A DNA stretch of 64,000 bases from Agrococcus sp. KRD186 (GTDB lineage Bacteria; Actinomycetota; Actinomycetes; Actinomycetales; Microbacteriaceae), in the NCBI RefSeq assembly GCF_017168255.1, contig NZ_JABFAP010000001.1, forward strand, positions 719,087 through 783,086, given 5' to 3'. Shown piece by piece: positions 1 through 64,000 of the stretch. The stretch's first letter is position 1. Each line of letters starts with the position of its first letter. The position numbers and the translations under genes were made by a program. The notes under the pieces are model-generated. The model was not told the origin of the DNA, did not search any database, and saw only the letters and a program-made list of their open reading frames with translations.

Positions 1-1
1 C

Positions 2-3000
2 GTGACCGGCACCGCGCAGGTCGCGGTGACCGCCACGTCGGCAAACCTCGTGACCGCGTCCTTGCGCGGAGGCAGCGGCTCAACGGGACTCGCAGTGACG
101 ACGATCGGCGCCACGATCACGATCGACGATCTGCTGATCGCCGAGGTCGGCGATGGTGCCCACGTCGACGCGCATTCGTTGCTCGTGCGCGTCGGAGAAG
201 GTCTTGCCGCCCCAGCCACGCGCACAGCGACCGTGACCGTGGTCGCGGGCACTGGCGGACTCATCGCCGTGCAGGCGATCAGCGCACGCACCACGATCAC
301 GGGCAGCGCCCTGGCCCGAATCGGCGATGCGATCATCGAGACGGACGCAGCCACCGAAGTCCTCGCCCATGTGCAGACGACGGCCACGACGACGACCACG
401 GGTGGAGAAGGCGGACTCGTCGCGGTCGGTGTGTACTCGCCGACGGCCGAGATCGGAACGTCGACGACTCCGGTGACGGTCTCGGCGATCGTCGACGAGG
501 GCGCCACCCTGACGGTCGGCGACCTCACGGTGACAGCGTGGGCCGACAGTGACGCGACCGCGAAGATGCCCTCCGGTGGCGTCGGGGTGGTCTCGATCGG
601 CACCGGCCAGGCGGTGTCGTTCGTCGACACCCGAGTGATCGCCAGGATCGGTCGCGCAGCGGCCGTCCCCGTAGACGGCGTCGAGGCGGTCAGCGGATAC
701 GCGACGGCGGTGACGGCGACGGGCAATGTCTCGGTCACGGCCACGCTGCGTGAGACCGCGACATCCGACGCCGATCGCACCACGGGCGGGCTGCTCACGG
801 TGAGTGCGCTGTCGGCCCAGGCGACAGTGCAGGGCGGCGCGGCCGCCGAGCTGGGCCAGCGCGTCACCGTCGGCGCACGCAACGTCACGGTCACCGCCAC
901 CATCCGCGCGGCGGTGGCCGATGCCTCCATGGTGATCTCGGGTGGCGCGGCCATCGAAGTCAAGGCGCCGTCGACGACCGCGAAGTCGATCACGACCACG
1001 TCGGCCGGCATCGGTGCGAACTCCGTGATCACCGCAACCGGGGTGAATGGTGTCGGCGGCGACGTGACGGTGAGTGCCACCGGTCGAGCGGAGGCCGACG
1101 CCTACTCGGCCGCCTGGGGCGGAGGAGCAGTGACAGCGGGCGTACCCAACGCGACCGCGACCGTCTTCCCGACGGTGACGGTCAAGGTCGGGACGGGCAC
1201 GCGCATCACCGCGACCGGCGACGTCAGCGTCACCGCCGTGGTCACCAGAACGCCTGAGTCCGCGGCGAGCGCTCCCGACGGCGACATCGTCGCGGTGGAT
1301 GCGACCACCGACACGATGACGGTCGACTTTCCGCTCAACACCGGCGACCAGGTCACCTACACCGCGAGCGGCGGCCAGATCGGCGGCCTCTCGACGTGCA
1401 CAGGCACCGCGGAGACCTGCCGCACCTACACCGTCACCGTGCTGCAGCCGCGCACGGCGACCACCCCCGCGACCATTGCCTTCGACGAGGCATTCAGCCT
1501 CGCCAACGTGGACGCCGTGCGGGACATCATCACCTTCGCCTCGCCGCACTCGTTGCGCTCGGGCGACGCGGTGCGGCTGCTCTCGAACGGCACGCTCGAC
1601 ATCATCGAGAACTGGCAGGGCCTCTCAGAGACCGGCGTGTTCTACGTGCGCGTGCTGGACCCGCTGCGCATCCGACTGGTCGCCACGCTGGCCGCGGCGA
1701 CGCTTGCGGAGGCAAACCTGCCGCTGTATGGCTTCACGCTCGTCTCGGGCGGCACCTACCTCTCGATGATGTCGGCCACTCCGCCGGCCGTGGGGGATGC
1801 CGTCACCTACGAGGCGGGCGCCGTCGCGGAGTTCACGCAAGACGATGTCGACGTCACCATCACGACGTTCAACTGGTGCGGAACCAGCGTGACCGGACCC
1901 ACTCGCGGCGCACCGCTGTGCACAGCGGCCGGCGGCATGAACCCCGAGGCGCCTGTGGCGCACAGCGATGCCGCGAACAACATCTACTCGCCGGCCCACG
2001 GCTTCGCGACCGGCGACGCGGTGCTGTACCACGGCAGCGGGCTGAACCTGGTGGATGGCCGCACGTACTACGTCATCCGCGTCGATGCGGACGTCTTCCG
2101 GCTGGCAGCGACCTATTTCCAGGCCGTCGGCTACGCGGGCTCCAACTCCAACCCCGGCGACGACAGCGACTTCAATGACGCCAACGACATCGCGCCGATC
2201 GCGGCGGCGAACATCGCGATCGTGCGCGTCGACCAAACGGCTGCCGGGCGCGCCGTCGTGCATTCACTGGCACGCGTGCTGGCTGGTCTCGAGCACGGGC
2301 AGACGTATTACGTGGTGGCCGGAGCGGCAGGGCAGCCGCAGACCCGCGGGCTCTCCCTGACCCGCGGCGGCATCGCGATCGCCCTTCGCGACAACGACAC
2401 GTTCCAGCTGATGCGCAACAACGGCGGGGTCGTGAACGTCACGCCCTCGACCCCGACGCGACGCGGCATCCACACGATCGGCACCCTCGGGCTGGATCTC
2501 GCCCCCTGCGCCGCCTCGTGCACCGCGGTCGACACGCTGCGGCTCGTGCTCACGGCGCCCCTCTCCGGCTCGCACGAGCTCACCGGCCCCGGCGGCGCCG
2601 CGCTCGCCGATTCCTTCGCCGTCGCCGGCAACGGCTCGTCGACCGCCGATGCGCGGGGCGGGCAGGGTGGCATCGGAGACTTCAACTTCCCCAGCGCGAC
2701 GCTGCACTACGCGGCCGACGCGACGATCTCCGTGATGGCGCTGAGTGTGCGCGCCGGCGGCGACATCACCATCGCCGCACGGTCGGAGACCAAGCAGCAG
2801 GCGACGGCAGACGCCTCCAGCGGCGGTGGGCTCACCGTCGGCGAAGCCCATGCAGATGTCTGGGTCTACCAGAACAACGAGCTCGACACCGCAGTCACCA
2901 TCGACGACGGCACCCAGCTCGTCGCGGGCGATGACCTGACGATCACGGCGGCATCCGACCACATCACCTCGGCGAGTGCACGGGCGGTCGGTGGAGGTGG

Positions 3001-6000
3001 CGTCAGCGGCAAGATCGCAGAGACGACCGCGCGACTCGACTTCAGCACCCGCGTGACGATCGGCGAGCGTGCGGTGCTCACCGCGGGCGATGCCCTCGTC
3101 GTGCATGCGCGTTCTCGCTCTGACGTGCAGACCTTCAGCGAGACCTACTCCGTTGCGGTGGGTGGTGGCGCCGACTCCGACGGCACGAACGATGACCGCG
3201 GCGTCTACGTCGCTGCCGACACCCTCGTCACCATCGGCGCAGGCGTGACCATCACGGGCGACTCGGTGGCCATCGGCGCGTTCGTCGATCGCCTCTACGC
3301 CCGTGCCCGCGCCTGGGCGACGGCGTACAGCCCGGTCTTCCTCGGTGTTGCCGTGGCATTGGCCGACGCGCTCGTGCAGGTTGATGCCGTCACGAAGGTC
3401 GACATCCTCGGCGCCTCGGGCAACGTCACTCGGATCACCGGCGAGCGCGGCGTCGACATCCGTGCCGTCGTGGCGAGCATCGAGATCATCAGGGATGACT
3501 ACGCGCTTGCGGTCGCCCTCTTCTTCTTCCCGATCGCGCACCAGTACGGGGCCACGAACCTCGCCACGTCCGTGTCGACGTCGAGCTTCGTCATCGTCAC
3601 GGCCGGCGCCCGCGACAACACGCGAGTGAGCGAGACGAAACTGGTCGTCGGCACGAGTCTGGGGCTCAACAAGGCGAGCCCCGCCCTCGCGCTGCTCGTC
3701 GAGGCCTCCACCACCATCGGCGGCAGCGACGCCGAGTCCATCACGTGGGGGGCGGATGTCGTCATCCTGGGCGGTCTCACCGGCCAGCCCGAACTCGTCA
3801 TCGACGAGCAAGGATTCATCCGGGCACTGAACAGCGTGTCGGTCTGGGATGACCTGAGCCAGGTGGGCGTCGGTCCGACGCTCGGGGTAGGCAGTCAGAT
3901 CACCGACGGCGATTACTACGTGCGAGTGACCAACACCGGGTACGGCGATGTCGCCTTCGTCGCCGACGTCAGTCGCAACCCGTCCGGCGTGCTCCCGGTC
4001 TTCACATTCCGCGACAACCTCGAGTCGGTCACGATCATCGACCACTCGGAGCAAGACCTGCACATCGTCGGCATCGACATGATCTATCGCGGCAGCGATG
4101 TGCCGCTCGTGGAGTTCGTGAGGCGCACGGATGCGTCTGGTGCGGTGCTCGCGGAGGGTCGCGCCGACGACAACGTCATGGAGTTCGACCTCTGGCGCAA
4201 CCTCACGCCTGCAGGGTCGATCGTTGACGTGCAGAAGCTCCAGTCCACCGCTGACATTGTCGTGCGCGGGCCGATCCTCAACCCCGCGGGCTGGACGCGC
4301 CTGCTCAACGGCCAAGGCGACATCCGCTCCGTCGGCACGTCGTGGATCGAGACGTGGGTCGCCGAGATCGAGGCCACGCTCGGGTCTCTCGGCACAGCGA
4401 CGGACAGGCTCGAGGTGCGCCTGGTGAAGTCGGTGAACCGCGGCGACCGCCCGGCGGCCACCGACAACTCGTGCCGCGACTTCACGATGTTCGTCACCGC
4501 GGGGCTCGATGCGTACCTCTTCCTGCAGGCCGTCGAGCGTGGTGCGCTGTGTCCCGGGGAAACCGACACGGGCCACCTCGCCGTCGGGATCGACCGGATC
4601 GACACCGGCCGCCACGCAGACCTCGTGATCGAAGACAGCCTCCGCGACCGTACGGCGGGCTCACCGGGCAACGTTCGCGTGGTGGTCGACCGTGGGGGCT
4701 ACGACCAGCACCACACCAGCCACTTCCGGCCCGACACCGTCGCGATCGTGCGTGACCCGGCCGCGTACGCCCTCGGCGGAACCGCCATCGCCTCGATCTG
4801 GAGCTTCGAGCGAACGGCCACGCTCACGGCGCGCGCGGCCACGACGCATCCGACGGGGCTGGCTGCCTTCACGCTGCCGCGCACGATGACCGCGTCGGCC
4901 ACCGTGCCTCCGAGCTCCGGGGTCATCGCGGGCGGCGACATCACCATCGCCGACGTGCAGGGTGCGGCGAACTGGACGACGAGCGGCTCTGCCGGTCTCG
5001 CCAGCCCGACCGTCACGCTCGTGGCGTACACCGACGTGCTCGGCACCGGCCACATCGATGTCAGCGTCGACGGCTTCGTGACGCTCGTCGAGACAGCGGG
5101 CGACCTGCGAGCGGGCATGATCCGCTCGCGCGGTGGCGACGTGCACCTGAGCTCGCGCGCCGGATCGATCGTCGACGCGCAGGCCGGCGCGGATGCCTCC
5201 GCCAGCGTCGGGGACTCGGATGCCGATGTCGTCGGCACCACGATCACGCTGCTCGCCCCGAACGGGGGCATCGGCTCTGCGGCGAACTTCCTCGAGATCG
5301 ACTCGTCGAACCGCGACGGTGGGCTGGTGGGCGGGACGCTCTTCGCCGACGCCGAAGGGAGCATCCGCATCACCGAGATCGATGGCATCGCGGCATCCGT
5401 CGACGACCTGCGGATCGATCTCGTCACTGCGGGCGCCGACGTCACCCTCACCACCCGCGCAGGGTCGATCATCGATGCCTTCGGCGACAGCGACGCTGAT
5501 GTCGAGGGCGACTCGATCGACCTCGATGCGATCGGCGGCAGCATCGGCCAGACGGGCAACGACCTCGACATCGACTCGTCGTTCACCGGCATCGGCGACG
5601 TGGGCCTGCAAGCAACCGTCTCGATCTGGCTGACCGAGGTCGCCAGCACGCTGCGACTGGTGCTCGCCGAAGCGCTCGGCGGCAACGTGACCCTCACGGT
5701 GCGAGAGTCGTCCGCAGCGCTCGACGAGGATCTCGACCTGCTGCACAGCGGTGCGGTGCGGTTCGCCGAGGCGGCGCTGCGTTCCGTGCCGCGCGGCCGC
5801 ATCGCCGCGACGGGGAGTGTGCTGCTGCAGGTCGGTGACGACATCACCACCAGCTCGAACGGTGAGATCCGCGCCGGCGGGGCGATCGACATCTACGGCG
5901 ACTGGCTGAACCTCGACGAGACGTACGGCACGACCATCGTGCTGCGCGGCGACATCGTGCCGGGAGCGGCATCCGTCTCCAGGATCTGGGGCGATACCGA

Positions 6001-9000
6001 CGTCGACACGTTCCAGTTCGGCGACGACACCGGAGTCGACCCCGACAACACCAAGACCACCTACGGCTCGCCCGGGTACATCCACCTCGGCGGCGACACG
6101 CGCGTGTACGGCGGCCAGAACCTCTCGTCGACCGACGAGGCCGACGGAGAAGACAGGTTCATCGTCTGGTACCTGCAGACGATGAACGTCGCAGCCGGTC
6201 ACACCCTCGTGCTCGACGGCCAGGCAGAGACCGACATCTACACCTTCTACACGACCGGCAGTCGGGGGAGCCCGCGCAACTACGTCGCTCACGTGCTCGA
6301 CACTGGTGCCGCCAACGACGGGGTAGACGAGCTCTGGATCTACGGAGCCGACAGCGCCCTGAGTGGCTACGAGAACGCGACGACACCGCATCCGTACGAC
6401 GACATCTTCCTGCTCCGCAGCGTCGCTCGCATCGACGGCGAGGCGTTCGATCGCCCCGGCTTCGTGGCGCTGCTGCACACGACGATCGACGTCGCCGCGC
6501 CGTCGGGCGTGGCGCTGTTGGCCGACAACGCGTTCGCGGTCGAGCGCATCGGCTACGACGCGGGTGTCAACGGGCGCCTGAGCGTGCTCGGGCAGGGAGG
6601 CAACGACTCCTTCGCCTCCGACGACGTCACGGTGATCGCGACGCTCGACGGTGGCGCGGGCAACGACGTCTTCCAGATCGGGCAGCTCTACGGCCTGCAG
6701 CGCGACGCGGGCCCGTTCAGTGGCACGACAGGGGTCACCACCGGCGGGTCGCTGCACCCCGACGACGTGTACGCCACGATCGCGACCACGCGTGGCTGGC
6801 TCTCGCGTGGCACCAGTGCTCCGCTGCTCGTGCAGGGCGGCAACGGCGATGACTCCTTCACCGTCTACGCGAACCAGGCACCGCTGCGGCTCGAGGGCGA
6901 CGACGGCAACGACATGTTCGTGGTGCGTGCCTTCGCGCTGGCACGCACGACCGGTGACTGCTCCGCCACGGGAACCACGTGTGAGATCGTCTGGCGGGAT
7001 GCCGCGGCACGCGTCGCGATGCCGCTCCTCGGTGCGAGCCTGTTCTCGACGGCGGCGGCGACCGACATCCGCACCGGCACCGGTCAGAACCAGGTGCAGT
7101 ACACGATCAACGCCCCGGTCTCCGTGGAGGGGGGTGCCGGTGTCGACAAGCTCGTGGTGCTCGGCACCGAGTTCGCCGATCACATCGTGGTGACCGCGAC
7201 CGCGATCTACGGCGCGGGGCTGGCCGTCAGCTACGCGGGTGTGGAGCTGCTCGAGATCGACGGGCTCGAGGGCGACGACATCTTCGATATTCTCTCCACC
7301 GCACTCGGTGTCGCCACGCGCGTGATCGGCGGGCTGGGGTCGGACATCGTCAACGTCGCGGGCGACGTGGCCGGCGCCGTCGTCTCGCGCGACGTCGAGG
7401 GCACGACGGGCGCCGTGAACCACGACGTCTCGTCGGCGGATGACGACTATGACGGACTTGCGGCTCCCGGAGTCGACGTGACGGTCGTGCGCGGCGCGCA
7501 GGGCAAGGTCATCATCGAAGAGACCGGCACCGGCACGCTCGTTCGTGAGGGCGGTGTCGCCGATACCTATCTCGTCTACCTCGCCGAAGCGCCGACCGCC
7601 GACGTGTACGTCACCGTCTCGGCGGGGCGGTCCACGTCGAACGAGACCGGGGCCGACACCCTGTGGCTGTCGCGGGTCATCGCGGGGGCTGTCGACTACG
7701 ACCGGAACATCTGGATCAACGGCGTGCTGACCCCGGTGCCTGCGCACTCGATCGTGCTGCTCTTCACCTCATCCTCGTGGTCGCGGTCCGACGCGCAGAT
7801 CGTGTCGGTCATCGCCGCGGAGGATTCGGTCGCCGAGGGCTCGGGCGTCGTCGTCATCAGCCACTCGGTGCTCAGCGCAGACCCGAACTTCGCCCACACG
7901 CCGGTGCGCAACGTCGAGGTGACCGTGCGCGACGACGACCAGCCGGCGATCGAGGTCATCCCGATCGATGCCGCAGGGACGCCCGACGACGCCACGGTCG
8001 TCATCGAGGGCACGGCGACGACGGAGCTCACCGATCGGATCATCGTCCGTCTGGCGACCGACCCGGGCGCCGAGGTGACCGTGCGCATCTCCCTGAGTGA
8101 CGCGCGCGTGGTGCTCAGCGGCACAGGCGTCTCGCTCGTGTCGACCGGCGTCTACGACGTGGTCATCCCCGACGGCGACTGGGAAGTCGGCGTCGTCGTC
8201 ACCGTCCGCGCGGCGAACGACACCGTGCGCCAGGACCCGCACTTCACCGCGCTCTCGCTGCGCGTGGTCTCCGGCGGCTACGCTGCCGCCACGATGACGA
8301 TCGACGTGCGCGTCCACGACGACGACACGCCGGGACTCGTCGTGGTCGAGACGGGCGGGTCGACGCGTGTGATCACGGGCCCGAATGCGCAGGGCGACTC
8401 GTACGACATCCGGCTCACCGGGCGCCCCGATGCGCCCGTCACCGTCGCACTCGAGTCGGATGGGCAGACCGACATCGTCGCCGGCGGCCGCGTCACCTAT
8501 CAGGCTGTCGGCGCGCAGTTCTCGGGCGACATCGCCTACGACGTCGCGACCGGCACGCTGCGACGCCTCGACGGGGGCAGCTGGCTCGACGCGGGCTTCT
8601 TCGAAGGTCAGCTCCTCACGATCGGCGCGGATGCGGCGCTGTACAAGGTGCAGCTGATCAGCGGCAGCACGAGCGGCCTGCTCGACCTGCTCCGGCTCAC
8701 CGCCGCCGGTAGGCCGACGAGCGTTCCCGGCACCGTGACCGTGCGCCAGTGGGCCGCCACCGTCGTCTTCACGCCGGACGACTGGTACCTGCCGGTGACG
8801 GTGAACCTCGTCGCCGACGAGTACTACGTCCTTCCTCCGGGCAGCGAGAACCTGAAGACGTTCGCGAAGCAGCCGCACCTGCTGGGCGGCATCCGCGGCC
8901 CGCTCGCCGTCGAGGGTGGCACGACCGCGGCCGACCGCTCCCTGCGCCCTGCGCTGCTGCTGCCCGGCGAGGGCAACGGGCCGCTCTTCGCGATCGCCCC

Positions 9001-12000
9001 GCAGCCTCCCGAGGCGCAGCAGATCGACGTGCTCAACGTCTTCGCCGACTCGAGCCAAGCCGACCTCGTGGGCGAGCTCACGTCGACCACGCTCACCGGC
9101 CTGGGCATGAACGCCGTGCCCCTCGACCTCGGCGCACTGCTCGGCGACGGCGAGTCGATGCCCTTCGGTGAGCCGCGGGTCTTCCCGGCGGGCATCAGCT
9201 TCGGAACCATCGTCTACGACCCCATCACCGGCACGTACGACCAGGATGCCGCCCTCAGCACGATCGAAGTGCTGAACATCCTCCTCGGCGAAGGCAACGA
9301 TCGCGTGACGATCAGCGGCACGCTGCTGCGCGGCCCCGACCGCAACGCCGACGGCACGCTGGGTCAGACCGCAGTGCACGGTGGCATCACGACGGTGCAT
9401 GGCGGCGGCAACTGGTTCCTCCCCTCGGGCGTGGTCGGCGGCGACATGATCATCATCACCGGCGGCGCTGGGCCTGACTCGCCGCTCGTCGTGTACGGCG
9501 ACACGTCGCAGGACGGCATCTGGTACAGCGGCGACCCGAGCCTGCACTCCGTGCGCAGCTTCGGCAGCAAGCCGTACCCGGCCGAGATCGGCGGCGGCGA
9601 CGCGCGCTTCCTCTTCCCGGTGGGCAATCCCTACACCCGCGCCGGCAACGACGTCATCGACGCGAGCGCGCTGTTCGCGGGGCTGGTCGCAGGCACCCTT
9701 CCGAGTGTGGGGTTCACGGCCTACGGCGGAGCGGGCGATGACACGATCATCGGCAGCGCGGCACCCGACTATCTCGTCGGCGGATCGGGCGACGACAGCA
9801 TCTCGGGTGGGCGCGGCTCCGACCAGATCTACGGCGACAACGGCGTCAACGTCGACGTCGTCCTCCGGGAGCTGAGCATCCCGTGGGTGAACACGAGCGC
9901 CTGGGTGAACCGCGACGACCTGGCCGCGGGAGACGACCGCCTGCACGGCGACGCGCTCGGCTCGACTGCGAGCGCGGCCGACGAATACGACGACATCGTC
10001 TTCGGCGACTACGGCACCGTGCGCCAAGACATCGCGTCGGCCACCGTGGGAGTGGCGCCCGCGTATGGCTACGTCAACCCCGTGCGGCTGCAGAAGATCG
10101 AGACGGCGGGTCGCGTCCGAGAGATCGCGAGCACTCGCCCGGCAGATGGAGGCGACGACCTCATCACGGGTGACGGCGGGCGCGACCGGCTCTTCGGCGG
10201 CAACGGCGCCGATGAGATCCGCGGCGGCGACCAGCCCGGCGTGATCTTCGGCGACCACGGCCGCATGCTGTACATCGAGGGCACGCCGAGCATCACGATC
10301 CTGCATCTCGTCGAGTCGATCGACGAGCGCTTCGGCGTCGCCGACACGATCTCGGCCGGCATCCACGACGACATCATCGCGGGTGGCGCCGGTGGTGACA
10401 CGATCGATGCGGGCATCGGCCAGAACATCGTCTTCGGCGATCACGGGCGTGTGCGCGGCGTGGAAGACAACGTGCCCAACCGCCCGATCCCGAGTGCGTA
10501 CGGAGACGGCACGAGCGACGACTATCAGGTGCCCGTGCTGGCGCTCGTCGAAGGGTACGTGCCTGTCGGCAGCGAGACGAGCAGCGGGTTCGGCGGCGAC
10601 GATGCGATCCGCACCGGACTCGGCCGCGACATGGTCTTCGGGGGCGGCGGCAACGACGCGATCGTGGCGAACGCGGGGGAGACAGCACGGCTCCGCGACG
10701 GCAACAACATCCTGTTCGGCGACTACGGGTTCGTCGACTACCTGCTGGATGACCAGTCGGAGTACACCGACGACGCGCACGACATCGACGTGGTGTCGTC
10801 GTTCGTCGCGTGGACGCACCTCGGCGGCCACGACACGATCACCTCGGGGGCTGGCAACGACATCCTTGTCGGCGGTGCCGGCGACGACGTGCTCTCAGGC
10901 GGGCAGGGCTCGAACCTCGTGTTCGGCGACAACGCACGCATGGCGAGCAACCCTGCGCTGCCCGACCTGCACCTGACGATCTTCGCGGTGCACGAGTTCT
11001 TGATCTGCATCATCGAGACGCTCGGGTTCGCGGACGAAGACGGCGGTCGCGACACGATCTTCGGCGGTGAGGGTCGCGACATCCTCTTCGGCGGCGGCGC
11101 GAGCGACGTCATCTACGGCTTCGGTGGCGACGACGTGATCTTCGGCGACCACGGCAGAGTCACCTGCACGACCGGCGCATACGATCCCGACGACCCCCGC
11201 AATGGCCTGTGCATCGAGCAGGGCGGCACGATCGACTTCCGCGCGACGAACACCCGTTCCGAGGCCGGATCGGGCGACGACCTCGTCTACGCCGGCGAGG
11301 GCAACGACATCGTGATGGGCCAACAGGGCGATGACATCCTCTACGGCGAGGGTGGCGACGACATCCTCATCGGCGGCTCGAACGTCGCCGGCGCACTCGA
11401 CGGCGACGACGTGATCGACGGCGGTGCTGGCAACGACCTCATCGCCGGAGACAACGGGGACTGCTGCCGCCGCGCAGACCTGCTGGACCCCCGCATGCGG
11501 GCGCTGCTCGGAGCCCTCATCTACGGCACCAGCATCACGGACGGCACCGACGGCCACGCGCTCGTCACAGCTGCCGCCCAGAACGACCCGAACGGCGGCA
11601 GCCAGTACAAGCTGACCATCCTCGACCACAGCGACGACATCCAGACGAACCACCCCGAGCTGTGGGGCCACGACTACATAGCCGGCGGCGCAGGCGACGA
11701 CGAGATCTACGGACAGCTCGGCAACGATGTGATCCAGGGTGATGGTCACGTCAACGGACTGGTGCTCGACATCACCGGATTCACGGTCGATTCGGTCACG
11801 GGCAACCTGCTCGTAGGAGGTCTGCCGATCGCGGCCACCGACGTCTGGCCGGTCGTGAAGACGCGCACTCAGGGCGTCATCGGCGCATGGCGTGACGACC
11901 CGCTCGACGCCACCGTCACCGACACGCTGCAGGTGCACCCCTCGGTCGAGGCGGCCACCGACGGCGACGACTACATCGAGGGCGGCGGTGGGAACGACAC

Positions 12001-15000
12001 CGTGTTCGGTGGTCTGGGCCAGGACGACATCATCGGCGACAGCTCCGACCTGTACGGCCTCGGAGCCGACCAACGACTGGTGCTCTCGCTCCCGGTGGAC
12101 GCCAAGCCTGCTGCGGTGAAGGACGCCGCGGGCGCTGTCGTCCAGTGGCGCGTCGTCGGCGTCCAGGGCTCGGTCCTGACGCTGGCAGGCACCGCGCTCG
12201 GACTGACCCCAGGCGCCTACAAGGTGACGGTCGGAGGCGCCGGCATCGCAGACCCGGTGATGGTGACGATCGAACTCATCGCCGGCGGCATCCGACTCAT
12301 CGCAGGTGTCGAGTGGCGCAGCCTCGGCTCGTTCTGCCTGGGGGCCGAGTGCCGACCGGCGGGCGCCGACATGCTGTTCGGCGGCGCGGGCACCGCGATC
12401 TCGCGCAACCACATCGGGCAGGCCACCGTGCAAGATGCCGCGGGCGATACCGTGGTCGCGGGGGACGGCACGATCCTCACGAGCCCGACCGGTCACGCCC
12501 GCGACGCCGACACGATCGCCGGTGACAACGCGCGTATCCTGCGGCTGGTCGGCACGAACGGCGTGCAGCACAGCCCCAACGCCTACCTCACCTTCGCCTA
12601 CGACAACGACGCCGGTGGACTGCGAATCATCCCGCGCGCCGTCGAGATGCTCGACTACACCTTCGGCGGACCGGGGTACCGGGCCGCGCTGGCGGCGACC
12701 GATCGCGGCGCCGGCGACGAGATACACGGCGAGGCCGGCGACGACACCGTCTACGGCATGACCGGCAACGACATCATCTTCGGCGACGGGCAGGACGACG
12801 ACCTCATCGGCGGCTACGGCGATGACTGGATCTCCGGCGGCACCGGCGATGACGGCATCCTCGGCGACGACGGCCGCATCTCGACGAGTCGCAACTCCTC
12901 GACCGGATGGACGGCGGCGGGAGTGCCGTGCACCGCGAACGGCACCACGTGCTACAGCGAGCCGTTGTACGGGATCCTGGCACTGCGACCGACCGACCCC
13001 GACACCCGCACCACCCAGGGCGACGTCCTCGGCGAGGTCATCACCACCCCGGGCCGCGTGCAGGAGGAGACGATCAACGTCGCCGGCGTCCTCAACAAGA
13101 CGGTGAACCTGACCCCGTACTTCGCCGATCCGAACGACCTGGACCCGCTCTACCGGCCCGCGGGCGGCTACGACGACATCCTCTTCGGCGGGCTCGGCGA
13201 CGACGCCATCCACGGCGGCGTGGGCGACGACGCGATGACCGGCGCAGAGGCACTGGTCGCCGGGTTCGCGCCGAACTACGTCGAGTCGTGCACCGGCGGA
13301 CTGTCGATCGACTGCACCGCCGTGCGCGACGGGCTGATCCGCATCGACTTCGGCCACCCCAACAACCCGGGCGACATCCTCCGCTTCAACCCGGACGACA
13401 TCGACGGCTGGCACTACGACCGCACCCGTCGCGCGGGCGAGTTCGACCTGTACGACGAGTACGAGCCGCGTCGCGCCATCCTCTTCAACGCCGCCGCGGA
13501 GGTGTGGAGCTGCACCTCCTACTCCCCGAGCGGTCACACCTGCACCGGCAGCGCCGACATCGCGAGCTACCCGCACCAGTGGTTCCTCAACAACGTGACC
13601 ACAGAGGGTCCGGTCGTGGTCGGCTGCATCTCGTTCGCGAACAACGGCGCGTGCCTGGGCACTGGCCCCGCCCGCAGCGACGGGGCCGACGTGCTCTTCG
13701 GCGACCTCGGCAACGACTGGATCGTCGGCGGCACCGGGCACGACACGCTCTGGGGTGGTTGGGGCAACGACCTGCTGCAGGCCGACGACGACCTGCACTC
13801 GGGATGCCTCGCCTCGACGCCGAGCGGCACCTGCACGCAGACCGGCGACACATGGCTGAACGACACCCCCGACACGCACGTCGCCTACGAGGACCGCGCC
13901 TTCGGCGGGGCGGGTCGCGACATCCTGATAGGCAACACCGGCGGTGACCGTCTCATCGACTGGACGGGCGAGTTCAACAGCTACATCGTGCCGTTCGCAC
14001 CGTTCGGCATCGCGACGGTGAGCCGCCAGGTGCCGCCAGCGCTGTTCGAGTTCCTGTACGCCCTGTCGGCGGCGCAGGGCGCTGATGCCACGCGGGCGTT
14101 CGACTGGAACGCCGACTACTCGGAGCGCAACGGCGAGCCGTACGGCGAGATCGGCCTGATCGTCCAGCAGGATCACGGCCTCTGGCAGGACCAGAGCGGA
14201 GCGCCGGCCGATCCGCAGGCAGGCAACATCCCCGGCGGCAAGCGCGATGTGCTGCGCAGCGCCACCTTCGACGACGGCAGGCTGAGCGCCGTCGCCGTCG
14301 ACAGCGGGATCTGGGAGGTCTCCGGCGGAGCCCTGGGCGTCTCGGTGGCCTCGCTCGGCCAGGACGCCGCGGCGACATTCATCGTCGACGACGCACTGCC
14401 GGTGTACTACGAGATCGGCGCGTCCGTGAAGGTGACCAAGCCCATCGGGGGCTGGGAAGCGAACGCCTACATCATCTTCGACTACTACTCGCCGACCGAC
14501 TTCAGGTTCGCGGGTCTCGACCAGTCCACGAACAAGATCGTGATGGGGCACCGCAACGCGACCGGATGGATCGTCGATGTCCAGGCGGCGGTCGGCAACA
14601 TCGTGCCGGGCCGCTACTACAGCCTGCTCGTGTCGGTGAACGGGATCGTCGTGACCGTCTCGCTCGACGGGGTCGAGAAGCTCACCCACCAGTTCGGTGC
14701 CCGGTGGGTCGACGGTGCCGCTCGCGCGCTGAACACCGGCCTGGTCGGCGTCGGGACCGACAACTCCCGCACAGTGTTCGACAACTTCGTGGTGCGCACC
14801 GTCCCACCGCAGACCACGTTCGAGACCAGCGAGGACTTCAGCGACGGCGTCGCCGACGGCTACACGAGCACCGGAACGTGGATCGTCACGGGCGGCGCAC
14901 TGCGCGGCACCGGCGACGCGACGCCCGCCATGAGCATCCTCGACCTCCCGGCGCGAGCGATCGGTGGCACGACCACGACGCTCGACGCGACGGTGAACCT

Positions 15001-16612
15001 GGCTCCCGGCGCGTCGGGCGGGCTGGTCATCGACGGCTATAGCGACCGCGACTACAAGATGGTGCTGCTCGACCAGACCTCCGGCACCGTTGTGCTCGCC
15101 CACCGAATCCGCAACAGGACGGTGATCGACGCCACCTTCACCGCCGCCCTCGCCGTGGGAGTCGACCACCGCCTCGTCGTGACCCTGTTGGGCACCACAG
15201 TGACCATCACCCTCAATGGCGTGACGCTCGGCTCCTACTCCTACAAAGGAGCCGTCGCTGACGGGTACCTCGGCCTGATGGCAGCGACGGGCGCGACCGC
15301 CTTCGACGGGGTGCACGTCGTCTACGGCGTGCCGCTGACCTTCTCGGCGGATCCGGTTCCGCCGACGCTGACTGTGCCGCCTCCGGTGACTCGGACGGCG
15401 ACCGCGGGCACGACGACGCTGTTCATCAGCGACGCGACCATCGGCACCGCCACCGCGACCGACAACGTCGCCGGCGTCGTGGTGACCCGAACCGGCATGC
15501 CGGCCGGCAACCTCTTCCCAGTCGGGGTCACCACCATCACCTGGACCGCGACCGACGCGTTCGGAAACACCACCAGCGGCACACAGCTGGTGACCGTGCT
15601 CGCTTCGCCCCCGGTCGTCACCGTGACGGTCCTGGATGCTGCGGGGGCCGAGGCCGACTCGAACCCCCTGACGTTCCGGGTGACCCGCAGCGACGGCGCA
15701 GGGGCGCTCGGTGTCGCCATGCACTGGGGCGGCGCGGCAACGTTCGGTGTCGATTACAAGGTGCAGGTGACAGGCGGCACGCTGGCAGCGGACGGCCGCA
15801 CGCTCACGCTCGCTGCCGGGGTGCTGCAGGCGACGATCACACTCACAGTCGTGGATGACACGTTCGTGGAGGGAGCCGAGGCGGTGACGCTGGCGATCGG
15901 TGCCGGCGCCGGCTACGCCGTGGGCTCGCCATCGTCGACCTCGGGCTCCATCGCCGACAACGACACAGCACCGGCTCCGACGACGGCGTCCGTGAGCCTC
16001 GCCGCGATCGACGGCGCTGGTGCGGAGAACCCGACCGACACCCTGACCTTCGTCATCACACGCACGGGCAGAACCGACACCACGATCACGATCAGGCTGA
16101 ATTGGTCGGGGACGGCCGTCCTCGGCAGCGGCAAGGACTACACCGTGAGCGCCACGGGTGGCTCGTTGAACAGCAGAGCGACTGCGATCACCCTCGCGGC
16201 CGGGGTGACCACCGTGACGCTGTCCTTGACGCCGGTCCGCGACAGCAAGTCGGAGTCGCCCGAATCCGTCGTGCTCACCCTGGGCACGGGGGCCGGATAT
16301 GCGCTCACCGCAGAGCAGAGCGTGACCGGCACGATCACCGACACCATGAACCAGTCACCCGCGGCAGTGCTCGGGAGTGGCAGTACGGTGTCCACCCTCC
16401 CCGTTTCGGAGAGTGTCACCTCCGAGTTCGAGACGACGCTCATCGTGGTCGAGACCGCGACGGCGCCGACCAAGGCAGGGTCGATCGCGACGTCCGACGC
16501 GCCGACGGAGGCGCCGACGGAGCCGCCACCCTCCTCGCGGGTCTCCCAGCCCGCGACGCTGGGCCCGCCGTCGGCGAGCAACTGGCCTTCGCGGTCGGCG
16601 CGTCGAGCGTGA
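2..16612 (+). CDS. Giant secreted RTX/Calx-beta repeat protein, 5' end missing
   Basis: The frame is open from the first bases, so the N terminus and signal peptide lie outside the window; at least 5,536 residues are present. Residues 1-1100 are modules alternating 'A.IG..V.V.A' strands with Gly-Ala-rich stretches, typical of beta-helices, interrupted by several 'GDAV.Y..G......G.TYYV' modules. Scattered 'GG.GND.F' repeats occur near residue 2200, Calx-beta-like segments near 2600-2830, and a dense RTX block at about 3240-4655. Two concanavalin/LamG-like sandwiches follow (about 4754-4933 and 4944-5110), then a HYR-like domain (5119-5201) and two Calx-beta domains (5205-5318, 5326-5445). The RTX motifs should bind calcium once outside the cell. 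The likely role is a surface adhesin or matrix protein; this is inference from architecture. No LPXTG anchor is visible at the C terminus, which ends in a low-complexity Thr/Pro/Ala tail that may be frameshifted. Confidence 0.85.
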   Translation: MTGTAQVAVTATSANLVTASLRGGSGSTGLAVTTIGATITIDDLLIAEVGDGAHVDAHSLLVRVGEGLAAPATRTATVTVVAGTGGLIAVQAISARTTITGSALARIGDAIIETDAATEVLAHVQTTATTTTTGGEGGLVAVGVYSPTAEIGTSTTPVTVSAIVDEGATLTVGDLTVTAWADSDATAKMPSGGVGVVSIGTGQAVSFVDTRVIARIGRAAAVPVDGVEAVSGYATAVTATGNVSVTATLRETATSDADRTTGGLLTVSALSAQATVQGGAAAELGQRVTVGARNVTVTATIRAAVADASMVISGGAAIEVKAPSTTAKSITTTSAGIGANSVITATGVNGVGGDVTVSATGRAEADAYSAAWGGGAVTAGVPNATATVFPTVTVKVGTGTRITATGDVSVTAVVTRTPESAASAPDGDIVAVDATTDTMTVDFPLNTGDQVTYTASGGQIGGLSTCTGTAETCRTYTVTVLQPRTATTPATIAFDEAFSLANVDAVRDIITFASPHSLRSGDAVRLLSNGTLDIIENWQGLSETGVFYVRVLDPLRIRLVATLAAATLAEANLPLYGFTLVSGGTYLSMMSATPPAVGDAVTYEAGAVAEFTQDDVDVTITTFNWCGTSVTGPTRGAPLCTAAGGMNPEAPVAHSDAANNIYSPAHGFATGDAVLYHGSGLNLVDGRTYYVIRVDADVFRLAATYFQAVGYAGSNSNPGDDSDFNDANDIAPIAAANIAIVRVDQTAAGRAVVHSLARVLAGLEHGQTYYVVAGAAGQPQTRGLSLTRGGIAIALRDNDTFQLMRNNGGVVNVTPSTPTRRGIHTIGTLGLDLAPCAASCTAVDTLRLVLTAPLSGSHELTGPGGAALADSFAVAGNGSSTADARGGQGGIGDFNFPSATLHYAADATISVMALSVRAGGDITIAARSETKQQATADASSGGGLTVGEAHADVWVYQNNELDTAVTIDDGTQLVAGDDLTITAASDHITSASARAVGGGGVSGKIAETTARLDFSTRVTIGERAVLTAGDALVVHARSRSDVQTFSETYSVAVGGGADSDGTNDDRGVYVAADTLVTIGAGVTITGDSVAIGAFVDRLYARARAWATAYSPVFLGVAVALADALVQVDAVTKVDILGASGNVTRITGERGVDIRAVVASIEIIRDDYALAVALFFFPIAHQYGATNLATSVSTSSFVIVTAGARDNTRVSETKLVVGTSLGLNKASPALALLVEASTTIGGSDAESITWGADVVILGGLTGQPELVIDEQGFIRALNSVSVWDDLSQVGVGPTLGVGSQITDGDYYVRVTNTGYGDVAFVADVSRNPSGVLPVFTFRDNLESVTIIDHSEQDLHIVGIDMIYRGSDVPLVEFVRRTDASGAVLAEGRADDNVMEFDLWRNLTPAGSIVDVQKLQSTADIVVRGPILNPAGWTRLLNGQGDIRSVGTSWIETWVAEIEATLGSLGTATDRLEVRLVKSVNRGDRPAATDNSCRDFTMFVTAGLDAYLFLQAVERGALCPGETDTGHLAVGIDRIDTGRHADLVIEDSLRDRTAGSPGNVRVVVDRGGYDQHHTSHFRPDTVAIVRDPAAYALGGTAIASIWSFERTATLTARAATTHPTGLAAFTLPRTMTASATVPPSSGVIAGGDITIADVQGAANWTTSGSAGLASPTVTLVAYTDVLGTGHIDVSVDGFVTLVETAGDLRAGMIRSRGGDVHLSSRAGSIVDAQAGADASASVGDSDADVVGTTITLLAPNGGIGSAANFLEIDSSNRDGGLVGGTLFADAEGSIRITEIDGIAASVDDLRIDLVTAGADVTLTTRAGSIIDAFGDSDADVEGDSIDLDAIGGSIGQTGNDLDIDSSFTGIGDVGLQATVSIWLTEVASTLRLVLAEALGGNVTLTVRESSAALDEDLDLLHSGAVRFAEAALRSVPRGRIAATGSVLLQVGDDITTSSNGEIRAGGAIDIYGDWLNLDETYGTTIVLRGDIVPGAASVSRIWGDTDVDTFQFGDDTGVDPDNTKTTYGSPGYIHLGGDTRVYGGQNLSSTDEADGEDRFIVWYLQTMNVAAGHTLVLDGQAETDIYTFYTTGSRGSPRNYVAHVLDTGAANDGVDELWIYGADSALSGYENATTPHPYDDIFLLRSVARIDGEAFDRPGFVALLHTTIDVAAPSGVALLADNAFAVERIGYDAGVNGRLSVLGQGGNDSFASDDVTVIATLDGGAGNDVFQIGQLYGLQRDAGPFSGTTGVTTGGSLHPDDVYATIATTRGWLSRGTSAPLLVQGGNGDDSFTVYANQAPLRLEGDDGNDMFVVRAFALARTTGDCSATGTTCEIVWRDAAARVAMPLLGASLFSTAAATDIRTGTGQNQVQYTINAPVSVEGGAGVDKLVVLGTEFADHIVVTATAIYGAGLAVSYAGVELLEIDGLEGDDIFDILSTALGVATRVIGGLGSDIVNVAGDVAGAVVSRDVEGTTGAVNHDVSSADDDYDGLAAPGVDVTVVRGAQGKVIIEETGTGTLVREGGVADTYLVYLAEAPTADVYVTVSAGRSTSNETGADTLWLSRVIAGAVDYDRNIWINGVLTPVPAHSIVLLFTSSSWSRSDAQIVSVIAAEDSVAEGSGVVVISHSVLSADPNFAHTPVRNVEVTVRDDDQPAIEVIPIDAAGTPDDATVVIEGTATTELTDRIIVRLATDPGAEVTVRISLSDARVVLSGTGVSLVSTGVYDVVIPDGDWEVGVVVTVRAANDTVRQDPHFTALSLRVVSGGYAAATMTIDVRVHDDDTPGLVVVETGGSTRVITGPNAQGDSYDIRLTGRPDAPVTVALESDGQTDIVAGGRVTYQAVGAQFSGDIAYDVATGTLRRLDGGSWLDAGFFEGQLLTIGADAALYKVQLISGSTSGLLDLLRLTAAGRPTSVPGTVTVRQWAATVVFTPDDWYLPVTVNLVADEYYVLPPGSENLKTFAKQPHLLGGIRGPLAVEGGTTAADRSLRPALLLPGEGNGPLFAIAPQPPEAQQIDVLNVFADSSQADLVGELTSTTLTGLGMNAVPLDLGALLGDGESMPFGEPRVFPAGISFGTIVYDPITGTYDQDAALSTIEVLNILLGEGNDRVTISGTLLRGPDRNADGTLGQTAVHGGITTVHGGGNWFLPSGVVGGDMIIITGGAGPDSPLVVYGDTSQDGIWYSGDPSLHSVRSFGSKPYPAEIGGGDARFLFPVGNPYTRAGNDVIDASALFAGLVAGTLPSVGFTAYGGAGDDTIIGSAAPDYLVGGSGDDSISGGRGSDQIYGDNGVNVDVVLRELSIPWVNTSAWVNRDDLAAGDDRLHGDALGSTASAADEYDDIVFGDYGTVRQDIASATVGVAPAYGYVNPVRLQKIETAGRVREIASTRPADGGDDLITGDGGRDRLFGGNGADEIRGGDQPGVIFGDHGRMLYIEGTPSITILHLVESIDERFGVADTISAGIHDDIIAGGAGGDTIDAGIGQNIVFGDHGRVRGVEDNVPNRPIPSAYGDGTSDDYQVPVLALVEGYVPVGSETSSGFGGDDAIRTGLGRDMVFGGGGNDAIVANAGETARLRDGNNILFGDYGFVDYLLDDQSEYTDDAHDIDVVSSFVAWTHLGGHDTITSGAGNDILVGGAGDDVLSGGQGSNLVFGDNARMASNPALPDLHLTIFAVHEFLICIIETLGFADEDGGRDTIFGGEGRDILFGGGASDVIYGFGGDDVIFGDHGRVTCTTGAYDPDDPRNGLCIEQGGTIDFRATNTRSEAGSGDDLVYAGEGNDIVMGQQGDDILYGEGGDDILIGGSNVAGALDGDDVIDGGAGNDLIAGDNGDCCRRADLLDPRMRALLGALIYGTSITDGTDGHALVTAAAQNDPNGGSQYKLTILDHSDDIQTNHPELWGHDYIAGGAGDDEIYGQLGNDVIQGDGHVNGLVLDITGFTVDSVTGNLLVGGLPIAATDVWPVVKTRTQGVIGAWRDDPLDATVTDTLQVHPSVEAATDGDDYIEGGGGNDTVFGGLGQDDIIGDSSDLYGLGADQRLVLSLPVDAKPAAVKDAAGAVVQWRVVGVQGSVLTLAGTALGLTPGAYKVTVGGAGIADPVMVTIELIAGGIRLIAGVEWRSLGSFCLGAECRPAGADMLFGGAGTAISRNHIGQATVQDAAGDTVVAGDGTILTSPTGHARDADTIAGDNARILRLVGTNGVQHSPNAYLTFAYDNDAGGLRIIPRAVEMLDYTFGGPGYRAALAATDRGAGDEIHGEAGDDTVYGMTGNDIIFGDGQDDDLIGGYGDDWISGGTGDDGILGDDGRISTSRNSSTGWTAAGVPCTANGTTCYSEPLYGILALRPTDPDTRTTQGDVLGEVITTPGRVQEETINVAGVLNKTVNLTPYFADPNDLDPLYRPAGGYDDILFGGLGDDAIHGGVGDDAMTGAEALVAGFAPNYVESCTGGLSIDCTAVRDGLIRIDFGHPNNPGDILRFNPDDIDGWHYDRTRRAGEFDLYDEYEPRRAILFNAAAEVWSCTSYSPSGHTCTGSADIASYPHQWFLNNVTTEGPVVVGCISFANNGACLGTGPARSDGADVLFGDLGNDWIVGGTGHDTLWGGWGNDLLQADDDLHSGCLASTPSGTCTQTGDTWLNDTPDTHVAYEDRAFGGAGRDILIGNTGGDRLIDWTGEFNSYIVPFAPFGIATVSRQVPPALFEFLYALSAAQGADATRAFDWNADYSERNGEPYGEIGLIVQQDHGLWQDQSGAPADPQAGNIPGGKRDVLRSATFDDGRLSAVAVDSGIWEVSGGALGVSVASLGQDAAATFIVDDALPVYYEIGASVKVTKPIGGWEANAYIIFDYYSPTDFRFAGLDQSTNKIVMGHRNATGWIVDVQAAVGNIVPGRYYSLLVSVNGIVVTVSLDGVEKLTHQFGARWVDGAARALNTGLVGVGTDNSRTVFDNFVVRTVPPQTTFETSEDFSDGVADGYTSTGTWIVTGGALRGTGDATPAMSILDLPARAIGGTTTTLDATVNLAPGASGGLVIDGYSDRDYKMVLLDQTSGTVVLAHRIRNRTVIDATFTAALAVGVDHRLVVTLLGTTVTITLNGVTLGSYSYKGAVADGYLGLMAATGATAFDGVHVVYGVPLTFSADPVPPTLTVPPPVTRTATAGTTTLFISDATIGTATATDNVAGVVVTRTGMPAGNLFPVGVTTITWTATDAFGNTTSGTQLVTVLASPPVVTVTVLDAAGAEADSNPLTFRVTRSDGAGALGVAMHWGGAATFGVDYKVQVTGGTLAADGRTLTLAAGVLQATITLTVVDDTFVEGAEAVTLAIGAGAGYAVGSPSSTSGSIADNDTAPAPTTASVSLAAIDGAGAENPTDTLTFVITRTGRTDTTITIRLNWSGTAVLGSGKDYTVSATGGSLNSRATAITLAAGVTTVTLSLTPVRDSKSESPESVVLTLGTGAGYALTAEQSVTGTITDTMNQSPAAVLGSGSTVSTLPVSESVTSEFETTLIVVETATAPTKAGSIATSDAPTEAPTEPPPSSRVSQPATLGPPSASNWPSRSARRA
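9721..13965 (+). repeat. RTX (hemolysin-type) nonapeptide repeat block
   Basis: This part of the giant gene encodes groups of the GGxGxDxUx nonapeptide, for example GGAGDDTIIG, GGSGDDSISG and GGAGNDLIAG. The groups are separated by variable inserts of 40-150 residues. A second motif of the form (V/I/L)FGD(H/Y/N)(G/A)(R/T/F) closes many groups, at about 10003, 10243, 10429, 10710, 10919 and 11138, with looser versions at about 12516 and 12858. RTX motifs are known to form calcium-bound parallel beta-rolls. The inserts carry Cys pairs, some of which might form disulfides. Confidence 0.85.
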
Positions 16613-16675
16613 TCGCCTTCGACCCGACGACCGGGCACCGCATCCACGCAGCGGTCTGAGCGGCGCTGAGGCGGG

Positions 16676-17182
16676 CTACGCGTTCAGCGTCGCTTCGACG
16701 TCGGCCATCGTGACGTAGAGCTGTCCCTCCACACGCGTCGGCCGGAAGCCGACTGCTGTGTAGAAGGCCACGGCACCCGCGTCTGCGTCGACCAGGATGG
16801 CTGCCGCACCGACGCTGCGGGCCGCCGCGACGGCGCGGACCATGGCATCCCGCATGAGCGACGCGCCGAGGCCCATCCCCGTGTAACGCGCATCGCGCGC
16901 GAGGCGGCCGATCAGCACTGCGGGGATCTGCCGGGGCATGTTCGCACGCAGCCTCTTCGGGCCGTCCGCTCGCGCGATGCTCGTCATCGAGAGGCAGGAG
17001 AAGCCAGCCACGCTGCCATCGTCGGCTGTGACGATGAAGGTGCGCGCCGACCCGCGCTCCTCGGCCTCGGCGGCATGCTCGGTGAGCCAGGCGTCGACGG
17101 TGGGCAGCCCCGAGTCGAAGGCGGAGAGCTCTGGCGGCTCGTCGAAGTCCGCCAGCGGCCTCGCACGCGAGAACCTGGTCAA
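16676..17182 (-). CDS. GNAT acetyltransferase, probable TacT-like toxin
   Basis: This 168-residue protein has the GNAT fold. The acetyl-CoA loop RYTGMGLG is at residues 99-106 and a likely catalytic Tyr is Y141 in AFYTAVGF. Size, sequence style and partner match the TacT/AtaT class of toxins, which acetylate aminoacyl-tRNA and stop translation; that activity is inferred. The start is TTG at 17182, which overlaps the antitoxin stop as TTGA, so translation is coupled and toxin dose probably stays below antitoxin dose. It converges on the giant RTX gene, with 63 bp between the stops. A non-toxin GNAT is possible, but the DUF1778-type partner makes the toxin reading likely. Confidence 0.8.
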   Translation of the reverse strand: MTRFSRARPLADFDEPPELSAFDSGLPTVDAWLTEHAAEAEERGSARTFIVTADDGSVAGFSCLSMTSIARADGPKRLRANMPRQIPAVLIGRLARDARYTGMGLGASLMRDAMVRAVAAARSVGAAAILVDADAGAVAFYTAVGFRPTRVEGQLYVTMADVEATLNA

Positions 17183-17448
17183 CGACCCAGCACGGACTCG
17201 CGCTCGAAGAGCTCCCGGAGCTCAGCGATCGGCTTGCCCGGCGCGTCGACCGCAGCGCTGAACGCGTCCCACGACTCAGCGTCCATGAACGTCGTGTGGT
17301 GGTGGGCGATGGACTCTCGTGCAGCCTGCCGCGCGACTCGGCGCACGAACTCGCCGACCTTCACGCCTTCGAGCGCCGCGGCGCGCTCCATGTCGCGCTT
17401 GTCCTCGGGTGCAAGGCGGAGCTCCAGTCGTTCGGTCGAGATTGCCAT
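17179..17448 (-). CDS. DUF1778/TacA-like antitoxin
   Basis: An 89-residue protein beginning MAISTERLELRLAPED, typical of ribbon-helix-helix DUF1778 antitoxins. The N-terminal half (residues 1-45) should dimerise and bind DNA; the C-terminal half, with a Trp and acidic residues around 58-85, should wrap the GNAT toxin. The ATG at 17448 is chosen because the family motif starts there and because a promoter and operator palindrome end only four bases upstream. The longer open frame upstream has no family similarity. It is first in a two-gene operon with the GNAT gene and is probably autoregulated through the palindrome. Confidence 0.85.
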   Translation of the reverse strand: MAISTERLELRLAPEDKRDMERAAALEGVKVGEFVRRVARQAARESIAHHHTTFMDAESWDAFSAAVDAPGKPIAELRELFERESVLGR

Positions 17449-17452
17449 GCGA

Positions 17453-17480
17453 CCACTGTACGGCAGGTGCCGTACAGTGG
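17453..17480 (-). promoter_or_regulatory. Perfect 13-bp-arm palindrome, TA operator
   Basis: The arms CCACTGTACGGCA (17453-17465) and TGCCGTACAGTGG (17468-17480) are exact reverse complements with GG between them. The element begins 4 bp upstream of the antitoxin ATG and covers the promoter spacer and -10 hexamer. A ribbon-helix-helix antitoxin bound here would block its own promoter, the usual TA autoregulation. Confidence 0.8.
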
Positions 17481-17483
17481 CAA
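17455..17483 (-). promoter_or_regulatory. Leaderless sigma-70-type promoter of the TA operon
   Basis: On the minus strand TTGCCA (17483-17478) is followed by a 17-bp spacer and TACAGT (17460-17455). Six bases later comes the antitoxin ATG, so transcription should start at or within a base or two of the A of ATG. No Shine-Dalgarno sequence is present, which agrees with a leaderless mRNA. Confidence 0.65.
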
Positions 17484-17504
17484 CCGAGGCGCTGCGATGG
17501 CCGC

Positions 17505-18275
17505 TCAGCCCTCGCGGAGGATCGGCTCGGCCTCGACCGGCTCGCCCGGCACCTTCGCCGTGCGCCAGGTGTCGATCGCGATCACGCAGCCGAGGATCGC
17601 CATCGACAGCGCGAACGACGCCGAGACGTCGGTGAGGTAGTGGTAGCCGAGGTAGATGCGCCCGGCGCCCTGCAGGACGACGACCGCGACCGCGACGGTC
17701 ACCGCGAGCACCGTGAACCATGTCCTCTGGATGCGGCTGGCCAGCAGGAACGCGAGGATCAGGAAGAAGTCGGAGGTGCCCAGCACGTGCCCCGAGGGGA
17801 ACGAGAACGTGTAGTCGGGCCCGAACAGCATGTCGTCGACCGGCGGCCGCGGGTGCTGCACGATCGGCGCGATGGTGAGCGCGAGCGCCACGCCGGTGAG
17901 CATGCCGCCGGCCAGCAGCAGCGGTCGCCAGAGATGCTTGGCCAGGATCGCCCAGGTCACCACCACCGCGAGCACGATGAGCGGGAGCGCGACCGGCCCG
18001 AAGAGCACCGCCATCGCGATGTGGAAGGCGGTCGCGTCGGCCGAGCGCAGGGTGTCGAACCAGGCGTCGACCGGTTTGTCGAGCCGCTCGATGCCGGTGC
18101 CGGTGAGCACATGCACCAGCGGCACGATGAAGAGGGCCAGGCCGACCACGATCAGCACGGCCGCGGTGACCCAGAGGCGGCGGCGAGCCGCCGGCTCGAG
18201 CACGCGCTCCTCGACGATGAAGCGCTCGTGCCAGCGACGCAGCCGCTCACCTCGCGTCCTCGCGGCTAGCGACAC
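17505..18275 (-). CDS. PAP2-family phosphatase, membrane protein
   Basis: A 256-residue membrane protein with about six hydrophobic helices. The three PAP2 signatures are present: HPRPP at 141-145 in place of KxxxxxxRP, PSGH at 160-163, and R206 with H212 and D216 in GRIYLGYHYLTD. Known relatives dephosphorylate lipid phosphates such as phosphatidate or undecaprenyl pyrophosphate on the outer face of the membrane; the substrate here cannot be told. The start is GTG at 18275, preceded by GAAGGGA at good spacing. It is transcribed away from the MFS gene. Confidence 0.85.
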   Translation of the reverse strand: MSLAARTRGERLRRWHERFIVEERVLEPAARRRLWVTAAVLIVVGLALFIVPLVHVLTGTGIERLDKPVDAWFDTLRSADATAFHIAMAVLFGPVALPLIVLAVVVTWAILAKHLWRPLLLAGGMLTGVALALTIAPIVQHPRPPVDDMLFGPDYTFSFPSGHVLGTSDFFLILAFLLASRIQRTWFTVLAVTVAVAVVVLQGAGRIYLGYHYLTDVSASFALSMAILGCVIAIDTWRTAKVPGEPVEAEPILREG

Positions 18276-18420
18276 CGTGCCATCCCTTCGTGCCGACGCG
18301 GGATGCGCGGGCCGTGCACGAGATCATCCCACGGTAGATTGGCATCGCCCCGCACAGCGCCCGTGAGGGAACCGCTCACGAGCGCGCACGGGCCCTGTCG
18401 CGCCAGACGAAGGACTCGCT

Positions 18421-19629
18421 GTGCCCGCTGCCCACCGCTCGCGCCGACTCGCGCTGCTGCAGACGGCGCTCGTGTCGACGGCGTTCGCGATGCAGCTGGT
18501 GATCTCGAACGCGATCAACCCGCTGCTGCCGATCTACCGCGCGCAGCTCGGCCTGAACGCCGTGGTGCTCTCGCTCACCTTCGTGCTCTACGTGGGCGCG
18601 CTGGTCGTGGTGCTCGCGCTGCTGGCGAACCCGCGCTTCGCGCGCCATGCGCCCGCGCTGCTGCTGGCGAGCCTCGTCGCGCTGGTCGCCTCCGACCTGT
18701 TCGCGCTGCACCCGGAGCCCTGGTCGATCCTCACCGCCCGCGTGCTCGTGGGCGTGGCCGGCGGCCTCGGCACCGGCGCGGCGTCGGCGCTGGTGGTCGG
18801 CACGATCGGTGCGGCAGGCCGCTCGATCACCTCGACCGGCAACATCGCCGGCGCGGTGGTCGGCGTGGTGGCTGCGCAGCTGCTCGTCTCGACGGTGGGG
18901 GCGGATGCGCCCGGTCTCGTCTTCGTCGGCCATGCGGTGCTCGTCGTGGTGCTGTTCATCGCGCTGGCAGCCGTGCTCTGGGCGAGGCGGCGCGTCAACG
19001 CGCGCGCCCTCGAGCATCAGACGGCTTCGATCGAGCTCGGCGGCCGGCAGCGGCTGCGGCTGCCTGCTCGCGCGCTGCCGGTGCTCGTGACCGGCAGCAT
19101 CGCCTGGGTCGCTCTCAGCATCAGCGTCGTCTTCAGCGCCACGATCTTCGCCGACCTCGGCCAGCCGCTCGTGCAGGCCGTCGGCCCCGCGCTGCTGCTG
19201 GTGGCGAGCGGCATCCTGCAGTTCGCCAGCCCGGCCCTCACGCGTGTCGCGCCGTGGCTGAGTGGCGCCCTCACGCTCGCCGTCGGCGCCGCCGCCGTCG
19301 CGGCAGGCTCGTTCGCCGCGTTGCCGGTCATCGCGGTCGCCGGCCTGACGCTGATCGGGGCCGGCGCAGGCGTCGCCTACCGGGCGGGCCTCGTCGCCTT
19401 CACGCTCGGCGCCTCCAGCTCGCGGCAGGGCGCGCTCGCCTCGATGTACGCGGCCGTGACCTACGCCGTCGCCGCGGCCTCCGCGCTGATCGTCGGCCGA
19501 GTGAGCGACCTGATCGGCTTCGGGCCCACCGCTGTGGGTGCGTACGGGCTGCTGACGCTGCTCGCGCTGCTCGCGCTCGCGTGGGCGCCAAGGCTGCGCG
19601 ACACCGTCGAGGGCGAACCGGCCCCGTAG
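18421..19629 (+). CDS. MFS transporter
   Basis: A 402-residue protein with twelve predicted hydrophobic segments and the loose layout of the major facilitator superfamily (two halves with a basic loop around residues 190-215). It starts at a GTG. The substrate is unknown; drug or sugar-acid efflux are common for such short actinobacterial members. Its 3' end overlaps, on the opposite strand, the end of a small hypothetical gene by 169 bp. It is divergent from the PAP2 gene, with a 145-bp gap that contains a TAGATT hexamer at 18335 as a possible -10. Confidence 0.8.
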   Translation: MPAAHRSRRLALLQTALVSTAFAMQLVISNAINPLLPIYRAQLGLNAVVLSLTFVLYVGALVVVLALLANPRFARHAPALLLASLVALVASDLFALHPEPWSILTARVLVGVAGGLGTGAASALVVGTIGAAGRSITSTGNIAGAVVGVVAAQLLVSTVGADAPGLVFVGHAVLVVVLFIALAAVLWARRRVNARALEHQTASIELGGRQRLRLPARALPVLVTGSIAWVALSISVVFSATIFADLGQPLVQAVGPALLLVASGILQFASPALTRVAPWLSGALTLAVGAAAVAAGSFAALPVIAVAGLTLIGAGAGVAYRAGLVAFTLGASSSRQGALASMYAAVTYAVAAASALIVGRVSDLIGFGPTAVGAYGLLTLLALLALAWAPRLRDTVEGEPAP

Positions 19630-19913
19630 GGCCCGGGCGGCGGCTTCTGCGGCGGCACCCCGCGCCGGCTGCGGCCGTCGCCGCCGCCGAGCGAGCGCCC
19701 GGTGCTGCGCTCGAACAGCGCGAGCGCGGCCTCGTGCGCCTCCTCGACGCTCGACCAGTAGCCCAGCAGGCGGCGCTGCGAGTGATCCGGCTGCGCGGTC
19801 ACCGCCCGGTAGTAGGGCTCGCGCCGCGGCCCGAGCTGCACCAGCCGCACGACCGCGAGCGGCGCACCGTCGAGCGGGTGCAGCACATGCCATTCGGCGG
19901 CTCGGATCGTCAT
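19461..19913 (-). CDS. Hypothetical protein, tail overlapping the MFS gene
   Basis: The first 90 residues (from ATG 19913) read like a real small protein: a strand-rich start with a conserved-looking WHVLHPLDG and LGYWSSVEEAHEAALALFE. The tail from about residue 95 is Pro/Ser/Ala-rich and lies entirely opposite the MFS coding sequence, so it may be junk translation or the result of a lost stop or a frameshift near 19640. I do not recognise the family. The frame is convergent with the MFS gene and divergent from the hemerythrin-like gene. Confidence 0.45.
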   Translation of the reverse strand: MTIRAAEWHVLHPLDGAPLAVVRLVQLGPRREPYYRAVTAQPDHSQRRLLGYWSSVEEAHEAALALFERSTGRSLGGGDGRSRRGVPPQKPPPGPYGAGSPSTVSRSLGAHASASSASSVSSPYAPTAVGPKPIRSLTRPTISAEAAATA

Positions 19914-19997
19914 GGCTGTGCACGCTATTGGCGGCCGATGACATGCGTCCGGCACGGGGGCCCGCGCAGGCAGCCAGCAGCACGTCGGCGCCAGCCA

Positions 19998-20026
19998 TTG
20001 TCAGCCGGCCAGCGCAGGCCTACAGT
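19998..20026 (+). promoter_or_regulatory. Sigma-70-type promoter of the hemerythrin-like gene
   Basis: TTGTCA (19998-20003) and TACAGT (20021-20026) are separated by exactly 17 bp. Transcription would start near 20033, giving a leader of about 30 nt that carries the AGAAGGA ribosome site at 20049-20055. The leader contains the small palindromes TTGGCCAA and GACAGTGTC. Confidence 0.6.
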
Positions 20027-20061
20027 TGGCCAATCCAGACAGTGTCAGAGAAGGATGGGTC

Positions 20062-20748
20062 ATGGCCGCGACCGCACTCCCCGCCAGCAACGCAGCGCCG
20101 CCCGAGAAGCGCTGCGACGCGAGCGGCATGGCAGAGATCCACCGGATGTTCAGGAGCGGCTTCGGCGAGGGTCCGGAGCTCGTGCGGGGCGTCGCCGACG
20201 GCGACCTCGCGCATGCGGCGGCAGTCGCCGCGCAGCTCGCGCTGCTCTCCGTGAGCCTGCACGCGCACCACGAGGGCGAGGACGAGCAGCTGTGGGGTGC
20301 GCTCCGCGAGCGCTCGCCCGCGTGCGGTGCGCACGTGTCGCGCATGCAGGAGCAGCACGCGCAGATGCTGGTGCACCTGCGCGAGCTGGACGCGGCGCTG
20401 CCTGCATGGCGAGCATCCGCTCTCCACTCCGACCGGGTGACGGTGGTCGAGGCGCTCGACGGGGTGAACGCGGCGCTCGCCGTGCACCTGCCGGACGAGG
20501 AGGCGACCATCGTGCCGGTGATGGAAGCCGTGATCACCGAGGACGAGGTGGAGTGGTTCGCCGCGCACGGCAGGAAGAGCACGCCGAAGGGGCAGACCTG
20601 GAACTCGCTGGGCGCGATCCTGCGCGCGCAGCCCGACGGCGGCGAGGCGTGGCAGCGCAAGCACCTGCCCGCGCCCGTGCGGCTGCTGTGGCGGGCGGTC
20701 GGCGCTCGCCGCTACGCGAAGACCCGGGCGGCGCTCGAGGGCCGCTGA
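20062..20748 (+). CDS. Hemerythrin HHE-domain protein
   Basis: A 228-residue cytoplasmic protein. Metal-ligand candidates fit a four-helix hemerythrin cation-binding domain: H27 (AEIHRMF), H70 with E74 (HAHHEGEDE), H99 (MQEQHAQM) and H142 with E146 or E147 (VHLPDEEA). Such domains bind a di-iron centre and sense or buffer oxygen, NO or iron; which one applies here is unknown. The ATG at 20062 is favoured over one 36 bases upstream because AGAAGGA sits 6 bases before it. A basic C-terminal tail (from about 205) is extra. It stands alone and ends 56 bp before the dehydrogenase gene. Confidence 0.8.
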   Translation: MAATALPASNAAPPEKRCDASGMAEIHRMFRSGFGEGPELVRGVADGDLAHAAAVAAQLALLSVSLHAHHEGEDEQLWGALRERSPACGAHVSRMQEQHAQMLVHLRELDAALPAWRASALHSDRVTVVEALDGVNAALAVHLPDEEATIVPVMEAVITEDEVEWFAAHGRKSTPKGQTWNSLGAILRAQPDGGEAWQRKHLPAPVRLLWRAVGARRYAKTRAALEGR

Positions 20749-20804
20749 GCTCGCGCCCGACCGAGCGGCCGCAGACGGCGGCGGCGCTCTGCCAGGATCG
20801 AGCC

Positions 20805-21872
20805 ATGCGCGCGCTCGTCCTCGACTCCGTCCGCAGCACGCCGGCCGTGCGGGAGGTGCCGGCGCCGCTGCCGCCGGCCGGCGGGGTGGTCGTCGAGGTG
20901 ATGGCGACGGGCCTGTGCGGCAGCGACTGGCACGCCTGGGCGGGGCACGACGAGATCGCCTTCCCGCACGTGCCGGGGCACGAGCTCGCCGGCGTCGTCT
21001 CCGCCGTCGGCGCGGGCGTCGAGCGCTGGCGGGTGGGCGACCGCGTGACGGTGCCGTTCGTGTGCGGCTGCGGCCGCTGCGTGTGGTGCCTCGCGGGCGA
21101 GGCGCAGGTGTGCCCCGAGCAGCAGCAGCCCGGCTTCACCCACTGGGGATCCTTCGCCGAGCAGGTCGCCCTGCACGCCGCCGACGCCAATCTCGTCGCC
21201 ATCCCCGAGGGTGTCGACTTCGCGACCGCCGCGAGCCTCGGCTGCCGCTTCGCGACCGCCTACCGCGCGCTCGTCGGCCGCGCCCGCGCGCAGCCGGGGG
21301 AGTGGCTGACGGTCATCGGTGCTGGCGGCGTCGGCCTCAGCGCCGTGATGATCGGCCACGCGCTCGGCGCGCGTGTGATCGCGATCGACCGCAACGCATC
21401 CGCCCTCGCCCTCGCGACCGAGCTGGGCGCCGAGCACACGGTGCTCGCGGACGGCAGCGACGTGCCGACCGCCATCGCGGCGCTCACGGGCGGCGGCAGC
21501 CACGTCTCGGTGGACGCCGTCGGCAGCGAGCAGACGGCGGCGGATGCGGTGCTCGGCCTGCGCAGGCGCGGCCGGCACGTGCAGATCGGCCTGCTGCCGC
21601 CGGCCGACGGGCATCCGCGCGTGCCGCTCTCGCGCGTGATCGCGTGGGAGCTCGACGTGCTCGGCAGCCACGGCATGGCGGCGCGCGACTACCCTGGCAT
21701 GCTCGCGCTCATCGAGCGGGGCGTGCTGGAGCCGCAGCGGCTGATCGAGCGCACGGTGGGGCTCGAGGAGGCGGCGCGACTGCTGCCGGTCTACGACCGG
21801 TCGACGGCGGCGGGCATCACGATGATCGATCCGCGGCGCTCGGCGGCGCCCGTGGAAGGGGCGAACGCGTGA
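20805..21872 (+). CDS. Zinc-dependent alcohol dehydrogenase
   Basis: A 355-residue medium-chain dehydrogenase. Catalytic zinc ligands are C38 in GLCGSDWHAW and H59-E60 in VPGHELAG; a structural zinc site is suggested by C89, C92, C95 and C103. The nucleotide-binding loop is GAGGVGLSA near residue 170. The protein lines up with the sorbitol/threonine-dehydrogenase side of the family, but the alcohol substrate is unknown. The stop overlaps the GTG start of the next gene, so the two are translationally coupled and may act on related carbonyl or sugar compounds. Confidence 0.85.
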   Translation: MRALVLDSVRSTPAVREVPAPLPPAGGVVVEVMATGLCGSDWHAWAGHDEIAFPHVPGHELAGVVSAVGAGVERWRVGDRVTVPFVCGCGRCVWCLAGEAQVCPEQQQPGFTHWGSFAEQVALHAADANLVAIPEGVDFATAASLGCRFATAYRALVGRARAQPGEWLTVIGAGGVGLSAVMIGHALGARVIAIDRNASALALATELGAEHTVLADGSDVPTAIAALTGGGSHVSVDAVGSEQTAADAVLGLRRRGRHVQIGLLPPADGHPRVPLSRVIAWELDVLGSHGMAARDYPGMLALIERGVLEPQRLIERTVGLEEAARLLPVYDRSTAAGITMIDPRRSAAPVEGANA

Positions 21873-22720
21873 GCGGGATCCAGGCACCGCCGGGGCCGGG
21901 GCGGCGCGTGCTGCTGGTCGGCTGCGGGAAGGTCGGCACGAGGCTGGGGGAGCGCCTGGTGGGCGCCGGCGCGCAGGCGTTCGGCCTGCGACGCGACACC
22001 GCCGCGCTGCCGCCGTCGCTCACGCCGCTGGCCGTCGATCTGCTCGCGCCGCCGGTGGGCGAACTGCCGACCGTGGATGCGATGGTGATCACCCTCACGC
22101 CGAGCCTCGGTGCGCCCGAGAGGGCCGACGGCTATCTCGTCGCGCTCCGCAACCTGGCTGCCGGGCTGCAGGCCATCCCGCAGCGCGTGGTGCTGGTCTC
22201 CTCGACCCGCGTCTTCGAAGGGCGGCCGGGCGAGCATCCGCGCACGGAGGACGACGTGCCCGCTCCGGCGAGCGCGGGGGCCGAGATGCTGCTCGCGGGC
22301 GAGCGGTTGGCGACCGAGCTGTTCGACGCGCACGTCGTGCGGCCGGCCGGCATCTACGGGCCTGGCCGGGAGCGACTGCTGCGCGTCGTGCTCGAGGGGC
22401 AGACGGTCGACTACGCCAAGCGCACGAACCGCATCCACGAGACCGATCTCGTGCGGGCACTCGAGGCGATGCTGACGGTGGCCGCGCCGCCGCGCCTGGT
22501 GCATGCCGTCGACGAGGCGCCGGCGCCGCTGGGCGAGGTCGTGGCGCATATCGCGCGGCGGCTGCAGGTCGCGCCGCCCCCGAAGCTGGCCACGGCGGCC
22601 AGCGGCACGGTACTCAGCGGCGCACTGCTGCGCACGCTGCTGCCTGCCCTGCGGTACCCGAGTTTCGTCGACGGCTACAACGGGCTCATCGCCATGCGCG
22701 AGCGCGCGGTCAGCTCGTGA
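21869..22720 (+). CDS. NAD-dependent epimerase/atypical SDR (YeeZ-like)
   Basis: A 283-residue Rossmann protein with the dinucleotide loop VGCGKVGTRLG (residues 17-27), the strand VVLVSSTRVFEG and an RPAGIYGPGR motif typical of extended SDR epimerases. The usual Tyr-x-x-x-Lys is not seen: the region where it belongs reads AEMLLAGERL. It therefore belongs with atypical SDRs of unknown reaction. The GTG start at 21869 overlaps the TGA of the dehydrogenase gene, so the pair forms an operon. It converges on an AbiE-like module with 2 bp between the stops. Confidence 0.75.
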   Translation: MSGIQAPPGPGRRVLLVGCGKVGTRLGERLVGAGAQAFGLRRDTAALPPSLTPLAVDLLAPPVGELPTVDAMVITLTPSLGAPERADGYLVALRNLAAGLQAIPQRVVLVSSTRVFEGRPGEHPRTEDDVPAPASAGAEMLLAGERLATELFDAHVVRPAGIYGPGRERLLRVVLEGQTVDYAKRTNRIHETDLVRALEAMLTVAAPPRLVHAVDEAPAPLGEVVAHIARRLQVAPPPKLATAASGTVLSGALLRTLLPALRYPSFVDGYNGLIAMRERAVSS

Positions 22721-22722
22721 GC

Positions 22723-23190
22723 TCAGTCGCGGAGCCGCGCGCGGTCCGCCTCGCTGACGTCGACCGTGCTGCGCAGCGCGCGTGTGCCGCCTGGAGCCTT
22801 CACGGCTGTCGTCACCGCCCTGTGTGCCAGCACCGAGGGCGCCGCGTGGTCAGCGACCAGCACGTCGACGACCTCGGATCCGCGGGTGAAGCGATGCGCT
22901 CTGGCGGCGGCATGCAGGGCGCGATGCTCGATGAAGCCAGCCGATGCAAGCATCCTGGCGGCGGAGGCATACGTGATCGCGCCCGTCTCGACGTGGATCA
23001 GCGCGTCGATGTCCGTCGTCGCTCGCGGATGCGGCACGCCGGCCCTAAGCGCATGCAGCTGCACCATCATGCCGCCGATGAGTGTCCACGAGACCGGTGG
23101 GAGCAGCTGCGCCACTTCGATCAGCAGCGGCCACGGCCCCAACCTGCTCGTGGTGGGCACCTGGATGTGCCAGCGCTCACGGTCGTTCAC
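22723..23190 (-). CDS. Small nucleotidyltransferase-like protein (AbiEii/MNT-type)
   Basis: A 155-residue protein with the pol-beta nucleotidyltransferase core: a strand and GG at residues 39-40 (WTLIGGMMVQLHALR), the metal-binding pair TDID at 59-62, and a possible third carboxylate at D109 or D114. Known relatives, such as AbiEii or MNT proteins, transfer nucleotides to tRNA or to a partner protein. This one is much shorter than AbiEii. The GTG start at 23190 overlaps the stop of the upstream gene as GTGA and skips a low-similarity extension. It may be the effector of a two-gene defence or toxin-antitoxin module; that is inference. Confidence 0.65.
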   Translation of the reverse strand: MNDRERWHIQVPTTSRLGPWPLLIEVAQLLPPVSWTLIGGMMVQLHALRAGVPHPRATTDIDALIHVETGAITYASAARMLASAGFIEHRALHAAARAHRFTRGSEVVDVLVADHAAPSVLAHRAVTTAVKAPGGTRALRSTVDVSEADRARLRD

Positions 23191-23840
23191 AGCGTGCGCG
23201 CCCTCGACGCGAGGACGTCGGCAGCAGCGCGCATCATCCTCGTATCGCCCAGCAAGTAGCACTCGAGCAGCACGCGCGAGGCGCTCTGCGGCCCGATCGC
23301 CCCGGCGAGCAGCACGATGTCGCCGCCGGCGTCATCCACCAGGCCGGTCCGCACGAGATCCTGCCGCGACTCTCCGCCCGGCGTCCGCAGGTAGCGGGTG
23401 CCGTCCAGGCCGCCGTGGATCCCGAGGTCGAGCGTGCCAGCCTCATCCAGCCCGCTCATCGCGGCAACGGCCGCCTCTGCATCGATGCGAGCCGTCCCTC
23501 GCGGTGCCGAGACTCGGCGGATTCGCCCGAGCACCCCTTCGGCACGATGCGCGATCGCTGCCGCATCCTGCGTCTTGAGCTGACTGCGCAACCGCGACCG
23601 TGAGTCGTGCCGGAGACGATCGGTGGTGCCGCGATCCAGCAGGTCGAACGCCGCGAGCGCCGTCTCGGCTGCCCATCGCCGGCCCTCACCGCGGGATCGC
23701 GCCACCATGAGCACCGCGAGGTGGTCGACGAAGGATGCGTTGCCGACCTCTTCGACGAAGCCCGCGTCACGGATCGCGTAGCTCGCACCGCGCCGTGACA
23801 TGCCGAGGCGTTCGGCGGCGTCCGCGGTCGACATGCGCAT
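23187..23840 (-). CDS. HTH protein, AbiEi-like regulator or antitoxin
   Basis: A 217-residue protein whose first 27 residues (ADAAERLGMSRRGASYAIRD) form a clear helix-turn-helix. The middle and C terminus (residues 90-215) contain a repeated ILV/Gly-rich layout seen in transcriptional AbiEi-type antitoxins, but I cannot assign a family firmly. The ATG at 23840 has AGGAAGGA 8 bases upstream. The gene is first in an operon with the nucleotidyltransferase-like gene, overlapping it by 4 bases. A long palindrome covers its ribosome site and start codon, so it is probably autoregulated. Confidence 0.6.
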   Translation of the reverse strand: MRMSTADAAERLGMSRRGASYAIRDAGFVEEVGNASFVDHLAVLMVARSRGEGRRWAAETALAAFDLLDRGTTDRLRHDSRSRLRSQLKTQDAAAIAHRAEGVLGRIRRVSAPRGTARIDAEAAVAAMSGLDEAGTLDLGIHGGLDGTRYLRTPGGESRQDLVRTGLVDDAGGDIVLLAGAIGPQSASRVLLECYLLGDTRMMRAAADVLASRARTL

Positions 23841-23877
23841 TGGCTGAATCCTTCCTGATCAAGAAGACTTCAGCCAA
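23840..23877. promoter_or_regulatory. 38-bp near-perfect palindrome over the start of the AbiE-like module
   Basis: The outer arms TTGGCTGAA (23840-23848) and TTCAGCCAA (23869-23877) are exact. The inner CTTC/GAAG and the central TGATCA also pair, so only three symmetric pairs mismatch over 38 bp. The ribosome site AGGAAGGA and the first base of the ATG lie within it. A dimeric helix-turn-helix protein bound here would block transcription, and the RNA form could fold over the ribosome site. Confidence 0.65.
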
Positions 23878-23913
23878 GGGTAGCATCGCGCGATGCGCCG
23901 GCCTCGGCGTCTC

Positions 23914-25074
23914 TCACCGGTAGCGCTCCGGCAGCGGGTTGGCCGCCCGGCCCTCCGTCGACAGCAGCAGCACCACCGCGTCGGGCGGCAGCGCCTCCGT
24001 CAACCCCGCCTCCGCGGCCGCCCGCAGTGCGCGCACGCCCGCGAGCGAGGCGGCGCCGCACGGGCCGGCGTCGACGCCGAGCCTCGCCAGGTCGTGCACC
24101 GCCTGCGCCGCGGCATCCTCGCTCACCGTCACCGCCGCATCCACCCCGTCGCGCAGCAGCGGCCAAGCGATCTCCGAGAGCGTGCCGCAGTTGAGGCCGA
24201 GCATGATCGTCTCGCCCGTCGCCACGCGCCGCGGCGAGCCCGCCTCGAGCGAGTCGAGCAGCGTCGGCGCGAGCTCCGGCTCGACCGAGAGCACGGTGGC
24301 GGGGCGATCGCCGGCGATGCCGGGCTCCGAGCGGAAGTGCCGCACGACCGCCTGCGCGAGCGAGCCCACGCCGACCGGCACGGCGACCAGGTCGAGGCGC
24401 TCGGCCCCCGCCGCGTCGAGCTGCCCGCTCGCCTCGCTGCACAGCGTCTGGTAGCCGTCGACGATCCACTGCGGCACCTCGTGGTAGCCGGGCCAGGCGG
24501 TGTCCTGCACGTGCAGCATCGCCGGGTCGGCCGCCGCCTCTGCCGCCGCAGCCACCACGTCGTCGTACGGCAGCGCCAGCTCGCGCACCTCCGCGCCCTC
24601 GGCCGCGATCGCGCGCTGCGCCTCGGCGGTGACGGTCGACGGCACGAAGACCAGTGAGCGGATGCCGACCAGACGTGCCATGTGGGCCACGGCACGGCCG
24701 TGGTTGCCGTCCGTCGCCGCCACCAGGGTCACATCGCCGCCGGCGAGGCGCTCGCGCAGCTCGTCGAGCGGCAGCGGCGCGGAGCCGGGGGAGAGGTGCT
24801 CGCCGAGCGCTCGCACGATCGCGTAGGAGACGCCCAGCATCTTGAACGCCGGCAGCCCCATGCGCGAGGACTCGTCCTTCACGAACACGCGCGCGACGCC
24901 GAGCTCGGCCGCGACCCCCGGCAGCTCGACGAGCGGCGTCGGCGCGTAGCCGGGCATGCTCGCGTGGAAGCCGGCGATGCCGGCGACCGGCTCACAGCGC
25001 CACTGCCGGGCCGCGTCGTTGCGGTAGATGCGGGTGCCTGCCGCATCCGTCGTCGTGCCTGCGTCTGCTGTCAT
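23914..25074 (-). CDS. PLP-dependent lyase, diaminopropionate ammonia-lyase-like
   Basis: A 386-residue fold-type II PLP enzyme. The cofactor lysine is K78 in KDESSRMGLPAFKMLG, the phosphate or substrate loop is ATDGNHGRAVA (residues 120-130), and a glycine-rich PVGVGSL loop follows. The KDES..MGLPAFK form is that of diaminopropionate ammonia-lyase rather than threonine dehydratase. The expected reaction is alpha,beta-elimination of 2,3-diaminopropionate to pyruvate and ammonia, but serine or threonine dehydration cannot be excluded. It is divergent from the AbiE-like module and stands alone. Confidence 0.75.
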   Translation of the reverse strand: MTADAGTTTDAAGTRIYRNDAARQWRCEPVAGIAGFHASMPGYAPTPLVELPGVAAELGVARVFVKDESSRMGLPAFKMLGVSYAIVRALGEHLSPGSAPLPLDELRERLAGGDVTLVAATDGNHGRAVAHMARLVGIRSLVFVPSTVTAEAQRAIAAEGAEVRELALPYDDVVAAAAEAAADPAMLHVQDTAWPGYHEVPQWIVDGYQTLCSEASGQLDAAGAERLDLVAVPVGVGSLAQAVVRHFRSEPGIAGDRPATVLSVEPELAPTLLDSLEAGSPRRVATGETIMLGLNCGTLSEIAWPLLRDGVDAAVTVSEDAAAQAVHDLARLGVDAGPCGAASLAGVRALRAAAEAGLTEALPPDAVVLLLSTEGRAANPLPERYR

Positions 25075-25201
25075 GCCCTCATCATGCCCGGGCGCCCGCG
25101 CGCCGGGTCAACCCGGCCCATCCGGATGCGCCAGGTCAGGGGCCGCCGGCAGCGAGAACTTGCCGGGCTCCGCCGCGATCAGCGTCGCCATCTCGCCTCG
25201 C

Positions 25202-25831
25202 TCAGCCGTGCTTGCGTGCGCTCAGCAGCTCGACGGTGCCCGCCTTCCGGCGCACGGCCTCCTCGATGGCGAAGCCTGCGCGCTCGACGAGCGGTCGTGA
25301 GCGGCGGGTGAAGTGCTCGCCGGCGGCGCGCACCGTCACCTGCTCCAGCAGCCGTTGCGCCCAGCGCAGCGGCGGCCACGTGCTGCCGACGTGATCGAGC
25401 AGCAGCAGCCGCCCGCCCGGCACCAGCACCCGGTGCATATCGCCGATCGCTCGCACCGGATCCGGGATGCTACAGAGCGCGAGCGCGCACACGACGGTGT
25501 CGAAGGATGCGTCGGGGAACGGCAACCGCTCCGCGTCGCCCTCGACGAGCTCGACTTCGCGGCCCAGCTGCGCGGCGCGTGCGCGGGCGACCGCGAGCAT
25601 GCCGGGGCTGAGGTCGACGCCCGTCACCACCGCATCCGCCCCGTAGTGGGGCAGATCGGCGCCCGTGCCGATCGCGACCTCGAGCACCCGGCCGTGCGCG
25701 CGTGCGCCGAGCCACTCGCGGCCGCCGCCGAACCAGGTGCGCTCGAAGAGGGCCATGCTGTCGTCGTAGCGGGGCGCGACGCGCTCCCACACCCCGCGCT
25801 GTCTGGCCGTCAGGTCGTCGTGGTCGCGCAT
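25202..25831 (-). CDS. Class I SAM-dependent methyltransferase
   Basis: A 209-residue methyltransferase with motif I VLEVAIGTGAD at residues 49-59, an acidic motif II after TGVDLSPGM and motif IV near FDTVVCALALCSIPDP. The layout is that of Methyltransf_11 enzymes, which include phospholipid and quinone methylases. The C-terminal half, with a basic helix (RRSRPLVERAGF), resembles the Pmt/UbiE-like lipid branch. The substrate is not determinable. The ATG at 25831 is chosen because sequence similarity starts there; upstream reading has none. It is divergent from the FMN reductase gene. Confidence 0.8.
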   Translation of the reverse strand: MRDHDDLTARQRGVWERVAPRYDDSMALFERTWFGGGREWLGARAHGRVLEVAIGTGADLPHYGADAVVTGVDLSPGMLAVARARAAQLGREVELVEGDAERLPFPDASFDTVVCALALCSIPDPVRAIGDMHRVLVPGGRLLLLDHVGSTWPPLRWAQRLLEQVTVRAAGEHFTRRSRPLVERAGFAIEEAVRRKAGTVELLSARKHG

Positions 25832-25924
25832 CCGCTCATCCCTTCCGGCTCCATGATGCCGGGTGGTGCGCCTCGCGATCGAGTGCCGATGGCAGGGGAA
25901 CGAAATCTGATCGCGCGGGAATAG

Positions 25925-25936
25925 TTCAAGATTGAA
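25925..25936. promoter_or_regulatory. Inverted repeat in a divergent promoter region
   Basis: TTCAA-GA-TTGAA is a perfect 5-2-5 inverted repeat in the 219-bp gap between the divergent methyltransferase and FMN reductase genes. Its size would suit a MarR- or HxlR-type regulator, but no such gene is nearby. Evidence is the symmetry alone. Confidence 0.25.
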
Positions 25937-26050
25937 GCGGTTGGATGACGTGGATGCCACGGCGCACCGCGGATCGCGGCAGGCGCACGGCATCCGGATC
26001 CCATCGATGCGGCGCTGCTCGGCAGCCCTTGACCCCTGAGGAAGACACAC

Positions 26051-26617
26051 ATGACGAAGATCGCCATCATCACCGGCAGCATCCGCCCGAACCGCATCGG
26101 CGCGGGCGTCTCGCAGTGGGTGCTGGAGCAGGCGCAGCAGCGCGGCGACGCTGACTACGAGCTGGTCGACATCGCCGACTTCAACCTGCCGCTGCTCGAC
26201 GAGCCCATGCCCGGCGCGCAGACCCAGGAGCACACGCAGGCCTGGGCCGCGAAGATCGCCGAGTTCGACGGCTTCGTGTTCGTGACCGGCGAGTACAACC
26301 ACTCGGTCGTGCCTGCGCTGGCGAACGCGATCTCGTTCCTGAACGCCGAGTGGAACAACAAGGCCGCCGGCATCGTCGGCTACGGCTCGGCCATGGGCGT
26401 GCGCGCCGTCGAGCACCTGCGCGGCATCCTCTCGGAGCTGCAGGTCGCCCACGTGCAGAAGGCCGGCATGTTCTCGCTCTTCACCGACTTCGAGAACTTC
26501 TCGACCTTCAAGCCCACCGAGATGCACGCCGCGTCGGTCGCCCCGATGCTCGACCAGCTGGTCGTCTGGAGCAAGGCGATGGAGCACGTGCGCGAGGGCG
26601 CACTCGTCGCCGCCTGA
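26051..26617 (+). CDS. NADPH-dependent FMN reductase (flavodoxin-like)
   Basis: A 188-residue flavodoxin-fold protein. The FMN phosphate loop is GSIRPNRIG at residues 9-17; the second FMN contact is TGEYNHSVVPALANAI, typical of azoreductase/chromate-reductase-like NADPH:FMN reductases. It probably reduces quinones or nitro compounds, or supplies FMNH2 to partner enzymes; the two-component monooxygenase-like gene near 45 kb would need such a reductase, but no link is shown. The ATG is preceded by TGAGGAAG. It is followed by a hairpin terminator. Confidence 0.85.
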   Translation: MTKIAIITGSIRPNRIGAGVSQWVLEQAQQRGDADYELVDIADFNLPLLDEPMPGAQTQEHTQAWAAKIAEFDGFVFVTGEYNHSVVPALANAISFLNAEWNNKAAGIVGYGSAMGVRAVEHLRGILSELQVAHVQKAGMFSLFTDFENFSTFKPTEMHAASVAPMLDQLVVWSKAMEHVREGALVAA

Positions 26618-26654
26618 TCGACACCGCTGTCGGGGACTGAGCCCTTCGACGCCG

Positions 26655-26683
26655 GAGCGGGCCTGCCCTGGGGAGGCCCGCTC
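26655..26683 (+). terminator. Hairpin terminator after the FMN reductase gene
   Basis: GAGCGGGCCT (26655-26664) pairs perfectly with AGGCCCGCTC (26674-26683) around a 9-nt loop. TGCTGTGT follows, a weak T-rich run as usual in such GC-rich genomes. It lies 38 bp past the stop codon. Confidence 0.65.
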
Positions 26684-26790
26684 TGCTGTGTCCGGGGGCG
26701 GATGCGTCGGCTCGCGCCGAGCGCGGTGGTTGCGGGGTGCAGCGTCGCATCGACGCTGCTGAGAACCAGATCTTGAGGTTGACTGGCGTC

Positions 26791-27027
26791 ATGCGAACCA
26801 TCAGCGCGACCGAGGCCTCCCGCCAGTTCTCGGATCTGCTCGATGCCGTCGAGGCGGGCGAGACACTCACCGTGACCCGAGGCGGTCGCAAAGTCGTTGA
26901 GATCAGGCCAGCCCGCCGTGCCACGGGGCGCGACCTGCGTGCCGCGCTCGCGGGGACGGATGCGCCCGACGAGCGTGTCGCATCCGACATCTCCGCGGCG
27001 ATCGACGACCTGAGCGGCGACGGCTGA
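26791..27027 (+). CDS. Phd/YefM-type antitoxin without a visible toxin
   Basis: A 78-residue protein beginning MRTISATEASRQFSDLLDAV and continuing with GETLTVTRGGRKVVEIRPA, the classic Phd/YefM antitoxin fold. The C-terminal 35 residues are acidic and should carry the toxin-binding part. The ATG at 26791 matches the family start. Family members normally sit directly upstream of a Doc, RelE or PIN toxin, but no toxin-like frame is found on either strand in the following 400 bp. The gene is therefore an orphan or the remnant of a decayed pair. Confidence 0.8.
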   Translation: MRTISATEASRQFSDLLDAVEAGETLTVTRGGRKVVEIRPARRATGRDLRAALAGTDAPDERVASDISAAIDDLSGDG

Positions 27028-27046
27028 ATCCTCGTACAGCCAGCCT

Positions 27047-27075
27047 CGAACCGGTCGGGAATCCCGACAGGTTCG
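27047..27075. repeat. Palindrome 1 of 4, 29 bp
   Basis: CGAACC-g-GTCGGGA (27047-27060) mirrors TCCCGAC-a-GGTTCG (27062-27075) around a single A. Thirteen of fourteen pairs match. Confidence 0.75.
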
Positions 27076-27105
27076 CATCGCGAGGCCGCGCCTCGCCTCG
27101 TCGCT

Positions 27106-27140
27106 TCGCGAACTCACAAGGATCACTTGTCGGTTCGCGA
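27106..27140. repeat. Palindrome 2 of 4, 35 bp
   Basis: TCGCGAAC (27106-27113) pairs with GTTCGCGA (27133-27140), and ACAAG (27116-27120) with CTTGT (27126-27130). The loop GATCA and a two-base internal mismatch separate them. It shares the GAAC...AAGGAT...CTT...GTTC layout with palindrome 3. Confidence 0.75.
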
Positions 27141-27167
27141 TGCAGGCAGAAGTCGGCCCCGGTCGAC

Positions 27168-27194
27168 GAACCCGTAAGGATGGCTTACGAGTTC
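27168..27194. repeat. Palindrome 3 of 4, 27 bp
   Basis: GAAC-c-CGTAAG (27168-27178) pairs with CTTACG-a-GTTC (27184-27194) around the loop GATGG. It is the same design as palindrome 2: outer GAAC/GTTC, a mismatch, an inner stem ending in AAG/CTT, and a GAT-containing loop. Confidence 0.7.
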
Positions 27195-27230
27195 ACGAAG
27201 TGTGCGTTGCTCCCGTAGCAGCCGCAATGG

Positions 27231-27259
27231 GCAACTGTCGCAGAATCTGCGACAGTTGC
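27231..27259. repeat. Palindrome 4 of 4, 29 bp, perfect
   Basis: GCAACTGTCGCAGA (27231-27244) and TCTGCGACAGTTGC (27246-27259) are exact reverse complements around one A, the same 14-1-14 geometry as palindrome 1. Confidence 0.8.
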
Positions 27260-27427
27260 GGACTGCTCAGCGCTCGGCAGGGTCTGCGATCGGTTCATCT
27301 CTGAGAACGGCGCGTCGCCCAGCGAGCAGCTCGAGCGGATTCGTCTGCGCCCGCGCGGAGCGTGCTCCCTCCCCAGCGGCGAGCCGAGCGTACGGTTGGG
27401 CCCGAGGTGCGAGGGGAGGTGGTGCGC

Positions 27428-28909
27428 GTGGCTGTGCGGCGCATCGCGCTGGCCCTCGTCATCGCCCTCGTGGTCGCGCTCGCGCCGGGAGCCTGTGCTC
27501 CGCTGGAGCCCCTCTCGGTCAGCTACCGCGCGGCGGTGCAGCCAGCGGTCGTGCTGCCGGGCGACGACGCATCCGCGACCTCGATCGCGGCGAGCGAGCG
27601 GCTGCTCGAGGCGAGCGACGTCGTCTTCGTGGCGAGCGCCCCACGCGCCGACGACCTCGCCGAGGCCGCGGTGGCGGCCGGCGCGCCGCTGCTCGTCGCG
27701 GGCCCCGGCATCGCCGCTGAGCTCGAGCGGCTCGGTGCCACCACGATCGTGGCACTCGCAGGCGACGACGTGGGGGCGCTGAGCGAGCAGAGCGAGCGCA
27801 TCGACCTCGACCCGGCCGTGCCCTCGGGCGCGCAGGATCTGCCTGCGGTGGAGGTGGTGCAGCCGGCGCCGCCGGTCGTGCTGCTCACTGACAGCACCGC
27901 GGCTGCGGACGACCACGACGTCACCGCAGCGGCCGAGACCGTCGTGCGCGCCGCATCCGGCACCACCGCCGACCTGCCGGGCGGCGACCCGCGCCGATCG
28001 AGCGAGACGGTCGCGACCGCGAGCGAGCACGCAGGCAGCACCGTGCTCGCGCTGGGCGACGGCTTCGGCGACAGCGCGCTGCTGGCTCGGCGCTTCGCGG
28101 CAGCGGCGACCGGGGTCGAGCTGCCCGGCGGCGGCCAGATCGTGTTCCCGACACGGATGTTCGTGGCGCTGTACGGGCACCCGGGCACGCCCGTGCTGGG
28201 CGAGCTCGGCGAGCACGACCTCGACTGGGCGGTCGCCCGGGCGCGCGAGCGCGCCGCGCAGTTCCAGCAGCTCACCGACGTGACCGTCGTGCCGGCCTTC
28301 GAGATCATCGCGACCGTCGCCGCGGGCGCTGCAGGCGACGACGGCAACTACTCGAACGAGGTGAGCGTGGATGCGCTGCGGCCGTGGGTCGAGCGGGCCG
28401 GTGAGGAGGGCATCACCGTCGTGCTCGATCTGCAACCGGGCCTGTCGTCCTTCCCGGAGCAGGCGCGGCGCTACGAGGAGCTGCTCGCGCAGCCGCACGT
28501 CGGGCTGGCGCTCGACCCGGAATGGCGGCTGCAGCCCGGCCAGCGCCATCTCGAGCAGATCGGCAGCGTCGACGCGGCTGAGGTCAACGAGACGCTGGAC
28601 TGGCGCGCCGAGCTGACCGCCGCGCACGCGCTGCCGCAGAAGGTCGTCGTGCTGCACCAGTTCACGCTGCGCATGATCCGCGATCGCGCCCAGCTCGACA
28701 CCGGCCACGACGAGCTCGCGCTCGTGCTGCACGTCGACGGCAACGGCACGCAGCCCGCGAAGCTCGAGACCTGGCGCGCACTGCAGCGCGACCTGCCCGC
28801 CGGCATCGCGCTGGGCTGGAAGAACTTCATCGACGAGGACCGCCCCATGCTCGACCCAGCCGGGACCATGGCCATCGAGCCCACGCCGGTCTTCGTCTCG
28901 TACCAGTGA
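27428..28909 (+). CDS. Secreted protein with cell-wall-binding-repeat-like N terminus
   Basis: A 493-residue exported protein. Residues 1-25 form a signal peptide with a hydrophobic core ending APGAC, possibly a lipoprotein cleavage site although the lipobox is imperfect. Residues 30-100 (ASATSIAASERLLEASDVVFVASAP..., GAPLLVAGPG) follow the layout of CW_binding_2 repeats, and a second similar unit covers about 140-240. The C-terminal half (about 285-490), with VVPAFEIIATVA, VGLALDPEWRLQPGQ and VVLHQF, reads like a TIM-barrel-type glycoside-hydrolase domain of unknown activity. The GTG at 27428 is chosen because GGGGAGG lies 8 bases upstream; another GTG six bases earlier is too close. It converges on the GH13 gene. 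Confidence 0.6.
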   Translation: MAVRRIALALVIALVVALAPGACAPLEPLSVSYRAAVQPAVVLPGDDASATSIAASERLLEASDVVFVASAPRADDLAEAAVAAGAPLLVAGPGIAAELERLGATTIVALAGDDVGALSEQSERIDLDPAVPSGAQDLPAVEVVQPAPPVVLLTDSTAAADDHDVTAAAETVVRAASGTTADLPGGDPRRSSETVATASEHAGSTVLALGDGFGDSALLARRFAAAATGVELPGGGQIVFPTRMFVALYGHPGTPVLGELGEHDLDWAVARARERAAQFQQLTDVTVVPAFEIIATVAAGAAGDDGNYSNEVSVDALRPWVERAGEEGITVVLDLQPGLSSFPEQARRYEELLAQPHVGLALDPEWRLQPGQRHLEQIGSVDAAEVNETLDWRAELTAAHALPQKVVVLHQFTLRMIRDRAQLDTGHDELALVLHVDGNGTQPAKLETWRALQRDLPAGIALGWKNFIDEDRPMLDPAGTMAIEPTPVFVSYQ

Positions 28910-28937
28910 GCCGTGCCCGGCCTCAGCCGGCGAGCGC

Positions 28938-31160
<2,223 letters not shown>

Positions 31161-31172
31161 GCCTGCAGTCTG

Positions 31173-31186
31173 TCACGCGCGCGTGA
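31173..31186. promoter_or_regulatory. 14-bp perfect palindrome upstream of the GH13 gene
   Basis: TCACGCGCGCGTGA lies 12 bp upstream of the GH13 start codon, in the 113-bp gap shared with the divergent padR gene. It could be an operator for the GH13 gene. The evidence is symmetry and place only. Confidence 0.3.
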
Positions 31187-31227
31187 TCGAGGAGCCGTTC
31201 GCCTCTTCCCCTGCAGCGCTGGGCGAC

Positions 31228-31243
31228 ATATCGTTGACTATCG
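31228..31243 (+). promoter_or_regulatory. TATCG direct repeat, candidate PadR operator
   Basis: ATATCG (31228-31233) and TATCG (31239-31243) repeat with one-helical-turn spacing (TATCG every 10 bp) about 30 bp upstream of the padR start. Actinobacterial PadR proteins often bind AT-rich TATCG/CGATA elements at their own promoter. This is the most AT-rich stretch of the gap. Confidence 0.4.
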
Positions 31244-31273
31244 TCGAGATGCGACGCAGCCGAGGAGGCCATC

Positions 31274-31843
31274 ATGCACGAGACATACCAAGGCGCAGGG
31301 TTCGCCGGCGGCCAGCGCGGGTTCCGGCCCGGCGGACCGGGCGGCAGCATCTGGGATGCGGTGGAGCAGCTGCGCGGCGCATTCGACAGCCGCGGCGGCC
31401 CGCGCAAGAGCCGCGGCGACGTGCGGGCGGCGGTGCTCGCGCTGCTGGCAGAGCGGCCCATGCACGGCTACCAGATCATCCGCGAGATCGAGGAGCGCAG
31501 CGGCGGCGCCTGGAAGCCCAGCCCCGGCTCGGTGTACCCGACGCTGCAGCTGCTCGCCGACGAGGGGCTCATCACCGCCGAGGAGTCCGGCGGCCGCAAG
31601 ACCTACTCGCTCACCGAGGGCGGCCGGGCAGAGGCGGATGCCGCTGCCGAGACCCCCGCGCCGTGGACGGCCTCGAGCGGCCGCGAGGGCGGTGGTCACG
31701 GGGCGCTGCCGAAGGCCGGCATCGAGCTGGCGCAGGCAGCTGCCCAGGTCGGCCGCACCGGCAGCCCCGAGCAGGTGCAGCAGGCGGTCACCGTGCTCGA
31801 AGACGCGCGTCGTAGGCTCTACTCGATCCTCGCTCAAGACTGA
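31274..31843 (+). CDS. PadR-family transcriptional regulator
   Basis: A 189-residue regulator. A Gly-rich flexible N terminus (residues 1-45) precedes a winged helix-turn-helix (about 50-125) with the signature MHGYQIIREIEERS...PSPGSVYPTLQLLADEGLI. The C-terminal helix (about 150-189) should form the dimer. PadR proteins commonly repress neighbouring transport or membrane-stress genes and lose DNA binding on ligand contact. It has a strong AGGAGG ribosome site and is followed after 38 bp by an AarF-kinase gene, so the two probably form an operon. Confidence 0.85.
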   Translation: MHETYQGAGFAGGQRGFRPGGPGGSIWDAVEQLRGAFDSRGGPRKSRGDVRAAVLALLAERPMHGYQIIREIEERSGGAWKPSPGSVYPTLQLLADEGLITAEESGGRKTYSLTEGGRAEADAAAETPAPWTASSGREGGGHGALPKAGIELAQAAAQVGRTGSPEQVQQAVTVLEDARRRLYSILAQD

Positions 31844-31881
31844 GCCGGGTGCCGCCGGCACGTCGGGATCAAGGGGAGCCG

Positions 31882-33588
31882 ATGTCCGACGTCAGAAGCG
31901 AGCGAGCCCGCTACCGCCGCATCATGCGGTTCGCGATGCGCCACATCGCGCTCGTGTGGTGGTTCGAGCTGCTGCTGCCGCGCATCGGGCTGGCTGGCGT
32001 GGCCGAGCGCGGGCGCAGCGCCCGGCTGCAGCGGCTCGCCCGCCGCTTCCACGCGCTCGCCATCGAGCTCGGCGGCCTCATGATCAAGGTGGGGCAGTTC
32101 ATGTCGTCGCGACTCGACGTGCTGCCGCCCGAGATCACCCGCGAGCTCGAGGGCCTGCAGGACGAGGCGCCCGCGGTGCCGTTCCCCCTCATCCGCGAGC
32201 TCGCCGAGCGCGAGCTCGGCATGCCGCTCGAGCGCGCCTTCGCGAGCCTGGCCGAGCAGCCGGTCGCGGCGGCCTCGCTCGGCCAGGCCCATCGAGCGGG
32301 GCTCTCACCGCTCGACACGGCCGACACCGGCCTGACCGACGCCGTCGTCAAGGTGCAGCGGCCCGGCATCGAGGCGATCGTCGACGTCGATCTCGCGGCG
32401 CTGCGCCGGGTGGCCGGCTGGCTCAGCCGCGTGCCGGTGATCGCCAACCGCGTCGACATGCCCGCGCTCGTCGAGGAGTTCGCCGAGACCAGCCTGCAGG
32501 AGATCGACTACCTGCACGAGGCCGCGAACGCCGAGCGCTTCGCGCAGGCCTTCGCCGACGACCTGCGCGTGCGCGTGCCCGAGATCGTCTGGGAGCGCAC
32601 GACGCGGCGGGTGCTGACGCTCGAGGACGTCTCTGCCATCAAGATCAACGACCTCGACGGCCTGCGCGCCGCCGGCATCGACCCGGGCGAGGTCGCCTCG
32701 CAGTTCGCCGCCGTCATGTTCGACCAGGTCTTCACGCACGGCTTCTTCCACGCCGACCCGCACCCCGGCAACCTCTTCGTCACGCCGCTCATGGGCGGGG
32801 CGGATGCGTCGGGCCCGGCGGGAGCGCGCTGGCAGCTGACCTTCGTCGACTTCGGGATGATGGGCGAGGTGCCCGCCAGCACCCGTGCCGGCCTGCGCAG
32901 GACGCTGATCGCGGCTGCCGCCCGGGACGGCAAGGGCCTCGTCGCCGGCATGCGCGAGCTGGGAGCGCTGCTGCCCTCGGCGGAGGAGGCCGCGCTCGAG
33001 CGTGCGATGGCGCGCGCCTTCGAGCGATTCGGCGGCATGGGCTTCGCCGAGCTGCGCCAGGTCGACGAGCGCGACTTCCGGGCGTTCGCCGCCGAGTTCG
33101 GCGACGTGCTGCGCTCGATGCCGTTCCAGCTGCCCGAGCACTTCCTGCTCGTCATCCGCGCCGTGTCGCTGACCTCCGGCCTGTGCAGCTCGCTCGATCC
33201 CGACTTCAACGTGTGGGACTCGGTCGAGCCCTACGCTGCGCAGCTGCTGCGGGAGGAGAGCGGCAACGTCGTCATCGACATCGCGCAGCGCGCCATCTCG
33301 ACGACCAGCCTCATCGCCCACCTGCCGACCCGCATCGACGACGTGCTCACCCGCATCGAGGAGGGGCGGCTGGCCGTCGCCGTCCCCAAGGTGGAGCGCA
33401 AGCTCGCCCGCCTGGAGCGCGCCGCCCGGCGGGTGGTCTCGGCGATCCTCTTCTCGGGACTGCTCGTGGCCGGCGTGCTGCTGCTGTCGTGGAACCCGGT
33501 GCTCGGCATCGTGCTGATGGCCGTCTCCGCCGTGCCGCTGCTGCACGCCGTGCTCGCCGGCGTCCTCGGCCGTCGCGGCCCTGGCTGA
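31882..33588 (+). CDS. AarF/ABC1/UbiB-family kinase-like protein
   Basis: A 568-residue ABC1-family protein. The family-specific KxGQ motif is KVGQFMSSR (residues 69-77), the Ala-rich loop is AAASLGQAH (129-137), the ATP lysine is near K157 in VVKVQRPG, the catalytic stretch is HADPHPGN and the metal-binding motif is VDFG. Two hydrophobic helices close the protein at about residues 515-560. Known UbiB/ABC1 proteins are ATPases that support lipid-soluble quinone or isoprenoid handling at membranes. The ATG at 31882 follows AAGGGGAG; an in-frame ATG 33 bases upstream has no ribosome site. It is probably cotranscribed with padR. Confidence 0.85.
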   Translation: MSDVRSERARYRRIMRFAMRHIALVWWFELLLPRIGLAGVAERGRSARLQRLARRFHALAIELGGLMIKVGQFMSSRLDVLPPEITRELEGLQDEAPAVPFPLIRELAERELGMPLERAFASLAEQPVAAASLGQAHRAGLSPLDTADTGLTDAVVKVQRPGIEAIVDVDLAALRRVAGWLSRVPVIANRVDMPALVEEFAETSLQEIDYLHEAANAERFAQAFADDLRVRVPEIVWERTTRRVLTLEDVSAIKINDLDGLRAAGIDPGEVASQFAAVMFDQVFTHGFFHADPHPGNLFVTPLMGGADASGPAGARWQLTFVDFGMMGEVPASTRAGLRRTLIAAAARDGKGLVAGMRELGALLPSAEEAALERAMARAFERFGGMGFAELRQVDERDFRAFAAEFGDVLRSMPFQLPEHFLLVIRAVSLTSGLCSSLDPDFNVWDSVEPYAAQLLREESGNVVIDIAQRAISTTSLIAHLPTRIDDVLTRIEEGRLAVAVPKVERKLARLERAARRVVSAILFSGLLVAGVLLLSWNPVLGIVLMAVSAVPLLHAVLAGVLGRRGPG

Positions 33589-33631
33589 GCGTCCGGCGCC
33601 GGCGCCGGCGCGCTGCTGGAAGACTTGCCGC

Positions 33632-34159
33632 ATGCAGCAGGTGGGGGATGCGGTGGCCCGCGTCGTGCGCGGCGGTCGCGTCGAGGCGCGCGACGCGCTG
33701 CGCGCCCTGGTGGGCGTGCTCGCGGGCGTCGACGAGGCATCCGTCGTCGTCGTGCAGCGCTGCCCCGACTGCGGCGGGCCGCACGGGCGACCGGTGGTGA
33801 TGGCCCCGCCGGCGGCGCGCGACGTCGGCGTCTCGCTCGCGCACGCGGGGGAGCAGCACGTCGTGGCGGCCGTGCGCGGGCGCAGGATCGGGGTCGACGC
33901 CGAGCGCGCCGATGCGCCGCCCGAGCGCCTGGCCGCGCTGGGGGAGCTGCTGGGCGAGCACCCCGACCCGCTGCGGCGCTGGACGCAGGTCGAGGCCGCG
34001 CTGAAGGCCGACGGCCGGGGACTGCGGGTCGAGCCCGGCGCGGTCCACGTCGACGACGCATCCGCCACCGCCCGGGTGCCCGGCAGCGACCGCGTCTACG
34101 ACCTGCACGCCGTCGAGCTCGGCGACCGGCTCATCGTGAGCCTCGCCGTCGAGCGCTGA
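33632..34159 (+). CDS. 4'-phosphopantetheinyl transferase superfamily protein
   Basis: A short (175-residue) Sfp-like protein. The magnesium-binding pair is D89 and E91 in RIGVDAER, and the second signature WTQVEAALKADGRG (residues 117-130) supplies E121 and K125. An N-terminal CPDCGG stretch and VSLAHAGEQ agree with actinobacterial Sfp-type enzymes. The role would be to attach the phosphopantetheine arm of CoA to carrier-protein serines. The obvious client is the carrier domain of the Pls/PosA-type synthetase encoded on the opposite strand. Its 3' end overlaps the peptidase gene by 29 bp in convergent orientation. Confidence 0.8.
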   Translation: MQQVGDAVARVVRGGRVEARDALRALVGVLAGVDEASVVVVQRCPDCGGPHGRPVVMAPPAARDVGVSLAHAGEQHVVAAVRGRRIGVDAERADAPPERLAALGELLGEHPDPLRRWTQVEAALKADGRGLRVEPGAVHVDDASATARVPGSDRVYDLHAVELGDRLIVSLAVER

Positions 34160-35495
34160 CGAGCGGCAGCGGCGGCAGCGCGCGCTCCTGCAACCAGGCG
34201 TCGAAGAGCGCGTCGAGCGGGGCATCCGCGATCTTGCCCGCCAGCCGCCGGAAGTCGGCGGTCGTCGCCGTCGCGTGCACGCGCAGCGCCGTCCAGTCGT
34301 GCAGCAGCCCGAAGAAGCGCACGTCGCCGAGCTCGAGGCGCAGCGCGTGCACCAGCAGCGCACCGCGCTTGTAGATGCGGTCGTCGAACATCAGCGCCGG
34401 ACCGGGGTCGCCGAGCACGATGTCCTGCGGCAGGCCGCTCAGCCGCCGATGGTGCGCACGCGCCAGCGCATCCGTCGTCTCGCGCCCGGCCGCCTCCGAC
34501 CACAGCCACTCCGCGTAGCAGGCGAGCCCCTCGTTGAGCCAGATGTGCTGCCAGCCGGCCACGCCGACGCTGTTGCCGAACCACTGGTGGGCGAGCTCGT
34601 GCGCGACCAGCCGCTCCTCGCCGCCCCTGCCGTCGATCAGGTTGGCGCCGAACACCGCGCCGGCGACCGACTCCAGCGGGATCTCCAGGTCGTCGGCCGT
34701 CACCACCACCGTGTAGTCGTCGAAGGGGTACGGCCCGAAGCGCTCGACGAAGCACGCGAGCATCCGCGGCAGCGGCGCCAGGTCGGCGAGCACCCGCTGC
34801 TCGAGCGCCGGCGGGTAGAACGCCACCAGCGGCACCTCGTCGTGCACCGTCGCGCGGCGCACGTAGCGCCCGATCTGCACGGTCGTGAGGTAGCTCGCGA
34901 CCGGCACCCGGCAGTCGAAGGTGCGGCTGGTGCGCCCCGAGCGCGTGGTCTCCTCGACCAGCGCGCCGGTCGCGACGACCCGGTATCCCTGCTCGGTGGT
35001 GACGCGGATGCGGTAGGTCGCCTTGTCGCTCGGCCGGTCGTTGCAGGGGTACCAGGTGGGCGCGCCGGTGGGCTGCGACGCCACGATGACCCCGTCCTCG
35101 AGCTCCTCCCAGCCGACCAGGCCCCAGGGGGAGCGGCGGGGCGCGGGGGAGCCGGCGTAGGCGATCTCGAGCGCGAAGTCCTGCCCGGCGGCGATCGGCG
35201 CGGCGGGCTTCACCGTCAGCCTGCCGGGCCGCTGCACGTGCTGCGTGCGCCGCTCACCGTCGAGCGAGACGCGGCTGGCCTTCAGCCCCACCAGGTCGAG
35301 CCCGATCGCCGTCAGCTCGCGCTCGGCGCGACCGCTGATGCGCGCGACCGCGTCGAGCCGGTTCGTCGCCATGCGGTACTCGAGCTCGAGGTCGTAGTGC
35401 AGCGCGCTCCAGCCCGTGTCGCCGGAGGCCGGCGCGTAGGGCTCGCCGCCCACCGGCTGCGCCGCGGGCTGCCCGCCGTTCTTCGAGCGGCTCAT
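34131..35495 (-). CDS. M1-family zinc metallopeptidase
   Basis: A 454-residue aminopeptidase-type protein without a signal peptide. Zinc ligands are H299 and H303 in HELAHQW plus E322 in NEGLA. The usual GAMEN exopeptidase motif is replaced by IPLES (E275), so N-terminal recognition may be unusual. The N-terminal beta-saddle domain (residues 30-215) is intact but the large C-terminal M1 domain is missing, as in short actinobacterial members. The ATG overlaps the TGA of the synthetase gene as ATGA, so the two are translationally coupled. By analogy with poly-lysine producers, it may trim or hydrolyse the polymer made by the neighbour; this is inference. Confidence 0.85.
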   Translation of the reverse strand: MSRSKNGGQPAAQPVGGEPYAPASGDTGWSALHYDLELEYRMATNRLDAVARISGRAERELTAIGLDLVGLKASRVSLDGERRTQHVQRPGRLTVKPAAPIAAGQDFALEIAYAGSPAPRRSPWGLVGWEELEDGVIVASQPTGAPTWYPCNDRPSDKATYRIRVTTEQGYRVVATGALVEETTRSGRTSRTFDCRVPVASYLTTVQIGRYVRRATVHDEVPLVAFYPPALEQRVLADLAPLPRMLACFVERFGPYPFDDYTVVVTADDLEIPLESVAGAVFGANLIDGRGGEERLVAHELAHQWFGNSVGVAGWQHIWLNEGLACYAEWLWSEAAGRETTDALARAHHRRLSGLPQDIVLGDPGPALMFDDRIYKRGALLVHALRLELGDVRFFGLLHDWTALRVHATATTADFRRLAGKIADAPLDALFDAWLQERALPPLPLVSARRRGSR

Positions 35496-38400
35496 CGGCT
35501 CACCGCGTGGTAGTCGGCGACCTTCACCTCGCGCCACGGGCCGATCGGGTTGCCGCTCCAGCGGCTGCGATCGGGCACGAGCTCGCCGCGCATGACGAGC
35601 GAGGCGGGCCCGACGGTCGCGTGCTCGCCGATGCGCGCCGCCGGCAGGATGACGCTGTGCGGGCCGAGCGTGGCGCCGTGCTCGAGCGTCACCGTGTCGA
35701 TCGACATCATCCGGTCGTGGAAGAGGTGCGTCTGCACGACGCAGCCGCGGTTGACGACGGATGCGTCCCCCAGCGTCACGAGGTCGGCCTCCGGCAGCCA
35801 GTAGCTCTCGCACCACACGCCGTGGCCGATCGTCGCCCCCAGGCTGCGCAGCCACCACACGAGCGCGGGCGTGCCCGACGCGGACTGCGCGAACCAGGGT
35901 GCCGCGACCATCTCGACGAACGCATCCGCCGTCTCGCTGCGCCAGACGAACGACGACCACAGCGGCGTCTCGGTCGCCGGGATGCGGCCCACCAGCACCC
36001 ACTTGGCGGCGGTGCTGACGCCGGCGGCGACGGCACCGGCGGCGAGCATCACGACGCCGCTCAGGAGCACCGCGGCCAGGCCGCCCCACGCATCCGCCAT
36101 CCACAGGAAGGTGAGCAGCACGCCCAGGCCGATCGCGATGGTGACGAGCACCGGCACGAAGCGCGCGAGCTCCCAGAGGGCGCGGGCGACGCGCAGCCGC
36201 AGCGGCGGATCGTAGGTGCGGGCGGCGTCGACCTCCACCGGGGTGCGGCGCAGGCGCACGGGCGGCGAGCCGAGCCAGGAGGAGCCCTTCTTCGACTTGC
36301 GCGGCGCGGCCGAGAGCACCGCGACCAGCGCGTCGTTCGGGATGCGGTTGCCGGCCGCCGCCATGCCGGAGTTGCCGAGGAAGGCGCGCTCGCCGATCTC
36401 GGCGTGGGCGATGCGCACCCAGCCGCCGCCGAGCTCGTAGGACGCCACCAGCGTGTCGTCGGCGAGGAAGGCGCCCGTGTGCACGGTGGTCATCTTGGGG
36501 ATGAGCAGCACGGTCGAGATCTCGGTGTCGCGACCGACGCGGGCGCCCAGCAGGCGCAGCCAGACGGGGGTGAACAGTGACGCGTAGAGCGGGAAGAGGA
36601 TGGTGCGGGCGAGGTCGAGCAGCCGCTCGGTCGCCCACACCCGCCAGCCGTTGGCACTGTGCACCGGGAAGACGCCGGCGGTCAGGCCGATCGCCAGCAG
36701 CCGCACGGTCAGCACGATGAGGCCGGCGAGCACGAGGCCGGCGACGAGCGCGGCCGGCACGAGCCAGGCGAGGGCGCCCAGCGCCACGCCGCCCAGCCCG
36801 TCTGCGCCGCGGATGCCGAGCGTCAGCACCGCGCCCCCGGCCAGCAGCGCCAGCAGCGGGATCAGGGAGAGGGCGATCGCCGAGAGCCCGTAGATCCAGG
36901 CCCAGCCGCTCGTGTGGGCGGGGCGCTCGGCGGGCCACCACGCCTTCGCCGCGCCGACACGGCGCGCCGGGGAGCCCGACCAGCGCTCGCCCGAGCGCAC
37001 GCGGCCGAAGACGGCGGAGCCGGGCTCGACCACGGCGCCCTTGCCGATGCGGGTGCCGGGCGCGAGCGTGGAGCGCGCGCCGACGGCGCTGCGCGCGCCG
37101 ATGCGGATGGCGCCGATGCGCACCAGGTCGCCGTCGATCCAGTAGCCGGTGAGGTCGACCTCGGGCTCGATCGACGCACCCCGACCGATGCGCAGCATGC
37201 CCGTGACGGGCGGCACCGAGTGCAGGTCGACGTCGTCGCCGATGTGCGCGCCGAGCGCGCGGGCGTAGAGCGTCACCCAGGGGGCGCCGGCGAGGCTGAC
37301 GGCGCCTGCCTGCTGCGCGATCTGCTCGGCGAGCCACAGCCGCAGGTGCACGCTGCCGCCGCGCGGGTAGTCGCCGGCCTGCAGCCCGCGCAGCAGCAGC
37401 CGTGCCGCCACCACGGCGATGCCCATGCGCCCGAACGGCGTCGCGAAGACCGCCAGGCCCAGCACCAGCAGCCACGGCTGGGCCGTCGGCAGCGCCTCGA
37501 AGCCGGTCCACGCCTGCAGGAGGGTCGAGAGCGTGAGCGCGGCGAGCAGCCAGCGCATGCCGCTGAGGATGAACAGCGGCACGCCCAGCAGCGTCTGGAT
37601 CCACTGCGCGCTGCGCGGGGTGCGCGCGACCTCGTGGGTCGAGGCCGGCTCCCGCCCGCCGTTGGAGGCGCGCGAGGCGAGCTCGGCCGCCATGGCCCCG
37701 AGCCGCGGGTAGGCGTAGATGTCGGCGACGGTGAACTCGGGGTCGCGCTGACGGATGCGCGTGACCAGCTGCGCCGCGGCGAGCGAGCCGCCGCCGAGCG
37801 CGAAGAAGTCGTCGGCCTCATCGGAGGCGGGCAGCCCCAGCACGGCCTGCCAGTCGGCGGCGAGCACGGCGAGGCCCGGCGCGGCGCCGTCGTCGAAGGC
37901 GCCCTCCTCCTCGAGCGGCCAGGGGAGCGCCTTCTTGTCGACCTTGCCGGAGACCCGCACGGGCAGCTCCGGCAGCAGCGCGAGCACCGGCACGATCGCC
38001 GCCGGCAGCGCGTCGCGCAGGCGCTCGTTCGCCGCCTGGCGGTCGAAGGTCTCCACCTCGCAGCCGAGGTAGCCCACCAGCACCTGGTTGCCCGCATCCG
38101 TCGTCTGCACCACGACCGCGGCCGCGTTGACGCCCGGCAGTGAAGAGAGCGCCGCCTCGATCTCGCCCAGCTCGATGCGGCGCCCGCCCACCTTCACCTG
38201 GTCGTCGACGCGGCCGTTGAAGAAGAGCCCCTCGCGGTCGAACCGCACCATGTCGCCCGAGCGGTAGGCGCGCTCCCAGCCGAGCGAGGGGAGCGGCGCG
38301 TACTTCTCTGCGTCCTTCGCGGGGTCGAGGTAGTGCGCGAGGCCGACGCCGCCGATGATGAGCTCGCCGACACCGCCGTCGGCGACCGGCTTGCCGGCCT

Positions 38401-39460
38401 CGTCGACCACCGCGAGATCCCAGCCGTCGAGCGGCAGGCCGATGCGCACCGGCTCGCCGGGGGCGAGCCGCGCGGCGCACGCGACCACGGTCGCCTCGGT
38501 GGGGCCGTAGGTGTTCCAGACCTCGCGGCCCTCGGTCGCGAGCCGGTCGACGAGCTCTGGCGGGCACGCCTCGCCGCCGAAGATCAGCAGCCGCACGTTC
38601 TCGAGCGACGACGCGGGCCACAGCGACGCGAGCGTCGGCACGGTCGACACGATGGTGATGCCGCGCAGTGTCAGCCACGGACCCAGGTCCATGCCGCTGC
38701 GCACGAGCGAGCGCGGCGCGGGCACGAGGCAGGCGCCGTGGCCCCATGCCAGCCACATCTCCTCGCACGAGGCGTCGAAGGCGACCGAGAGGCCCGCCAG
38801 CACGCGGTCGCCCGGGCCGATCGGCTCGTCCTGCAGGAAGATGAGCGCCTCCGCGTCGACGAACGCGGCGGCCGAGCGGTGCGTCACGGCGACGCCCTTC
38901 GGCGTGCCGGTCGAGCCCGAGGTGAAGATGATCCACGCGTCGTCGTCGAGGCCCGGCTGCGTGGGGATCGGCATGCCCGCGGTCGACGGATGCGCGGGGG
39001 CGCCGTCGAAGAGCGCGGTCGCGGCGACGGGCGTGGCCGGGTCCACGGCCGGGCCGCGATCGCGGCGGCTGGGGGTGTACTGGCCGCTCCCGGTGATCAC
39101 GCCGACGACGTCGGCCTCGCCGAAGACGAGCTGCGCGCGCTCCTCGGGGTCGTCGGCGTCGACGGGCACGTAGGCGGCGCCCGCGGCCATGATGCCGAGG
39201 ATCGCGATGTACAGCCCTCTCGTGCCCGAGGGCATCCGCACCCCGACACGATCGCCGCGGGCGACGCCGTCGAGCGAGAGGCGGGCGGCGGTGCGGATGA
39301 CGGCGGCCATGAGCTCGCGGTAGCTCAGCGCTCCCTCGGCATCCTCGAGCGCCGAGCCATCGGGGTTCGAGAGCACGCTCGCGCGCAGCACGTCGAGCAG
39401 CGTTCGCGGAGGCGGGGCCAGATGTCCGCCCGCCAGCATTCCCCTTGGCATCTCGCCCAT
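35492..39460 (-). CDS. Pls/PosA-type non-ribosomal homopoly(amino acid) synthetase
   Basis: A 1,322-residue membrane NRPS. The adenylation domain (about 20-515) has core motifs FTSGSTGTPKG, FDASCEEMW, NTYGPTE and YRSGDMV. A carrier domain follows with the pantetheine serine in GGGSLAAAQ (Ser559). Instead of a condensation or thioesterase domain there are three units, each with hydrophobic helices and a hexapeptide-repeat (LbetaH) fold; the last ends near residue 1310. This is the layout of epsilon-poly-L-lysine synthetase and PosA. The residue aligned with GrsA position 239 appears to be Glu, which would suit a cationic substrate, but substrate prediction by eye is unsafe. The ATG at 39460 is chosen for GGAGG just upstream; in-frame starts exist 27 bases earlier and shortly later. 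Confidence 0.85.
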   Translation of the reverse strand: MGEMPRGMLAGGHLAPPPRTLLDVLRASVLSNPDGSALEDAEGALSYRELMAAVIRTAARLSLDGVARGDRVGVRMPSGTRGLYIAILGIMAAGAAYVPVDADDPEERAQLVFGEADVVGVITGSGQYTPSRRDRGPAVDPATPVAATALFDGAPAHPSTAGMPIPTQPGLDDDAWIIFTSGSTGTPKGVAVTHRSAAAFVDAEALIFLQDEPIGPGDRVLAGLSVAFDASCEEMWLAWGHGACLVPAPRSLVRSGMDLGPWLTLRGITIVSTVPTLASLWPASSLENVRLLIFGGEACPPELVDRLATEGREVWNTYGPTEATVVACAARLAPGEPVRIGLPLDGWDLAVVDEAGKPVADGGVGELIIGGVGLAHYLDPAKDAEKYAPLPSLGWERAYRSGDMVRFDREGLFFNGRVDDQVKVGGRRIELGEIEAALSSLPGVNAAAVVVQTTDAGNQVLVGYLGCEVETFDRQAANERLRDALPAAIVPVLALLPELPVRVSGKVDKKALPWPLEEEGAFDDGAAPGLAVLAADWQAVLGLPASDEADDFFALGGGSLAAAQLVTRIRQRDPEFTVADIYAYPRLGAMAAELASRASNGGREPASTHEVARTPRSAQWIQTLLGVPLFILSGMRWLLAALTLSTLLQAWTGFEALPTAQPWLLVLGLAVFATPFGRMGIAVVAARLLLRGLQAGDYPRGGSVHLRLWLAEQIAQQAGAVSLAGAPWVTLYARALGAHIGDDVDLHSVPPVTGMLRIGRGASIEPEVDLTGYWIDGDLVRIGAIRIGARSAVGARSTLAPGTRIGKGAVVEPGSAVFGRVRSGERWSGSPARRVGAAKAWWPAERPAHTSGWAWIYGLSAIALSLIPLLALLAGGAVLTLGIRGADGLGGVALGALAWLVPAALVAGLVLAGLIVLTVRLLAIGLTAGVFPVHSANGWRVWATERLLDLARTILFPLYASLFTPVWLRLLGARVGRDTEISTVLLIPKMTTVHTGAFLADDTLVASYELGGGWVRIAHAEIGERAFLGNSGMAAAGNRIPNDALVAVLSAAPRKSKKGSSWLGSPPVRLRRTPVEVDAARTYDPPLRLRVARALWELARFVPVLVTIAIGLGVLLTFLWMADAWGGLAAVLLSGVVMLAAGAVAAGVSTAAKWVLVGRIPATETPLWSSFVWRSETADAFVEMVAAPWFAQSASGTPALVWWLRSLGATIGHGVWCESYWLPEADLVTLGDASVVNRGCVVQTHLFHDRMMSIDTVTLEHGATLGPHSVILPAARIGEHATVGPASLVMRGELVPDRSRWSGNPIGPWREVKVADYHAVSR

Positions 39461-39490
39461 TCCGCCTCCGCGCACAGCTTCGCGCACGCA

Positions 39491-39526
39491 GAGGCGCCGC
39501 GACCCCTCAGGCTATCGCGGCGCCTC
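39491..39526 (-). terminator. 12-bp perfect hairpin between symporter and synthetase genes
   Basis: TCGCGGCGCCTC and GAGGCGCCGCGA (39515-39526 and 39491-39502) are exact reverse complements around a 12-nt loop. On the minus strand it lies 40 bp past the symporter stop and 31 bp before the synthetase start, so it can end symporter transcripts or attenuate read-through. There is no U run. The loop holds TAGCCT, a possible -10 for the synthetase gene. Confidence 0.55.
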
Positions 39527-39565
39527 GGTCTCGCAGATGAACGGCGAGCGACGGTCGAGCAACCG

Positions 39566-41158
39566 TCAGGGGAGCGCGTTGCGGTCGGCCGCCGCCTCCT
39601 CGCTGACGTGCGCGGTGCCGGCGTGGGCGGTGTTGCCCTGCAGCACGATCGAGCCGGTGCGGGTGAACTCCTCCTCCACCTCGGCGTTGCGCCGGTAGGT
39701 GGCGAGGCTGACGACCACCGCGACGATCAGGTTGAGCACGAAGCCCGGCACGATCTCGTAGAGCGTGAAGAACTCGAAGCCGCTGACGATCTCGCCGTCG
39801 ACCGTGTTCGCCTTCTCGATGCCGTCCCAGATGAACACGGTCGCGGCGCCGACGATCATGCCGGCCAGCGCACCCCAGTTCGAGAGCTTGCGCCAGTAGA
39901 GGCTCAGCAGCACGATCGGGCCGAACGCCGCACCGAAGCCCGCCCAGGCGAAGCCGACCAGGCCGAGGATGGTGTCGTTGGGCGTGATCGCCAGCACCGC
40001 CGCGATGAGCGCGACCGCCAGCACGCAGGCGCGTCCCAGCACGACGAGCATCTTCTGCGAGGGCTGCTTCTTGGCGAAGACCTGGAAGAGGTCCTCCACG
40101 AGCGCCGACGAGCTGACGATCAGCTGGCTGGAGATCGTCGACATGATCGCCGCGAGCACCGCCGCCAGCACGAGGCCTGCCACGAAGGGGTGCAGGAGGG
40201 CCTGCGACATCAGCAGCACGACGGTCTCGGGGTTGTCGAGGGCGATGCCCTGCTGCTGCACGTAGGCGATGCCGACGAAGCCGGAGACGACGGCGCCGAT
40301 GAGCGAGATGACCATCCAGCTGATGCCGTAGTTGCGGCCGGCCTTCGCGTCATGCACGGTCTTGAGCGCCATGAAGCGCACGATGATGTGCGGCTGGCCG
40401 ACGTAGCCCAGCCCCCAGGCGAGGGCGGAGATGATGCCGAGCACCACCATGCCGTCCATGTCGGCGGGGAACAGGCCGGTGAGCTCTGCGCCGGAAGCCT
40501 CGATGCCCTCCTGCACGCCGCTGAAGCCGCCGACCGTGACGAACGCCATGACGGGGACGATGATGAGGCCGAGGAACATCATCAGGCCCTGCACGACATC
40601 GGTGAGCGATGCGCCGAGGAAGCCGCCGAAGAGCGTGTAGAGCAGCGTGACGCCGCTGACGAGCAGCATGCCCCAGATGTAGTCGGTGCCGAACGACGAC
40701 TCGAAGAACACGCCGCCGGCGACCATGCCGGAGGAGACGTAGAACGTGAAGAACACCAGGATGACGACGCCCGCCACGATGCGCAGCAGGCGCGTGCGGT
40801 CGCGCGTGCGGTTCTCGAAGAAGCTGGGGATGGTGATCGAGTTGTTCGACACCTCGGTGTAGGCGCGCAGCCGCGGAGCGACGAACTGCCAGTTGAGGAA
40901 GGCGCCGATCGTGAGACCGATGGCGATCCAGGCCTCGATGAGGCCAGCGGCGTAGATGGCGCCCGGCAGACCCATCATGAGCCAGCCGGACATGTCAGAC
41001 GCACCGGCGGAGAGCGCCGCCGTGAACGGGTGCAGGTCGCGGCCGGCGAGCATGTAGTCCTCGTGGCTCTTGGTCTTTCGCGCCGCGTAGACGCCGATCG
41101 CGATCATCGCCGCGAAGTAGATGGCGATCGCCACCAGTTGGAATGTGATGTCCGACAT
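39566..41158 (-). CDS. putP: Sodium/proline-type symporter (SSS family)
   Basis: A 530-residue membrane protein with about 13 hydrophobic helices in the LeuT-like SSS fold. The segment AGRDLHPFTAALSAGASDMSGWLMMGLPG is that of PutP, and GYVGQPHIIVRFMA is the proline-symporter signature. It should bring in proline with sodium. The start is the ATG at 41158, with GGGGAG 6 bases upstream; an ATG two codons earlier would have no spacing. The gene is divergent from a MetE-like gene. Whether it is linked to the downstream synthetase is unclear, since a hairpin separates them. Confidence 0.85.
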   Translation of the reverse strand: MSDITFQLVAIAIYFAAMIAIGVYAARKTKSHEDYMLAGRDLHPFTAALSAGASDMSGWLMMGLPGAIYAAGLIEAWIAIGLTIGAFLNWQFVAPRLRAYTEVSNNSITIPSFFENRTRDRTRLLRIVAGVVILVFFTFYVSSGMVAGGVFFESSFGTDYIWGMLLVSGVTLLYTLFGGFLGASLTDVVQGLMMFLGLIIVPVMAFVTVGGFSGVQEGIEASGAELTGLFPADMDGMVVLGIISALAWGLGYVGQPHIIVRFMALKTVHDAKAGRNYGISWMVISLIGAVVSGFVGIAYVQQQGIALDNPETVVLLMSQALLHPFVAGLVLAAVLAAIMSTISSQLIVSSSALVEDLFQVFAKKQPSQKMLVVLGRACVLAVALIAAVLAITPNDTILGLVGFAWAGFGAAFGPIVLLSLYWRKLSNWGALAGMIVGAATVFIWDGIEKANTVDGEIVSGFEFFTLYEIVPGFVLNLIVAVVVSLATYRRNAEVEEEFTRTGSIVLQGNTAHAGTAHVSEEAAADRNALP

Positions 41159-41233
41159 CGTCATCTCCCCAGTTCGGTTGCGTAACAGCGTACTCACGTG
41201 CGACTCATAGGGACGAGTGCATGTGGCGAGTCC

Positions 41234-41258
41234 CCGCATCCGCCTGCATCGGATGCGG
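41234..41258 (+). promoter_or_regulatory. 9-bp hairpin in the leader region of the MetE-like gene
   Basis: CCGCATCCG (41234-41242) and CGGATGCGG (41250-41258) pair perfectly around a 7-nt loop, about 100 bp upstream of the MetE-like start. The 196-bp gap also contains a direct repeat ACCCGTGC. No known methionine or cobalamin riboswitch motif is recognisable by eye. Confidence 0.3.
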
Positions 41259-41354
41259 CGCGACCGCTGTGTGACGAACCGTGACCCGTGCAGCTACCCG
41301 TGCGGCGCGCACGCTGGGTACCGTGCGGGAGACCGACGAACCGGAAGGCCCACC

Positions 41355-42584
41355 ATGACCCGCATCGACGTCTCCCACGCAGGCAGCCTGCCGCGCACCC
41401 CGGAGCTCATCGCCGCCAACGCTGCGCGCTCGTTCGCCGAGGACGGACTCACGCTGCAGCGGACGCCCGAGTTCGAGGAGCTGCTCACGGCGGCGGTCGC
41501 CGACCTCGTGCGCAGGCAGCGTGAGCTCGGCATCACGATCATCGGCGACGGCGAGTACGGCAAGGCGATGTCGAACCCCTCCGACTACGCCGCCTGGTGG
41601 ACCTACGTCTTCCAGCGCGTCCAGGGGCTGGAGATCACCGGCGAGGACATCTTCACCGAGCCCATTCAGCGCTCGGCCCCCGGCGACGTGCGCCTGACCT
41701 CGTTCCCGGACCGCCGCGACTGGGTGCGCTTCCAGGACGCCTACCAGGATCCCGACCAGCCGGTGCTCAAGCAGCAGCCGGCGACGGCGTTCCCGGCCAC
41801 CACCGGTGCGCTGCATTACACCGGTCACGAGGCGCTCGCCACCGACATCGCGAACCTGCGCGCCGGCCTCGACAGCGCGGGCGCGGAACAGGGGTTCCTG
41901 ACCGCGCTCTCGCCGGGCTCGGCCGCGCGCATCGCGAACCGGCACTATGCGAGCGAGGAGGAGCACATCTGGGCCTGGGCCGAGGTGCTGCGCGAGGAGT
42001 ACAGGGCCATCACCGACGCCGGCTTCATCGTGCAGATCGACGACCCCTCGCTGGCCGAGAACTTCGACCAGATCAATCCCGAGCCGTCGATCGAGGACTA
42101 TCTGGCCTTCACCCGCATCCGGGTCGAGGCGCTCAACCACGCCATCCGCGGCCTGCCGGAGGAGCTCGTGCGACTGCACCTGTGCTGGGGCTCGTGGCAC
42201 GGGCCGCACACGACCGACGTGGCGTTCGGCGACATCGCCGAGCTGGTGCTCGAGGTCAACGCCGGCAGCTACTCCTTCGAGGCCGCCAACGCGCGCCACG
42301 AGCACGAGTGGCGCGTCTGGGAGCAGGTGGAGCTGCCCGCGGGCAAGCGCATCGCCCCCGGCGTGATCGGCCATGCCACCAACGTGGTCGAGCACCCCGA
42401 GCTGGTGGCCGACCGCATCGAGCGCTTCGCCCGCATCGTCGGCCCCGAGCGCGTGATCGCGTCCACCGACTGCGGGCTCGGCGGCCGCATCCATCCCTCC
42501 ATCGCCATCGCGAAGCTCGAGTCGCTCGGGCAGGGCGCCCGACTGGCCGAGGAGCGGCTGGGGGCCGCCGTCTCGATCATCTGA
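41355..42584 (+). CDS. MetE-like protein, cobalamin-independent methionine synthase II family
   Basis: A 409-residue TIM-barrel protein equal to the C-terminal catalytic half of MetE. The zinc-site region HLCWGSWHGPHTTD near residue 275 and the final CGLGGRIHPS motif near residue 377 supply the His/Cys/Glu/Cys set expected for thiol activation. The family includes epoxyalkane:coenzyme M transferases and methylcobalamin- or methyl-thiol-dependent methyltransferases, so the true methyl donor or electrophile is unknown. The ATG at 41355 has GGAAGG upstream. It sits opposite an oxygenase/ABC operon, sharing its terminator, and 9 kb from a full-length metE. Confidence 0.8.
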   Translation: MTRIDVSHAGSLPRTPELIAANAARSFAEDGLTLQRTPEFEELLTAAVADLVRRQRELGITIIGDGEYGKAMSNPSDYAAWWTYVFQRVQGLEITGEDIFTEPIQRSAPGDVRLTSFPDRRDWVRFQDAYQDPDQPVLKQQPATAFPATTGALHYTGHEALATDIANLRAGLDSAGAEQGFLTALSPGSAARIANRHYASEEEHIWAWAEVLREEYRAITDAGFIVQIDDPSLAENFDQINPEPSIEDYLAFTRIRVEALNHAIRGLPEELVRLHLCWGSWHGPHTTDVAFGDIAELVLEVNAGSYSFEAANARHEHEWRVWEQVELPAGKRIAPGVIGHATNVVEHPELVADRIERFARIVGPERVIASTDCGLGGRIHPSIAIAKLESLGQGARLAEERLGAAVSII

Positions 42585-42598
42585 CGCGGCGCAGCGCG

Positions 42599-42637
42599 GA
42601 GGGGCCGGCAGCGGCGTGCACCGCTGGCCGGCCCCTC
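42599..42637. terminator. Strong bidirectional terminator hairpin
   Basis: GAGGGGCCGGC-AGCGG pairs with CCGCT-g-GCCGGCCCCTC: a 16-bp stem with one bulged G and a 6-nt loop. It lies 15 bp after the MetE-like stop on the plus strand and 16 bp after the VOC gene stop on the minus strand, so it separates two convergent transcripts. Confidence 0.8.
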
Positions 42638-42653
42638 GAACGCGCGAGGCGCT

Positions 42654-43313
42654 TCAGCGCACCGTCACCGCGGTGCCGTCGACGACGACGTCGAACTCGA
42701 AGCCAGCTGTCTCGGCGTGCACCACCTGCAGCGCATCCGCACCGTCTCTGACCTCGACGCCGAGCGCCGTCAGGCGAGCGGACTCGCCCGCGACGTCGGG
42801 GGTGCGGCGGCGCAGCGCGACGAGCTCGACCGTCGGCAGCTCGTCGAGAGCGGGATGCGGGGTCGTTCCCCAGTCGATGAGGAAGGGCGGCTGATGCTCG
42901 TCGCGAGGGAGACCCAGGCGCCAGGCGAGCTCGCGCCCGTCGGGTGTGCGGCGCGAGAGCGGCTCGGGGTCGCCGTAGTCGTGGCCGGCCGCGCGCGCAC
43001 GCACGATGGTCGCATCGAGGTCGGCGGGCGCGATCGCGAAGCTCGCCACGCGCGGCGCGGCCAGCTGGTCGATGCCGAAGCGCGGCACGTCGGCCGCCGC
43101 CCGGCCCGCCTCGGCGTCGGGGCCGATGAGCTCGAGGTACTGCCGCACCCGCGCGCCGCCGCGCGTGAACGCGACGAGCGCGTTGGCGGTGCCGGTCGGG
43201 TGCCGGCCGCCGGCCGTCGCTCGCACGCCGGTGGTGCGCTCGAACGCCTCGACCAGCGCCGCCAGATCCGGACCGGCCAGCACGATGTGGTCGAGGGTGC
43301 GGGGCACGCCCAT
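42654..43313 (-). CDS. VOC/glyoxalase-like domain protein, last gene of the operon
   Basis: A 219-residue protein starting RTLDHIVLAGPDLAALVEAFERTTGV, the typical first strand and helix of a vicinal-oxygen-chelate module; it matches the larger Glyoxalase_3/VOC proteins with a second half at residues 110-219. Metal ligands would be H9 and Glu/His residues further on. It may isomerise, cleave or simply bind the product of the neighbouring monooxygenase. Its ATG overlaps the stop of the AhpD-like gene (ATGA), so it is translationally coupled as the eighth gene of the operon. Confidence 0.75.
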   Translation of the reverse strand: MGVPRTLDHIVLAGPDLAALVEAFERTTGVRATAGGRHPTGTANALVAFTRGGARVRQYLELIGPDAEAGRAAADVPRFGIDQLAAPRVASFAIAPADLDATIVRARAAGHDYGDPEPLSRRTPDGRELAWRLGLPRDEHQPPFLIDWGTTPHPALDELPTVELVALRRRTPDVAGESARLTALGVEVRDGADALQVVHAETAGFEFDVVVDGTAVTVR

Positions 43314-43909
43314 CAGACGACCTCCGGCTCGCCGAGCGAGAGCATCAGCCGGTTCGCCCAGTTGAAGAAGGCCGCACCGCTGATCTGATCGAGCAGGCCC
43401 ACGTCGTCGAGGCCGGCCGCGCGGAGGCGCTCGACGTGCTCGGCACCGAACGCCGCCGGCGTCGCCGTCAGCGCGGCAGCGGCATCCGCGATCGCATCCC
43501 AGCGCTCGTCGACGCGAGCGCCGACCCCCTCGTCGAGCAGCCGCTGCACGTCGTCGCCGCGGCCCGAGAGTCGCGACGCCGCGCGCGCGTGCACGGAGGC
43601 GCAGAAGACGCAGCCGTTGACGCGGGAGGCGGCGGCTGCGGCGAGCTCGCGCTCCCAGCGCGGGGTGCCGCCATCGTCGTTGTGGAAGATGTCGAGATCG
43701 GTGAGCGTGCGCGCCCGCAGCGCCTCGGGGTCGCGCGCGAGCAGCCGGAAGTACGGGTTCGTGGCGCGGTCGGGCTCCACCAGGCTGTCGCGCTGCGCCG
43801 CGGTGAGCTCGGCCTCGGGCACCGGCGGCGCCCACGGCACCCAGCCGAGGCTGCGCTGGGTGAAGGCGTCCGGGCGCCGCAGCGCCGGGTAGTCGGTGAT
43901 GGTGGTCAT
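43313..43909 (-). CDS. AhpD-like alkylhydroperoxidase-domain protein
   Basis: A 198-residue carboxymuconolactone-decarboxylase/AhpD-fold protein. The redox motif is NGCVFCASVHARAA, with the CxxC pair followed by the usual His. Known AhpD-like proteins reduce peroxides or act as disulfide carriers. I recall a conserved family of this size named after Agrobacterium locus Avi_7169 that occurs next to the same neighbours seen here; a profile search would settle it. The gene overlaps both neighbours by four bases. Confidence 0.8.
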   Translation of the reverse strand: MTTITDYPALRRPDAFTQRSLGWVPWAPPVPEAELTAAQRDSLVEPDRATNPYFRLLARDPEALRARTLTDLDIFHNDDGGTPRWERELAAAAASRVNGCVFCASVHARAASRLSGRGDDVQRLLDEGVGARVDERWDAIADAAAALTATPAAFGAEHVERLRAAGLDDVGLLDQISGAAFFNWANRLMLSLGEPEVV

Positions 43910-44559
43910 GCGCGGGCCTCCTCGAGCTCGGTGGCGGATGCGGTCGTGGCGTCTGCGGTCGTGTCGGCTGCCGTGGCGGCGAGCACGCGCAGGCCGTGCA
44001 CGAGCCGCAGCTGGAACGACAGGAAGGCGACCAGCTGGCTGAGCGAGACGAGCGCATCGGGGCCCCAGCCCGCGGCGGTCAGCGCACGCAGCGCCTCGGG
44101 CCGCGCGTCGCGCGGGTGCAGCACCAGCAGGTGCGCGTGCTCGAGCGCTGCCGCCAGTCGCTCCCCGAGCACGGAGCGGTCGACGCGGGCGACGGGGCCG
44201 GCGACCGCCTCCCGCTGCAGCGCGGGCTCGCGGTAGCCGCCGTACGGGCCGGATGCGCGGCCCGCGTCGGCTGCGCGTCGCACGGACGCGGTGACCCCGG
44301 GGGCCGCCGCGTCGTCCAGCAGCTCGAGGTAGAAGGCCGACGAGCGGGTGGGCGCGCCCTGGGCATCGTGCAGCAGGGCGACGTAGGCGGCGACCGCGTA
44401 GCGGTCCCCGAGCGGGAGCTCACCGGGGTCGGCCGGCTCGAGCAGCGCGAGGAAGCTCTGCTGCGCGTTCTCGCGCGCATCGGGCCGCGCTCTGCGGATC
44501 GTGTCGAGCCGGGATCCAGCGGTGATCTCGGCGAGGTGGTCGATGATGTCATGCGACAC
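43906..44559 (-). CDS. CMD-domain protein paired with the AhpD-like protein
   Basis: A 217-residue AhpD/CMD-fold protein with no CxxC: it has no cysteine at all, so it cannot do thiol redox chemistry and may be a partner subunit. Helices such as RYAVAAYVALLHD and ALVSLSQLVAFLSFQLRLVHGL are typical of the fold. I recall an Avi_7170-named family with this description beside the Avi_7169 family. The start is GTG at 44559, with AGGAGG 6 bases upstream, inside the end of the monooxygenase gene (11-bp overlap). Confidence 0.75.
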   Translation of the reverse strand: MSHDIIDHLAEITAGSRLDTIRRARPDARENAQQSFLALLEPADPGELPLGDRYAVAAYVALLHDAQGAPTRSSAFYLELLDDAAAPGVTASVRRAADAGRASGPYGGYREPALQREAVAGPVARVDRSVLGERLAAALEHAHLLVLHPRDARPEALRALTAAGWGPDALVSLSQLVAFLSFQLRLVHGLRVLAATAADTTADATTASATELEEARA

Positions 44560-45577
44560 GGCGTGCCTCCTGGGGTTCGATGGCGACGGGCCAGCCGAGC
44601 GCCGGCGCGACCTCTCGGGCGAACAGCTCGAGCGAGCGGTTGGTGATGGACGCGTCGGGGTCGACCGAGTGCACCTGGATGGAGACCTCGGTGGCGCCGG
44701 CGGCCACGGTGTCGGCCGCGAGCGAGTCGATGACCTCCGCCGGCGTGCCGAGGTGGGTCTCGCTGCGCACGAGCAGCTCGTCGAGCGAGAGGGAGCCGGG
44801 GGTGATGCCGTGCAGCTGCGCCACCTGCGCGCCGATCCCGGCCTCGGCATGCGCGCGCACGGCGCTGCGGTCGGCCGGGTCGACGACCACGACGCTGCGG
44901 GAGGCGAGGACGCGCGGCGCGACACCCGATGGCAGCGCGTCGAGGTAGGCGTCGACGAGCCGGCGCTGCACCTCCCACACCCGCGGCGGGACGTCGCCCG
45001 TGTGCTCGCTCGGGATCGGCTGCACGCGCGAGAGCATCAGGCCGTCGCCCTGCGCGCCGATCGCGCCGGCGCCCTCCGGCGAGAAGGTCGCCTGCCAGAT
45101 GCGGCCCTCGAGCCCGGTCTGCTGCTGCGGGTACAGCGATTGGTCGGCGGTGCCGGCGATGAGCGAGCGAAGCCGGACGAGCTTCGCGTCGTAGATGGCG
45201 CGACGCTGCCCGGGGTCCTCGCCGAAGGCGCTCAGCGTGCGGGGGCTGCCGCCGGTGCCCAGGCCCAGCTCGGCGCGGCCACCCGCGATCGTGTCGAGCA
45301 CGACCGCGTCCTCTGCGGCGCGCGCGGGATGCTCGTGCGCGAGCGTGAGGATGGCCGTGCCGAGCCGGATGCGAGCGGTCCGCGCGGCGGCCGCCGCGAG
45401 CAGCACGAACGGCGAGGGCAGACCGCCCTCGGCGCCGTCGAGGTGATGCTGTGCCACCCAGGCGGTCTCGAAGCCGAGCGACTCGGCCAGCTCGATCTGC
45501 TCGAGCGCGATGCGGTAGCGCTCCGCTGCAGCCGCGTCGTCGAGCACGCGGGTGAAGAATCCGATCGTCGGCGCCAT
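44549..45577 (-). CDS. FMN-dependent luciferase-like monooxygenase
   Basis: A 342-residue TIM-barrel flavin monooxygenase. The family start TIGFFTRVLDD, the AWVAQHHLDG stretch, RIRLGTAILTLAHEHPARAAEDAVVLDTIAGGRAELGLG and a Gly-Gly near residue 110 match bacterial-luciferase-like enzymes. Such enzymes use reduced FMN from a separate reductase and oxygen to cleave C-S, C-N or C-C bonds. I recall a subfamily named after Klebsiella KPN_01858 with exactly these neighbours and no known substrate. The ATG shares an A with the transporter stop (TGATG); a GTG one codon earlier is an alternative start. Confidence 0.8.
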   Translation of the reverse strand: MAPTIGFFTRVLDDAAAAERYRIALEQIELAESLGFETAWVAQHHLDGAEGGLPSPFVLLAAAAARTARIRLGTAILTLAHEHPARAAEDAVVLDTIAGGRAELGLGTGGSPRTLSAFGEDPGQRRAIYDAKLVRLRSLIAGTADQSLYPQQQTGLEGRIWQATFSPEGAGAIGAQGDGLMLSRVQPIPSEHTGDVPPRVWEVQRRLVDAYLDALPSGVAPRVLASRSVVVVDPADRSAVRAHAEAGIGAQVAQLHGITPGSLSLDELLVRSETHLGTPAEVIDSLAADTVAAGATEVSIQVHSVDPDASITNRSLELFAREVAPALGWPVAIEPQEARRVA

Positions 45578-47238
45578 CACGCCACCTCCAGCTGCCCGTG
45601 CTGTGTTGGCCGGCTGCGTCGGGCGTCTCGCAGCCAGTCGGGGGAGGGCACCGCATCCAGCAGCGCCCGCGTGTACTCGTGCTGCGGGCTCGACAGCACC
45701 TGCTGCGTCGTGCCCGTCTTGACCGCGCGGCCGTGGCGCAGCACCGTGACGGAGTCAGCGATGCGGCGCACGACCGCGAGATCGTGGGTGATGAACAGAT
45801 AGGTGAGGCCGAGATCGCGCTGCAGCCGCTCGAGCAGGTCGAGGATCTGCGACTGCACCGTGACGTCGAGCGCCGAGACCGCCTCGTCGAGCACGACCGT
45901 CTGCGGCTCGATGATGAGCGCGCGGGCGATGGCGACGCGCTGGCGCTGCCCGCCGGAGAGCTCGCGCGGCAGTCTGCCGGCGACTTCTGCGGGCAGTGCG
46001 ACCTGCTCGAGCGCGGTGGCGACGCGCTCCGCGAGCACGCGGCGATCGCGCACGCCGCCGTGGGCGAGCGGCAGGTTCAGCAGCGGCTCGCCCACCGTCT
46101 GCCCGATCGAGCGGCGCGGGTCGAGCGAGGCGTAGGGGTTCTGCGAGACGAGCTGCACCGCGTGCCGCAGGCGTCGGCTGCCGCGCTCGGCGAGCACGTC
46201 GAGCTCGCCGATGCGGATCGATCCGGCGGCGGGCGTGTGGAAGCCCGCGAGCGCCCGGCCGATCGTCGTCTTGCCGGAGCCGGACTCGCCCACCAGCGCA
46301 TGCGTCGTGCCACGAGCGATCCCGAGGCCGACCTCGTCGACGGCGCGGAACGCATCCGTGCCCTTCCCGTACTCGTGGACGAGGCCCTCGACCATCACGA
46401 ACGGCTCGACCGCGAGGCGCTCGGGCCGAGGCGCCGCGTCGGTGAGCGCGGGCGCGTCAGCGAGCAGGGTGGCCGTGTATTCGCGCTGCGGGTCGAGCAG
46501 CACCGAGCGCGTCTCGCCGACCTCCTCGAGCCTGCCGCCTCGCAGCACCGCGATGCTGTCTGACCGCTCGGCCGCGACCGCGAGGTCGTGCGTGATCAGC
46601 AGCACGCTGGATCCGAGCTCGGCGCGCAGGTCGTCGAGCAGGTCGAGGATGCGCCGCTGCACCGTCACGTCGAGCGCGCTGGTGGGCTCGTCGGCGATGA
46701 TCAGGTCGGGCTCGAGGGCCACTGCTGCCGCGATCAGCGCCCGTTGCCGCATGCCGCCCGAGAGCTCATGCGGGTACTGCCGCGCGCGCCGCTCGGGGTC
46801 GTCGAGGCCGACCCGCTCGAGCAGGTCGAGGACGCGACGGCGGATGGCCTCCTTCGTGCCCCAGCGGTGGATGCGCAGCGGCGCGGCGACCGAGGCGCCG
46901 ATCGTCTGCACGGGGTTGAGCGAGGTGCCGGGATCCTGCGGGACGAGCGCGATGCGCGCGCCGCGCAGCTGCTGCAGCGCGCGGGCGGGCAGCTTCGCCA
47001 GGTCGAGGTCGCCGCCGGCGAGCTGCAGCCCGATGCTGCCGCGCTCGATGCGGCCGCCGGCCGCCAGCAGCCCGATGATCGAGTGGCCGATGGTGGTCTT
47101 GCCGGAGCCGGACTCGCCGACCAGGGCGAGCACCTCGCCGCGCTGCAGCTCGAGGTTGACGCCGTGCACGGCGGTGTGCCGCTCGCCGCGAGCGCGATAG
47201 GAGATGGCCAGGTCATCGATCGTGAGCAGTGTGCTCAT
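45577..47238 (-). CDS. ABC transporter, double ATP-binding protein (DppD-DppF fused)
   Basis: A 553-residue protein with two complete ABC domains. First: Walker A GESGSGKTT (41-49), signature LSGGMRQRA (159-167), Walker B LIIADEP. Second: Walker A at 317-325, signature LSGGQRQRV and VVLDEA. The second Walker B reads LDEAVSALD, as is common in these fusions. It powers an importer of the dipeptide/oligopeptide/nickel class at the inner face of the membrane. It overlaps both neighbours by ATGA or TGATG. Confidence 0.9.
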   Translation of the reverse strand: MSTLLTIDDLAISYRARGERHTAVHGVNLELQRGEVLALVGESGSGKTTIGHSIIGLLAAGGRIERGSIGLQLAGGDLDLAKLPARALQQLRGARIALVPQDPGTSLNPVQTIGASVAAPLRIHRWGTKEAIRRRVLDLLERVGLDDPERRARQYPHELSGGMRQRALIAAAVALEPDLIIADEPTSALDVTVQRRILDLLDDLRAELGSSVLLITHDLAVAAERSDSIAVLRGGRLEEVGETRSVLLDPQREYTATLLADAPALTDAAPRPERLAVEPFVMVEGLVHEYGKGTDAFRAVDEVGLGIARGTTHALVGESGSGKTTIGRALAGFHTPAAGSIRIGELDVLAERGSRRLRHAVQLVSQNPYASLDPRRSIGQTVGEPLLNLPLAHGGVRDRRVLAERVATALEQVALPAEVAGRLPRELSGGQRQRVAIARALIIEPQTVVLDEAVSALDVTVQSQILDLLERLQRDLGLTYLFITHDLAVVRRIADSVTVLRHGRAVKTGTTQQVLSSPQHEYTRALLDAVPSPDWLRDARRSRPTQHGQLEVA

Positions 47239-48086
47239 GCTGTTGCCTCTCTGACGGCGGATGCGACCCGATTGGCCGACAGCACGACGGCTGCGACGAC
47301 CAGTCCGGGCAGGGTGGTGAGCCACCAGGCGGTGGCGACGTAGTCGCGGCTCTCGGCGATCAGCAGCCCCCACTCGGGTGTGGGCGGCGGCGCGCCGTAG
47401 CCCAGGAAGCCGAGCGTGGAGATCTGCAGGATCGCGCTGCCGAACTGCAGTGCGGCGAGCGCCAGCACGGCGCCCAGCGAGTTGGGCAGCACGTGCCGCC
47501 AGAGCACGCGGAGGAACGAGCCGCCGGAGCCGAAGGCCGCCTCCACGTAGTCGCTGCGCCGCACCTTCAACACCTGCGAGCGGGCCAGCCGGGCGAAGAC
47601 GGCGATCGAGGTCACGCCGACGGCGATCGCGGCATTCGTGACGCCGAAGCCGAGCAGCACGATGACGCTCAGCGCCAGCAGCAGGCCCGGGATCGCCAGC
47701 AGCACGTCGACGACCCGCATGAGCGCCTCGTCGGCGAGGCCGCCGGTGGAGCCCGCGAGCACACCGATCGCGGTGCCGACGACCAGCCCGACGAGCACCG
47801 CGATGGCAGCGCCCGAGAGCGAGTTGCCGGCGCCGAAGATGACGCGGGCGAGCAGGTCGCGTCCGGTGGCGTCGGTGCCGAAGGGATGCGCGCCGCTCGG
47901 CGCCTGCAGAGCGTGCAGCGCCTCGCCCGCGACCGGGTCCTGGCTCGTGAACAGCCAGGGCAGGATCGCCCACGCCAGTGCGATGGCGAGCACCGCGACC
48001 GCGAGCACGAGGGTGAGGGCGGGCCGCCGGCGCGCGGCAGCGCGCTCGGTGCGCCGGGGGAGCAGGACCGCTGCTGTCGCGCTCAT
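47235..48086 (-). CDS. ABC transporter permease, DppC-like
   Basis: A 283-residue permease of the oligopeptide class with an N-terminal cytoplasmic tail, a first helix at about 24-45, then five more. The ATPase-docking EAA loop is VEAAFGSGGSFLRVLWRHVLPN. The conserved GTDATGRDLLARVIFG stretch near residue 70 marks the DppC/OppC type. Overlaps by four bases on both sides. It forms the channel with the DppB-like partner. Confidence 0.9.
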   Translation of the reverse strand: MSATAAVLLPRRTERAAARRRPALTLVLAVAVLAIALAWAILPWLFTSQDPVAGEALHALQAPSGAHPFGTDATGRDLLARVIFGAGNSLSGAAIAVLVGLVVGTAIGVLAGSTGGLADEALMRVVDVLLAIPGLLLALSVIVLLGFGVTNAAIAVGVTSIAVFARLARSQVLKVRRSDYVEAAFGSGGSFLRVLWRHVLPNSLGAVLALAALQFGSAILQISTLGFLGYGAPPPTPEWGLLIAESRDYVATAWWLTTLPGLVVAAVVLSANRVASAVREATA

Positions 48087-49018
48087 GCGTGCACCGCCTT
48101 CCGCAGCCGGGGGTCGATCGCCGGGGCGACGAGGTCGACCGCCAGGTTGATGGCGACGAAGCCGACGGCCGAGATGACGACGATGGCCTGCAGCACCGGT
48201 GTGTCGCGGGTGGCGACCGCATCGACGGTGAGCCGGCCGAGGCCGGTGCGGGCGAAGACGGTCTCGGTGACCACCGCGCCCGCGATCAGCTCGCCGAACA
48301 GCACCCCGGCGATGGTCAGCGTCGGCAGCAGCGAGTTGCGCGCGACCTCCTTCGACAGCAGCCAGCGGGGGCCGGCACCGCGCGCCCGGGCGACGGCGAT
48401 GAAGGGTTCGGCGACGGTGTCGTCGATGCTGCGGATGAGCACCTGCGCCAGCGGCGCCGCGATCGGCACGGCGATCGTCAGCACCGGCAGCACGAGTGCC
48501 TCGACCGGGTTCGCGTTGATCACCGGGATCAGGCCGAGCTGGAACGAGAAGACCTGCAGCAGCACGATGCCGAGCCAGAAGACCGGCACCGACACGAGCA
48601 GCGGCGGCAGCGAGCGGAAGGCGCGCCGGAGCCACTCGGCCGACGAGAAGGTCGCAGCGACGGCGACGCCGGTCGCCAGCAGCACGGCGACGAGGAAGCC
48701 CAGCGATGCCAGTGTGACGGTGGCGGGCAGCGCCGCGGCCAGCAGCGACTCGACCTCGGCCCCGTTCTGCAGCGACGTGCCGAGGTCGCCGCTGAGGAAG
48801 CCCGCTGCCGACTGCCACAGCTGCACCCAGACCGGCTGATCGGTGCCGTAGACGAGGCGCAGCTGATCGAGCTGCGCCTCGGTCAGCCCGAGCTCGGGGC
48901 TCGCGTACCGGGCGACGATGGCGTCGCCCGGCAGCGCGTGCAGGAGCAGGAAGGCGAGCACGAACGTGGCGACCACGACCAGCGCTGCCTGTCCCGTGCG
49001 GCGGAGTGCGTAGGGCAT
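48083..49018 (-). CDS. ABC transporter permease, DppB-like
   Basis: A 311-residue permease with six helices. The N terminus (MPYALRRTGQAALVVVATFVLAFLLLHALPGD) is the DppB/OppB start, and the EAA loop reads FIAVARARGAGPRWLLSKEVARN. Compared with textbook DppB it is slightly short in the periplasmic loop at 45-90. It follows the lipoprotein gene after only 7 bp and overlaps the next permease gene. Confidence 0.9.
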   Translation of the reverse strand: MPYALRRTGQAALVVVATFVLAFLLLHALPGDAIVARYASPELGLTEAQLDQLRLVYGTDQPVWVQLWQSAAGFLSGDLGTSLQNGAEVESLLAAALPATVTLASLGFLVAVLLATGVAVAATFSSAEWLRRAFRSLPPLLVSVPVFWLGIVLLQVFSFQLGLIPVINANPVEALVLPVLTIAVPIAAPLAQVLIRSIDDTVAEPFIAVARARGAGPRWLLSKEVARNSLLPTLTIAGVLFGELIAGAVVTETVFARTGLGRLTVDAVATRDTPVLQAIVVISAVGFVAINLAVDLVAPAIDPRLRKAVHA

Positions 49019-49025
49019 GGCCCCC

Positions 49026-50681
49026 TCAGCCCTCTAGCCAGACGCCCGAGAACGTGGGGCGGCCGACCGACTCGGTGCCGAAGCCGTGCACCACCGGCTG
49101 CAGCCCGTAGACCTGCGGCTCCTCGAAGAAGGGCAGCACGTAGGCGTGCTCGGTCAGGTGCGCCTGCACGGCGGCAGCGGCGGCGGTCCGCTGCTCGGCG
49201 GCGGGTGCGGAGGCGACCTCGCGCAGCAGCGACTCGAGCTCGGCGTCGATCGGCTCGCCCGACTCGTCGGCGTTGCGCAGCGTGTCGCGGTTCTCGATCG
49301 AGTACTGGCTCTTGATCACGTCGTAGTCGGCCCGCCCCACCATCGAGTGGTAGATCTGGATCTGCTCGATGTCGGCCGCGGCAGCGGTCTGCGCGGCCTG
49401 GTCGCCCTGGAAGAGCTCGAGCTCCACGCCGACCTCACGCAGCTGCTGGGCGACGAGCGTGATGACGTCGCGCGAGCGGGGCTGCGGCAGCGCCTCGTTC
49501 ACGACCAGGTGCAGTCGCTCGCCGTCGCGCACCCGGATGCCGTCGTCGCCGACCTCCCAGCCGGCCTCGTCGAGCAGTGCCCTTGCGCGCTCCTGGTCGA
49601 ACTCGTAGGCTCCGACCTGCTCCGCGTAGCCCAGCGCTGTCCGGCTCAGCGAGGAGGTCGCGAGCGGATAGCCGTCCGAGAAGATCGAGTCGACGATCTC
49701 CCGGCGGTCGATGCCGGCGATCAGCGCCTGCCGCACGCGGATGTCCTGCAGCAGCGGGTGGTCGAAGCGGAAGCTCAGCCCGTTGTTGACGCCGTTGGTC
49801 TGCTCGGCGACGATCTCGAGCCCGGCTGCGGCCACCTGCGCCTCGTGCTGCGGCTCGACCTGCCGCGCGATGTGCCCCTGGCCTGAGACGAGCGAGCCGA
49901 TGCGCACGCTGTCCTCCGGGGCGATCACGATGTCGACGGCGTCGACGTAGGGGCGACCCTGGTTCTGAGCCGACGGCGGTGCCCACGCATAGTCCTCGCG
50001 CGCGGCGAGTCGGATCGTCGTGCCGATCTGCTCGGACTCCACGACGAAGGGCCCGGCCCCTATCACCTCGCTGGCGTTGCCGGGGCCGAAGCCCTCGGAG
50101 TCGAGCTCGAGCGACGCATCCGCCAGCAGGCCGGAGTTGTTGGTCGACACCGCCTGCGCGAAGCCGGGTGCGGGAGCGCTGAAGTGGAAGCGCACCGTGT
50201 CGTCGTCGACGACCTCACCGCGCTCGTAGTTGTTGATCGCCTCGCTGACGATGAGCGCTCGATCCTGGTCGCCGAGGCCGTACAGGTCGATGTTCGCGAC
50301 CACGTTCTCGGCCGTCAGCGGGGTGCCGTCCGAGTAGGTGATGTCGGTGCGGATGTCGAAGGTGTACTCGGTGGCGTCCGCGTTGACCTCCGGCAGCGCC
50401 GTGGCGACCCAGGGCTCGAGCTCGAGCGTCTCGGGCACCTGGTGCAGCAGGCGCACGGTGAGGTTGTTCACGAGCGCGCCGTTCGGGTAGAAGCCGGCGC
50501 TCGGCGGGTAGAGCGTCGAGTAGGCCTGGTGCTCGAGGTACGTGAGCGTTCCGCCGGTGACGGGGCCTCCGTCGCTGCTCTGGGGCGCCGACGCCTGGCT
50601 GGAGGAGCACGCGCTCAGGGCGAGGGCCAGAGCGGCGACGCCGGCGAGTGCTGACAGACGCGGATGCGGTGTGCGGTTCAC
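49026..50681 (-). CDS. ABC transporter substrate-binding lipoprotein
   Basis: A 551-residue extracytoplasmic binding protein of the family 5 (peptide/opine/nickel) type. The signal peptide runs to the lipobox LSAC, with the lipidated Cys at about residue 25, followed by a Ser/Gln linker. Features such as GGTLTYLEHQAYSTLYPP, YTFDIRTDITYSDGTPLTAENVV and VRQALIAGIDRREIV are family hallmarks. The start is the GTG at 50681: GGAGG stands exactly 5 bases upstream, inside a frame that could also start at an ATG 12 bases earlier. I recall a KPN_01854-named family for such proteins. It is the first gene of the eight-gene operon. Confidence 0.85.
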   Translation of the reverse strand: MNRTPHPRLSALAGVAALALALSACSSSQASAPQSSDGGPVTGGTLTYLEHQAYSTLYPPSAGFYPNGALVNNLTVRLLHQVPETLELEPWVATALPEVNADATEYTFDIRTDITYSDGTPLTAENVVANIDLYGLGDQDRALIVSEAINNYERGEVVDDDTVRFHFSAPAPGFAQAVSTNNSGLLADASLELDSEGFGPGNASEVIGAGPFVVESEQIGTTIRLAAREDYAWAPPSAQNQGRPYVDAVDIVIAPEDSVRIGSLVSGQGHIARQVEPQHEAQVAAAGLEIVAEQTNGVNNGLSFRFDHPLLQDIRVRQALIAGIDRREIVDSIFSDGYPLATSSLSRTALGYAEQVGAYEFDQERARALLDEAGWEVGDDGIRVRDGERLHLVVNEALPQPRSRDVITLVAQQLREVGVELELFQGDQAAQTAAAADIEQIQIYHSMVGRADYDVIKSQYSIENRDTLRNADESGEPIDAELESLLREVASAPAAEQRTAAAAAVQAHLTEHAYVLPFFEEPQVYGLQPVVHGFGTESVGRPTFSGVWLEG

Positions 50682-50784
50682 GAGGACCTCCATAAGCGGT
50701 GGTTGGTACGCCTCTAAGACAAGCCGATTGCGGCAGCACGCGCATCCTGGGCTGCAACATGGCGTCACGCTCCTGCAGACGACG

Positions 50785-50820
50785 ACGGCGCGCGCCGCCA
50801 CGGAGGCCGGCGCGCGCCGT
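50785..50820 (-). terminator. 12-bp perfect hairpin after metE
   Basis: ACGGCGCGCGCC (50785-50796) and GGCGCGCGCCGT (50809-50820) pair exactly around a 12-nt loop. The hairpin lies 12 bp past the metE stop on the minus strand and about 100 bp before the lipoprotein gene, so it should separate the methionine operon from the ABC/monooxygenase operon. No U run follows. Confidence 0.65.
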
Positions 50821-50832
50821 GAGGGCGGAGGC

Positions 50833-53127
50833 TCAGCCGACGGCGACCACCTCGCGCGCCCGTCGAGCCGCTGCCACCAGCCGGGTGAGGCTCGCCACCG
50901 TCTCGTCGTAGCCGCGCGTCTTCAAGCCGCAGTCGGGGTTGACCCACAGCAGTCCCTCCGGGATGCCGGCGGCGGCGGTGGCGAGCAGCTCGTCGAGCTC
51001 CTCGTGCCCTGGGACGCGAGGGGAGTGGATGTCGTAGACGCCCGGACCGATGCCGCGGTCGAAGCCGTGCGCGGCCAGCGCGTCGACCACCTCCATCTTG
51101 GAGCGTGCCGCCTCGATGCTCGTGACGTCCGCATCCAGGCCGTCGATCGCATCCACCACCGTGTTGAACTCCGAGTAGCAGAGATGCGTGTGGATCTGGG
51201 TGGCCGGCGCCGCACCGCCGGTGGCCAGCCGGAAGGCGCCCACTGACCAGTCGAGGTAGGCGGGGCGGGCCTCGCGGCGCAGCGGCAGCAGCTCGCGCAA
51301 CGCCGGCTCGTCCACCTGCACGATGCGGACGCCCGCGGCCTCGAGATCGGCGATCTCGTCGGCCAGCGCGAGCGCCACCTGGTCAGCGGTCTCGCCCAGC
51401 GGCTGGTCGTCGCGCACGAACGACCACGCGAGGATCGTGACCGGTCCGGTGAGCATGCCCTTGACGACCTTGCTCGTCAGCGACTGCGCATACGCGATCC
51501 ACTCGACGGTGAACGCCGCCGCCCTGGAGACGTCGCCCCACAGGATCGACGGCCGCGTGGCCCGCGAGCCGTAGGACTGCACCCAGCCGTGCTCGGTCGC
51601 GGCGAAGCCCTCGAAGTGCTCGGCGAAGTACTGCACCATGTCGTTGCGCTCCGGCTCGCCGTGCACGAGCACGTCGAGTCCCAGCTGCTCCTGCAGCTCG
51701 ATCACGCGGCGCACCTCGGCGCGGAGCACCTGCGTGTAGCCGCTGTCGTCGAGCTCGCCTCGCGCGTGCCGTGCGCGGGCGGTGCGGATGTCGCCGGTCT
51801 GAGGGAATGAGCCGATCGTCGTGGTCGGCAGCGGCGGCAGCTCGAGCGCCTCGCGCTGCAGCCGGGCGCGCTCGTCGTACGTCGCGCGCTGGCGCGCCTC
51901 GCTCGGCAGCGACGCGAGTCGAGCGCGGACGGAGCCGTCGCGCACGCCGGGTGCAGCGGCGCGGTCCGCGACCGCGGCGCGCGCGTCGGCGAACGCCTGC
52001 TCGTCGAGGGAGCCGGTGAGCGCTGCGGCCAGTGCGACGACCTCCGCCACCTTCTGGTCGGCGAAGGCCAGCCACGATCGCAGTCGGGGGGCGAGCGACT
52101 GCTCTGCCGCCACGTCGTGCGGCACGTGCAGCAGGCTCGTGCTGGTGCCGACGGCGACGGGGCCGCGAGCCGCGATCTCCCGCAGGCGCTCCAGGGCGCC
52201 GTCGAGGTCGGTGCGCCAGACGTTGCGGCCGTGCACCACACCGGCGACCAGCGGCGTCGAGCCGGTCGCCGGCGCGCCGCCGCGCACGAGGTCGATCGCG
52301 AGTGCGTCGACGGCGTCGGCCAGCGACTCGACGCGACCGGCAGCATCCCCGTGTCCGACATGCAGCAGCACCAGCAGTCCGGCTGCGCGCAGGGCCTCGG
52401 CACCGGCGCGGGCGACGGCCTGCAGCTCGGCGAGCTCGACGTGGTCGAAGTCGGCGATCAGCGCGGGCTCGTCGAGCTGGACCCAGGTGGCGCCGGCCGC
52501 GGCCAGCGCCTCCCCGAGCGCGCCGTAGGCGGGCACGAGCCGTTCGGCGAGCTCGATGGGCCGGATGCCCGCCGCCTTCGAGAGCGCGAGATAGGTGGCG
52601 GGCCCGACCACGACCGGGCGTCCGTGCACACCGGCCCGGCCGGCCTCGACGAAGCGGTCGACGATGCGGGTGTCGGCGAAGGAGAAGGTCGTCTCGGCGT
52701 CGAGCTCCGGCACCAGGTAGTGATAGTTGGTGTCGAGCCACTTGGTCATCTCGAGCGGCGCGGTGTCGCCATGCCCGCGCGCCAGCAGCCACTCGCCGGC
52801 GAGCCCCTCCGGCAGGCCGCCGCGAAGCCGCGGGGGCACGACGCCGAAGGTGAGGGTGGCGTCGAGCACGTGGTCGTAGTGCGCCGCCTCGATCGGGATC
52901 GAGGCGTCATCGGCTCGCAGGCCGAGCTCGCGCAGGCGCTCGAGGTCGGCCAGCCGGTTCGCGCTCGCCGCGGCGTGGAAGGCGGCGGCGTCGATGGTGC
53001 CGCGCCAGTGCGCCTCGAGCGCGCGCTTGAGCTCGCGGCGGCGGCCGATGCGGGGATAGCCGAGGATCGTGCCGCCGGGGAAGATCGGTGCCGCGGCGTG
53101 CTGCTCGCGGGTGCTGATGGTCGTCAT
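50833..53127 (-). CDS. metE: Cobalamin-independent methionine synthase
   Basis: A full-length (764-residue) MetE. It transfers the methyl group of 5-methyltetrahydrofolate-triglutamate to homocysteine. The zinc ligands are H648 and C650 in HTHLCYSEF, E672 in TSIEAARS and C733 in NPDCGLKTRG. The N-terminal folate domain starts GYPRIGRRRELKRALEAHW, the family form. The ATG overlaps the metF stop by four bases. It is the last gene of patB-metY-metF-metE and is followed by a hairpin. No cobalamin riboswitch is visible in front of it. Confidence 0.95.
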   Translation of the reverse strand: MTTISTREQHAAAPIFPGGTILGYPRIGRRRELKRALEAHWRGTIDAAAFHAAASANRLADLERLRELGLRADDASIPIEAAHYDHVLDATLTFGVVPPRLRGGLPEGLAGEWLLARGHGDTAPLEMTKWLDTNYHYLVPELDAETTFSFADTRIVDRFVEAGRAGVHGRPVVVGPATYLALSKAAGIRPIELAERLVPAYGALGEALAAAGATWVQLDEPALIADFDHVELAELQAVARAGAEALRAAGLLVLLHVGHGDAAGRVESLADAVDALAIDLVRGGAPATGSTPLVAGVVHGRNVWRTDLDGALERLREIAARGPVAVGTSTSLLHVPHDVAAEQSLAPRLRSWLAFADQKVAEVVALAAALTGSLDEQAFADARAAVADRAAAPGVRDGSVRARLASLPSEARQRATYDERARLQREALELPPLPTTTIGSFPQTGDIRTARARHARGELDDSGYTQVLRAEVRRVIELQEQLGLDVLVHGEPERNDMVQYFAEHFEGFAATEHGWVQSYGSRATRPSILWGDVSRAAAFTVEWIAYAQSLTSKVVKGMLTGPVTILAWSFVRDDQPLGETADQVALALADEIADLEAAGVRIVQVDEPALRELLPLRREARPAYLDWSVGAFRLATGGAAPATQIHTHLCYSEFNTVVDAIDGLDADVTSIEAARSKMEVVDALAAHGFDRGIGPGVYDIHSPRVPGHEELDELLATAAAGIPEGLLWVNPDCGLKTRGYDETVASLTRLVAAARRAREVVAVG

Positions 53128-54053
53128 GGTGCTCCTGTGCTGATGCTGGTGGCGATGGGCAGCGCGCCGACGCCCTCGAGGACGTCGATCGCGGGTCGGT
53201 GGTCGTTGAAGGTGTAGAGATGCACGCTGGGCGGGTCGTGCTCGGCGAGCGCGCTGATGAGCGCCACGGCGGCGTCGACGCCGATCCGCACGGCGTCCTC
53301 GGGTGCCGCTCGCGCGAGCCGGTCGGCGAGCACCTGCGGGAGCCCCTCGCCCGCGAGCTCGGCCGATCGCACGAGCCGGCGGTGCGAGGTGGGGATCGCG
53401 ACGCCGGGCACGATCGGGATGGTCACGCCCCGTGCCCGGGCGAGCTCGACGAAGCGGGCGTAGTCGTAGGGGTCGAAGAACAGCTGCGTGATGGCCATGG
53501 TGGCGCCGGCGGCCTGCTTCGCCAGCAGCGCGTCGATGTCGCGGCGGTGCACGCCGGCGCCGGGATGGCCGTTCGGGAAGGCGGCCACCGCGACGTCGAC
53601 CGTGCGTCGCCGGTCGGACAGCGACGCGGCGCGCAGGCCCGGCAGTCGGGTCTCCGCATAGGGCTCGCGCTCGGACTCGACCCGCTGGATGAGCTGGACG
53701 AGCTGCGACGCGGTCTGCAGCGACGTGGGCGGCATCGGGCTGTCCTCGCGCGGCGGGTCGCCGCGCAGGGCGAGGAAGCGAGTGATGCCGGCGTCGAGGA
53801 ACTGCCGCACGAGCTGCGACGTCTCCGCGACGCTGAGCCCCGTGCAGGTCAGATGTGCCATCGGGTTCGCGCCGCCGTCGATGAGCCGCTGCAGCACCCC
53901 GAGCGAGTGGCGCGTGGTCGAGCCGCCGGCGCCGAAGGTCACCGAGACGAACTCGGGATCGAGCGCGATGAAGGCATCGACGGCTGCGTCGACGCGCGAC
54001 GCGGACGCCGGAGTGCGGGGCGGGAAGAGCTCGAAGGAGTAGCGCAGGCTCAC
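53124..54053 (-). CDS. metF: 5,10-methylenetetrahydrofolate reductase
   Basis: A 309-residue flavoprotein reductase that makes 5-methyltetrahydrofolate, the methyl donor for MetE next door. The N-terminal SFELFPPRT motif carries the catalytic Glu (E8), SVTFGAGGST at 37-46 and LALRGDPP at 94-101 are the NAD(P)H/folate contacts. Length is normal. It overlaps metE downstream and the metY stop upstream, each by four bases. Confidence 0.93.
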   Translation of the reverse strand: MSLRYSFELFPPRTPASASRVDAAVDAFIALDPEFVSVTFGAGGSTTRHSLGVLQRLIDGGANPMAHLTCTGLSVAETSQLVRQFLDAGITRFLALRGDPPREDSPMPPTSLQTASQLVQLIQRVESEREPYAETRLPGLRAASLSDRRRTVDVAVAAFPNGHPGAGVHRRDIDALLAKQAAGATMAITQLFFDPYDYARFVELARARGVTIPIVPGVAIPTSHRRLVRSAELAGEGLPQVLADRLARAAPEDAVRIGVDAAVALISALAEHDPPSVHLYTFNDHRPAIDVLEGVGALPIATSISTGAP

Positions 54054-55342
54054 GGACGGATCCCCTCGAGCGCCTGCAGCAGGTCGGCGACGATGTCGTC
54101 GACCCGCTCGAGGCCGATGGAGATGCGCACCAGCCCCGGCGTGATGCCGAGCGAGCGCCGCTCGGCGTCGTCGAGCTTGCCGTGGATGGTGCTGCCGGTG
54201 TGGATCGCGAGCGTGCGGACGTCGCCGATGTGGGTCATCTGGCTCACCAGCCGCAGCCCGTCGAGGAACGCCCGAGCGGCATCGCGGCCGCCGACCAGGT
54301 CGACCGAGACGATCGAGCCGGCACCGTCGGGCAGCATCCGCTCGACCACTGCCCTGCGCGGGTCGTCAGGCCGACCGGGGTAGTGCACGTGAGCGACGGC
54401 CGGATGCGTGGCGAGCGCGTCGGCGACGGCGCGCGCGTTCTCGACGTGGCGCTCCATGCGCAGCGACAGCGTCTCGATGCCGTGCAGCAGCAGGAAGGCG
54501 CTCGTGGGCGGGAAGCTCGGGCCGTGCTCGAGCACCGTCACCGAGCGCAGGTAGGCGGTGTACGCGGCGTCGCCGAAGCGCTCGGCGAACGACTCGGCGC
54601 CGTGCGGCCGAGGCTCGTGCAGCTGCGGGAACCGGTCGGCGGCGGCGGCCCAGTCGAAGATGCCGCCGTCGATGATGGCGCCGCCGATGACCGAGCCGTG
54701 ACCGCTCAGCCACTTGGAGGTCGAGTGGATGACGACGGCCGCGCCGTGCTCGAAGGGGCGGCACAGGTAGGGCGTGGCGACGGTGTTGTCGATCACGAGC
54801 GGCACGCCGGTGCGCTCAGAGACGCGGCCGAGCATGGCCAGGTCGGCGACCTCGCCGAGCGGGTTCGCGATCGACTCGGCGTAGATCGCGCGCGTCTCCG
54901 GGAGCACCGCGTCGACCCATGCCTGCTCGTCGGCGTCGATGGAGACGGCGCTGAACCGCAGCCCCTGCCGGCGCAGTGCGCCGCGCACCATCTCGCGCGT
55001 ACCCTCATAGAGCCGGTCGGAGGTGAGGATGTGGTCGCCGGACTGCGCGAGCGCCGAGAGGGCTGCGGCTATGGCTGCCTGGCCACTGGCGACCAGCACG
55101 CCGTCGATGCCGCCCTCGAGGTCGGCGATGCGGCGAGCAGCGACCACGTTCGTGGGGTTGTCGTTGCGGGAATAGGCGCGTCGCGCGCTGCGGCCGGCGA
55201 AGCGCTCCGCGCCGTCGTCGAAGCTGTCGAAGACGTAGCCGGCGCTCTGGTAGATCGGGGTGATGCGGGCGCCGGCCTCGGCGTCGACGATCGCGCCGGC
55301 GTGGATCTGGCGGGTGGCGAAGCCCCAGTCGGTCGCGCTCAT
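54050..55342 (-). CDS. metY: O-acetylhomoserine sulfhydrylase (MetY-like)
   Basis: A 430-residue Cys/Met-metabolism PLP enzyme. K210 in HSTSKWLSGHG binds the cofactor, with D185 in VIDNTVATPY before it and a Tyr of the RAYSRNDNPT motif (Y57) from the neighbouring subunit. The GHGSVIGG continuation and length point to O-acetylhomoserine (thiol)-lyase rather than cystathionine gamma-synthase, giving homocysteine directly from sulfide. It overlaps metF and patB by four bases each. Confidence 0.9.
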   Translation of the reverse strand: MSATDWGFATRQIHAGAIVDAEAGARITPIYQSAGYVFDSFDDGAERFAGRSARRAYSRNDNPTNVVAARRIADLEGGIDGVLVASGQAAIAAALSALAQSGDHILTSDRLYEGTREMVRGALRRQGLRFSAVSIDADEQAWVDAVLPETRAIYAESIANPLGEVADLAMLGRVSERTGVPLVIDNTVATPYLCRPFEHGAAVVIHSTSKWLSGHGSVIGGAIIDGGIFDWAAAADRFPQLHEPRPHGAESFAERFGDAAYTAYLRSVTVLEHGPSFPPTSAFLLLHGIETLSLRMERHVENARAVADALATHPAVAHVHYPGRPDDPRRAVVERMLPDGAGSIVSVDLVGGRDAARAFLDGLRLVSQMTHIGDVRTLAIHTGSTIHGKLDDAERRSLGITPGLVRISIGLERVDDIVADLLQALEGIRP

Positions 55343-56538
55343 CGGGGCGAGCCTGCACCGATCGGCGCCAGCGCGGCGGCGATCCGGTCGATCGCCTCCT
55401 CGAGCACGGGGGCGGGGGTCGCGAAGACCAGTCGCACGTGCTGCTCGGAGCCCGCGCCGCAGAGCGCGCCGTCCGTGAGCGTCACGCCGGCCCGCTCGCG
55501 CAAGAGTGCTGCGGGCGAGCTTTCACGCAGGTGCAGTCCGGCCAGGTCGAGCCAGGCGAGATAGGTGGCCTCCGGGGCGTGCCAGCGCGCGCCCGGCAGG
55601 CGCTCGGCGAGCAGTGTGCCGAGCAGATCGCGGTTGCGCTGCAGGTAGTCGACCGTGCCCTCGAGCCACGGCCCACCCTCGCGGTAGGCCGCCGTCGAGG
55701 CGATCACGCCGAGCGTCGACGCCCCGTGCACCACGGCGAAGCCGAAGCTGCGGTAGCGCGCCTCGTCGGCGTCGTTCGAGGTGATGAGCTGCGCGGTCTT
55801 GAGCCCGGGGATGTTCCAGGCCTTCGAGGCGCTCGTGCCCGTGATCGTATGGCCGGCCGCCGCAGCGGAGACGGACGCGTACGGCACGTGCTCGCGGTCG
55901 TCGAAGCGGATCGAGGCGTGGATCTCGTCGGCGAACACGCGCCCGCCATGGCGCTCGACGAGCTCGGCGATCTGCTTGAGCTCGGCGCGCGGCAGCACCG
56001 TGCCGGTCGGGTTGTGCGGGTTGCAGAGCACGAGCGTGCGAGCACCGGCGGCGAGGGCACGGTCGATGCCCTCGAGATCGTGCTGCCACCGCCCGTCGAT
56101 CACGACCCCGGGCACCTGCACGACTGGGCGGCCGATCGTCTCGAGGTAGGTGAGGAACGGCATGTAGGCCGGTGTCGGCACGATGACCGCAGAGCCCTCG
56201 GGCGAATAGTGCTCGACGGCAGCGCCCAGTGCGGCCATCACGTCGGAGACCGCGTGCACGCGCTCAGGGTCGACCTGCCAGCCGTGCTGCGACGACTGCC
56301 AGGCGGCGGTCGCCTGCGCGAGCTCGGCGGCTGTCGAGGGCGAGAGGTAGCCGAGCACGTCGTCGTCGATCGCGCGTCGCAGGGCCTCGCGCACCGGCGG
56401 CGCGGTGCCGAAGTCCATCTCCGCCACCCATGCGCCGATGGTGCCGGGGTGCAGGCTCCACTTGCGGCTCGAGGGCCGCTCAAGGTCGACCCTGCCGATG
56501 CCATCCCATGCGTGCTCGCCGCGCCGATACGCCGTCAT
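55339..56538 (-). CDS. MalY/PatB-type C-S lyase (cystathionine beta-lyase)
   Basis: A 399-residue aminotransferase-fold PLP enzyme of the MalY/PatB branch. NPHNPTG at 173-179, DEIHA at 204-208 and the cofactor lysine K239 in TGTSASKAWNIPG are the family marks. It should cleave cystathionine or other cysteine S-conjugates to a thiol, pyruvate and ammonia. First gene of the methionine operon, with AGAAGGAGG at good spacing before the ATG. The presence of a C-S lyase with a direct sulfhydrylase suggests both transsulfuration/salvage and sulfide routes to homocysteine. Confidence 0.88.
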   Translation of the reverse strand: MTAYRRGEHAWDGIGRVDLERPSSRKWSLHPGTIGAWVAEMDFGTAPPVREALRRAIDDDVLGYLSPSTAAELAQATAAWQSSQHGWQVDPERVHAVSDVMAALGAAVEHYSPEGSAVIVPTPAYMPFLTYLETIGRPVVQVPGVVIDGRWQHDLEGIDRALAAGARTLVLCNPHNPTGTVLPRAELKQIAELVERHGGRVFADEIHASIRFDDREHVPYASVSAAAAGHTITGTSASKAWNIPGLKTAQLITSNDADEARYRSFGFAVVHGASTLGVIASTAAYREGGPWLEGTVDYLQRNRDLLGTLLAERLPGARWHAPEATYLAWLDLAGLHLRESSPAALLRERAGVTLTDGALCGAGSEQHVRLVFATPAPVLEEAIDRIAAALAPIGAGSPR

Positions 56539-56640
56539 CGCTGGCCTCCTTCTGCCCGTGCCGCCATGCTGGCAGGGACGGCTGCCCGGCTTCGAGGCGG
56601 CCGGTAACGCGGCGCAACACAGCCGCGAGCGGGATCGCGC

Positions 56641-58278
56641 TCAGCTGCCGCCGGGGCTGGCGGGCGACAGTGCGAGGTACTGATGCACGAAGGCGATCGC
56701 CATCCCGCCCTCACCGACGCCGGCGGCGACGCGCTTGACGGATCCCGAGCGCACATCGCCGATCGCGAAGACGCCCGGTGCGCTTGTCTCGAGGTCGTAG
56801 GGCCGTCGCTTCGGCCGCCAATGCTGGGAGGCCGCCGCCTCCGAGCCGGCGACGACGTAGCCGCGCGCATCGCGGGCGATCGCGTCGGGCAGCCAGTCGG
56901 TCATGGCGTCGGCACCGATCATGACGAACAGCACGTCGCAGGTGCGCGCACTGACGATCCCGCTGGCGCGATCGAGCACCTCGATCGTCTCCAGCCGCTC
57001 GGCTCCGTGGGCGTCCACGACCGCGCTGCGCGTCTCGACGCGGATGCCGCCGTTCGCTGCGAGCTGGTCGATCAGGTACTGCGACATGCTCGCCTCGATC
57101 GAGGCCGCTCGCACGAGCAGCGTGACCGAGCGCGCATGGCGGGCGAAGAAGAGCGCCGCCTGGCCGGCGGAGTTGCCTGCACCGACGATGCAGACCTCGG
57201 CGCCGTGGGTCAGCGCGGCATCGCTGCGGGCGGCGCCGTAGTGCACGCCGTTGCCGATCCGGCGCTCGAGCGACGGCACCGGCAGCTTTCGCCAGGCCAC
57301 GCCGGTCGCGAGCAGCAGCGCGGCCGCGCCGAGCACATCGCCGCCGTCCAGCCGCACCTCGAGCCGCTCGGCATCGACGGCCTCCACGGTGCGGGTCACC
57401 ACGATCTCCGCACCGAGCCGCTTGGCCTGCTTGAGCGCGCGGCTGGCCAGGTCGTCGCCAGAGATGCCGAACGGGAACCCCGTGTAGTTCTCGATACGCG
57501 TCGAGGTGCCGGCCTGGCCGCCGGGGGCGAGCGACTCGATCACGAGCGTGCGCACACCCTCGGCGGCGCCGTTCACAGCGGCCGTCATGCCGGCCGGTCC
57601 GCCACCGACGATCACCACGTCGTAGCGGGCATGCTCGGGCCGCACCGCGAGGCCGGTCGCCTCGGCGACATCGCGCATCGTCGGCTCCAGCAGCGCCTCG
57701 GCGCCCTCGCGCTCGAGCACGGGGTAGCGCGCCGACGCCGCAGCGACGTCGAGCGTGACCCGGTCGAACGCGACCTGGTTGCGGGCGAGGAAGGCCGCGA
57801 CCTCGTGGGTGCGTGGATCGCCCCGCGGGCCGATGAGCCGGATGTCGGTGTCGGGGCGCTCTGCGGCGAGCACCTGCAGCGAGTCGAGGTACCGGCGTGC
57901 GAGCCCGGCCACGCGAGTCGGCACCGAGGGAGCGAGCGCGGCGAGGGTGTAAAAGGCGGTGATGTCGAGCTTCAGCACGCGCGAGGGCCCGGCGGCGCGG
58001 CCGCTCGCGGGAAAGGGCGTGCTGAGCGTCATGGGCACCTCCCCGAAGAAGCGCCCGGGCAGACGGGTCCCGATCACCCGCTCCTCGCCGTTGACGATCT
58101 TGGTGATCTCGGCTCGACCCTCGACCACCACGAAGAGCGCGCGCTCGTCACACTCATGGGCGAAGTACTCGCCCGCGATCAGCCGGATGTCCTCGACCGC
58201 GCGCGTCAGGTACTCGAGCGCCTCCAAGGGCAGTGCGGCGAAGATCCGGATGCCCCGCAGCTCATCGACGGTGATCAC
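56641..58278 (-). CDS. cNMP-binding domain fused to thioredoxin-reductase-like flavoprotein
   Basis: A 545-residue three-part protein. Residues 1-125 form a cyclic-nucleotide-binding-type beta-roll (LFVVVEGRAEITK, GRFFGEVPMTL). Residues 140-205 look like a thioredoxin-fold linker without CxxC. Residues 218-545 are a thioredoxin-reductase core with FAD loop GGGPAG (225-230), NADPH loop GAGNSAG (367-372) and the FAD-closing AIGDVRSGSVKRVAAGVGEG. The CATC redox pair of TrxB is replaced by GVHYGAARSDA (344-354), so it cannot reduce thioredoxin by the normal route. Such fusions are common in actinobacteria; the electron acceptor is unknown. The GTG start overlaps the stop of a 36-codon frame. Confidence 0.85.
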   Translation of the reverse strand: MITVDELRGIRIFAALPLEALEYLTRAVEDIRLIAGEYFAHECDERALFVVVEGRAEITKIVNGEERVIGTRLPGRFFGEVPMTLSTPFPASGRAAGPSRVLKLDITAFYTLAALAPSVPTRVAGLARRYLDSLQVLAAERPDTDIRLIGPRGDPRTHEVAAFLARNQVAFDRVTLDVAAASARYPVLEREGAEALLEPTMRDVAEATGLAVRPEHARYDVVIVGGGPAGMTAAVNGAAEGVRTLVIESLAPGGQAGTSTRIENYTGFPFGISGDDLASRALKQAKRLGAEIVVTRTVEAVDAERLEVRLDGGDVLGAAALLLATGVAWRKLPVPSLERRIGNGVHYGAARSDAALTHGAEVCIVGAGNSAGQAALFFARHARSVTLLVRAASIEASMSQYLIDQLAANGGIRVETRSAVVDAHGAERLETIEVLDRASGIVSARTCDVLFVMIGADAMTDWLPDAIARDARGYVVAGSEAAASQHWRPKRRPYDLETSAPGVFAIGDVRSGSVKRVAAGVGEGGMAIAFVHQYLALSPASPGGS

Positions 58279-58385
58279 GACGCGGCCGCGACCGTGCGCA
58301 CCGGGAACCGCGGCTTGATGCGCTGGTTCACGAAGGTGCCGATCGAGTCAGCCGCGAGCTCATCGAACACGGCGCGCGACGCCAT
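58275..58385 (-). CDS. Possible 36-residue coupled peptide
   Basis: An ATG at 58385 opens a 36-codon frame (MASRAVFDELAADSIGTFVN...) whose TGA overlaps the GTG start of the flavoprotein gene by GTGA, as for true coupled genes in this window. The sequence is not low-complexity. There is no good ribosome site, although GTG nine bases earlier is also in frame. It may be a leader peptide, the tail of a truncated gene, or chance. It fills the gap between dodecin and the flavoprotein gene. Confidence 0.35.
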   Translation of the reverse strand: MASRAVFDELAADSIGTFVNQRIKPRFPVRTVAAAS

Positions 58386-58415
58386 CCCGTACACGGAGGT
58401 GCCGCCGCGCCGATC

Positions 58416-58652
58416 TCAGTCGAAGGATGGGTCGACAGCGGGGCCGGCGTCGTCGAGCACGAAGGTCAGCTCGAGCGTCACCTGCCACGAGGTGATGGCG
58501 CCGTCCTTGATGTTGACGACGTGATCCTTGACCCACGCGCCCTCGATGCCGCGCAGTGTCTCGTTCGCCCGCGCGATGCCTTGGCTGATCGCGTCCTCGA
58601 AGCTCGTCTCCGAGCGTGCGCTGATGGTGGTGATCCGTGCGATGGATGCCAT
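58416..58652 (-). CDS. Dodecin
   Basis: A 78-residue protein with the dodecin fold: an initial strand (ARITTISARSETSFEDAI), a helix (SQGIARANETLRGIEGAWV) and two strands (KDHVVNIKDGAITSWQVTLELTFVLDD). The Trp in ITSWQV is the residue that stacks on flavins in dodecins. Known dodecins form hollow dodecamers that store riboflavin, FMN or CoA. It is encoded just upstream of a flavoprotein gene on the same strand and has an AGGAGG ribosome site. Confidence 0.9.
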   Translation of the reverse strand: MASIARITTISARSETSFEDAISQGIARANETLRGIEGAWVKDHVVNIKDGAITSWQVTLELTFVLDDAGPAVDPSFD

Positions 58653-58674
58653 TGCCGTCCTCCTCGACTGCAGT

Positions 58675-58691
58675 GCGAGGAAACTCCTCGC
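58675..58691 (-). promoter_or_regulatory. Small hairpin in the BCCT-dodecin gap
   Basis: GCGAGGA and TCCTCGC pair over 7 bp around a 3-nt loop, 22 bp upstream of the dodecin start and 43 bp after the BCCT stop. It could be a weak terminator of the transporter transcript. Confidence 0.3.
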
Positions 58692-58733
58692 GCTGCCAGC
58701 AAACCGCGCTGCGGGAAGAAAGGGAAGACCCGA

Positions 58734-61037
58734 TCAGCCCTTGCCGTCGTCGAGGTCCTGCACGTCGTCGGCGCTCTTCGGCAGGGCGGGGAGGGTGCCG
58801 GTCGCGTGCGGAATGCGGGGCGTGAGCACCGAGGCGACATCCGACTCCTCGCTGACCGTGAGGAATGCGAGGTGCGCCTCGTAGCGATCGAGCACGTCGT
58901 CGATGATCTGCTGCTTCGTCAGGCCCATCAGGTCGTAGCCGCCCGAGCCGGTCTGCGTGATGACCTCGAGCCGGTAGTAGACATCGGTCTCGCGCGACAT
59001 GCGGCCGCCGAACATCGGCACCGGCGCCTCCATGAGCGCCACCTGGTAGTGGAAGTCGCGGAACTCGTCCATCGACACCCGCAGCATCGGCTCGTCGACG
59101 CCGGTCGCGGTGTTGGCCATCCGTCCCTGCTCGACCTCGTAGCCCTGCGCGCGGAACTCGGCCACCACATCCGCCATCGCCGGCCGCACCACGCGGTCGA
59201 GGTACTGGGCGACCTGCTTCTTCGACGGGAAGGCTCGCATGCGCTCGAGCCGCTGCTTCCACGACCGCTCCGGTGCCTTGCCGCCGGTCGTCGCCATCGT
59301 GCGCCGCTGCAGCACCCGGCCCTCGCGCTCGGCACGCTCCATGCGCAGCACCTTCGAGAACGAGAGCATGACCAGGTAGGCGATGACCGTGACCGGCAGC
59401 GCGAAGATGAGCGTCGCGTACTCCATCGTGGTCACGCCGCCCGCGAGCAGCATCGCGATGGTCAGCAGCGCAGTCAGCAGCGCCCAGTAGATGCGCAGCC
59501 ACTTCGGGCCGTCCTGGCTGGGCTCGGGGATCGAGGAGGAGAAGTTCGACATCACCATGGCGCCGGAGTTCGCGCTCGTCAGGTAGAACAGCAGGCCCGA
59601 CAGCGTCGCGAGGCCGATGAGGAACATCGGACCGGGGAACATCTCCAGCAGCGCGTACCAGCCGGCCTCCGGGCTGTCGACGGCGAGCTGGGCGAACTCG
59701 GCATTGCCGTTCACGATCACCTCGTACAGGGCCGAGTTGCCGAACAGCGACACCATGAAGAAGTCGCACAGCACCGGGGCGGTGATCGCTGCGATGACGA
59801 ACTCCCGCAGCGTGCGGCCGCGCGAGATGCGCGCCAGGAAGACGCCCACGAAGGGCCCCCAGGCGAGCCAGAACGCCCAGAAGAAGAGCGTCCAGCCGCC
59901 CATCCACTCGGCGCCGTCGGGCTCGTAGGCGAAGGTCTGCAGCGTGCGCTCGGGGAGTGTGACGATGAAGCGGGCGATGTTCTCGACCAGCGCGTTCAGC
60001 AGGAAGGCCGTCTGGCCTGTGAAGAGGATGTAGAGCATCATCGCCGCGGCGCTCCACAGGTTGAGCTCCGAGATCCAGCGGATGCCCTTGTCGACGCCGG
60101 AGGTGGTGGCGGCGATGGTGAGCAGCACCGCGACCAGCACGAGGCCGATCTGCAGGGCGAGGCCCTGCGGCAGACCGAAGATGAGCGAGAAGCCCACCCC
60201 CAGCAGCACGACGCCGATGCCCATCGAGGTGGCGACCCCGAAGACGGTGCCGACCAGCGCGATCGTCGAGATGCTGTCGCCCAGCGGGCCGCGCACCCGC
60301 TTGCCCAGCAGCGGGTAGAGCGCCGCGCGGATGGACAGCGGCATGCCCCAGCGGTACGAGAAGTAGCCCATCGCCATGCCGAGCAGCGCGTACATCGACC
60401 AGCCGGCGATGCCGTAGTGGAACATCGTCCAGACCACCGCGTCCTGCGCGGCCGCCATGGTCTCGCCGTCGCCGCTGGGCGGATCGAGGTACTGCACGAC
60501 GGGGCCGGTCACCGAGTAGAACAGCATGTCGATGCCGACGCCGGCGGCGAAGAGCATCGCGACCCACGTGAACAGGTTGTACTGCGGCCGTGAGTGGTCG
60601 GGCCCGAGGCGCACGCTGCCCTCCTTCGACAGCGCCACCCACAGCACGAAGCCGATCACGATCGTGACCGTGAGCACGTAGTACCAGCCGAGGTTGGTGG
60701 CGATCCAGTCGACCACCGTCAGCATCGTGCTGTTGGCCTGCTGCGGCATCAGCATCGCCCAGATCGAGAACGCGAGGACGATGGCCGAGGCGATGATGAG
60801 CACGCGCCAGTGCACGCGCGGCTCCCGGTGCTCCATGAGCTCGGTCGGTCCCTTGCTCATGTCGCTGCGCGAGATGGGGGCGTCGCCCTCGTGCCGTTGC
60901 CGCTCCGGCCCTCGCTCGGTGCCGCCGAAGCGCGTGCGCTCGAGAGGCGGATGCGCGGGTCGGGCCGCGCCGCGTGCGTCCGACCGGCGCCCCCCGTCGG
61001 CCGCTCCGTGGTCCTGGCTGTCGCTGATCCTCGCCAT
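58734..61037 (-). CDS. BCCT-family betaine/carnitine/choline transporter
   Basis: A 767-residue transporter with a 70-residue charged N terminus, about 12 helices and a hydrophilic C-terminal extension of about 200 residues. The Trp-rich substrate region GGWTLFFWAFWLAWGPFVGVFLARISRGRT and the helix-rich layout are BCCT hallmarks. The C-terminal extension resembles those used for osmosensing in BetT/BetP-like proteins. The substrate is a quaternary amine such as glycine betaine or choline; which one cannot be told. The ATG at 61037 is chosen by its ribosome-like GGGAG; a longer frame overlaps the upstream gene. It follows the membrane protein gene after 35 bp. Confidence 0.85.
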   Translation of the reverse strand: MARISDSQDHGAADGGRRSDARGAARPAHPPLERTRFGGTERGPERQRHEGDAPISRSDMSKGPTELMEHREPRVHWRVLIIASAIVLAFSIWAMLMPQQANSTMLTVVDWIATNLGWYYVLTVTIVIGFVLWVALSKEGSVRLGPDHSRPQYNLFTWVAMLFAAGVGIDMLFYSVTGPVVQYLDPPSGDGETMAAAQDAVVWTMFHYGIAGWSMYALLGMAMGYFSYRWGMPLSIRAALYPLLGKRVRGPLGDSISTIALVGTVFGVATSMGIGVVLLGVGFSLIFGLPQGLALQIGLVLVAVLLTIAATTSGVDKGIRWISELNLWSAAAMMLYILFTGQTAFLLNALVENIARFIVTLPERTLQTFAYEPDGAEWMGGWTLFFWAFWLAWGPFVGVFLARISRGRTLREFVIAAITAPVLCDFFMVSLFGNSALYEVIVNGNAEFAQLAVDSPEAGWYALLEMFPGPMFLIGLATLSGLLFYLTSANSGAMVMSNFSSSIPEPSQDGPKWLRIYWALLTALLTIAMLLAGGVTTMEYATLIFALPVTVIAYLVMLSFSKVLRMERAEREGRVLQRRTMATTGGKAPERSWKQRLERMRAFPSKKQVAQYLDRVVRPAMADVVAEFRAQGYEVEQGRMANTATGVDEPMLRVSMDEFRDFHYQVALMEAPVPMFGGRMSRETDVYYRLEVITQTGSGGYDLMGLTKQQIIDDVLDRYEAHLAFLTVSEESDVASVLTPRIPHATGTLPALPKSADDVQDLDDGKG

Positions 61038-61072
61038 GCTCGCCGCTCCCGTCCCCGTCGTTATCTGACAGC

Positions 61073-61567
61073 TCAGTCTGCCGTGCGCCCGTGCTCGCGA
61101 TCCGGCGCCCGCCGTCGGGCGACCCACGCAATGGTCCAGAGCGCGGCCAGCACCGTCAGCGTGATCCCCGCCGCCCAGAGCCCTGCGGCGGCGGTGAGCA
61201 CGACCTCGAAGATGAACGCGGTGACGCCGACCACGAGCGCCGAGACGACCACGAGCGTGGCGATCAGGAAGCGGTTGCCGAGCTGCACGACATCCTGCTT
61301 CATGCGCTTGGCGAAGTGCAGGCGGTGCACGACCACGGGCGTCATGCCCAGCAGTGTCGCGAGCCCGGCGATCGCGACGAGCACCAGGTAGTGCACGATC
61401 TCGTCGGCGTCCAGATCCTTGAAGCCCGACTGGAAGGCGACCGCGAGCAGGAAGCCTGAGATGAGCTGCGTGCCGGTGAGCACGACGCGCAGCTCCTGCA
61501 GGATGTCGGCGAAGTTGCGGTCCGCCCGCTCCTCAGGAGTCTCGTCGCGCCCACGGAAGTCGTTCAC
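61073..61567 (-). CDS. Four-helix membrane protein (DUF6328-like)
   Basis: A 164-residue protein with a charged start (MNDFRGRDETPEERADRNFADILQEL) and four hydrophobic helices. The stretch ELRVVLTGTQLISGFLLAVAFQSGF and VHRLHFAKRMKQDVV match the family I know as DUF6328, found across actinobacteria and without an assigned function. The start is a GTG. It is probably cotranscribed with the transporter gene downstream. Confidence 0.75.
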   Translation of the reverse strand: MNDFRGRDETPEERADRNFADILQELRVVLTGTQLISGFLLAVAFQSGFKDLDADEIVHYLVLVAIAGLATLLGMTPVVVHRLHFAKRMKQDVVQLGNRFLIATLVVVSALVVGVTAFIFEVVLTAAAGLWAAGITLTVLAALWTIAWVARRRAPDREHGRTAD

Positions 61568-61604
61568 AGCCGGATCTTCCCACCGCTGGGCTGTGAACGG
61601 GGAG

Positions 61605-61862
61605 TCAGTGGTTGCGGAGCTTGTCGATCAGCTCGTCCTTCTTCAGGTCGGAGTAGCCCTCGATGCCCAGCTCCTTCGCGCGATCCTGCAGCTCGTCCAC
61701 CGTGCGGTCCTCGTAGTCGCCGGCCTCGCCGCCGCGCTCGCCGACCTCGTCGCGGCCGTCGCGAGCGGCAGCGTTGGCGATGCGGGCCGACTTCTCCTTC
61801 GAGTTGCCCTCGTCGCGCAGCTTCTCGTAGAGCTCCTCGTCGTTGATGTGCGGATCAGGCAT
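61605..61862 (-). CDS. Small Rho-N/DUF7218-like protein
   Basis: An 85-residue acidic protein. The first half (DPHINDEELYEKLRDEGNSKEKSARIANAAARDG) is a conserved actinobacterial unit, and the last 40 residues (VDELQDRAKELGIEGYSDLKKDELIDKLRNH) are a Rho-N/SAP-like helix-extended-loop-helix, which can bind nucleic acid. An ATG with GAGAGGAG about 7 bases upstream opens it. The upstream transporter frame runs into it in phase without a stop. Function unknown. Confidence 0.75.
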   Translation of the reverse strand: MPDPHINDEELYEKLRDEGNSKEKSARIANAAARDGRDEVGERGGEAGDYEDRTVDELQDRAKELGIEGYSDLKKDELIDKLRNH

Positions 61863-62828
61863 GACCGCTCCTCTCGTCGTCGGTGCTCCCGACGCTACTC
61901 CGCGCGAGCCGCGGGTCAAGGGGCGCGGCAGCGCGAGCAGCGCGATGCCGATGGCGACCACTGCGAGCCCGATCCAGCCGATGACGGCCGGGCGCTCGCC
62001 GACCACGAGCACGGCGAGCAGCGTCGCGACCACCGGCTCGGCGAGCGCGATCGTGGTGGCGCTCGACGAGCGCAGCACGCGCAGCCCGAAGCCGAACAGC
62101 AGATAGGCCAGCGCCATCGGCACGAGGCCGAGGTAGGCGATGGTCGCCAGCCCCGCGGGGGAGGCGAGCGGTCCGATGCCGACGACGGCGAGCCAGCTCG
62201 CGCACACGAGCCCGCCGACCAGGAACAGCGAGCCCATCGCTCCCGAGGCGGATGCGCCGCGGGCGATGAGGCGGCTGCCGGCGAAGGCGTACAGCGCGTA
62301 GCCGAAGCCGGCCACGAGCGCGAGCGCGACGCCCGCGGGGGCGAGCGACGCATCCGCCGAACTCGCATCACCCGCTGCACCGCCGTGCCCGCCGAGCGTC
62401 AGCAGCACGATGCCGACGGCCGCGACGCCCGTCGCGAGCGCCCATCGTGCGTCGGGCCTGCGGCGGTCGACTGCCCACTCGAGCAGCGCGGCGAAGATCG
62501 GGCCGGAGCCGAGCGCGACGACGTTGCCGACCGCGACGCCCGCGAGCGCCATGGAGGGGTAGTAGGCGGCGGGGTAGAGCACCACGCCGACCGCGCCCGC
62601 GAGCACCCAGCCGAGCTGCTGCCGCTGCCGCAGCACCGCCAGCACGCGCTTCGCCGAGATCGCGGCGAGCACGACGCCGCCGATGGCGAAGGTCGACAGC
62701 CCGATCGCGAGCGGCGAGGACCCGGCGGGAGCGAAGTGCGCCACCGTGCCGGTCGTGCCCCACAGCACCGCGGACAGCAGCACCGCGACGGCGTGCGCCG
62801 GTCGTCTCGGAGCGGCGAGCGTCGGCAC
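61605..62828 (-). CDS. EamA/DMT-type transporter, frame fused to Rho-N-like protein
   Basis: The first about 305 residues form ten hydrophobic helices in two EamA halves (VLLSAVLWGTTGTVAHF; the second half starts VALALVAGFGYALYAFAG), as in drug/metabolite or amino acid exporters. EamA proteins normally end there, but this frame has no stop before the start of the Rho-N-like protein, giving a 407-residue fusion. Either the fusion is real, or a stop was lost, or a base is missing in the linker at 61863-61930. An internal ribosome site and ATG allow the small protein to be made alone as well. Confidence 0.75.
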   Translation of the reverse strand: MPTLAAPRRPAHAVAVLLSAVLWGTTGTVAHFAPAGSSPLAIGLSTFAIGGVVLAAISAKRVLAVLRQRQQLGWVLAGAVGVVLYPAAYYPSMALAGVAVGNVVALGSGPIFAALLEWAVDRRRPDARWALATGVAAVGIVLLTLGGHGGAAGDASSADASLAPAGVALALVAGFGYALYAFAGSRLIARGASASGAMGSLFLVGGLVCASWLAVVGIGPLASPAGLATIAYLGLVPMALAYLLFGFGLRVLRSSSATTIALAEPVVATLLAVLVVGERPAVIGWIGLAVVAIGIALLALPRPLTRGSRGVASGAPTTRGAVMPDPHINDEELYEKLRDEGNSKEKSARIANAAARDGRDEVGERGGEAGDYEDRTVDELQDRAKELGIEGYSDLKKDELIDKLRNH

Positions 62829-62888
62829 TGCTCGATCCTACGGCCGAACCTCCGGCTGCCCCCAAGCGACGCGTGCCAGCATGGGCGC

Positions 62889-63674
62889 ATGCGGCATCGG
62901 ATCTCTGAGCTCCTCGCCGGCGCCGGGCTGTTCCTGCGCGGCTTCGGCACCTGGGCGAAGAGCCCGGGACTGATGGCGCTCGGGGCGGTGCCGGCGCTCA
63001 TCGTCGGCACGCTCATGCTCGCGCTCGTCATCGTGCTGAGCTTCCAGGTGGGCGGATGGGCGCAGGCGCTGACGCCGTTCGCCGACGGCTGGGCCCCCTT
63101 CTGGAGCGACACGCTGCGGCTCGCGCTCGCGCTCGGCATCCTGGTCGGCGCGATCGTGCTGTGCGTGCTGACCTTCGCGGCGGTCACGCTCACCGTGGGG
63201 GAGCCCTTCTACGAGCGCATCTCGCGCTCGGTCGAGGCGCGGCTCGGCGGCATCGCCGCGCCGGTCGAGCTCGGCTTCTGGGTCTCGCTGCGCCGCGGGC
63301 TGCGCGATGCCGCGGTGCTGATCGGCATCGCGATCGGCACCGCGATCGCGGTCTTCGTGATCGGGCTCATCCCGCTGGTCGGCAGCGCGCTGGGCCTCAT
63401 CGTCGGCGCCGTGCTGGGCGGCACGGCGCTCGCGCGCGAGCTCACCGGCATCCCCGGCGATGCCCGCGGCATGTCGCTCGCCGAGCGCCGCGCGCTGCTG
63501 CGCGCGCACCGCTGGCGCACGCTCGGCTTCGGTGTCGTCGCCTACCTGCTGCTGCTCATCCCCGGCGTCGCCGTGATCGCGACGCCGGTCGCCATCGTGG
63601 GGGCGACGCTGCTGGTGCGCGACCTGCGCGGCGAGCCGACGACCGCCCCGCCGGCCCAGCCGGGAGCCTCGTAG
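62889..63674 (+). CDS. EI24/CysZ-like membrane protein
   Basis: A 261-residue membrane protein with four main hydrophobic helices and the amphipathic entrance typical of the EI24/CysZ family. The unit FYERISRSVEARLG after a helix and TALARELTGIPGDARGMSLAERRALLRAHR are family-like. E. coli CysZ takes up sulfate; actinobacterial members are mostly uncharacterised, so sulfate transport is only a possibility. ATG at 62889. Divergent from the EamA gene. Confidence 0.8.
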   Translation: MRHRISELLAGAGLFLRGFGTWAKSPGLMALGAVPALIVGTLMLALVIVLSFQVGGWAQALTPFADGWAPFWSDTLRLALALGILVGAIVLCVLTFAAVTLTVGEPFYERISRSVEARLGGIAAPVELGFWVSLRRGLRDAAVLIGIAIGTAIAVFVIGLIPLVGSALGLIVGAVLGGTALARELTGIPGDARGMSLAERRALLRAHRWRTLGFGVVAYLLLLIPGVAVIATPVAIVGATLLVRDLRGEPTTAPPAQPGAS

Positions 63675-63677
63675 ACT
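63672..63677 (+). promoter_or_regulatory. Candidate -10 (TAGACT) of the FemAB-like gene
   Basis: TAGACT, a common actinobacterial -10, starts at the stop codon of the EI24-like gene and lies 30 bp before the next ATG. No good -35 is seen 17 bp upstream. Confidence 0.35.
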
Positions 63678-63706
63678 GGAGCCGCCCGCCAGATACGAGA
63701 GGTTCC

Positions 63707-64000
63707 ATGCCCATCGCAGCTTCCGTCCGTCGCGCCGACCCCAGCGAGATCGCCGAGTGGGACGCGCGCATCGAGACGAACCCCGACGGCGGGCACATGG
63801 TGCAGTCGCTCGCCTTCGCAGAGACCAAGCGGTTCGACGGGCTCGAGCCCGTCTTCCTCGTCATCGACGCACCGGTCGCCGGCGTCGAGGGCGCGACCGA
63901 GCGCATCCACGCCCTCGCCCTCGAGGGCAAGGTGTCGCTGGGCCGCTACTGGTACCTGCCGATGGGCCCGACCGCGACCGACATGGCGCCCGTGGTCGAG
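63707..64000 (+). CDS. FemAB-family peptidoglycan bridge ligase, 3' end missing
   Basis: The first 98 codons of a gene cut by the window end. The start (AASVRRADPSEIAEWDARIETNPDGGHMVQS) and KRFDGLEPVFLVI match the first GNAT-like half of FemA/FemB/FemX proteins, which add amino acids to lipid II from aminoacyl-tRNA. Whether this copy acts on peptidoglycan cannot be judged from the fragment. It has no signal peptide, as expected. Confidence 0.75.
   Translation, partial: MPIAASVRRADPSEIAEWDARIETNPDGGHMVQSLAFAETKRFDGLEPVFLVIDAPVAGVEGATERIHALALEGKVSLGRYWYLPMGPTATDMAPVVE

What the first reader, a model, noticed from the sequence alone, without database searches (positions are those of the whole stretch)
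42654..50681. Eight-gene uptake-and-oxidation operon of unknown substrate
Substrate-binding lipoprotein, two permeases, fused double ATPase, luciferase-like monooxygenase, cysteine-free CMD protein, AhpD-like CxxC protein and VOC protein follow each other; all but the first gap are start/stop overlaps. I recall KPN_01854/KPN_01858 and Avi_7169/Avi_7170 named families as a co-occurring but uncharacterised set. Import followed by FMNH2/O2 cleavage, peroxide handling and VOC chemistry suggests salvage of an organosulfur or similar nutrient. The place between a MetE-like gene and the methionine operon supports a sulfur link, but only by context. The operon has no reductase; the FMN reductase at 26051 or a distant one would have to serve.
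Basis: partly seen in the sequence, partly recalled or inferred. Interest (0 to 1): 0.8.

Follow-up and report, generated by a model that had tools for sequence, protein, structure and literature searches.

The report
Sulfur-starvation operon for scavenging organosulfur compounds
An eight-gene bacterial operon that imports and oxidises an unknown small molecule turns out to be built almost without sulfur-containing amino acids and to sit among sulfur genes in many bacteria, so it most likely scavenges sulfur from an organic compound when sulfur is scarce, although the compound itself is still unknown.

Summary
The operon is real and as described (42654-50681, minus strand): TIGR04028 lipoprotein, two permeases, fused ATPase, TIGR04027-type luciferase-like monooxygenase (LLM; below that model's cut-off), TIGR04029 CMD protein, TIGR04030 AhpD-like protein, Glyoxalase_3 VOC protein. 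CMD and AhpD flank the LLM in 76 of the 80 best related loci, over two phyla.

The sulfur link goes well beyond context. The eight proteins hold 9 Cys+Met in 2,666 residues; LLM, binding protein and permeases are the poorest of their families in this genome, and the depletion recurs in 57 of 58 scored loci. Some related loci carry CysB-type regulators, MsuE-type reductase, taurine importers, SfnB- and SsuD-like proteins or M20 hydrolases. The likely Corynebacterium glutamicum counterpart (cg2678-cg2674) is published as under the sulfur regulators McbR and CysR.

Most likely role: scavenging a blocked, anionic organosulfur compound under sulfur starvation by import, FMNH2/O2 cleavage and CMD/AhpD handling. 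Substrate and chemistry are inferred. Poly(acrylic acid) cleavage, published for the Klebsiella LLM (PDB 8K74), is probably not its physiological role. The likelier flavin reductase is an MsuE about 634 kb away, not the gene at 26051.

The parts
49026..50681 (-). Substrate-binding lipoprotein (SBP_bac_5), TIGR04028
   Evidence: 802.9 bits (cut-off 468.5); 1 Cys (lipobox) and 1 Met in 550 residues; GTG start behind GGAGG
48083..49018 (-). ABC permease 1 (NikB/OppB type)
   Evidence: 0 Cys/Met besides the start
47235..48086 (-). ABC permease 2 (NikC/OppC type)
   Evidence: 1 Met besides the start
45577..47238 (-). Fused double ATPase (GsiA/YejF type)
   Evidence: 0 Cys, 2 Met besides the start
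44549..45577 (-). FMN-dependent luciferase-like monooxygenase of the TIGR04027 clade (alternative GTG start at 45580)
   Evidence: 385.5 bits (cut-off 412.9, not reached); closest solved structure 8K74, 47% identity; lowest Cys+Met of 18 LLM domains in the genome
43906..44559 (-). CMD-like protein, TIGR04029, no Cys or internal Met
   Evidence: 209.6 bits (cut-off 100.75)
43313..43909 (-). AhpD-like peroxidase-related protein, TIGR04030; E88, C100, C103, H107 invariant
   Evidence: 282.1 bits (cut-off 233.15); 23 of 23 sequences
42654..43313 (-). VOC protein, Pfam Glyoxalase_3; D8 H9 H38 N44 Y59 E61 R121 invariant
   Evidence: 123.3 bits (cut-off 25.1); 14 of 14 sequences
50682..50770 (-). Leader conserved in the five Agrococcus sequences aligned, with GTGACGNNNNGTTGCAG (50752-50768; exact in four of five) and GCTTATGGAGGT before the start (five of five); possible promoter/operator, function untested
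   Evidence: alignment of five; one search found no convincing second site in this genome

Best explanation
The operon is a sulfur-starvation scavenging system. (1) The lipoprotein captures, and the ABC transporter imports, an anionic organosulfur compound whose amino end is blocked or absent, so not a free dipeptide and probably not glutathione [inferred]. (2) The LLM, given FMNH2 by an MsuE-type reductase encoded elsewhere, uses O2 to oxidise the sulfur or cleave the C-S bond, leaving an oxidised thiol and a carbonyl fragment [inferred]. (3) CMD and AhpD act as one complex; the AhpD CxxC site, alone or with CMD, reduces or resolves the sulfenic, disulfide or peroxide product [pairing supported by fusions and constant adjacency; chemistry inferred]. 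(4) The VOC protein, found beside only some of the relatives, treats the leftover carbonyl part [inferred]. (5) The sulfur goes to cysteine and methionine, for which MetY-, MetE- and MTHFR-type genes lie next door here [context shown]. The sulfur-starvation role is the well-supported part (my estimate 0.88). Oxidative C-S cleavage is about 0.6. Blocked (N-acyl or peptidyl) S-substituted cysteine conjugates as the substrate class are about 0.3.
For: Composition: 9 Cys+Met in 2,666 residues, 2 of them the AhpD CxxC pair. In this genome the operon's LLM domain is lowest of 18, the SBP lowest of 3, the two permeases lowest and second lowest of the 30 scored out of 36 found; the other two SBP_bac_5 proteins and their neighbouring permeases are not depleted (1.4-4.8%). 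Pooled core proteins are below flanking genes in 57 of 58 scored loci, means 1.03% and 2.59%. In 6 of 7 annotated plasmid loci the flanks are 2.1-4.2%; in the seventh, the A. ampelinum sulfur island, the flanks are themselves poor at 0.87%. PMC7661421 says that proteins of sulfur acquisition lack cysteine (passages). Neighbours: taurine importer, SsuD-like LLM, SfnB-like protein (L022); TauA-like protein (295.5 bits, cut-off 304.25), TauB- and TauC-like genes and a Glyoxalase_3 gene directly before LLM-CMD-AhpD (L071); CysB-family regulators (L024, L081, over the PRK12684 cut-off); MsuE-type reductase directly after AhpD (L066, 209.9 bits, cut-off 212.5); SfnB-like and NtaA/DmoA-type LLM, both Cys/Met-poor (L179); NtaA/DmoA-type LLM and SufS-like PLP enzyme in Agromyces (L072 scanned; similar frames in L061, L076); M20 hydrolases (L078, L026). 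Regulation: cg2678-74 is in the McbR regulon and less transcribed in a cysR mutant (PMC2580772); cg2674, 2675, 2677, 2678 are marked McbR and annotated as CMD, duplicated ATPase, permease, periplasmic subunit (PMC2807442); cg2678 is listed with ssu genes and metY (PMC6892785). TIGR04028 and TIGR04030 ring over cut-off in the C. glutamicum control genome. KPN_01858 and TauC are both higher in iron-limited K. pneumoniae (PMC7194016). Partnership: CMD and AhpD are one reading frame in Enterobacterales and, in another phylum, in Brevibacterium. Substrate: R450 is invariant in 27 of 27 SBPs at or within one residue of DppA Asp408, and the Arg355 position is Ala, Ser or Pro; the same Asp-to-Arg change was read as making dipeptides and glutathione unlikely for HbpA2 (PMC3295651, passages).
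Against: No substrate, binding, expression or growth datum exists for this operon. Among the 58 scored loci, the 41 with the Opp-type importer are at 0.38-1.29%, but of the 17 without it seen upstream 12 are at 1.1-3.4% (L091 above its flanks) and only 5 at 0.55-0.84%; part of this is that short cores weigh the conserved AhpD residues more, but the trio alone may serve another purpose there. Single permeases can be ordinary (2.2% in L022 and L023), and an importer standing alone in a small genome is not depleted in two of its four frames (L192, 2.2-2.3%). Three genomes have importer plus CMD-AhpD without an adjacent LLM (L176-L178), so LLM cleavage cannot be the step common to all. The PAA paper reports activity with NADPH alone and none with FMN or FMNH2, against an FMNH2-dependent enzyme if taken at face value. 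By fold the LLM is nearest, after 8K74, to 2I7G, luciferases and RslO1, not to the sulfonate enzymes (best 50 listed). That cg2678-74 is the orthologue rests on gene order, annotation and control hits without coordinates; I did not see its sequence. No shared regulatory site was found. The loci are not independent: 17 of 58 are Brevibacterium.
Confidence: 0.72

Rival explanations
1. Aminopolycarboxylate or metallophore breakdown: a NikA/EppA-like binding protein imports a metal chelate (EDTA-like compound, opine, natural metallophore) and the LLM cleaves a C-N bond, as EmoA/NtaA do (recalled).
For: NikA-type binding proteins, staphylopine-binding CntA and EDTA-binding EppA are among the structural matches, NikA and CntA also by sequence; NtaA/DmoA-type LLMs occur near several loci; several Arg are invariant in both LLM and SBP; KPN_01858 rises on iron limitation.
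Against: Cys+Met depletion, McbR/CysR control of the likely counterpart, and CysB-, SfnB- and taurine-type neighbours point to sulfur. PMC10863075 calls the C-S enzymes CmoJ, YxeK and DszA sequence homologues of one another; that they fall in the NtaA/DmoA family is recalled.
Confidence: 0.08
2. Poly(acrylic acid) depolymerisation, as published for the Klebsiella LLM PCX02514 (PDB 8K74).
For: PMC11354265 reports a 34% fall in PAA molecular weight, products by HPLC-MS, lower activity of five pocket mutants and a 1.97 A structure; the window LLM is a clear relative (266.9 bits).
Against: Reported kcat is 0.00214 per second, fitted against NADPH; FMN and FMNH2 gave none. In the parts I read (abstract and section 4) the operon is not considered. 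The gene sits with a small-solute importer in bacteria from soil, plants, people and other sources (host column), and Cys/Met depletion has no reason under this reading. The position of that paper's His253 is His in only 2 of the 9 sequences.
Confidence: 0.03
3. A peptide importer with antioxidant partners: uptake of ordinary peptides, with CMD/AhpD as general peroxide defence.
For: The transporter is of the dipeptide/nickel class; AhpD keeps the E-C-C-H residues.
Against: Both dipeptide anchors are lost in all 27 binding proteins aligned; the other two SBP_bac_5 proteins of this genome are not Cys/Met-poor; the CMD gene is present in 15 of 15 LLM-bearing genomes among 120, adjacent in 14.
Confidence: 0.06
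4. A sulfur-limitation system in which CMD-AhpD is the substrate-acting core (reductive release from a disulfide-, thiosulfonate- or sulfoxide-like compound) and the LLM is an optional extra.
For: Importer plus CMD-AhpD without an adjacent LLM in L176-L178 and, by annotation, cg2678-74; CMD-AhpD fusions in two phyla.
Against: CMD and AhpD flank the LLM in 76 of 80 loci, though that set was chosen through the LLM, and other flavin monooxygenases or flavoproteins lie close by in some loci.
Confidence: 0.2

Closest known systems
TIGR04027/04028/04029/04030 set (KPN_01858, KPN_01854, Avi_7170, Avi_7169 families)
   Same: Same four families in the same order in one operon
   Different: The LLM scores below the TIGR04027 cut-off; a Glyoxalase_3 VOC gene is added at the end. 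The models carry no function (kinds 'hypoth_equivalog' and 'hypoth_equivalog_domain')
Corynebacterium glutamicum cg2678-cg2674 (McbR regulon)
   Same: Periplasmic subunit, permease, ATPase fused in duplicate and carboxymuconolactone decarboxylase among its genes; sulfur-regulated
   Different: No LLM or VOC among the genes listed in the passages seen; function unknown; sequence not seen here
Klebsiella PCX02514, PDB 8K74
   Same: Same LLM clade, 47% identity over the fold; the Arg10, Arg125, Ser186 and Arg187 positions are kept in 41, 39, 41 and 40 of 41 relatives
   Different: Published as a PAA-cleaving, NADPH-only enzyme; operon not considered in the parts read
Bacillus subtilis Cmo (ytm) S-alkylcysteine and Yxe S-(2-succino)cysteine salvage
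   Same: LLM-family monooxygenases recover cysteine sulfur from blocked S-substituted cysteines, with deacetylation (PMC10863075, part 1 of 3 read; PMC9706529 and PMC12757645, listing only); ABC import and operon content recalled
   Different: No CMD/AhpD pair (recalled); two monooxygenases, not one; M20 genes only beside some relatives of this operon
SsuEADCB / TauABCD / SfnG-MsuE sulfonate and sulfone systems
   Same: Sulfur-starvation role, FMNH2-type monooxygenase with separate reductase (recalled); related genes co-located in some genomes
   Different: Importer is SBP_bac_5 type; LLM nearest to luciferase-type structures; CMD/AhpD absent from those systems (recalled)
EDTA/NTA systems (EppABCD-EmoA, NtaA; recalled)
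   Same: SBP_bac_5-type importer beside an LLM-family monooxygenase; EppA is a structural match
   Different: LLM of another family; sulfur signature; CMD/AhpD

Membership tests
TIGR04028 (SBP_KPN_01854) | score over the curated cut-off of 468.5 | tested here: met
   802.9 bits, full length
TIGR04027 (LLM_KPN_01858) | score over the curated cut-off of 412.9 | tested here: not met
   385.5 bits, full length and best family by far (next 66.2); counted as a diverged relative, not a member by that rule
TIGR04029 (CMD_Avi_7170) | score over the curated cut-off of 100.75 | tested here: met
   209.6 bits
TIGR04030 (perox_Avi_7169) | score over the curated cut-off of 233.15 | tested here: met
   282.1 bits
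AhpD-type peroxidase | Glu-Cys-Cys-His relay (E118, C130, C133, H137 of M. tuberculosis AhpD, recalled) | tested here: met
   E88, C100, C103, H107 with the same spacing, invariant in 23 of 23
AhpD-type peroxidase | peroxidase activity with a thiol donor | not testable with these tools
   needs protein
Sulfur-starvation scavenging system | Cys/Met-depleted proteins | tested here: met
   0.34%; LLM, SBP and permeases lowest of paralogues; 57 of 58 related loci below flanks
Sulfur-starvation scavenging system | induction by sulfur limitation / control by a sulfur regulator | tested here: inconclusive
   not measured for this operon; published for the likely C. glutamicum counterpart
Sulfur-starvation scavenging system | growth on an organosulfur compound as sole sulfur source | not testable with these tools
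   needs mutants
DppA-type dipeptide-binding protein | Asp (mature 408) and Arg (mature 355) binding the dipeptide ends | tested here: not met
   R450 invariant (27 of 27) at or next to the Asp; A/S/P at the Arg position
Two-component FMNH2-dependent monooxygenase | dedicated flavin reductase in the operon | tested here: not met
   none within the operon; MsuE (239.8 bits, cut-off 212.5) about 634 kb away
S-alkylcysteine (Cmo) pathway | CmoO and CmoJ monooxygenases with acetylation and deacetylation | tested here: inconclusive
   the operon has one LLM and no M20 gene; some relatives add NtaA-type LLM and M20 genes; CmoO/CmoJ sequences were not compared

The most novel reading that the evidence does not exclude
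A distinct class of organosulfur salvage in which a CMD-AhpD complex, rather than a classical sulfonate-cleaving enzyme, is the catalytic hub that turns an imported, blocked organosulfur compound into usable sulfur, with exchangeable importers (Opp type, branched-chain amino-acid type, TauABC type) and exchangeable flavin monooxygenases plugged in. It would be spread over at least two bacterial phyla and would replace the published poly(acrylic acid) function of the LLM.
Probability: 0.3. Interest if true: 0.78.

Novelty: new variant of a known kind. Interest (0 to 1): 0.62.

Why it matters
The work links a structurally solved enzyme with a doubtful published function to sulfur starvation, ties an unexplained operon of the C. 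glutamicum McbR regulon to a broad family, and suggests that Cys/Met poverty can flag and delimit unknown sulfur-scavenging operons. Substrate discovery is narrowed to blocked, anionic organosulfur molecules.

Tried and rejected
Riboswitch: no Rfam match at E up to 0.1 in 38000-60000. Promoter/terminator scan of 50500-51000: nothing. The leader motif GTGACGNNNNGTTGCAG has one other exact match in the genome, which by eye lies in a hairpin-like sequence between genes; in the window there were four matches with up to two mismatches against 2.86 expected; so no regulon was found by this route. FMN reductase at 26051 as partner: no NCBIfam match at E up to 0.001 and not Cys/Met-poor (3.21%). Ordinary dipeptide or glutathione import: anchors lost. 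VOC protein: no solved relative by sequence at E up to 0.01. Literature: searches for KPN_01858, Avi_7170/Avi_7169/KPN_01854, CMD domain + LLM + alkylhydroperoxidase + ABC transporter, LLM + sulfur starvation, the family names and 8K74 showed me no paper assigning a sulfur role to this set; of the papers listed I opened only those named in this report. Subscription papers (e.g. the original McbR regulon paper, recalled) are not in the library. My gene caller for unannotated loci was crude; many S-poor frames listed may be spurious, and I relied only on those that matched a family.

Rows dropped before counts; of 79 loci (L031-L109; L030, a very near relative with operon proteins 93-99% identical, was left out) 58 were scored; those under 58% G+C, with fewer than four called flank genes or with 300 or fewer core residues were dropped; where only the LLM was found, only the LLM was counted. 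The pooled core may include the VOC gene where it is close enough; flank genes of seven plasmid loci were picked by hand from the annotation; short or cut genes were left out, and also one 750-residue rhodanese of L024 that is itself poor (0.27%); L028 has no annotation; 6 of 36 permease domains had no locus and were not scored; ATPase, CMD, AhpD and VOC paralogues were not compared. The symporter value of 7.91% came from a wrong frame (3.96%). The Fisher test used counts read and treats the two Agrococcus LLMs below the cut-off (385, 397 bits) as present. One search kept the best 80 of 552, so the loci lean towards close relatives and are chosen through the LLM.

Full report
What is there. 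Seven junctions: a 7-base gap after the lipoprotein, then overlaps of 1 to 11 bases. NCBIfam confirms the recalled families: TIGR04028 (802.9 bits), TIGR04029 (209.6) and TIGR04030 (282.1), all over their cut-offs. The monooxygenase is best in TIGR04027 (385.5) but under that cut-off (412.9). The last gene is a Glyoxalase_3 VOC protein. The genome is very near Agrococcus baldri: the best related named locus (L030, A. baldri IAM 15147) has the LLM at 99% and the other operon proteins at 93-98% identity.

How widespread and how fixed. In 76 of 80 both CMD and AhpD lie beside the LLM; of the four others one ends 1.3 kb after it. In 51 of 80 the whole SBP-permease-permease-ATPase set lies upstream on the same strand, and several of the rest are cut by the contig end. 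Hosts include Agrococcus, Brevibacterium, Microbacterium, Agromyces, Nesterenkonia, Acetobacter, Gluconobacter, Rhizobium, Microvirga, Variovorax, Pectobacterium and Dickeya and, on plasmids, Pantoea, Rhizobium, Ensifer, Erwinia, Paracoccus and others (124 records). In a sample of 120 genomes of the window's family (the window's own included), CMD is over its cut-off in 17; AhpD in 16, all within the 17 (in the seventeenth the locus is cut by a contig end); the SBP in 13, 12 of them within the 17; the LLM in 13, or 15 with the two Agrococcus scores below the cut-off, all within the 17 but in one genome (G071) far from the CMD gene (Fisher p about 3e-17 for LLM and CMD). CMD and AhpD are one reading frame in Enterobacterales (for Pantoea) and in Brevibacterium, which makes a physical partnership likely.

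Modules exchange. Where the Opp-type importer is missing, the trio can follow a branched-chain amino-acid type importer (Belnapia, a Craurococcus MAG, a Microbacterium, a Rhodospirillales MAG, a proteobacterial MAG; also L193) or TauABC-like genes with a Glyoxalase_3 gene (Sinirhodobacter). Conversely L176-L178 have importer plus CMD-AhpD with no LLM beside them, and one small genome has the importer without the other three families (L192). L177, L178 and L192 carry a divergent FAD-NAD(P)-binding protein and a short-chain dehydrogenase next to the importer.

Sulfur signature. Apart from start codons the eight proteins contain 9 Cys+Met in 2,666 residues, 0.34%; two of the nine are the AhpD CxxC. 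Within the same genome the LLM domain (0.35%) is the lowest of 18, the SBP domain (0%) the lowest of 3, and the permeases (0% and 0.58%) the two lowest of 30 scored; the other four protein types were not compared. The other two SBP_bac_5 proteins and the permeases beside them are at 1.4-4.8%, so neither G+C content nor transporter class explains it. In 58 scored loci of other genomes the pooled core averages 1.03% against 2.59% for flanking genes and is lower in 57 (Wilcoxon p about 4e-11; not independent, 17 of 58 being Brevibacterium). On annotated plasmids the flanks are 2.1-4.2% in six loci and 0.87% in the seventh, which is a sulfur island; two of the operon permeases there are at 2.2%. 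Against one role for all: the 41 scored loci with the Opp-type importer are at 0.38-1.29%, but of the 17 without it seen upstream 12 are at 1.1-3.4% and 5 at 0.55-0.84%. PMC7661421 says that proteins of sulfur acquisition lack cysteine, and that two FMN-dependent monooxygenases made on a sulfonate had few sulfur amino acids (passages).

Sulfur neighbours. In Allorhizobium ampelinum S4 the set lies with an SfnB-like protein, an SsuD-like LLM and a taurine importer. CysB-family regulators adjoin two loci; an MsuE-type reductase follows AhpD directly in Microvirga (209.9 bits, just under its cut-off); L179 has a Cys/Met-poor SfnB-like protein and NtaA/DmoA-type LLM some kilobases from the operon; Agromyces has a Cys/Met-poor NtaA/DmoA-type LLM (over its cut-off) and a SufS-like PLP enzyme (under it) (L072 scanned); a Microbacterium and a Pantoea have M20 hydrolases. 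The SfnB-, SsuD- and SufS-like labels are below those families' cut-offs. In the Agrococcus loci the operon stays next to methionine genes.

Published regulation. PMC2580772 states that cg2678-74 of C. glutamicum, of the McbR regulon, is less transcribed in the cysR mutant; PMC2807442 lists cg2674 as carboxymuconolactone decarboxylase, cg2675 as duplicated ATPase, cg2677 as permease and cg2678 as periplasmic subunit, all marked McbR; PMC6892785 lists cg2678 with ssu genes and metY among genes raised on starvation (passages only). C. glutamicum rings over cut-off for TIGR04028 and TIGR04030. I infer, without having seen the sequence, that cg2678-74 is the counterpart, without an LLM. In K. pneumoniae KPN_01858 and TauC are both higher on iron limitation (PMC7194016, one section read).

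Structure and substrate. The LLM model (pLDDT 90.0) matches 8K74 best, then 2I7G, luciferases and RslO1. 8K74 is the Klebsiella enzyme claimed to cleave poly(acrylic acid) with NADPH only, kcat 0.00214 per second (PMC11354265, abstract and section 4). Its Arg10, Arg125, Ser186 and Arg187 correspond to residues kept in 41, 39, 41 and 40 of 41 relatives, which fits an anionic ligand; its His253 is not conserved. The PAA role does not fit an importer-linked, sulfur-poor operon. The SBP model (pLDDT 89.0) is a standard SBP_bac_5 fold with many near-equal matches (dipeptide, glutathione, opine, nickel and EDTA binders), so fold alone does not name a ligand. In sequence, Arg450, invariant in 27 of 27, stands at or one residue from DppA Asp408 (the loop is one residue shorter), and the Arg355 position is Ala, Ser or Pro. 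In HbpA2 proteins the same Asp-to-Arg change was taken to make dipeptides and glutathione unlikely (PMC3295651, passages). AhpD keeps Glu88, Cys100, Cys103 and His107 in 23 of 23; the VOC family keeps His9, His38 and Glu61 in 14 of 14.

Reductase. None is in the operon. The candidate at 26051 matches no NCBIfam family and is not sulfur-poor. A gene about 634 kb away matches MsuE over its cut-off (239.8 bits) and has one Cys and no internal Met.

How it most likely works. Under sulfur starvation the lipoprotein captures a blocked, anionic organosulfur compound; the ABC transporter imports it; the LLM with FMNH2 and O2 oxidises the sulfur or the adjoining carbon; CMD-AhpD resolves the oxidised sulfur or peroxide; the VOC protein handles the carbonyl remainder where it is present; the sulfur enters the methionine and cysteine pathway. 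Shown: gene set, conservation, sulfur-poverty, context, and fusions that support the CMD-AhpD pairing. Inferred: ligand class, every chemical step. The nearest mechanistic parallel is the Cmo/Yxe salvage of S-substituted cysteines (PMC10863075, part 1 of 3), which shares logic and the LLM superfamily, not the specific families.

Verdict. It is a new variant of a known kind: a sulfur-starvation scavenging operon of unknown substrate with a distinctive CMD-AhpD pair.

Noticed in passing
L192:4166-7130, L177:14404-17467, L178:890-3983: A divergent pair, an FAD-NAD(P)-binding protein (Pfam NAD_binding_9, 697-800 aa, no NCBIfam family for the two scanned) and a short-chain dehydrogenase, sits next to the importer in genomes without an adjacent LLM; it may replace the LLM.
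   Followed up: partly
window 49026-50681, residue 447 of the lipoprotein: The only internal Met of this nearly sulfur-free lipoprotein is conserved in 26 of 27 relatives, three residues before the invariant Arg450, so it may touch the ligand.
   Followed up: no
L063:5962-8592: A Cys/Met-poor TonB-dependent receptor (0.57%) lies beside the CMD gene in Gluconobacter, a possible outer-membrane route for the substrate; a similarly poor frame lies at the same place in L087.
   Followed up: partly
window 41346-42584: A MetE-like protein matching only the C-terminal catalytic domain model is conserved, convergent with the operon, in six of six other Agrococcus loci; Cys+Met 0.97% with the start I chose, 1.76% for the longest frame.
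   Followed up: no
L096:9980-12342: Bartonella tamiae keeps the LLM-CMD-AhpD trio without the Opp-type importer directly upstream.
   Followed up: no
window 2-16612: A 5,536-residue open frame covers the first quarter of the window; not examined.
   Followed up: no
window 35492-39487: A 1,331-residue protein that, by eye, joins an adenylation/carrier part to acyltransferase-like repeats and membrane segments; kept near the operon in L031 and L032.
   Followed up: no
L024:16343-18595: A 750-residue protein with four rhodanese stretches in Variovorax, 0.27% Cys+Met, near a CysB-type regulator and the trio.
   Followed up: partly
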